Below are positions 1-21,151 of a DNA stretch of 21,151 nt, piece after piece. The first letter of the stretch is position 1, and the number at the start of each line of letters is the position of its first letter. The notes beneath the pieces were generated by a model. The model saw only the letters and a program-made list of their open reading frames with translations. It was not told the origin of the DNA and searched no databases. The DNA comes from a virus: the IMG/VR virus record IMGVR_UViG_3300025879_001111, positions 1-21,151 of that record, one strand, 5' to 3'. Position numbers and translations under genes: made by a program.

Positions 1-99
1 ACTGGTAAAGAATTAGGAATTCAAATCCATTGGATAAATCGTTCACATGGTTGGAGTACTACAAAGTTTAAAAAAGCAATAGCAGAATCAATAAAATGA
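1..99 (+). CDS. C-terminal end of an unidentified protein (partial)
   Basis: The window opens inside a reading frame (frame 1) that gives 32 residues, with IHWINRSHGW followed by a lysine-rich tail, and stops at TGA 97-99. The stop overlaps the next start as ATGA, the coupling also seen between later genes of this string, so I take it as the real end of an upstream gene in the same operon. The fragment is too short to assign to a family. Confidence 0.6.
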   Translation, partial: TGKELGIQIHWINRSHGWSTTKFKKAIAESIK

Positions 100-1535
100 A
101 ATTAGGAGTTTGTGTACCATATAGAAACAGAGAAACTCATTTAAAAGAGTTTGTACCAAGAGTTGGTAAGTATCTCGAAGAGCAGGGTATCGAATATTGT
201 ATGTATTTTGGTCATCAAACTGATGATAAATTATTTAATCGAGGTGCAATGAAAAATATTGCAGCAAAACATGCATTTGAGGATGGGTGTGATTACATAG
301 TTTGGCATGATATTGATATGATACCCGAAGAAGGATGTGATTACTCATTTCCAAAAGATAATCCAATTCACATCGCAACTAATATTTCACAAATGAACTA
401 TCAACTAAAGTATGAAGAATACTTTGGAGGAGCGGTTTTATTCTCAAAAGAACAAGTTGAAAAAACCAACGGATATTCTAATGATTATTGGGATTGGGGA
501 ATGGAAGATGATGATTTATTTTGGCGTTGTCATTTAGAAGGATATACTGCAGAAACAAATTTGGAATTAGAAAATAAAACTAGAGATTTTTTAAAATTCG
601 ATGGTACTCAATCATTTGTAGAAATACCAACAACTCGTAATTTACGAAACATTACTTCACGTTCTCATTCAGTATCTGTATTAGTCAGAGCAGAGCAACA
701 AGAAGATAAAGTTCCTATTTGGTTAGTTGGTGATAAGGATAGATTATTTATAGAATATCCTATTTTGAGACGACCTGGATATGATTGGGGTCTTTCATAT
801 AATAACTCACGAGCATATACTTTACAACTTTGGAATAATCAAAAAGAACATTTATATTCTTGGATGAAGAGATACGAAAATAAATGGACTTGGATTACCT
901 TTGTGGTTGATGATAATAAAATTCATTTCTATATGAATGGTAAAGAATCCGATGCAAGGTGGGGAACTGGAACTCACTCACCATTAGAGTTCAATGGTGT
1001 TTTAAAAAGATATGGTAATGTTCCATATTATTTAGGAACAACTACATCTGTTCCAAATGATAACGTACAGCGTTGGTTTAGAGGAGATATAGCTGATGTT
1101 AAAATTTGGAATAGAGCTCTATCACCAACCGAAGTTTCTAACATAGCCAACAACCCACCAAATGATGGGTTATCCCTACATTACGATTTCAAAGATGGAT
1201 TAGTGTTAGATAAAACCAACAATGGTAATGACGGAGAAAATTTTATGTGTAAACATGGTACCGATGAAATAACTATTCCCAATTCTATAATACCACATAG
1301 AAAACCAGGTCGTATGTTTTGTTTACCACATAAAGATGAAGGACTTATTGACGACGGTGGTATTATAAAATGGGCAAAAGGTGAAACAACTGCAAGAAAT
1401 GAAAAAAGATTTGTTCACCAAATGCAACAAGGAAAGTGGGATTATAAATCAGATGGTATGAATTCTTTAAAATATGAATTGATTAGTGTTGATGAAATTA
1501 CTCCAAAAGCAAAAATGATAAATGTTACTCTATGA
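96..1535 (+). CDS. GT7-like (beta-1,4-galactosyltransferase-type) glycosyltransferase with an inserted LamG domain
   Basis: A 479-residue glycosyltransferase that probably moves a sugar from a nucleotide-sugar donor. Residues 1-155 carry the hallmarks of the beta-1,4-galactosyltransferase fold: FNRG (47-50), HDIDMIP (71-77, counterpart of the metal-binding DVD), FGG (110-112) and WGMEDDD (134-140, counterpart of WGWGGEDDD). The family's closing part appears only at 400-479, with GRMFCLPH (405-412) and SDGMNSLKYEL (452-462, counterpart of the DGLNSLTY segment). Between them, about 162-385, lies a LamG/concanavalin-like beta-sandwich, recognised by FDGTQSFVEIP (168-178), WITFVVDDNKIHFYMNG (266-282) and GDIADVKIWNRALSPTEV (330-347). 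The lectin-like domain therefore interrupts the catalytic domain in the loop after EDDD. There is no signal peptide, so the protein is probably cytoplasmic. It starts on ATGA overlapping the upstream stop and overlaps the next gene by 4 bases. Acceptor and donor are unknown. Confidence 0.88.
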   Translation: MKLGVCVPYRNRETHLKEFVPRVGKYLEEQGIEYCMYFGHQTDDKLFNRGAMKNIAAKHAFEDGCDYIVWHDIDMIPEEGCDYSFPKDNPIHIATNISQMNYQLKYEEYFGGAVLFSKEQVEKTNGYSNDYWDWGMEDDDLFWRCHLEGYTAETNLELENKTRDFLKFDGTQSFVEIPTTRNLRNITSRSHSVSVLVRAEQQEDKVPIWLVGDKDRLFIEYPILRRPGYDWGLSYNNSRAYTLQLWNNQKEHLYSWMKRYENKWTWITFVVDDNKIHFYMNGKESDARWGTGTHSPLEFNGVLKRYGNVPYYLGTTTSVPNDNVQRWFRGDIADVKIWNRALSPTEVSNIANNPPNDGLSLHYDFKDGLVLDKTNNGNDGENFMCKHGTDEITIPNSIIPHRKPGRMFCLPHKDEGLIDDGGIIKWAKGETTARNEKRFVHQMQQGKWDYKSDGMNSLKYELISVDEITPKAKMINVTL

Positions 1536-2911
1536 GTCAACTACACGATGTTAGGAATAAATTAAATAAGGTAGGGTGTGGATTTTGTTTAGCTAAATGG
1601 ACACAAGTTACAATGCATCTTGGATTAGGAATGACACACTCGTGTCACCACCCTGCTCCTCATAAAATTCCATTAAGAGAAATTAAACGAAATCCATCCG
1701 CCTTACATAATACTCGTTTTAAGAAACAAAAACGAAAAGAAATGTTAGAGGGTAAACGACCTGATGAGTGTAACTATTGTTGGAATGTAGAAGATAATTC
1801 AGATTCATTTTCAGATAGAACTTTTAAATCATCAGAACCGTGGTCATTATCTGAATATGATAAAATAAAAGATTCACATTGGAAAACTGATTTCAATCCA
1901 AAGTATGTTGAGGTTTCGTTTTCTAACACGTGTAACTTTGCTTGTGCATACTGTGGTCCTCAATATTCTTCTAAATGGGTAGAGGAAATCGAAAAACACG
2001 GTCCATATAATACTTCTACTAATTACAACCAAATAGATTCGTTGAGAGAGAAAGGTGAGATGCCTTACAAACAATCCGAAGAAAACCCCTATGTAGAAGC
2101 ATTTTGGGAATGGTGGCCTGATTTGTATAAGGATTTACATACATTTAGAATAACTGGTGGAGAACCACTACTTTCCAAAGACACATTTAAGGTATTGGAA
2201 TATATTCAAGAAAATTGGGAACAAAACCCAAATTTATCGTTAGCAATCAATACCAATATGAATGTACCTGAAAAGTTGATGAATCGTTTTATCGAATTAT
2301 GTCAAGATTTATCAAACAACAATAAGGTACGAGAACTGATTATCTTCACATCAGTAGAAGGAACTGATAAACAAGCCGAATATACTCGTTTTGGATTGAA
2401 TTACGAAACCTTTTGGACTAATGTGGATACATTCCTTACCGAACTACCAAAGATGACTATAAACATCATGGCAACCTTTAATGCATTATCAGTATTCACT
2501 TATAGTGATTTGATTGATAGAGTTTTTGAGATGAAAAGAAAACATCAAAACAATGAACGATATTGGGTATCTGCAATTCAGTTAGATACTTCGTATTTAA
2601 GATGGCCATCTCATTTATCTGTTAAAATTTTAGATGATGAACATAAAGAACTTATTTTAGAATCCGCTAAAAAAGCACTATATTATGGTATTAAAGAATT
2701 CAAACACGATAATTATGGATTCTCAAATGTAGAGATACAGAAAATAAAACGAATCTATGATTATGCAGTTGGTAACAGTATGTTTTCAACTGAAAAGTTT
2801 AGACAGGATTTTATTAAGTTTGTTGATGAATATGATACTCGTAGAGGAACTAACTTTACAGAAACATTCCCACAATTAAAAGAATTTTATGTTAGAAATA
2901 AGAAAGGGTAA
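1532..2911 (+). CDS. Radical SAM protein 1 with N-terminal twitch-type domain (HHP subtype)
   Basis: A 459-residue radical SAM enzyme. The AdoMet-binding [4Fe-4S] motif is CNFACAYC (Cys134, Cys138, Cys141), followed by GGEP (209-212), which contacts AdoMet in this superfamily. In front of the core is a cysteine-rich domain with Cys16/Cys19, Cys38 in SCHHP, and Cys80/Cys83 in PDECNYCW. These probably hold an auxiliary Fe-S cluster, as in twitch/SPASM domains, here at the N-terminus instead of the usual C-terminus. The HHPAPHKIPL segment (39-48) is shared only with the protein encoded at 3474-5099. The C-terminus carries YDTRRGTNFTETFPQLKEF, a signature repeated in modified form in most of its paralogues. 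It overlaps the glycosyltransferase by 4 bases and the LamG gene by 23. The substrate cannot be read from the sequence. Confidence 0.93.
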   Translation: MSQLHDVRNKLNKVGCGFCLAKWTQVTMHLGLGMTHSCHHPAPHKIPLREIKRNPSALHNTRFKKQKRKEMLEGKRPDECNYCWNVEDNSDSFSDRTFKSSEPWSLSEYDKIKDSHWKTDFNPKYVEVSFSNTCNFACAYCGPQYSSKWVEEIEKHGPYNTSTNYNQIDSLREKGEMPYKQSEENPYVEAFWEWWPDLYKDLHTFRITGGEPLLSKDTFKVLEYIQENWEQNPNLSLAINTNMNVPEKLMNRFIELCQDLSNNNKVRELIIFTSVEGTDKQAEYTRFGLNYETFWTNVDTFLTELPKMTINIMATFNALSVFTYSDLIDRVFEMKRKHQNNERYWVSAIQLDTSYLRWPSHLSVKILDDEHKELILESAKKALYYGIKEFKHDNYGFSNVEIQKIKRIYDYAVGNSMFSTEKFRQDFIKFVDEYDTRRGTNFTETFPQLKEFYVRNKKG

Positions 2912-3470
2912 TCCTTGGATTTTTTGGCCAAGTAGTATTTGTGATACCTTTCCAACCAATCCTGCAGATAAATTATTAAATGGTAAACATTCCTATAAAA
3001 TAGATATTACTCTTACTCTATTGGATGATACTCCTACTAAACGAACTTTATTTTCAATACTACCTAAATATTCTGGTTTAGATATTGATGATGGTTGTAT
3101 GATTTTTTTATTAGGCAAAGAACATGGTACTGAAACTTTTGTTTTACCATCAGTAATACTACCTAATAAAAAAACCAATATAATATTAAACTATACTTAT
3201 AGTAAGTTGGTTTCTTTAACCATAGATGGTATTCTTATTAAAGAAATTCCACTTGAAGAACCACTTGGTTTTGATGAAAATCCTCATATTATATTTGGGG
3301 CAGGTAATTTCCCTAAAAATGGATTTAATCTAAACTATACAGATATTGACTTACATGAATTCAAATTATGGATTGACGGTGAGTTGGAATCTGAACATGA
3401 TTTTAATAAATTTATTTTTGATAAATCATTTGATAAAACAGAAAATTGTAATTTTATACATAAACTTTAA
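2889..3470 (+). CDS. Stand-alone LamG/concanavalin-like domain protein
   Basis: A 193-residue protein that appears to be a single beta-sandwich of the LamG/concanavalin-like type, usually a carbohydrate- or protein-binding fold. Supporting segments are the strand pattern in HSYKIDITLTLLDD (34-47), VSLTIDGILIKEIPL (near 107-121, a typical LamG hairpin with 'xIDGxxI'), and IDLHEFKLWIDGELE near the C-terminus, matching the 'GxIxxVxIWxxxL' strand of the LamG domain in the glycosyltransferase encoded at 96-1535. There is no signal peptide or membrane segment. The start is the only ATG before the domain and lies 23 bases inside the preceding radical SAM gene. Sitting between two radical SAM genes of the HHP subtype, it may bind or present their substrate, but that is inference. 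It could also be a small structural or adhesin-like protein. Confidence 0.68.
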   Translation: MLEIRKGNPWIFWPSSICDTFPTNPADKLLNGKHSYKIDITLTLLDDTPTKRTLFSILPKYSGLDIDDGCMIFLLGKEHGTETFVLPSVILPNKKTNIILNYTYSKLVSLTIDGILIKEIPLEEPLGFDENPHIIFGAGNFPKNGFNLNYTDIDLHEFKLWIDGELESEHDFNKFIFDKSFDKTENCNFIHKL

Positions 3471-3473
3471 GTT

Positions 3474-5099
3474 ATGGGTGTATTTGGGAAACGAGAAAAT
3501 GAAACTTTCCAAGAATATAGAGAAAGATCTATAAATTCAATATCAAAATCATTTTGTGGTGCAAAATGGTATAACGCAACTATATGGTTGGGTAATGGAA
3601 CAACTGCAAGTTGTCATCACCCACCTGCACATAAAATTCCATTGGAAGAAGTTGCAAATTCATATAAAGCACTTCACAATACTACTTACAAGAAGGCAAT
3701 TCGTAAAGAAATGTTAGATGGGGTAAGACCCAAAGAATGTGAGTATTGTTGGAAGATAGAAGATTTAGGAGCTGATAAGGTTTCGGATAGAGTTTATAAA
3801 TCAGTAATTTATACAGATGAAGAACTTATAGAAGCTAAAGAAAAGTTTGGAGCAGGTCTTGATGTTGATTTAAAAACATTAGAAATAGCCTTTGATGCAA
3901 ACTGTAACTTCGGATGTTCCTATTGTAACGCATCTTTTTCTACTACTTGGCAAAAAGATATTAAAAAATTCGGACCTTACCAAAACTTAGTTTCAGATGG
4001 AGCAGGTGCATTTCAACATGATGGTGGTCATGCAATGCCTTATGGTAGAAAGAATGAAGGTAATCCTTATGTAGAAGCTTTCTGGAAATGGTGGGAAGCT
4101 GAATTACAATATAGTTTAAGAGAACTAAGAGTAACTGGTGGGGAACCATCAATGTCTCCAGACTTTTGGAAATTAATGGATTGGTGGAAATCTCATCCAG
4201 AATGTGAAGTTCCGTTCGCAGTTAACTCTAACTTAGGTCAGAAAAAAGAATTATTAGATGCATTGATTGAATCTACCAATTCATTTAAAGATTTTAGTTT
4301 ATACACTTCTAATGAAGCAACTGGAATACAATCCGAATATATTAGATATGGTCTTGATTGGGATGTTTGGATGAATAACATGCGAAGAGTTAATTCAGAA
4401 GGAAATATCCGTTCAGTAAATGTAATGATGACAATAAATTCGTTATGTTTATTTTCTATTACCGATTTTATGGATGAAATGATTAAACTCAAAAAAGAGT
4501 TCGGACCACATGCAGCTGTAATGTCATTTAATATTTTAAGATTCCCGTCATTCCAATCAATCGTAACACTTCCAACTGAAATTAGAATGGAACGTGCTAA
4601 TCACATGGAACAATGGTTGGAAAAAACTTGGGATGGTGGTGCAAATGGTTTTATGGATATGGAGAGAGATGGTTTATTGAGATTAATTGAATATACAAGA
4701 CAGGTTGATTCTGGACATGCATTCACTTCTTCAAAAGAAAGTAGAGAACGAGATTTTAAATCATTCTACGCACAATATGATGTTAGAAGAAAAAAAGATT
4801 TCTTAAAAGCATTTCCAATGTTAAAAGAATGGTGGGATTCTATACCAGAAACAAATATCGCACAATTAAGTGGTGTTATTGATGGTGATGATGCAAAATC
4901 TAATAGATATGTAGAGGAAACTCTCAAAAAAGCAAAAGAAGAGGGGTGGGTATTAAATCCACAATGGGCAAACCCAGGTTCACAAGAATATATTGAACCA
5001 GATGATCAACAGCAAGATGATATGATTGATTTAATTGGTGAATTAAAAAAAGAATCCGATAGTAAACATGTTGGAGGTATAGCAAGGAACTTAATATGA
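3474..5099 (+). CDS. Radical SAM protein 2 with N-terminal twitch-type domain (HHP subtype, long C-terminal tail)
   Basis: A 541-residue radical SAM enzyme, the longest of the eight. The core motif is CNFGCSYC (Cys144, Cys148, Cys151) and GGEP is at 222-225. The N-terminal domain has Cys28, Cys47 in SCHHPPAHKIPL, and Cys89/Cys92 in KECEYCWKIED. It shares with protein 1 the HHP-x-HKIPL block and NPYVEAFW-x-WW before GGEP, so these two form a subgroup. The usual C-terminal signature (YDVRRKKDFLKAFPMLKEWW) ends near residue 455. About 86 more residues follow, rich in Asp, Gln and Lys and absent from the paralogues; this tail may be a flexible interaction segment. The gene begins 3 bases after the LamG gene stop and ends as ATGA with the next gene. 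Substrate unknown. Confidence 0.93.
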   Translation: MGVFGKRENETFQEYRERSINSISKSFCGAKWYNATIWLGNGTTASCHHPPAHKIPLEEVANSYKALHNTTYKKAIRKEMLDGVRPKECEYCWKIEDLGADKVSDRVYKSVIYTDEELIEAKEKFGAGLDVDLKTLEIAFDANCNFGCSYCNASFSTTWQKDIKKFGPYQNLVSDGAGAFQHDGGHAMPYGRKNEGNPYVEAFWKWWEAELQYSLRELRVTGGEPSMSPDFWKLMDWWKSHPECEVPFAVNSNLGQKKELLDALIESTNSFKDFSLYTSNEATGIQSEYIRYGLDWDVWMNNMRRVNSEGNIRSVNVMMTINSLCLFSITDFMDEMIKLKKEFGPHAAVMSFNILRFPSFQSIVTLPTEIRMERANHMEQWLEKTWDGGANGFMDMERDGLLRLIEYTRQVDSGHAFTSSKESRERDFKSFYAQYDVRRKKDFLKAFPMLKEWWDSIPETNIAQLSGVIDGDDAKSNRYVEETLKKAKEEGWVLNPQWANPGSQEYIEPDDQQQDDMIDLIGELKKESDSKHVGGIARNLI

Positions 5100-6472
5100 A
5101 AATAAAACCAGAAGAAGGTAATAAAACATTTTGTATCGCACCATGGACACATACATACCTCTCACCACAAAGTGAGAGAAGATTATGTTGTGCCTCACGA
5201 GAAAAAGCTGAGTGGGCAACTCAATATATAGATGGAGATGCTGCGGATGAGGGGTCTGTTTACAATCCTGGTACATTAAAAGACCATTGGAATTCTGAAT
5301 ACATGAAGGGTATTCGTAGGGATTTAATGGCTGGTAAAGAAATACCACAATGTGCGGTATGTAATGGTAAACTTCTAAACATATCAATTTATCGTGATTA
5401 CTTTACCAAAACTTTATTTCCACATAAAGTAGATGAGGCATTTGAAAAAACCAATGATGATGGTCATACAGAAATGCCACCAATCTCATTTGATTATAGA
5501 ATTAAAAACTTATGTAACTTTAAATGTAGAATGTGTGGAGACCAATTATCTTCTTCATGGGAATCTGAAAGGAGAGCTATGGGAGATTATGATGCAGAAG
5601 GTAATGCCGATTTTTGGGCTCAAAAGAAAAATAAACCTGCTATTGAATCTTTTCAAAAAGATGTAGCAGAAGCTGAATTATGGGAGGCTGTAAAAAATGG
5701 TACAATCGAAGAAATCTATTGGGTAGGTGGTGAACCTCTAATGTGGGATATACATTGGGAAGTAATGGAATATTTAGTTGAACATGATTTAGCTAAAAAT
5801 GTGTGGGTTCGTTATAACACCAACTTCAGTAGAACGACTTATAAACATTGGGATTTAAAAAACATGTTACCACACTTTAAAACTGTACAAATTTGTGCTT
5901 CTATTGATGGTGTTGGTAAAAACGTAGAATACGTAAGACATGGTATTAAATGGGATAGTTGGATTCAGAACTTTAAAGATTATACTTTTTTAAATAAAAA
6001 GTATGGTGATTATGGAATTGCATTTGATTTAACCATAACTACCCCTGGTCTTTTTTGTTTAAAGGAATTGTTAGATTTAGCATTAGAGTTAGATGTTCAT
6101 ACTTTAATAAAAACTACATTTGCATTTGATAGTACTATCATGATGTGTCCTCAAGTTCTTCCTCGTGAATTATTTGATGAAGTGTTAGATGATTTAATCG
6201 AATATGTAACTCCAAAGGTACAAAATACTAAATACGCATATTGGATTGATTGTTTAGTTGATTTAAAAGCTAGACAAGTATTCTCCGAACAATATCCCGA
6301 TTGGGAAGAGGGATTACGTAACGGCAAGAAGAGATTACAACGAGTAGACTCGTGGAGAAAGAACGAAGGTATAATTGAAGAAATATATTCAGCTAACCCA
6401 AAAGTATTGGAATGGTGGAATTCTATTAAATTAGATGAAGCAGAAACACTACCACACTCAAGTTTATTATAA
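5096..6472 (+). CDS. Radical SAM protein 3 with N-terminal twitch-type domain
   Basis: A 458-residue radical SAM enzyme. Core cysteines are Cys140, Cys144 and Cys147 in CNFKCRMC; GGEP is at 211-214. The N-terminal domain has FCIAPW (Cys13), the CC pair (31-32) and Cys86/Cys89 in PQCAVC, the likely ligands of an auxiliary cluster. The segment RIKNLCNFKCRMCGDQLSSSW closely parallels proteins 6 and 7, so these three look like a second subgroup. SIDGVGKNVEYVRHGIKWDSW (about 269-289) is the conserved strand of the barrel after GGEP. The C-terminus keeps the family signature as VDSWRKNEG...NPKVLEWW. It is coupled on both sides by overlapping stops and starts (ATGA upstream, TAATG downstream). Substrate unknown. 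Confidence 0.93.
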   Translation: MKIKPEEGNKTFCIAPWTHTYLSPQSERRLCCASREKAEWATQYIDGDAADEGSVYNPGTLKDHWNSEYMKGIRRDLMAGKEIPQCAVCNGKLLNISIYRDYFTKTLFPHKVDEAFEKTNDDGHTEMPPISFDYRIKNLCNFKCRMCGDQLSSSWESERRAMGDYDAEGNADFWAQKKNKPAIESFQKDVAEAELWEAVKNGTIEEIYWVGGEPLMWDIHWEVMEYLVEHDLAKNVWVRYNTNFSRTTYKHWDLKNMLPHFKTVQICASIDGVGKNVEYVRHGIKWDSWIQNFKDYTFLNKKYGDYGIAFDLTITTPGLFCLKELLDLALELDVHTLIKTTFAFDSTIMMCPQVLPRELFDEVLDDLIEYVTPKVQNTKYAYWIDCLVDLKARQVFSEQYPDWEEGLRNGKKRLQRVDSWRKNEGIIEEIYSANPKVLEWWNSIKLDEAETLPHSSLL

Positions 6473-7695
6473 TGGAAGCACCCGGAGAAGAATATAGAAA
6501 AAAATCATTTTGTGTACTACCCTTTACACATTTAGCAACCCACCCAATTGGTACTGTCACACCTTGTTGTGTTACTGATATGACCGATAGTGTGAGTACT
6601 GCTGCAGATGAAAACGGACATCACTTATTTCTATCTAAAGACCCGTTGGATAATATTGCTAATTCTGATAAATTTAATAAAATTAGAAAACAAATGGTTA
6701 ATGGAGAATTTCCATCTGTTTGTAGTAAGTGTTACAAATATGATTTAAATGGAGTTCATTCTAAACGAATGGAATCTAACCTTAAATTCTCTCACCTAAT
6801 AGATGAATGTTTTAAAAACGTAAATGAGGATGGTTCTTTAAAGAAAGTAGATTACAAGTATGTAGAATTACGACTGGGTACTGTCTGTAATTTAAAGTGT
6901 GTTACGTGTAACCCATTTTCATCAAACCGATGGAATCAAGATTTAGCAGTATTTAAAGGAACTGAATTTGAAAAAGATTATTTCAAAAATGAAATAAAAA
7001 CAGAATGGTTTAGGGATTATGACTTTTATGATGAACTTTATACAAAATGTTCAGAATTAGAAGAAGTTTGGATAAATGGTGGAGAACCAACCTTAATAAA
7101 AGAACATGGATATTTCTTAAATAAATTTATCGAAGATGGTACTTCTAAAAATATAGATTTACATTATAGTTTAAACTGTACTCAGTTTCCAGACCATTTT
7201 ATTGAATTGTGGAAAAACTTTAAAGAAGTTAGAATACATTTATCAATTGATGATTTGGAAGATAGAAATCACTATGTACGATATCCAGCAGATTGGGATG
7301 TTATTTTTAAATCATTCGAAAAAATCATACAATATAAAGATGTATTCAATTTAGAAGTTTGTCAAACAGTAAGTGCATTAAATGTATATCGTATAAATGA
7401 TTTTAAAAAATGGGTAGATAGTTATGGGTTAATAATAGCTCACAACTATGTTCATTGGCCAGAACATATGCATGTTTCGTTGATACCAGATGAAATGAAG
7501 GAAGAAATAAAAAATAATATATCTAATTTAGCACCACATGAGAAAGATAGATTAATCATGGAATTGGATAAACCAAAAAATACTACAAAGGAAAAGATGT
7601 TTTATCATTTTGTAAATTTATTGGATAAACAACGAAATGTTTATATTGGTGATTATTTGAAAGAATGGGATTCTTATTTTAAAAAATTATTGTAG
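6472..7695 (+). CDS. Radical SAM protein 4 with N-terminal twitch-type domain
   Basis: A 407-residue radical SAM enzyme. Core motif CNLKCVTC (Cys139, Cys143, Cys146) with GGEP at 203-206. The N-terminal cysteine set is FCVLPF (Cys14), TPCC (Cys32/33) and CSKC (Cys84, Cys87). The barrel strand usually reading 'SIDG' is SIDDLEDRNHYVRYPADWD here, so the glycine after the aspartate is lost and the substrate pocket may differ. The C-terminal signature is LDKQRNVYIGDYLKEW. The start overlaps the stop of protein 3 by one base (TAATG), and protein 5 begins one base after its stop. It is among the shorter members. Substrate unknown. Confidence 0.92.
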   Translation: MEAPGEEYRKKSFCVLPFTHLATHPIGTVTPCCVTDMTDSVSTAADENGHHLFLSKDPLDNIANSDKFNKIRKQMVNGEFPSVCSKCYKYDLNGVHSKRMESNLKFSHLIDECFKNVNEDGSLKKVDYKYVELRLGTVCNLKCVTCNPFSSNRWNQDLAVFKGTEFEKDYFKNEIKTEWFRDYDFYDELYTKCSELEEVWINGGEPTLIKEHGYFLNKFIEDGTSKNIDLHYSLNCTQFPDHFIELWKNFKEVRIHLSIDDLEDRNHYVRYPADWDVIFKSFEKIIQYKDVFNLEVCQTVSALNVYRINDFKKWVDSYGLIIAHNYVHWPEHMHVSLIPDEMKEEIKNNISNLAPHEKDRLIMELDKPKNTTKEKMFYHFVNLLDKQRNVYIGDYLKEWDSYFKKLL

Positions 7696-7696
7696 T

Positions 7697-8944
7697 ATGA
7701 GTAAAAGTATGTGTATAGTTCCATGGGTAGGGTTCTCAAACGATCCAGATGGTACGGTTAGAGCTTGTTGTATATCAAAAGAAAAGGTTACTAAAGAAAA
7801 TGGTGATTTATATTATACTCAATTGGATAATGTAAAGGATATATTTCATTCTCCATATATGAAACAACTTAGACAAGATTTTATTGATGGTAAAAAACCA
7901 AAAAATTGTGAAGTATGTTGGAAAGATGAAGAAAATGGATATACCAGTAAACGCGAGCATTATAATGAAATTATAAAAGAGTATATGGGTGAGTATGCTA
8001 TACCCGAACTAATATATACATCAGAAGTACCCGAATATCCATTTGATTTTCAAGTTATCTTATCAAACGCATGTAATTTAAAGTGTAGAAGTTGTGGTAG
8101 TTCACACAGCACTGAGTGGTACAAGGAATTAAAGACAATGCCAGAAGGTGATATACAAGGTATAAGAAATTATTTATATCCATTACCCCATGGTCAGGCT
8201 GGTGATAAGAAAGGTGAGTTTATATCATCAATGGATGATTGGATTGAACACGTTAAACGAATCGAAATAGTTGGGGGTGAACCTTTCTACACCAATCATT
8301 GGGAAAATGCATGGAATAGAATGATTGAACTTAGAAAATCTAAAGATATCATTATAAACATGTCTTGTAACGCAACAATTTGTAATGAACCATTGGTAAG
8401 GAGAATTGCAGAAAACTTTAAAAGAGTTGGTATTGGTTTAAGTGTTGATGGTATGGGTAGAACATTTGAATATCTGAGAAAGGAAGCTAAATGGGATGAT
8501 GTTGTTCAAAATTTAAAACAATTTCACAAAATTAATTTAGATTATCAGAAGTATAATAAAACATTCTTCAACTACACATATACGACATCGTGGATTAATG
8601 CATGGGAACTACCCGAATTTCATGATTGGTTTAAAGAACACACGCCATCCTTCTCAATATGGATGAACATAATCCACAACCCAGAGCATATGTGTTTATA
8701 TACCTTGCCAGTTGAGACTAAAGATAAAATAAAGGAAAAGTGGTTAGCATATAAAGGTTGGGGTAAATATCAAAGTGATATTGAAGGAATGATAAAGTAT
8801 ATGTACAGTAAACAATTTACCGATACTGAACTTAAACAAATTTATACTAGATTCACAATATTGGATAAGTATAGAAATGAAAAAACAATAGATGTAGTTG
8901 GTGATTTTTATCCAGAACTTAAACCCTACTTTCAAAATGACTGA
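7697..8944 (+). CDS. Radical SAM protein 5 with N-terminal twitch-type domain
   Basis: A 415-residue radical SAM enzyme. Core motif CNLKCRSC (Cys126, Cys130, Cys133) and GGEP at 193-196. The N-terminal domain begins almost at once: MCIVPW (Cys6), DGTVRACC (Cys24/25) and CEVC (Cys71, Cys74), then ENGYTSKREHY, matching the 'ExxG-x-SxR' run after CxxC in several paralogues. A short insertion with PLPHGQAGDKKGEF (about 162-175) separates the core cysteines from GGEP and resembles the MPYGRKNEGNPY insertion of protein 2. The barrel strand is LSVDGMGRTFEYLRKEAKWDD. The C-terminal signature is LDKYRNEKTIDVVGDFYPELKPYF. Adjacent genes lie one base upstream and overlap by 8 bases downstream. Substrate unknown. 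Confidence 0.92.
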   Translation: MSKSMCIVPWVGFSNDPDGTVRACCISKEKVTKENGDLYYTQLDNVKDIFHSPYMKQLRQDFIDGKKPKNCEVCWKDEENGYTSKREHYNEIIKEYMGEYAIPELIYTSEVPEYPFDFQVILSNACNLKCRSCGSSHSTEWYKELKTMPEGDIQGIRNYLYPLPHGQAGDKKGEFISSMDDWIEHVKRIEIVGGEPFYTNHWENAWNRMIELRKSKDIIINMSCNATICNEPLVRRIAENFKRVGIGLSVDGMGRTFEYLRKEAKWDDVVQNLKQFHKINLDYQKYNKTFFNYTYTTSWINAWELPEFHDWFKEHTPSFSIWMNIIHNPEHMCLYTLPVETKDKIKEKWLAYKGWGKYQSDIEGMIKYMYSKQFTDTELKQIYTRFTILDKYRNEKTIDVVGDFYPELKPYFQND

Positions 8945-10217
8945 TAAAGAAAGAGCATTAAAATCAAAATCGTTTTGTGCAGCACTTTGGACTTCATTAT
9001 ATCAAGATCCAAATGGAAGTGTATCGCCATGTTGTGTATGGGGTCAGGGAGATGGTAATTCACAATTTGGTAACGTAAATGATAGTTCATTATCAGAAAT
9101 ATACAGTTCTTCAAAAATATTAAACTTTAAAGAAAAAATGTTATCTGGTGAAACTTTAAAAGAGTGTGTGTATTGTAATAAATTACACGAATCGACTGGT
9201 GAATCTTCACGAGATTTTTATAATAATAATTTTTTTGATAAAATAAATTGGGAAACAGGTGATAGTAATTTCTTACATTGGGATTTAAGAATATCTAATC
9301 TTTGTAATTTTAAGTGTAGAATGTGTTACCATGATTTAAGTTCAGAATGGTTTGACGATGCAGTAAAACTTTCAGATAAAGTTCTACATTTGAATAAACC
9401 AACTCAACGAATAATTAAGATAAACGATAAATCTAAGTTTTGGAGTGAATTGGAAAATCACTATCAATATGCGGAATATATATATTTTGCAGGTGGAGAA
9501 CCATTTATAAATGAACATCATTATAAAATTTTACAAGATTTGGTTGATAGAAATTTGCACGAAAACGTGCGATTAACTGTAAACACCAACCTATCTATAA
9601 TCCAATGGAAGAAGAAAAGCGTATTAGATTATTACAAACATTTTAATCATATCGTATTTGGTTTTAGTATTGACGGTAGTTATAAGATTGGTGAATACAT
9701 TAGAAAGGGATTAGATTATAATCAATGGAAACATAATGTTAGAGAATTTGTAAATTTTATAAATGAACGAAATACGATGAATATTACTTATGTATTTCAA
9801 TTCGCATATGGTGTCACTAATATGCATAATATTTGTGATTTTATATTGGATTTACATAAAGATAATCTTCTACTTGATGATAAGTGTAAGTTTAATTTTC
9901 AACCAATCATGCACCCACAGGAACAATCTGTCAGAGCACTACCACCCACTATTTTTGAAAAAGTAAAAAAAGATTTTGAAAACCTATATATAACACTAGA
10001 ATCGTTTGGATATACTGAACATTTTATAGAACCACTTAAACATGAATTTGAAAATATAATTTCATTTGTAAATGATACTCCGTTTCATAATAGTTTTTTA
10101 AATATATTTTATAAAAACCAAATTGAATTAGATAAAATTAGAGGTGAGAATATATTTGATATTTTACCTGATTATAGAAAAATACCAATAACAAACAATG
10201 GAACAAACCTCATATAA
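8937..10217 (+). CDS. Radical SAM protein 6 with N-terminal twitch-type domain
   Basis: A 426-residue radical SAM enzyme. Core motif CNFKCRMC (Cys123, Cys127, Cys130) and AGGEP at 185-189. The N-terminal domain has SFCAALW (Cys14), NGSVSPCC (Cys32/33) and CVYC (Cys77, Cys80). I chose the ATG at 8937 over the in-frame ATG at 8898: it puts FCxxxW about 14 residues from the start, as in the paralogues, and gives an 8-base overlap with protein 5 instead of 47. It is closest to protein 7: both have the 'HYQYxExIYFAGGEP' block and 'GEYxRKG' in the next strand. The C-terminal signature is LDKIRGENIFDILPDY. It overlaps the next gene by 20 bases. Substrate unknown. Confidence 0.92.
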   Translation: MTDKERALKSKSFCAALWTSLYQDPNGSVSPCCVWGQGDGNSQFGNVNDSSLSEIYSSSKILNFKEKMLSGETLKECVYCNKLHESTGESSRDFYNNNFFDKINWETGDSNFLHWDLRISNLCNFKCRMCYHDLSSEWFDDAVKLSDKVLHLNKPTQRIIKINDKSKFWSELENHYQYAEYIYFAGGEPFINEHHYKILQDLVDRNLHENVRLTVNTNLSIIQWKKKSVLDYYKHFNHIVFGFSIDGSYKIGEYIRKGLDYNQWKHNVREFVNFINERNTMNITYVFQFAYGVTNMHNICDFILDLHKDNLLLDDKCKFNFQPIMHPQEQSVRALPPTIFEKVKKDFENLYITLESFGYTEHFIEPLKHEFENIISFVNDTPFHNSFLNIFYKNQIELDKIRGENIFDILPDYRKIPITNNGTNLI

Positions 10218-11526
10218 CATACAAAAATTAAAAGATTCTAAATCTTTTTGTATTGCACCATGGATGACATCTCACACTTGGCCAGATGGGAGAGTTTTAC
10301 CATGTTGTTTGTATAATACAGACCCTGCCGATTACGATAAATCAGACCCACTTATACCACCATTTGGAAATGTAAATGATTCTGAATTAAAAGATGTATG
10401 GAATTCAGATAAGTATAAAGAGATGAGAGTTCAGATGCTAGATGGTAAAAAACCCTCTGGTTGTTCTCGTTGTTATCATCTTGAAGATAATGGTGGATTA
10501 TCATATAGACAAAAATTTACAAAAGATTTTGAACATACATTTGAGTTGGTAAACAAAACTCAATCCGATGGACATCTTAATGATATGAAATTATATGCAT
10601 GGGATTTTAGAATATCAAATTTCTGTAATTTCAAATGTAGAAGTTGTGGAGTTGATTTATCATCATCTTGGCATTCTGACCAAATAGCATTATTTCCAGA
10701 AGAAGCAGATTTTAGAAAAAAAGGATTAATTAGTGTAACCGATAAATCATCCTTTATGGATATGATTGAACCACATTATCAATATGTAGAAGAAATTTAC
10801 TTCGCAGGTGGTGAACCATTGATGATGCCTGAACACTATGAAATACTTGATAAGTTAGTTGAACTCAATCGTACTGAAACTGCTATTCGATATTCAACTA
10901 ATTTTTCTAAATTAAGATTTGGCAAAAAGAACATATTGGATATTTGGAAAAATTTTAAAAACTTATCATTATATATAAGTGTGGATGGGGTTGGTAAAGT
11001 TGGTGAATATGTTAGAAAAGGATATAATCATGTGGAATTTATAAATAATGTTAAATTATTTAGAGAATCTAGTATTGAATATAAAGAACTTGGATATATG
11101 GTAACCTATGGTTCCTTAAATTATTTACATTTATTTGATTTGGTACTTGAATTTATTAGAGAGGGTATTTTAGATACAACTATTCATCCAAAGCAAATAA
11201 CAATAACTCTTGTACCAATAACACAACCATCATATTATAATTGTCAATTTTTACCCAATTGGGTTAAGGGGGAATTTAAAAAAAGATTGGATAACTTTAA
11301 ATCAGAATTACTCGAATTTGAATGTGATGAATTTTTCATAAAAGAAATAATGGAAAAATTAGAAAACGTGTATAAACGTAGTGTGGATGTTGATTTTAAT
11401 TTAGATGAAATGAAGCAATTAAAATCATTCACAGATAAATTAGATATGCTGCGTTCTGAGAATTTTAACACTACATTTGAAAGTTATTATGGTAATATTG
11501 ATAATCTGTTAATAAATGAAAAGTAA
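10198..11526 (+). CDS. Radical SAM protein 7 with N-terminal twitch-type domain
   Basis: A 442-residue radical SAM enzyme. Core motif CNFKCRSC (Cys143, Cys147, Cys150) with AGGEP at 203-207. The N-terminal domain shows FCIAPW (Cys18), DGRVLPCC (Cys36/37), the GNVNDSELKDVWNSDKY stretch typical of twitch-type domains in this family, and CSRC (Cys89, Cys92) followed by LEDNGGLSYR. It pairs with protein 6 by the HYQYVEEIYFAGGEP block and by SVDGVGKVGEYVRKG. The C-terminal signature is weaker (LDMLRSENFNTTFESYYGNI). It starts 20 bases inside protein 6 and overlaps protein 8 by 11. Substrate unknown. Confidence 0.92.
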   Translation: MEQTSYNIQKLKDSKSFCIAPWMTSHTWPDGRVLPCCLYNTDPADYDKSDPLIPPFGNVNDSELKDVWNSDKYKEMRVQMLDGKKPSGCSRCYHLEDNGGLSYRQKFTKDFEHTFELVNKTQSDGHLNDMKLYAWDFRISNFCNFKCRSCGVDLSSSWHSDQIALFPEEADFRKKGLISVTDKSSFMDMIEPHYQYVEEIYFAGGEPLMMPEHYEILDKLVELNRTETAIRYSTNFSKLRFGKKNILDIWKNFKNLSLYISVDGVGKVGEYVRKGYNHVEFINNVKLFRESSIEYKELGYMVTYGSLNYLHLFDLVLEFIREGILDTTIHPKQITITLVPITQPSYYNCQFLPNWVKGEFKKRLDNFKSELLEFECDEFFIKEIMEKLENVYKRSVDVDFNLDEMKQLKSFTDKLDMLRSENFNTTFESYYGNIDNLLINEK

Positions 11527-12625
11527 AACCGATTTAAAAGATTTTGTTTGTTGGTTTCCTTTTGGGTTTACTGAGATAACGCATGATAGACAAACATTAT
11601 GTTGTTCAGGTTGGTTAACGAAGGATATTGGTTCCAATAAAAATCTAAAAGAAAATTGGGATAGTGATACTGCTAATGAGATACGAGAATCTGTATTAGA
11701 CGGTTCATTTAAATATTGTAAAAAAGATACATGTCCATTTTTAAGTACTGTTATAAATAATGGATTGCCTGCAGGACCCATTTTACGTAAAAACGAAATA
11801 GGACTTAAGGGTGTTATTGATTTAGATGGATACAAAAAAAGACATCCAAAATTAGATGCAGATGAAACATTTGGATACCCAGATACCCCACGACAATTTA
11901 AAGTTGTATGGGATTCAACTTGTAATTTGGCATGTCCTTCTTGTAGACCAAACTTTATAACAAATACAGAAGGTAACACATTAAATACAGAAGAAATACT
12001 ACAAGATATAATTACTCACTATGGTAGAGGTGTAAAATCTATGACTATGAGTGGGTATGGTGATCCTTTTTACAGTACTGGTTTATTTAAATTTTTACAA
12101 TCATTTAAAAAAGAAGAATGGCCGAATCTGAATAATATACATTTACATACCAACGCTTTACTGTGGAATTCACGTAATTGGGATATTATAAAACACTCAC
12201 ATTCCTTTATTAATTCAGCTGAAATATCAATTGATGCAGCAACAAAAGAAACATATCAAGTTGTGCGTAGAGGTGGTAAGTGGGATTTACTATTAAAAAA
12301 TTTACAATTTATTAGTACACTTGATTTACGAGAAATTACTTTTTCATATGTTGTTCAAAAGGAGAATTACAAAGAAATGATTGATTTTTATAAATTAATA
12401 AAGGAAATATTTAAAGATAGTAGTATTAATATTTTATTTTATTATTATAAAATTTTAGATTGGGGTGTTATGGATTCCGTTCAATATGAAGAAGCGGCAG
12501 TTTGGAAAGATACACATCCATTATATAATGATTTTCAAAAAGAGGTGAAAGAATTTATCAAAATACATGATGATTCGGTATCACACAGTTTATGGGATTA
12601 TGAGGGGAACGACGACATATTATAA
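11516..12625 (+). CDS. Radical SAM protein 8, divergent and shortest member, with N-terminal twitch-type domain
   Basis: A 369-residue radical SAM enzyme. Core motif CNLACPSC (Cys136, Cys140, Cys143). The N-terminal domain keeps VCWFPF (Cys12) and LCC (Cys29/30), but the last pair is spaced CKKDTC (Cys68, Cys73), not CxxC. The AdoMet-contact GGEP is replaced by SGYGDP (179-184), a variant I recall from other radical SAM proteins. SIDAATKETYQVVRRGGKWDLLLKN (about 238-262) matches the typical strand of SPASM/twitch enzymes. The C-terminal D-x2-R signature of the other seven is absent. Despite these changes the core cysteines and overall order are intact, so it is probably active. It may act on a different substrate or come from a separate lineage. 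It overlaps the genes on both sides. Confidence 0.9.
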   Translation: MKSKTDLKDFVCWFPFGFTEITHDRQTLCCSGWLTKDIGSNKNLKENWDSDTANEIRESVLDGSFKYCKKDTCPFLSTVINNGLPAGPILRKNEIGLKGVIDLDGYKKRHPKLDADETFGYPDTPRQFKVVWDSTCNLACPSCRPNFITNTEGNTLNTEEILQDIITHYGRGVKSMTMSGYGDPFYSTGLFKFLQSFKKEEWPNLNNIHLHTNALLWNSRNWDIIKHSHSFINSAEISIDAATKETYQVVRRGGKWDLLLKNLQFISTLDLREITFSYVVQKENYKEMIDFYKLIKEIFKDSSINILFYYYKILDWGVMDSVQYEEAAVWKDTHPLYNDFQKEVKEFIKIHDDSVSHSLWDYEGNDDIL

Positions 12626-13124
12626 AAAAAGGGCATTAGATGATTACCACTTATACTCAAGTGAAGTATTACCTGCTGTAAAGATTATTGAAAAACCAAT
12701 ATATTACGAGGGGGGTTCTACTATTAGTTATTTATATGATTCTGAAAATCTCGATAGAATTATTCCTGCTAACGAACGAAATGACGGTATTATTTTTAAA
12801 AAAGATTTACAAATAAGTGTGGTGGGTGGAACCAAAGATGGTATCTACCACGATAATTTTTATAATCTTATATCTTGTATAAGCGGCCGAATTTATTTAT
12901 CAGTCATAAACACACTAAACCCAAATCCTAATGTAGATAATTTTGATGATTTCATACTTACATCAGAGAATGGCATACAAGTTTTAGTTCCTCCATTCTA
13001 TGGATTTTCTTTTTATTCGTTTACCGATTCTATAATTATAGATAAGATGGCTTACAAATCATACGACACCGTAAAACAACAGAAACTAAATATAGATACT
13101 CATAATATTAACTGGCCAATATGA
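12567..13124 (+). CDS. RmlC-like (dTDP-4-dehydrorhamnose 3,5-epimerase-type) cupin, possibly atypical
   Basis: A protein of up to 185 residues resembling RmlC, the cupin that epimerises C3 and C5 of dTDP-4-keto sugars. Supporting features are the 'GTKDGIYHDN' turn (88-97, placed like KGxLRGLHYQ), SCISGRIYLSVIN (103-115, like VxGxVxDVxVD), VPPFYGFSFYS (141-151, like IPxGFAHGFxxLS) and the closing INWPI (181-185, like IDWP). His95 may be the family's catalytic base, but the second conserved histidine (AHGF) is missing and the Arg before GLH is not seen. It may bind a nucleotide sugar without normal epimerase activity. The start is uncertain: ATG 12567 overlaps protein 8 by 59 bases, while the in-frame ATG at 12600 overlaps by 26, nearer to the rest of the operon. 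With the GT7-like enzyme it hints at sugar metabolism. Confidence 0.68.
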   Translation: MMIRYHTVYGIMRGTTTYYKKRALDDYHLYSSEVLPAVKIIEKPIYYEGGSTISYLYDSENLDRIIPANERNDGIIFKKDLQISVVGGTKDGIYHDNFYNLISCISGRIYLSVINTLNPNPNVDNFDDFILTSENGIQVLVPPFYGFSFYSFTDSIIIDKMAYKSYDTVKQQKLNIDTHNINWPI

Positions 13125-13252
13125 AAAAAATTATAAATTTTATATTTTCTCCAATTATTCGTTGGAAAAATAAGAAAAAACAAGAAAAAATCTACAAGAA
13201 AAGATTAGAAGAACTTCGTAAAAGAGACCCGTTCATTTATAAAAATCACTAA
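13121..13252 (+). CDS. Small basic protein of unknown function (43 aa)
   Basis: A 43-residue reading frame that starts as ATGA on the stop of the cupin gene and ends at TAA 13250-13252. It begins with a short hydrophobic stretch (MKKIINFIFSPIIRW) and continues as a highly charged Lys/Arg/Glu helix ending RKRDPFIYKNH. The coupling to the upstream gene and the rapid end of the operon after it support its being real. It could be a small membrane-anchored or peripheral protein. It has no cysteine and no repeats, so it does not look like a modified-peptide precursor, though it is the only small open frame next to the radical SAM array. I do not recognise a family with confidence. Confidence 0.6.
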   Translation: MKKIINFIFSPIIRWKNKKKQEKIYKKRLEELRKRDPFIYKNH

Positions 13253-13270
13253 ACTTTCTAGTGTTTATAT
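13247..13270 (+). terminator. Weak hairpin at the end of the radical SAM operon, possible terminator
   Basis: CACTA (13247-13251) can pair with TAGTG (13259-13263) around a 7-base loop, followed by TTTATATTT. The stem is only five base pairs and includes the stop codon of the 43-residue gene. It sits where the operon ends, but it is too short to be convincing. Confidence 0.22.
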
Positions 13271-13297
13271 TTATATACTGATAAGGTATATACTAAT
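13264..13297 (+). promoter_or_regulatory. Candidate late promoter/control element 1 (TATTTATA type)
   Basis: The first real gap after region A has TATTTATA at 13268-13275 inside a run of T and A, then AAGGTATA and CTAATATG reaching the start codon at 13298. The same parts, in the same order, occur before the gene at 16363. TATTTATA ends 22 bases before the start, the same distance as in the element before 19319. The reverse complement of TATTTATA is the T4 late-promoter box TATAAATA, so the orientation does not fit a classical T4 late promoter reading right. A phage-specific promoter or a conserved leader is possible. Confidence 0.5.
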
Positions 13298-16200
13298 ATG
13301 AGTGAACTTTCAAAATATCTCGTAGAACAAATTCTACTCGAGGATGATAATCCTATTAAAAAGACCGTAGTAGTGTATGTGGGTAGGTTTCAACCTTTCC
13401 ACAAAGGACACTATGCAACTTACCAACATCTTGTAAAGAAATTCGGTAAGGATAATGTATTTATAGGAACCTCTAATAAAGTTCAAAAACCTAAATCACC
13501 CTTTAACTTCAAAGAAAAGGTACAGATAATGACAACGATGTTTGGAATTCCAAGTTCCAAGATACATCAAGTTAAAAATCCATACCAGCCTACTGAAATT
13601 CTTAAAAAGTTTGATGAAGAATCAACTGCCTTCATAACCGTTGTTGGTGAAAAGGATAAATCTCGTTTAGGTGGTAAATACTTTACTCCATATAAAGGAG
13701 ACCCGACTGAAGGATATAGAGATAGGGGATATGTTTACGCAGCTCCTTCTCAATCAAACCCAATAAGTGGCACTGATGTTCGTAACGGATTATCATTAGG
13801 TTCAGACGAACAAAAACAATCATTCTTTACAGATAGAGCATATCCAAAATATAATAAAACTATATTCAACTTAATCACTTCTAAATTAAACGAAGGAATT
13901 TTTATTTCCAAAGAACGAATTGAAGAATGGTTAGTTAATGAAGCATCTAATGTTGTTGGTAACGCTGGTAATGATGTAGATGATGGACCTAATAACTTCT
14001 TTCCAAATTATGATGTATTCTCTAAGGTAAATATCAATAGAGCTGCAAAGATTGGATACGAGGTAGTTAATATGATTACTACTAAAGAGTTGGAAGATTA
14101 TTACGAACATCCAACTTATCCAAACGGACCAACTGGAACAGTAACTTACTTTCCCGCAGGTGTACTTGGTGCAAAAACTCCAAACAACCAAATTGATATT
14201 TACTCAAGTGGTGCATATACTAAATGGTACAAACATGCAACTCGTAAAGCATCTTTGGTAGGATATTCATTAGTATCTGACCCAAATATGAAATCTGATA
14301 AGAAACAATCAGGTGATGATGCACGTGGTGATTTAAAATCACAATCAGAATACGAGAATTCAGTAAACGAAGCAATAACCTTACCAGTAGAGATTGGTGA
14401 TACTTTATTAATGGGTAAATTTAAGAACAAAAAAGTTGTTGTTAAATCTATTGGTAAAGATGAACATGGTATGCCAACCATCAATGGTAAAAAAGTAGTT
14501 ACATTTAGATATGTAAACGAATCTTTTATTGTTGAACTTGCTGGAACTGCAGTAAAATGTGAAAAATGTAATCATTCATGGGAGATAGAATCCGATGATG
14601 ATGAAAAATACTTATGTCATTCATGTGGTTGGGATTCTCAACAACAAGAATATGATTTTGATGCATTTGATTCGTGGAGAGAGAAAATGGGATTGGATGA
14701 ATCAATGGATGAAAGAAGTAAAGGTAAATTAAGACCTGCAGATTTACTTCGAAGAAAAGCTGCAATGGCTGGTAAACGAGCTCAAATTGCAAGAAGAAGA
14801 AAAAGAACAATGATGAGAAGAAAATCCATAGATAAACTTAAAAAGATTGCTTACAAAAAAGCATACTTAGAAGTTTACAAAGAATTTATGGAAGAATTGT
14901 TTCCAGGTAAATCAAAATCTGACTTAACTATCCAACAAGCAAAAGTAGTTCATCGAAATGTTCTTAGAAAAAAGAAAAGAGTTTTAAAACGAGCAAGATT
15001 TAAGTTCTTACCACAATTAAGAGATACAGAATCACAAAAATTTAGTGGACAAACCAATGAACAACTAATCAAAGAAAACATAAACGAAACTAAATTACTT
15101 CAAGAAGGTGGTGCATATGGACACATGAATCACCCATTTGATACTGAAATCAATTTAACATTCGGACAACTTAAAGATATCGTAAATCGTGCATTAGAAG
15201 GAAACTTAGAATTTACACGAGAAAAAACTGATGGTCAAGCATTGGCAGTATCATGGGTTAATGGTAGATTAGTTGCTGCAAGAAACAAAGGACATCTTAA
15301 AAATCGTGGTGAAAATGCATTAGATATAAATGGTGTTGCTGATAAGTTCAAAGGTAGAGGTGAATTAGAAAAAGCATACAACTTTGCAATGAAGGATATG
15401 TCTGATTCAATAAAATCCTTATCAGAAAAACAAAGAGAGAAGATTTTCAAAGGTGGTGCATGTTTTATGAACCTTGAAGTAATCTATCCTACCTCAGTTA
15501 ACGTAATTCCTTACGGTCAACCTCTATTAGTATTCCACGGAACAATGGAATACGATGAAAGTGGTGTTGCAATTGGTGAAAATGCTGATGCTGGAAGAAT
15601 TTTGGCAGGTATGATTAAACAAATCAACAAAGATGTACAAGATAATTACACAATTCAAGGTCCTCCTGTAATTTCTTTACCAAAATCACAACAATTATCC
15701 TCTAAAAAAGGAAAATATACATCTCAAATCTCAAAACTACAAAAAGAATTCGGTTTAAAGGATACTGATGGGGTTGCTGAGTATCATCAAGCATGGTGGA
15801 TGCAATGGATTAGTAAAAATTCACCATCTACACTCGATAATAAAACTCTAATGGGGTTAGTTAAGAGATGGGCATTCTATGATAAAGGATTTAGAATCGA
15901 TAATAAGAACATTTCAGATGAAAAAACTCTAACTTGGGCTAAGAAAATCGATTCACAAGACCAAAAGAACATTGCTAAGAACAATATGATGAAATTTGAG
16001 AATATTTTCTTAGGAGTTGGTGCAGATGTGTTAGAATTTACATCATCAGTACTAACTGTAAACCCAGATGAAGCAGTTCGTTCTATAAAAAAGAGAATTG
16101 ATAAAACAATTAAGGATGTTCAGAAATCAGGTGACCCTAAAAAGATTGAAAAATTGAAATTAGAGTTAAAACGATTACAATCTATTGGTGGTCCTTCTAA

Positions 16201-16303
16201 AATTGTACCAAACGAGGGAATTGTTTTTCAATATAAAGGAAACACTTTCAAATTAACTGGTGCATTTGCTTCCGTAAACCAACTATTGGGTATTTTCTTC
16301 TAA
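13298..16303 (+). CDS. Large multidomain protein: HxGH nucleotidyltransferase, zinc ribbon, basic helical region, ligase-like C-terminal domain
   Basis: A 1001-residue fusion. Residues 22-200 form a cytidylyltransferase/NMN-adenylyltransferase-like domain: GRFQPFHKGH (29-38, the HxGH nucleotide-binding motif) and ISGTDVR (156-162, the 'ISxTxVR' motif). Residues 212-350 form an unrecognised domain containing AAKIGYEVVNMI. A zinc ribbon follows (Cys421, Cys424, Cys440, Cys443). Residues 471-595 are extremely Arg/Lys-rich and helical. The C-terminal domain resembles covalent nucleotidyltransferases (DNA/RNA ligases): KTDG (643-646) as motif I, EGIVFQ (973-978) as motif IV and FKLTGAF (984-990) as motif V, with MNLEVIYP as a possible motif III. 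No OB-fold follows, since the protein ends 11 residues after motif V. Its place between candidate promoters and packaging genes suggests a late product, perhaps virion-associated or a nucleic-acid repair/modification enzyme. The exact reaction is not known. Confidence 0.8.
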   Translation: MSELSKYLVEQILLEDDNPIKKTVVVYVGRFQPFHKGHYATYQHLVKKFGKDNVFIGTSNKVQKPKSPFNFKEKVQIMTTMFGIPSSKIHQVKNPYQPTEILKKFDEESTAFITVVGEKDKSRLGGKYFTPYKGDPTEGYRDRGYVYAAPSQSNPISGTDVRNGLSLGSDEQKQSFFTDRAYPKYNKTIFNLITSKLNEGIFISKERIEEWLVNEASNVVGNAGNDVDDGPNNFFPNYDVFSKVNINRAAKIGYEVVNMITTKELEDYYEHPTYPNGPTGTVTYFPAGVLGAKTPNNQIDIYSSGAYTKWYKHATRKASLVGYSLVSDPNMKSDKKQSGDDARGDLKSQSEYENSVNEAITLPVEIGDTLLMGKFKNKKVVVKSIGKDEHGMPTINGKKVVTFRYVNESFIVELAGTAVKCEKCNHSWEIESDDDEKYLCHSCGWDSQQQEYDFDAFDSWREKMGLDESMDERSKGKLRPADLLRRKAAMAGKRAQIARRRKRTMMRRKSIDKLKKIAYKKAYLEVYKEFMEELFPGKSKSDLTIQQAKVVHRNVLRKKKRVLKRARFKFLPQLRDTESQKFSGQTNEQLIKENINETKLLQEGGAYGHMNHPFDTEINLTFGQLKDIVNRALEGNLEFTREKTDGQALAVSWVNGRLVAARNKGHLKNRGENALDINGVADKFKGRGELEKAYNFAMKDMSDSIKSLSEKQREKIFKGGACFMNLEVIYPTSVNVIPYGQPLLVFHGTMEYDESGVAIGENADAGRILAGMIKQINKDVQDNYTIQGPPVISLPKSQQLSSKKGKYTSQISKLQKEFGLKDTDGVAEYHQAWWMQWISKNSPSTLDNKTLMGLVKRWAFYDKGFRIDNKNISDEKTLTWAKKIDSQDQKNIAKNNMMKFENIFLGVGADVLEFTSSVLTVNPDEAVRSIKKRIDKTIKDVQKSGDPKKIEKLKLELKRLQSIGGPSKIVPNEGIVFQYKGNTFKLTGAFASVNQLLGIFF

Positions 16304-16320
16304 ATTTTCGGTTTCTTCAT

Positions 16321-16362
16321 TTTTATATATTTATATATCAAGGTATAACCTAATATGTAACA
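16321..16362 (+). promoter_or_regulatory. Candidate late promoter/control element 2, with a start-stop ATG-TAA
   Basis: TATTTATA lies at 16328-16335, followed by CAAGGTATAACCTAATATG, nearly identical to the run before the gene at 13298. Here the ATG that corresponds to the other gene's start (16355-16357) is followed at once by TAA, and the true start is at 16363. The matching order of parts argues for a shared control element. Promoter or leader function is inferred, not shown. Confidence 0.5.
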
Positions 16363-17019
16363 ATGAGTAAAGAATTCAAAAAGAAATATATGCACCCAAC
16401 TCGTAGAAAGTTGGTAGATATGGTACAAACTGGTGAGTACGATAAAAATACCACCATTGGATACACCAAAGCAGAGGAAACACGAAATATTGGTGATGTT
16501 TGGGAAGATGAACACCACAGATACGAGAAAAAAGAAGGATATATCCTAAAAACAGGTAAAAACTCGGATGCACTACAAGAAATCCGTGAATATATCCAAG
16601 AAAAATCCAATTGTAAGAATCCAGAGTGTAAAACAATCAAAAAATCTAAAAATGATAGAAAACTGATTGAAAAAAATGGATATTGTCTGAATTGTACTGT
16701 TGATAACGAACACCTAATCAGAACTAAGGGATTTTGGAAAGAATATGAAAACTATAAAGTATGGACTAAGATGTTAATCTTTGGTACTGCTAAGATGGAA
16801 GAGTATAAACAATCACTTTCCCAAGTAAAACCATTTTACGAGTATGTAAATGAAGATGGTTCAACCGAACAATGGGAATTACCTACAACCGTAGAAGAAG
16901 CCAAGGCTGAAATCCAAGAATTGATTGATTATGGTACAAAAGAACTTGAAGAACTTAAAGAAAAAAGACTTCAAGTATTAGAAATTTTACGAGAAAACGA
17001 TTTAGAACATTATTTATAG
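16363..17019 (+). CDS. Conserved-looking Cys4 protein of unknown function
   Basis: A 218-residue soluble protein I cannot assign to a family. The N-terminal 80 residues are basic and polar and contain HPTRRKLVDMVQTGEYDK. A zinc-finger-like set follows: Cys84, Cys89, Cys108 and Cys111 (Cx4C...Cx2C). A segment then contains GFWKEYENYKVWTKMLIFGTAKMEEY. The C-terminal 50 residues (about 168-215) are a Glu/Lys/Leu-rich helix that probably forms a coiled coil. There is no signal peptide or membrane segment. It begins a short run of genes leading to the terminase, is preceded by the conserved AT-rich element, and the next gene starts 2 bases after it. A DNA-binding or packaging accessory role would fit but is speculation; it does not clearly look like a small terminase. 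Confidence 0.75.
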   Translation: MSKEFKKKYMHPTRRKLVDMVQTGEYDKNTTIGYTKAEETRNIGDVWEDEHHRYEKKEGYILKTGKNSDALQEIREYIQEKSNCKNPECKTIKKSKNDRKLIEKNGYCLNCTVDNEHLIRTKGFWKEYENYKVWTKMLIFGTAKMEEYKQSLSQVKPFYEYVNEDGSTEQWELPTTVEEAKAEIQELIDYGTKELEELKEKRLQVLEILRENDLEHYL

Positions 17020-17021
17020 TA

Positions 17022-17396
17022 ATGGGAACAACAAAGTACACAAACATGTTAATCATCATCTGTATGGTTTTTCTAGCATTTACAATTTTTAATGTTAGAG
17101 GATTAAAGACAGATATTGAGGGATTTAATCAAAAGATTGAAAACATCGGTAAAGAGATAGATTCTATCCAAACCATGAATACTGAATTAGATGCAATGAT
17201 TTCATCTTTACATTCAGAATTGGAATTGATTGATGGTGATATAGATAGAGTACAAAATAACATTTATTCAATAAGGAGAAATACAGATGAAAAAACTAAT
17301 TCTGTTGATAAGCTTACTATTAGTGAGCTTCAAGAGTTTTTCACAAAACGATACGATAGTATCTTTGAAGCAACCTATCGCAAAACTGGTAATTAA
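17022..17396 (+). CDS. Small membrane-anchored coiled-coil protein, possible Rz-like (i-spanin) protein
   Basis: A 124-residue protein with one N-terminal membrane segment (about residues 8-24, NMLIIICMVFLAFTIF), then a long heptad-like helix (about 28-95) with many Leu, Ile and Glu/Asp, and a charged C-terminus. The expected topology is N-in with the coiled coil outside the cytoplasmic membrane, as in the Rz subunit of phage spanins. The next gene begins inside its last third in another frame, which also recalls the Rz/Rz1 arrangement. No lipoprotein partner is visible, so the lysis role is a hypothesis. The alternative is a general envelope-anchored phage protein. It starts 2 bases after the preceding stop and has no clear ribosome binding site of its own. 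Confidence 0.72.
   Translation: MGTTKYTNMLIIICMVFLAFTIFNVRGLKTDIEGFNQKIENIGKEIDSIQTMNTELDAMISSLHSELELIDGDIDRVQNNIYSIRRNTDEKTNSVDKLTISELQEFFTKRYDSIFEATYRKTGN
17273..17278 (+). promoter_or_regulatory. Strong Shine-Dalgarno for the overlapping gene at 17287
   Basis: AAGGAG lies 8 bases before ATG 17287 and inside the coding region of the upstream gene. Most genes in this window lack a recognisable Shine-Dalgarno, so this one supports independent initiation at 17287 and the reality of the 110-base overlap. Confidence 0.6.
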
Positions 17397-17688
17397 AGAT
17401 TTAATTAGTGGTGATGGTGCAAAGTTAGAACTTCTATCCATACAAGAACTTTTAAAATTAGAACAAAAGAAAGTTATTTTAAAAGATTCGGTAATTGGTA
17501 AATTAGATACTAAGGTTTTAAACTTGGAAAATATTATCTTAAAAAAAGATGAACAGTTTTCATTAGAGGCTGAGAAATCTAAACAATTAGAAAAAGAACT
17601 CAAAGGTCAACGAAGAAAAACTTTCTTGTATAAAGTTGGAACTTATATTGGGGCAGGAGCATTACTCGTTTTATTAGGTGGTAAATAA
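17287..17688 (+). CDS. Exported/envelope protein with signal peptide and C-terminal membrane segment (Bacteroidetes-phage type, possible lysis protein)
   Basis: A 133-residue protein. Residues 1-20 (MKKLILLISLLLVSFKSFSQ) form a signal peptide with the SFSQ ending common in Bacteroidetes. After it, NDTIVSLKQPIAKLVIKDLISGD leads into a charged helix with repeated 'xKKVILKDSVIGKLDTKV' character, and a C-terminal hydrophobic segment (about 112-131, TFLYKVGTYIGAGALLVLLGG). I recall the DTIV...KPIAK...KDLxxGD...KKVxLKDSVI pattern from small proteins of Bacteroidetes phages. There is no lipobox cysteine, so it is not a standard Rz1 or unimolecular spanin. It overlaps the upstream coiled-coil gene by 110 bases in a different frame, with AAGGAG 8 bases before its ATG. 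Its stop overlaps the terminase start by one base (TAATG). Lysis or envelope function is inferred. Confidence 0.78.
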   Translation: MKKLILLISLLLVSFKSFSQNDTIVSLKQPIAKLVIKDLISGDGAKLELLSIQELLKLEQKKVILKDSVIGKLDTKVLNLENIILKKDEQFSLEAEKSKQLEKELKGQRRKTFLYKVGTYIGAGALLVLLGGK

Positions 17689-19283
17689 TGGCTAAACAAT
17701 CATTAAAAGAAATAATTAAGTTAGAGTATCAGAAGTGTGCATCGGACCCGATATACTTCATGAAGAAGTATTGTATGATACAACACCCTGTTCGTGGTAA
17801 GATACCTTTTCACTTATTTCCATTTCAAGAATCTACTCTAACACAATTTCACGAAAGTAGATATAACATCATCTTAAAATCTCGTCAAACAGGTATCTCA
17901 ACCTTAACTGCAGGATTTTCATTATGGAAGATGTTATTCAACCAAGATTTCAACGTGTTGGTAATTGCAACCAAACAAGAGGTTGCTAAGAACCTTGTAA
18001 CCAAGGTAAGAGTAATGAATCAGTATTTACCTTCTTGGTTAAAACAAGAAACAGTAGAAGATAACAAACTATCTCTACGATACTCAAATGGCTCACAAAT
18101 TAAAGCAACTTCAGCTGCTGGAGATGCTGGTCGTTCGGAAGCCTTATCTCTATTAGTATTTGATGAGGCAGCCTTTATCGACAAGATTGAAGAAATTTGG
18201 GTATCTGCACAATCTACCTTATCAACGGGTGGTAACGCAATTATCTTATCAACTCCAAATGGGGTAGGTAACTTTTTTCACAAAACTTGGGTAGGTGCAG
18301 AAGATGGTACAAACACATTTAACACTATTCGGTTACATTGGTCTGTTCATCCAGAAAGAGACCAAACTTGGAGAGATGAACAAGAAGTTTTATTAGGACC
18401 AAAAGGAGCAGCACAAGAATGTGATTGTGATTTCGTAAGTTCTGGTGATACTGTTATCGACCCACAACTTCTAATGTTCTATAAAGAAACTTATTGTCAA
18501 GAACCAATTGAAAAGACTGGGTTCGATGGAAACCTATGGAAATGGGAATATCCAAATTATCAGAAATCTTATATGGTCATCGCCGATGTTGCTCGTGGTG
18601 ATTCTGCCGATTTCTCGGCCTGTCATGTAATCGATATAGAATCCTCTACACAAGTTGCTGAGTATAAAGGTAAGTTAGATACCAAAGATTTCGGAAACTT
18701 CCTTGTATCACTTGCTACTGATTATAACCAAGCATTATTGGTAATTGAAAACGCAAATATTGGTTGGGCAGTAATCCAACAAGTAATCGATAGAGGTTAT
18801 CAAAACTTATTCTACATGAGTAAGGATTTAAAATATGTAGATGTAGAAAATCAACTACATAACAAATACCGAGCAGAAGAAAGAAACATGGTCGCAGGAT
18901 TCTCAACTACTTCTAAAACACGACCTCTAATCATTTCTAAGATGGAACAATACATCAGAGAAAAAGATGTAACCATTCGTTCTACGAGAACCATAGATGA
19001 GTTATTTACTTTTATATGGAATGGTAATCGTGCAGAAGCAATGAGAGGTTACAATGATGATTTAGTCATGTCCTTATCCATTGGATTGTGGGTTAGAGAT
19101 ACTGCATTACGATTAAGACAAGAAGGAATTGATTTAACTCGACAAGCAATTGGAGGCATCGGACAATCCACTTTAGATATGGGTGGAATGGGATTCGGTG
19201 GTAATACTGTCAATGATTCCAATCCTTGGGAAATGGATATGGGTAACGGTCATCGAGAGGATTTAACTTGGTTAATTAAATAA
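17688..19283 (+). CDS. terL: Phage terminase large subunit (T4 gp17-like)
   Basis: The 531-residue motor that drives genome packaging: ATP-powered translocation of DNA through the portal and endonucleolytic cutting at the start and end of packaging. The ATPase domain shows a Walker A variant SRQTGIST (65-72), Walker B LLVFDEAA (155-162) with the catalytic glutamate, and the coupling motif STPNG (188-192). The nuclease domain has the acidic residues expected for an RNase H-like fold: Asp300 in IADVARGD, Glu354 in VIENANIGW and Asp457/458 in YNDDLVMSLSIGLW. All active-site motifs are intact. It starts one base into the stop of the preceding gene and is followed by a 35-base gap carrying the AT-rich control element. 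No small terminase subunit is recognisable in this window. Confidence 0.97.
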   Translation: MAKQSLKEIIKLEYQKCASDPIYFMKKYCMIQHPVRGKIPFHLFPFQESTLTQFHESRYNIILKSRQTGISTLTAGFSLWKMLFNQDFNVLVIATKQEVAKNLVTKVRVMNQYLPSWLKQETVEDNKLSLRYSNGSQIKATSAAGDAGRSEALSLLVFDEAAFIDKIEEIWVSAQSTLSTGGNAIILSTPNGVGNFFHKTWVGAEDGTNTFNTIRLHWSVHPERDQTWRDEQEVLLGPKGAAQECDCDFVSSGDTVIDPQLLMFYKETYCQEPIEKTGFDGNLWKWEYPNYQKSYMVIADVARGDSADFSACHVIDIESSTQVAEYKGKLDTKDFGNFLVSLATDYNQALLVIENANIGWAVIQQVIDRGYQNLFYMSKDLKYVDVENQLHNKYRAEERNMVAGFSTTSKTRPLIISKMEQYIREKDVTIRSTRTIDELFTFIWNGNRAEAMRGYNDDLVMSLSIGLWVRDTALRLRQEGIDLTRQAIGGIGQSTLDMGGMGFGGNTVNDSNPWEMDMGNGHREDLTWLIK

Positions 19284-19318
19284 TTATATATTTATATGGT
19301 AGATAGGAGAAAGAAATT
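19284..19318 (+). promoter_or_regulatory. Candidate late promoter/control element 3 with Shine-Dalgarno
   Basis: TTATATATTTATATG follows directly after the terminase stop, with TATTTATA at 19289-19296, ending 22 bases before the next start codon, the same spacing as before 13298. Unlike the other two copies it lacks the AAGGTATA...CTAATATG part and instead has AGGAG at 19305-19309, a normal Shine-Dalgarno. Confidence 0.48.
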
Positions 19319-19696
19319 ATGATAAAATTATCTAATTTATTAGAAAATACTTCATATTGTGAAGAATACGATGTAGAATCTCATGATGATATCAGAGAGT
19401 TTGTAGAATTCATGAAAGAATATAAGTGTGATGTCAACGAAGCAGAATACCAAGGTAGAGAGGTAAAACTTGGTAAACCAATGCAAGGTGATGTTAAGAA
19501 ATTTAAAGTATATGTCAAAAACCCCCAAGGAAACGTAGTAAAAGTAAACTTTGGACACAAAGGTAAGGGTGGTGAAAAAACAATGTCAATCAAAAAGAAT
19601 AATCCTGAAAGAAGGAAAGCTTTTAGAGCAAGACATAATTGTGATAACCCCGGTCCAAGACACAAGGCAAGATATTGGTCTTGTCGTAAATGGTAA
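19319..19696 (+). CDS. Small basic conserved phage protein next to the portal gene
   Basis: A 125-residue soluble protein. Residues 1-38 are acidic (VESHDDIREFVEFMKEYKCDV). From about residue 43 the protein turns basic and beta-rich: AEYQGREVKLGKPMQGD, KKFKVYVKNPQGNVVKVNFGH. It ends with a very conserved-looking run, ERRKAFRARHNCDNPG followed by RHKARYWSCRKW, in which two Cys and several Arg, His and Trp residues may bind metal or nucleic acid. I recall this C-terminal motif from many marine phage proteins near portal and capsid genes, but no function is established to my knowledge. It has its own AT-rich element and AGGAG ribosome binding site. Its position between terminase and portal suggests a role in packaging or virion assembly (inference). 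Confidence 0.78.
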   Translation: MIKLSNLLENTSYCEEYDVESHDDIREFVEFMKEYKCDVNEAEYQGREVKLGKPMQGDVKKFKVYVKNPQGNVVKVNFGHKGKGGEKTMSIKKNNPERRKAFRARHNCDNPGPRHKARYWSCRKW

Positions 19697-19703
19697 TTAA
19701 GGT

Positions 19704-19711
19704 TATAAATT
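19704..19711 (+). promoter_or_regulatory. Possible T4-type late promoter box before the portal gene
   Basis: TATAAATT differs from the T4 late box TATAAATA at one base and lies 14 bases before the portal start, in the correct orientation. One match in AT-rich DNA is weak evidence. Confidence 0.25.
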
Positions 19712-19725
19712 AAAAAGAAAACAAA

Positions 19726-21151
19726 ATGGCAGATACTTCATTTTTTGGGAGATTAACGAAACTCTTTCGTTCACAAGCAATCGTTACGGTTGATAAGGAT
19801 GGAAAGCGTAAAGTTTTTGATTCTGATGAAAGACAACAAACAAACTTATCGTCCCTAAGAGATAGATACACCAAAATTCAGAAATCTTTTTATGAACAAG
19901 CCGGTGGTGCCCAATCAATGGCATACCAACAAGTTCGTAGAGAAGTTTTTCGTGATTTTGATGCAATGGATAATGACCCTATCCTTTCTTCTGCATTAGA
20001 TATCTATGCTGATGAATCTACTTTAAAAAATGAGTTCGGTGATACCTTAATGGTTCACTCGGATAATCAAAAAGTACAAGATGTACTTAATAACTTATTT
20101 TACGATGTCCTTAACATTGAATTCAACTTATGGCCATGGGTAAGAAACATGTGTAAATATGGAGATTTCTTTTTAGGTTTAGAAGTTGCCGAAGGTAAGG
20201 GTGTAGTTAACGTTACACCTCATTCAGTTTATAATACTGAACGTTTAGAAAGAACTGACCCATCAAATCCAAATTCAGTAAAGTTTAAAATTACTGAGGA
20301 CCCGAATGGAAAACAAGAATACGAAAACTTTGAGATTGCTCACTTCAGATTATTAGCAGATACTAACTGGTTACCATATGGTAAATCAATGTTAGAAAAT
20401 GGTAGAAGATTGTGGAAACAATTATCTCTAATGGAAGATGCAATGTTAATCCATAGAATTATGAGAGCACCTGAAAAGAGAGTTTTCAAAATTGATATCG
20501 GTAACATTCCTCCAACCGAAGTTGATAACTACATGCAGAGAATTATCAATAAGATGAAGAAAGTTCCTTTCATTGATAAAAATACGGGTGATTACAACTT
20601 AAAATATAATATGCAAAACCTAACAGAAGATTTCTATCTTCCTGTTCGTGGTGGTGATAGTGGCACATCTATTGATAACCTTGCTGGTTTAGAAGCACCT
20701 TCAATTGATGATATCGATTACTTAAAGAATAAAATGTTTGCAGCATTGAAAATTCCTCGTGCTTATTTAGGATACGAAGAAAACGTAAATGGTAAAGCTA
20801 CTCTTGCTGCAGAAGATGTAAGATTCGCAAGAACTATCGAAAGAATACAAAGAACAGTAATTTCAGAATTATCTAAAATTGCAATCGTTCATTTATACGC
20901 ACAAGGTATCCAAGATTCAGAAATGACTAATTTCGAATTACAATTGGTAAACCCATCTACAATTTACGAACAAGAAAAAGTAAACTTGTGGAGTGAGAAA
21001 ATTAGATTAGCTCAAGATATCCAAGGATTGAATATGTTATCTAAGGATTGGGTATATGAAAACATCTTTAAACTTTCTAATGGAGAACAAGATGTTCAGA
21101 GAGTTAAAATGTTAGATGATTTAAAAGATAGATTCCGTTTCCGTTCTATTG
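19726..21151 (+). CDS. gp20: Phage portal protein (T4 gp20-like), 3' end outside the window
   Basis: The first 475 residues of a portal protein. It forms the ring at one capsid vertex that starts head assembly, docks the terminase and lets DNA pass. Recognisable gp20 features are the N-terminal RREVFRDFDAMDNDPILSSALDIYADE region, the block RAPEKRVFKIDIGNIP starting near residue 247 (T4-type portals have RAPERRxFYIDVGNLP), then TEDFYLPV near 300 followed by GGDSGTSIDNLAG, and KMFAALKIPRAYLGYE. T4 gp20 is about 524 residues, so only roughly the last tenth is missing. The start at 19726 gives the expected short N-terminus; no better ATG lies upstream. It follows the small basic gene after a 29-base gap. 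In T4 the tail sheath and tail tube genes lie between the terminase and portal; here they do not. Confidence 0.96.
   Translation, partial: MADTSFFGRLTKLFRSQAIVTVDKDGKRKVFDSDERQQTNLSSLRDRYTKIQKSFYEQAGGAQSMAYQQVRREVFRDFDAMDNDPILSSALDIYADESTLKNEFGDTLMVHSDNQKVQDVLNNLFYDVLNIEFNLWPWVRNMCKYGDFFLGLEVAEGKGVVNVTPHSVYNTERLERTDPSNPNSVKFKITEDPNGKQEYENFEIAHFRLLADTNWLPYGKSMLENGRRLWKQLSLMEDAMLIHRIMRAPEKRVFKIDIGNIPPTEVDNYMQRIINKMKKVPFIDKNTGDYNLKYNMQNLTEDFYLPVRGGDSGTSIDNLAGLEAPSIDDIDYLKNKMFAALKIPRAYLGYEENVNGKATLAAEDVRFARTIERIQRTVISELSKIAIVHLYAQGIQDSEMTNFELQLVNPSTIYEQEKVNLWSEKIRLAQDIQGLNMLSKDWVYENIFKLSNGEQDVQRVKMLDDLKDRFRFRSI

Follow-up and report, generated by a model that had tools for sequence, protein, structure and literature searches.

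What kind of product is encoded by a viral gene that holds an HxGH nucleotidyltransferase and a ligase-like domain in a single open frame? The gene in question lies in a window of 21,151 nucleotides, the whole stretch of DNA analyzed here (IMG/VR virus record IMGVR_UViG_3300025879_001111), where it runs on the plus strand from an ATG at 13298 to a stop at 16303 (13298..16303) and specifies 1001 residues. Its product contains two nucleotide-handling active sites, one of the HxGH and one of the ligase type, both of them intact, as the original prediction had it. The open reading frame is not a product of chance, because IMG/VR contains at least 595 relatives of the ligase domain (at least 595, 304 and 598 in three overlapping scans) and the motif blocks are kept, with KxDG, EGxxF and K[LF]TG all present in 182 of 184 distinct C-terminal domains and the two exceptions representing incomplete matches. 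Members of the family include phages of 462 and 484 kb. The N- and C-terminal domains share one ORF in 154 of 247 loci, 77 of which are cut at the 5' end; such locus counts overstate independence, since several loci share one contig (e.g. L155 and L256). We propose, with a probability of roughly 0.7, that the product is a polyprotein of capsid cargo and that the prohead protease cuts it into pieces.

The protein starts with a leader (residues 1-15; 13298..13342, plus strand) that resembles the T4 capsid-targeting propeptide and contains putative cuts after E10 (LVE/Q) and E15 (LLE/D; slashes denote cuts throughout). The subsequent NMNAT-like HxGH nucleotidyltransferase domain (residues 16-199; 13343..13894, plus strand) ends at another putative cut, after E199 (LNE/G). 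Both expected motifs are in place, GRFQPFHKGH at residues 29-38 (HKGH, 13400-13411, plus strand) and ISGTDVR at residues 156-162 (13763-13783, plus strand), and the Pfam family CTP_transf_like (PF01467) spans residues 26-163 (E 6.5e-08, 33.3 bits versus a cut-off of 21). The NCBIfam NMN adenylyltransferase equivalog models produced matches to this domain, none of which reached the cut-off. In the VIA fold comparison, a phosphopantetheine adenylyltransferase (Z 12.7), the NMNAT/Nudix protein 2qjt (12.5) and the NMNAT 1ej2 (12.0) were tied, giving no separation between NMNAT (12.0-12.5) and PPAT (12.7). Judged by motifs and model, the domain is an NMN-adenylyltransferase-like HxGH enzyme, with NMN as its putative substrate. 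Among its relatives, the SGTxxR motif is found in 160 of 160 sequences, whereas HxGH is intact in only 35 of 82 distinct N-terminal domains; in the other 47, the first histidine is lost (GPHH, GLHH or GIHH).

The other end of the protein is formed by 398 residues (604-1001; 15107..16300, plus strand) that were assigned as an RNA-ligase-like domain by motif invariance, structure modeling and fold matches. The ligase motifs reside where predicted, with EKTDG at residues 642-646, EGIVF at 973-977 and FKLTG at 984-988. K643 (15224-15226), whose conservation had been singled out as decisive, is invariant in all 55 aligned relatives, as is each of the motif III, IV and V residues E727 (15476-15478), E973 (16214-16216), G974 and K985 (16250-16252; all plus strand). 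The structure model (pLDDT 89.3, pTM 0.84) adopts the fold of covalent nucleotidyltransferases, the other point on which the original prediction could have failed, and 48 of the 50 VIA matches listed are nucleic-acid ligases, headed by Rnl1 (Z 8.6), NgrRnl (8.4), Trl1 and TbREL1 (both 7.9) and Rnl2 (7.5), with the next unrelated fold at 5.8; Foldseek alone gave a best E value of 0.0097. A long helical insertion of about 200 residues (approximately 763-969) separates the HGTMEY strand from EGIV, before motif IV. The absence of an OB fold after motif V was borne out, as the chain stops 16 residues past K985 and the model ends in a single helix. We rejected a DNA ligase or mRNA capping enzyme, given that the OB fold is absent and RNA ligases rank first. 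NAD+ as the ligase cofactor is likewise unsupported: the C-terminal domain is not preceded by the extra domain that we take to be the mark of NAD+-dependent ligases. Pfam, PHROGs and NCBIfam contained no model for the domain, and its profile yielded nine matches among PDB sequences up to E 10, none of them a ligase (best E 0.021, an unrelated chain). The C-terminal domain shares with T4 RNA ligase 1, Rnl2, NgrRnl and Trl1 the predicted fold and the KxDG/E/EG/K residues, but differs from solved RNA ligases in having no match at the sequence level, a helical insertion and no domain past motif V. According to the model, it folds like RNA ligases, and it may form lysine-AMP and join strands.

The region between these conserved ends is highly variable. 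In 101 complete fused relatives, counted with duplicates and comprising about 635 to 2103 residues in total, it measures 24-1503 residues, and its modules differ from one relative to the next (GNAT, HD, CCA-adding-type, DUF5661, zinc ribbon, basic). The middle of the window protein begins with a 'DDGP' module (residues 216-358; 13943..14371, plus strand), bordered by putative cuts after E215 (VNE/A) and E358 (VNE/A), whose [DE][DE]GP signature is present in the middle of 61 of the 101 complete relatives. A second structure model, covering residues 15-424 (mean pLDDT 71.7 overall), is good over the NMNAT-like domain only and represents the DDGP module poorly. Next comes a small beta module ('LPVEIGDT', residues 359-408; 14372..14521, plus strand), which we presume to be KOW-like and which is directly preceded by [LIVM]xE in 18 of 18 distinct contexts. 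It is followed by a zinc-ribbon-like acidic module (residues 409-468; 14522..14701, plus strand) between putative cuts after E408 and E468. Here, a CxxC...CxxC pattern lies around residues 420-446; the profile matches to zinc-ribbon-type families were all sub-threshold (HypA 0.0058, MJ0042 0.0048), which makes the originally assigned zinc ribbon a plausible reading rather than an established one. The segment rich in Arg and Lys proved to be as basic as anticipated (residues 470-592, net charge +27, pI 11.2). It belongs to a module at residues 469-593 (14702..15076, plus strand) that weakly matches phrog_23027 (residues 481-585, E 0.053), a family also matched by the middles of 10 of 64 relatives (best 3e-15); the module alone, used as a query against the phage collection, retrieved no match. 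The final linker (15077..15106, plus strand) contains a cluster of putative cuts, LIKE593/N, INE597/T and LQE603/GG.

A common feature of the domain starts and the edges of module insertions is their coincidence with (L/I/V)-x-E, the cleavage motif of T4-type prohead proteases. In the 122 distinct contexts of the ligase border, P3 is always L or I and P1' always G, P1 is either E (107 contexts) or M (15), and P2 varies among 12 different residues. Upstream of the NMNAT-like domain, [LIVM]xE is found in 57 of 60 distinct contexts, as opposed to 25.2 ± 3.5 in 500 shuffles (highest 36), whereas the decoy E.[LIVM] does not stand out (25 observed versus 25.7 shuffled). Module insertions were compared across 79 distinct proteins, whose 62 edge clusters came down to 50 once the ligase border was excluded and to 36 after contexts had been deduplicated. 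Of these edges, 23 lie within five residues of [LI]xE, compared with 4.5 ± 2.0 at random, although edges placed by alignment may be pulled toward short similarities at the sites and the relatives are not independent of one another; for [LI]xE[AGS], the numbers are 11 of 36 versus 1.4. The decoys [LI]xD (3 versus 4.6) and [LI]xK (5 versus 8.1) are not enriched, but E.[LI] also exceeds the random level (15 of 36 versus 5.2), which counts against reading the edges as sites. An earlier breakpoint test based on all BLAST segment ends, which this cleaner test supersedes, showed only a two- to threefold excess. The raw density of [LI]xE is not raised in the polyproteins (11.4 versus 16.1 per 1000 in the remaining plus-strand frames, a mechanically defined ORF set with a minimum of 150 residues), whereas that of sites with A, G or S at P1' is (3.83 versus 2.24). 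As a control, [LI]xE[AGS] is present in T4 gp23, gp22, gp67 and gp24. PMC9026906 describes gp21 as cleaving after L/I-x-E and T4 cargo as having such leaders. Cleavage of the polyprotein by the prohead protease appears highly probable.

The gene also lies among head genes. In agreement with its predicted placement in a late region, it is followed by genes for a T4-like terminase large subunit (17688..19283, plus strand; Pfam Terminase_6N 1.3e-13, phrog_2 8.7e-48) and a T4-like gp20 portal protein that runs off the window (19726..21150, plus strand; Pfam Portal_T4 2.1e-68), and, of 143 loci whose sequence extends 5.5 kb or more past the gene, 141 have the terminase gene after it in the same orientation. 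Between the two lies the gene for a small basic protein of 125 residues (19319..19696, plus strand; phrog_7595, residues 39-125 only, E 1.3e-11), whose leader-like start (MIKLSNLLE) and CDVNE/A site make it a candidate second protease substrate. The window's 21-kb record stops before the region in which relatives encode an S77 protease downstream (9 of 10 records), together with the major capsid protein gp23 (9 of 10), which bears the same type of site at its propeptide border (QLLDE/A or similar in most of seven).

These features recall the internal proteins IPI, IPII and IPIII and the Alt protein of T4, which similarly start with a short leader whose last residues are (L/I)xE and share the basic pieces, the head-gene context and a gp21-type protease in the same head block. 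According to PMC9026906, T4 cargo comprises one gene and one leader per protein, with Alt cut at both ends; the family described here differs in that it places several proteins in series, separates them by sites and exchanges modules in the middle. Our search of titles and abstracts of the open-access literature found no description of such a serial cargo polyprotein. The protein gp159 of Sinorhizobium phage phiM12 (602 residues) likewise combines a basic stretch and a 'SPEDIEF' cargo module in one ORF, but has no ligase domain that we could see; its N-terminal part bears a loose likeness by eye to the N-terminal domain, without a significant hhalign match.

We envision that the short leader recruits the polyprotein to the prohead core, where the gp21-type (S77) protease would cut after (L/I/V)-x-E at every domain border. 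The head would then contain the NMNAT-like enzyme, the DDGP, beta, zinc-ribbon and basic modules and the RNA-ligase-like enzyme as mature pieces, which would exit with the DNA at infection, and the cargo would change by gain or loss of whole modules at the protease sites. Packaging of the pieces into the head is probable, and their ejection into the host is likely, if somewhat less assured.

The most serious competitor, albeit an improbable one, is a virion-packaged polyvalent protein that stays uncut, or that matures by way of an embedded peptidase or once injected, and not through the prohead protease. Proteins of this type join disparate domains, and their injection into the host has been predicted (Iyer et al., 2017; PMC5512222); they resemble the family described here in having many unrelated domains per polypeptide, including GNAT and nucleotidyltransferase domains. 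In the same source, zincin-like peptidases embedded in the chain or assemblin-like ones at its C-terminus are proposed to process them. Consistent with this possibility, the middle of 1 of 64 relatives matches Pfam Zn_protease, and an AHELVH stretch occurs in the relative L015. However, peptidase modules are rare in the family, whereas LxE borders are general and match the site in gp23 of the same phages; the borders carry the site of a separately encoded prohead protease. An NMNAT and RNA-ligase core was not seen among the polyvalent proteins in the accessible text of PMC5512222.

Slightly less probable still is a true multidomain fusion enzyme whose two domains act jointly on one substrate inside the infected cell, e.g. 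to seal or cap RNA with a cofactor made on the spot, with the LxE triplets reflecting linker composition. It is favored by the two intact active sites in the window and by the evolutionary linkage of the pair. In cyanophages, a ligase-like protein, DUF6267 (T4-GC71; KWDGAP...HEG.V...K-type motifs), likewise adjoins an HxGH-type cytidyltransferase (T4-GC190), although the order is reversed and no cargo lies in between; in one S-PM2 record (LN828717), the two are fused in this reversed order. At the sequence level, PF19782 (DUF6267) did not match the window protein up to E 1, hhalign of the C-terminal domain with DUF6267 was not significant with either one or 15 sequences, and the N-terminal domain alignment matched S-SM1 GC190 only weakly (E 0.014, probability 3%). 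A structure search of BFVD matched the C-terminal domain to a 591-residue S-PM2 protein (E 1.4e-4, TMq 0.40). The order of motifs in the C-terminal domain and DUF6267 looks alike by eye. Because the cyanophage genes are adjacent, and fused in reverse in S-PM2, a link between NMNAT-like and ligase-like activities is still likely. The original proposal that one domain of a working fusion makes the cofactor of the other is nevertheless unsupported, because the middle varies in length, putative protease sites lie at its edges and 14 of 247 loci encode the ligase separately. Fusion in general is further disfavored by a middle that differs by up to 1500 residues, by the frequent loss of the first HxGH histidine while the ligase motif blocks stay, and by the presence of LxE at the borders far above random.

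The cyanophage pair also bears on cargo packaging. NMNAT-like proteins are listed in the virion proteomes of S-SM1 (T4-GC190), S-SCSM1, S-CBWM1, S-SZBM1 and S-CREM2, with the caveat that they may be contaminants (PMC3037559, PMC9602691 and PMC10665884). The N-terminus of S-SM1 GC190 reads MKKFSAFLNE/A. Packaging is supported by these proteomes, which list a distant NMNAT-like protein encoded beside a ligase-like DUF6267 protein.

Stand-alone ligase genes provide a further view of the leader. Of the 14 ORFs, 13 have their own leader ending in LxE/GG, for example MIRLHKILNEVLLKE/GG or, in a 462-kb phage, MKFLKSYEEFLNENLILE/GG, whereas one (L104) has none. In the marine clade, the leaders (e.g. 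MKKKGHSSVPYGSGYEKIKE) resemble a T4 leader in no more than their xxE end. In one lineage (42 loci), LLLM/GG replaces LLxE/GG, and AAGGAG precedes its ATG exactly at the ligase border. Judging from this arrangement, that lineage may produce its ligase as a free protein lacking a leader, so that capsid entry would not be general or would follow another route. The least probable explanation, non-virion late enzymes of the producing cell (e.g. for late RNA repair) made as a translational fusion with internal starts, would accommodate this lineage and the separate ORFs, one of them leaderless, but no more than 15 of 122 contexts have an internal start in place of the site and a removable leader is retained on nearly all separate ORFs.

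For a protease-processed capsid cargo, the role of the two constant ends can be addressed only tentatively: they may serve the early repair of damage inflicted by host defences, with the ligase resealing cleaved RNA (probably tRNA) and the NMNAT-like enzyme restoring NAD+. More speculatively still, the gene may represent a serial, evolvable delivery cassette of aquatic T4-like phages, in which whole enzymes are added or dropped at prohead-protease sites to yield a lineage-specific injected kit, whose constant ligase/NMNAT core would mend defence damage to tRNA and NAD+ before phage expression and whose ligase, connected with DUF6267, would form an RNA-ligase family of its own. If the polyprotein reading is true, the family offers an evolvable route for protein delivery into bacteria. 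Phage proteins that enter with the DNA act ahead of phage gene expression, and few of them are known. As the borders would be read by the head protease, cargo would become predictable from sequence alone in uncultured phages, by cutting at LxE and reading off the pieces.

The ORF at 13298-16303 forms a single open frame of 1001 residues, and its N-terminal HxGH domain has a significant Pfam match; the original observation is real. The proposed late-region setting also holds, since the window derives from a T4-like phage and the ORF is followed by terminase and portal genes. The predicted structure of the N-domain aligns with PPAT and NMNAT entries (Z about 12). Its HxGH motif is kept in the window, whereas in marine-clade N-domains (47 of 82 distinct) the first His is replaced by Gly (GPHH, GLHH or GIHH) with retention of SGTxxR, suggesting lost or altered catalysis. 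Given the frequency of these variants, NAD+ synthesis is not possible as a general function of the N-domain.

For the C-domain (residues 604-1001), searches for a family model in Pfam, PHROGs and NCBIfam returned none. Relatives were gathered from IMG/VR, contigs of bacterial genomes and annotated phages, where matches were confined to Microcystis phage Mel-JY01 and two others, 462 and 484 kb in size. Among 55 aligned C-domains, E642, K643, D645, G646, R662, E727, E973 and K985 are invariant, including the proposed catalytic lysine K643 (55/55). The AlphaFold2 model (pLDDT 89.3, pTM 0.84) gave a best E of only 0.0097 in Foldseek against the PDB, with the top 17 rows all representing RNA ligases or a putative ATP-dependent ligase. 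VIA-align placed nucleic-acid ligases in 48 of its best 50 rows, with RNA ligases first, and RumA in the other two (Z 5.8). Because the Z of 8.6 against T4 RNA ligase 1 lies only slightly over the range that the tool itself labels common by chance, the assignment is based on the fold list and the correctly ordered invariant motifs, which bear out the earlier guess of a ligase-like domain. The domain carries a long helical insertion and stops directly past motif V. As every catalytic position is retained, the ligase is probably active.

These constant ends enclose a highly variable middle. Both domains share one ORF in 154 of 247 loci, while the ligase is a separate ORF in 14 and other arrangements account for 2; the remaining 77 loci are truncated at the 5' end. 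The 101 complete fused ORFs have lengths between about 635 and 2103 residues, with a median of 854, and their middles measure 24 to 1503 residues. Pfam detected DUF5661 in 16 of 64 distinct middles, HD in 3 and GNAT in 2; a poly(A)-polymerase/CCA-type head occurred once, as did a zinc protease. In the 484-kb phage (locus L003, 8485-11242), an additional ParB-like stretch (LDGHHRWKA, by eye) precedes the NMNAT domain; the N-terminal end can thus gain modules as well. A further NMNAT-annotated protein, the 907-residue gp088 of Flavobacterium phage immuto (L317, 1632-4355), is encoded about 10 kb upstream of terminase and shows, by eye only, Pol-beta nucleotidyltransferase-like and HExxH-type peptidase-like stretches.

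The borders of these modules resemble prohead-protease sites. The T4 protease gp21 is described as cleaving after L/I-x-E (PMC9026906), and in our control gp23, gp22, gp67 and gp24 from the T4 record carry [LI]xE[AGS], among these sites the one at residue 65 of gp23. At the ligase-domain border (122 distinct contexts), P3 is L/I and P1' is G in all cases and P1 is E in 107, with 12 different residues at P2. Ahead of the first domain, [LIVM]xE occurs in 57 of 60 contexts, compared with 25.2 ± 3.5 in shuffles, and is retained despite leaders varying from clade to clade; the reversed motif showed no excess there. The small beta module (residues 359-408) is preceded by [LIVM]xE in 18 of 18 cases. 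Where one protein carries a module of 60 or more residues that a related protein lacks, the edges of the insertion (36 after deduplication) lay within 5 residues of [LI]xE in 23 cases, as against 4.5 ± 2.0 at random positions. The decoys [LI]xD, [LI]xK and [LI]xN showed no excess at these edges; the reversed motif E.[LI] did (15 vs 5.2), perhaps due to paired sites such as LKEGLLKEGG. Since the overall density of [LI]xE in the polyproteins is not raised relative to other frames, its position and not its number constitutes the signal.

The same border follows a short leader in 13 of the 14 separate ligase ORFs. One group, for instance, reads (slash, putative cut) MIRLHKILNEVLLKE/GGAYGHMNHP, and the 462-kb phage reads MKFLKSYEEFLNENLILE/GGSYGHLNHP. 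The remaining ORF, that of the distant member L104, lacks a leader. This layout is similar to that of T4 cargo, from which gp21 is described as removing a leader of about 10-20 residues (PMC7411985). In one lineage of 42 loci (20 of the 42 listed individually; L172, L175, L208, L213, L214, L227 and L242 belong to it), LLLM/GG replaces the protease site, and AAGGAG lies eight bases before an in-frame ATG precisely at the ligase border, so that the ligase domain could be translated from there. This putative internal start supports the reality of the border, not entry into the capsid.

The genomic context includes the head genes. TerL lies downstream of the polyprotein in 141 and portal in 140 of 143 loci with enough sequence. 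The window stops before its own protease gene; in relatives' records, an S77 prohead protease and gp23 were each found in 9 of 10, the tenth being a 101-kb contig with the locus close to its end. Seven of these nine gp23 genes were inspected. Five carry LLEG and QLLDE/A, QLLKE/A or QLISE/A borders or close variants before residue 71, a pattern shared by the other members of their group, and that of the 462-kb phage has INE/A and IIE/G. Between polyprotein and terminase, the window contains overlapping small ORFs, one (17022-17396) encoding a coiled-coil protein that is hydrophobic over a stretch near its N-terminus and the other (17287-17688) starting with a signal-like sequence, a layout that we take to be reminiscent of overlapping spanin genes. 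Upstream, a Glycosyltransferase family 7 domain is joined to a LamG-like (Laminin_G_3) domain (96-1535), followed by eight consecutive ORFs (1532-12625; starts 1532, 3474, 5096, 6472, 7697, 8898, 10198 and 11516), each with a radical-SAM-like CNxxCxxC stretch recognized by eye. The only one scanned (5096-6472) gave Radical_SAM and SPASM matches, both below cut-offs. Such a run seems unusual for a phage.

A distant cousin is found in cyanophages. The cytidyltransferase T4-GC190 is reported in the S-SM1 virion proteome (PMC3037559), and NMNAT-like proteins are reported in virions of four further cyanophages, with contamination considered possible by the authors (PMC10665884, PMC9602691). GC190 of S-SM1 begins with MKKFSAFLNE/A, and its gene lies directly behind a DUF6267 gene encoding KWDGAP and HEGFV. 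In S-PM2 (LN828717), both form one 591-residue ORF in reverse order, which matched 506 phage records, 201 of them covering at least 80% of the fusion in one place. The second S-PM2 record (AJ630128) matches in two pieces, a split that might stem from an error in sequencing or from a genuine frameshift. DUF6267 resembles the C-domain structurally (BFVD E 1.4e-4, TMq 0.40 for a 591-residue S-PM2 protein), whereas the two show no significant sequence similarity. From this distant cousin we infer by analogy that the window polyprotein would be packaged in the virion.

The main result is the arrangement, which points to a putative cargo polyprotein with protease-site borders. It would work like the T4 internal proteins, membership among which would require proof of cleavage and packaging, both putative here, and it resembles the polyvalent proteins described by Iyer et al. 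(PMC5512222). One relative has an added CCA-type nucleotidyltransferase. Phages are described as repairing cleaved tRNAs by means of ligases and nucleotidyltransferases (PMC9503650), and the combination of such an enzyme with an RNA ligase would fit a role in tRNA repair.
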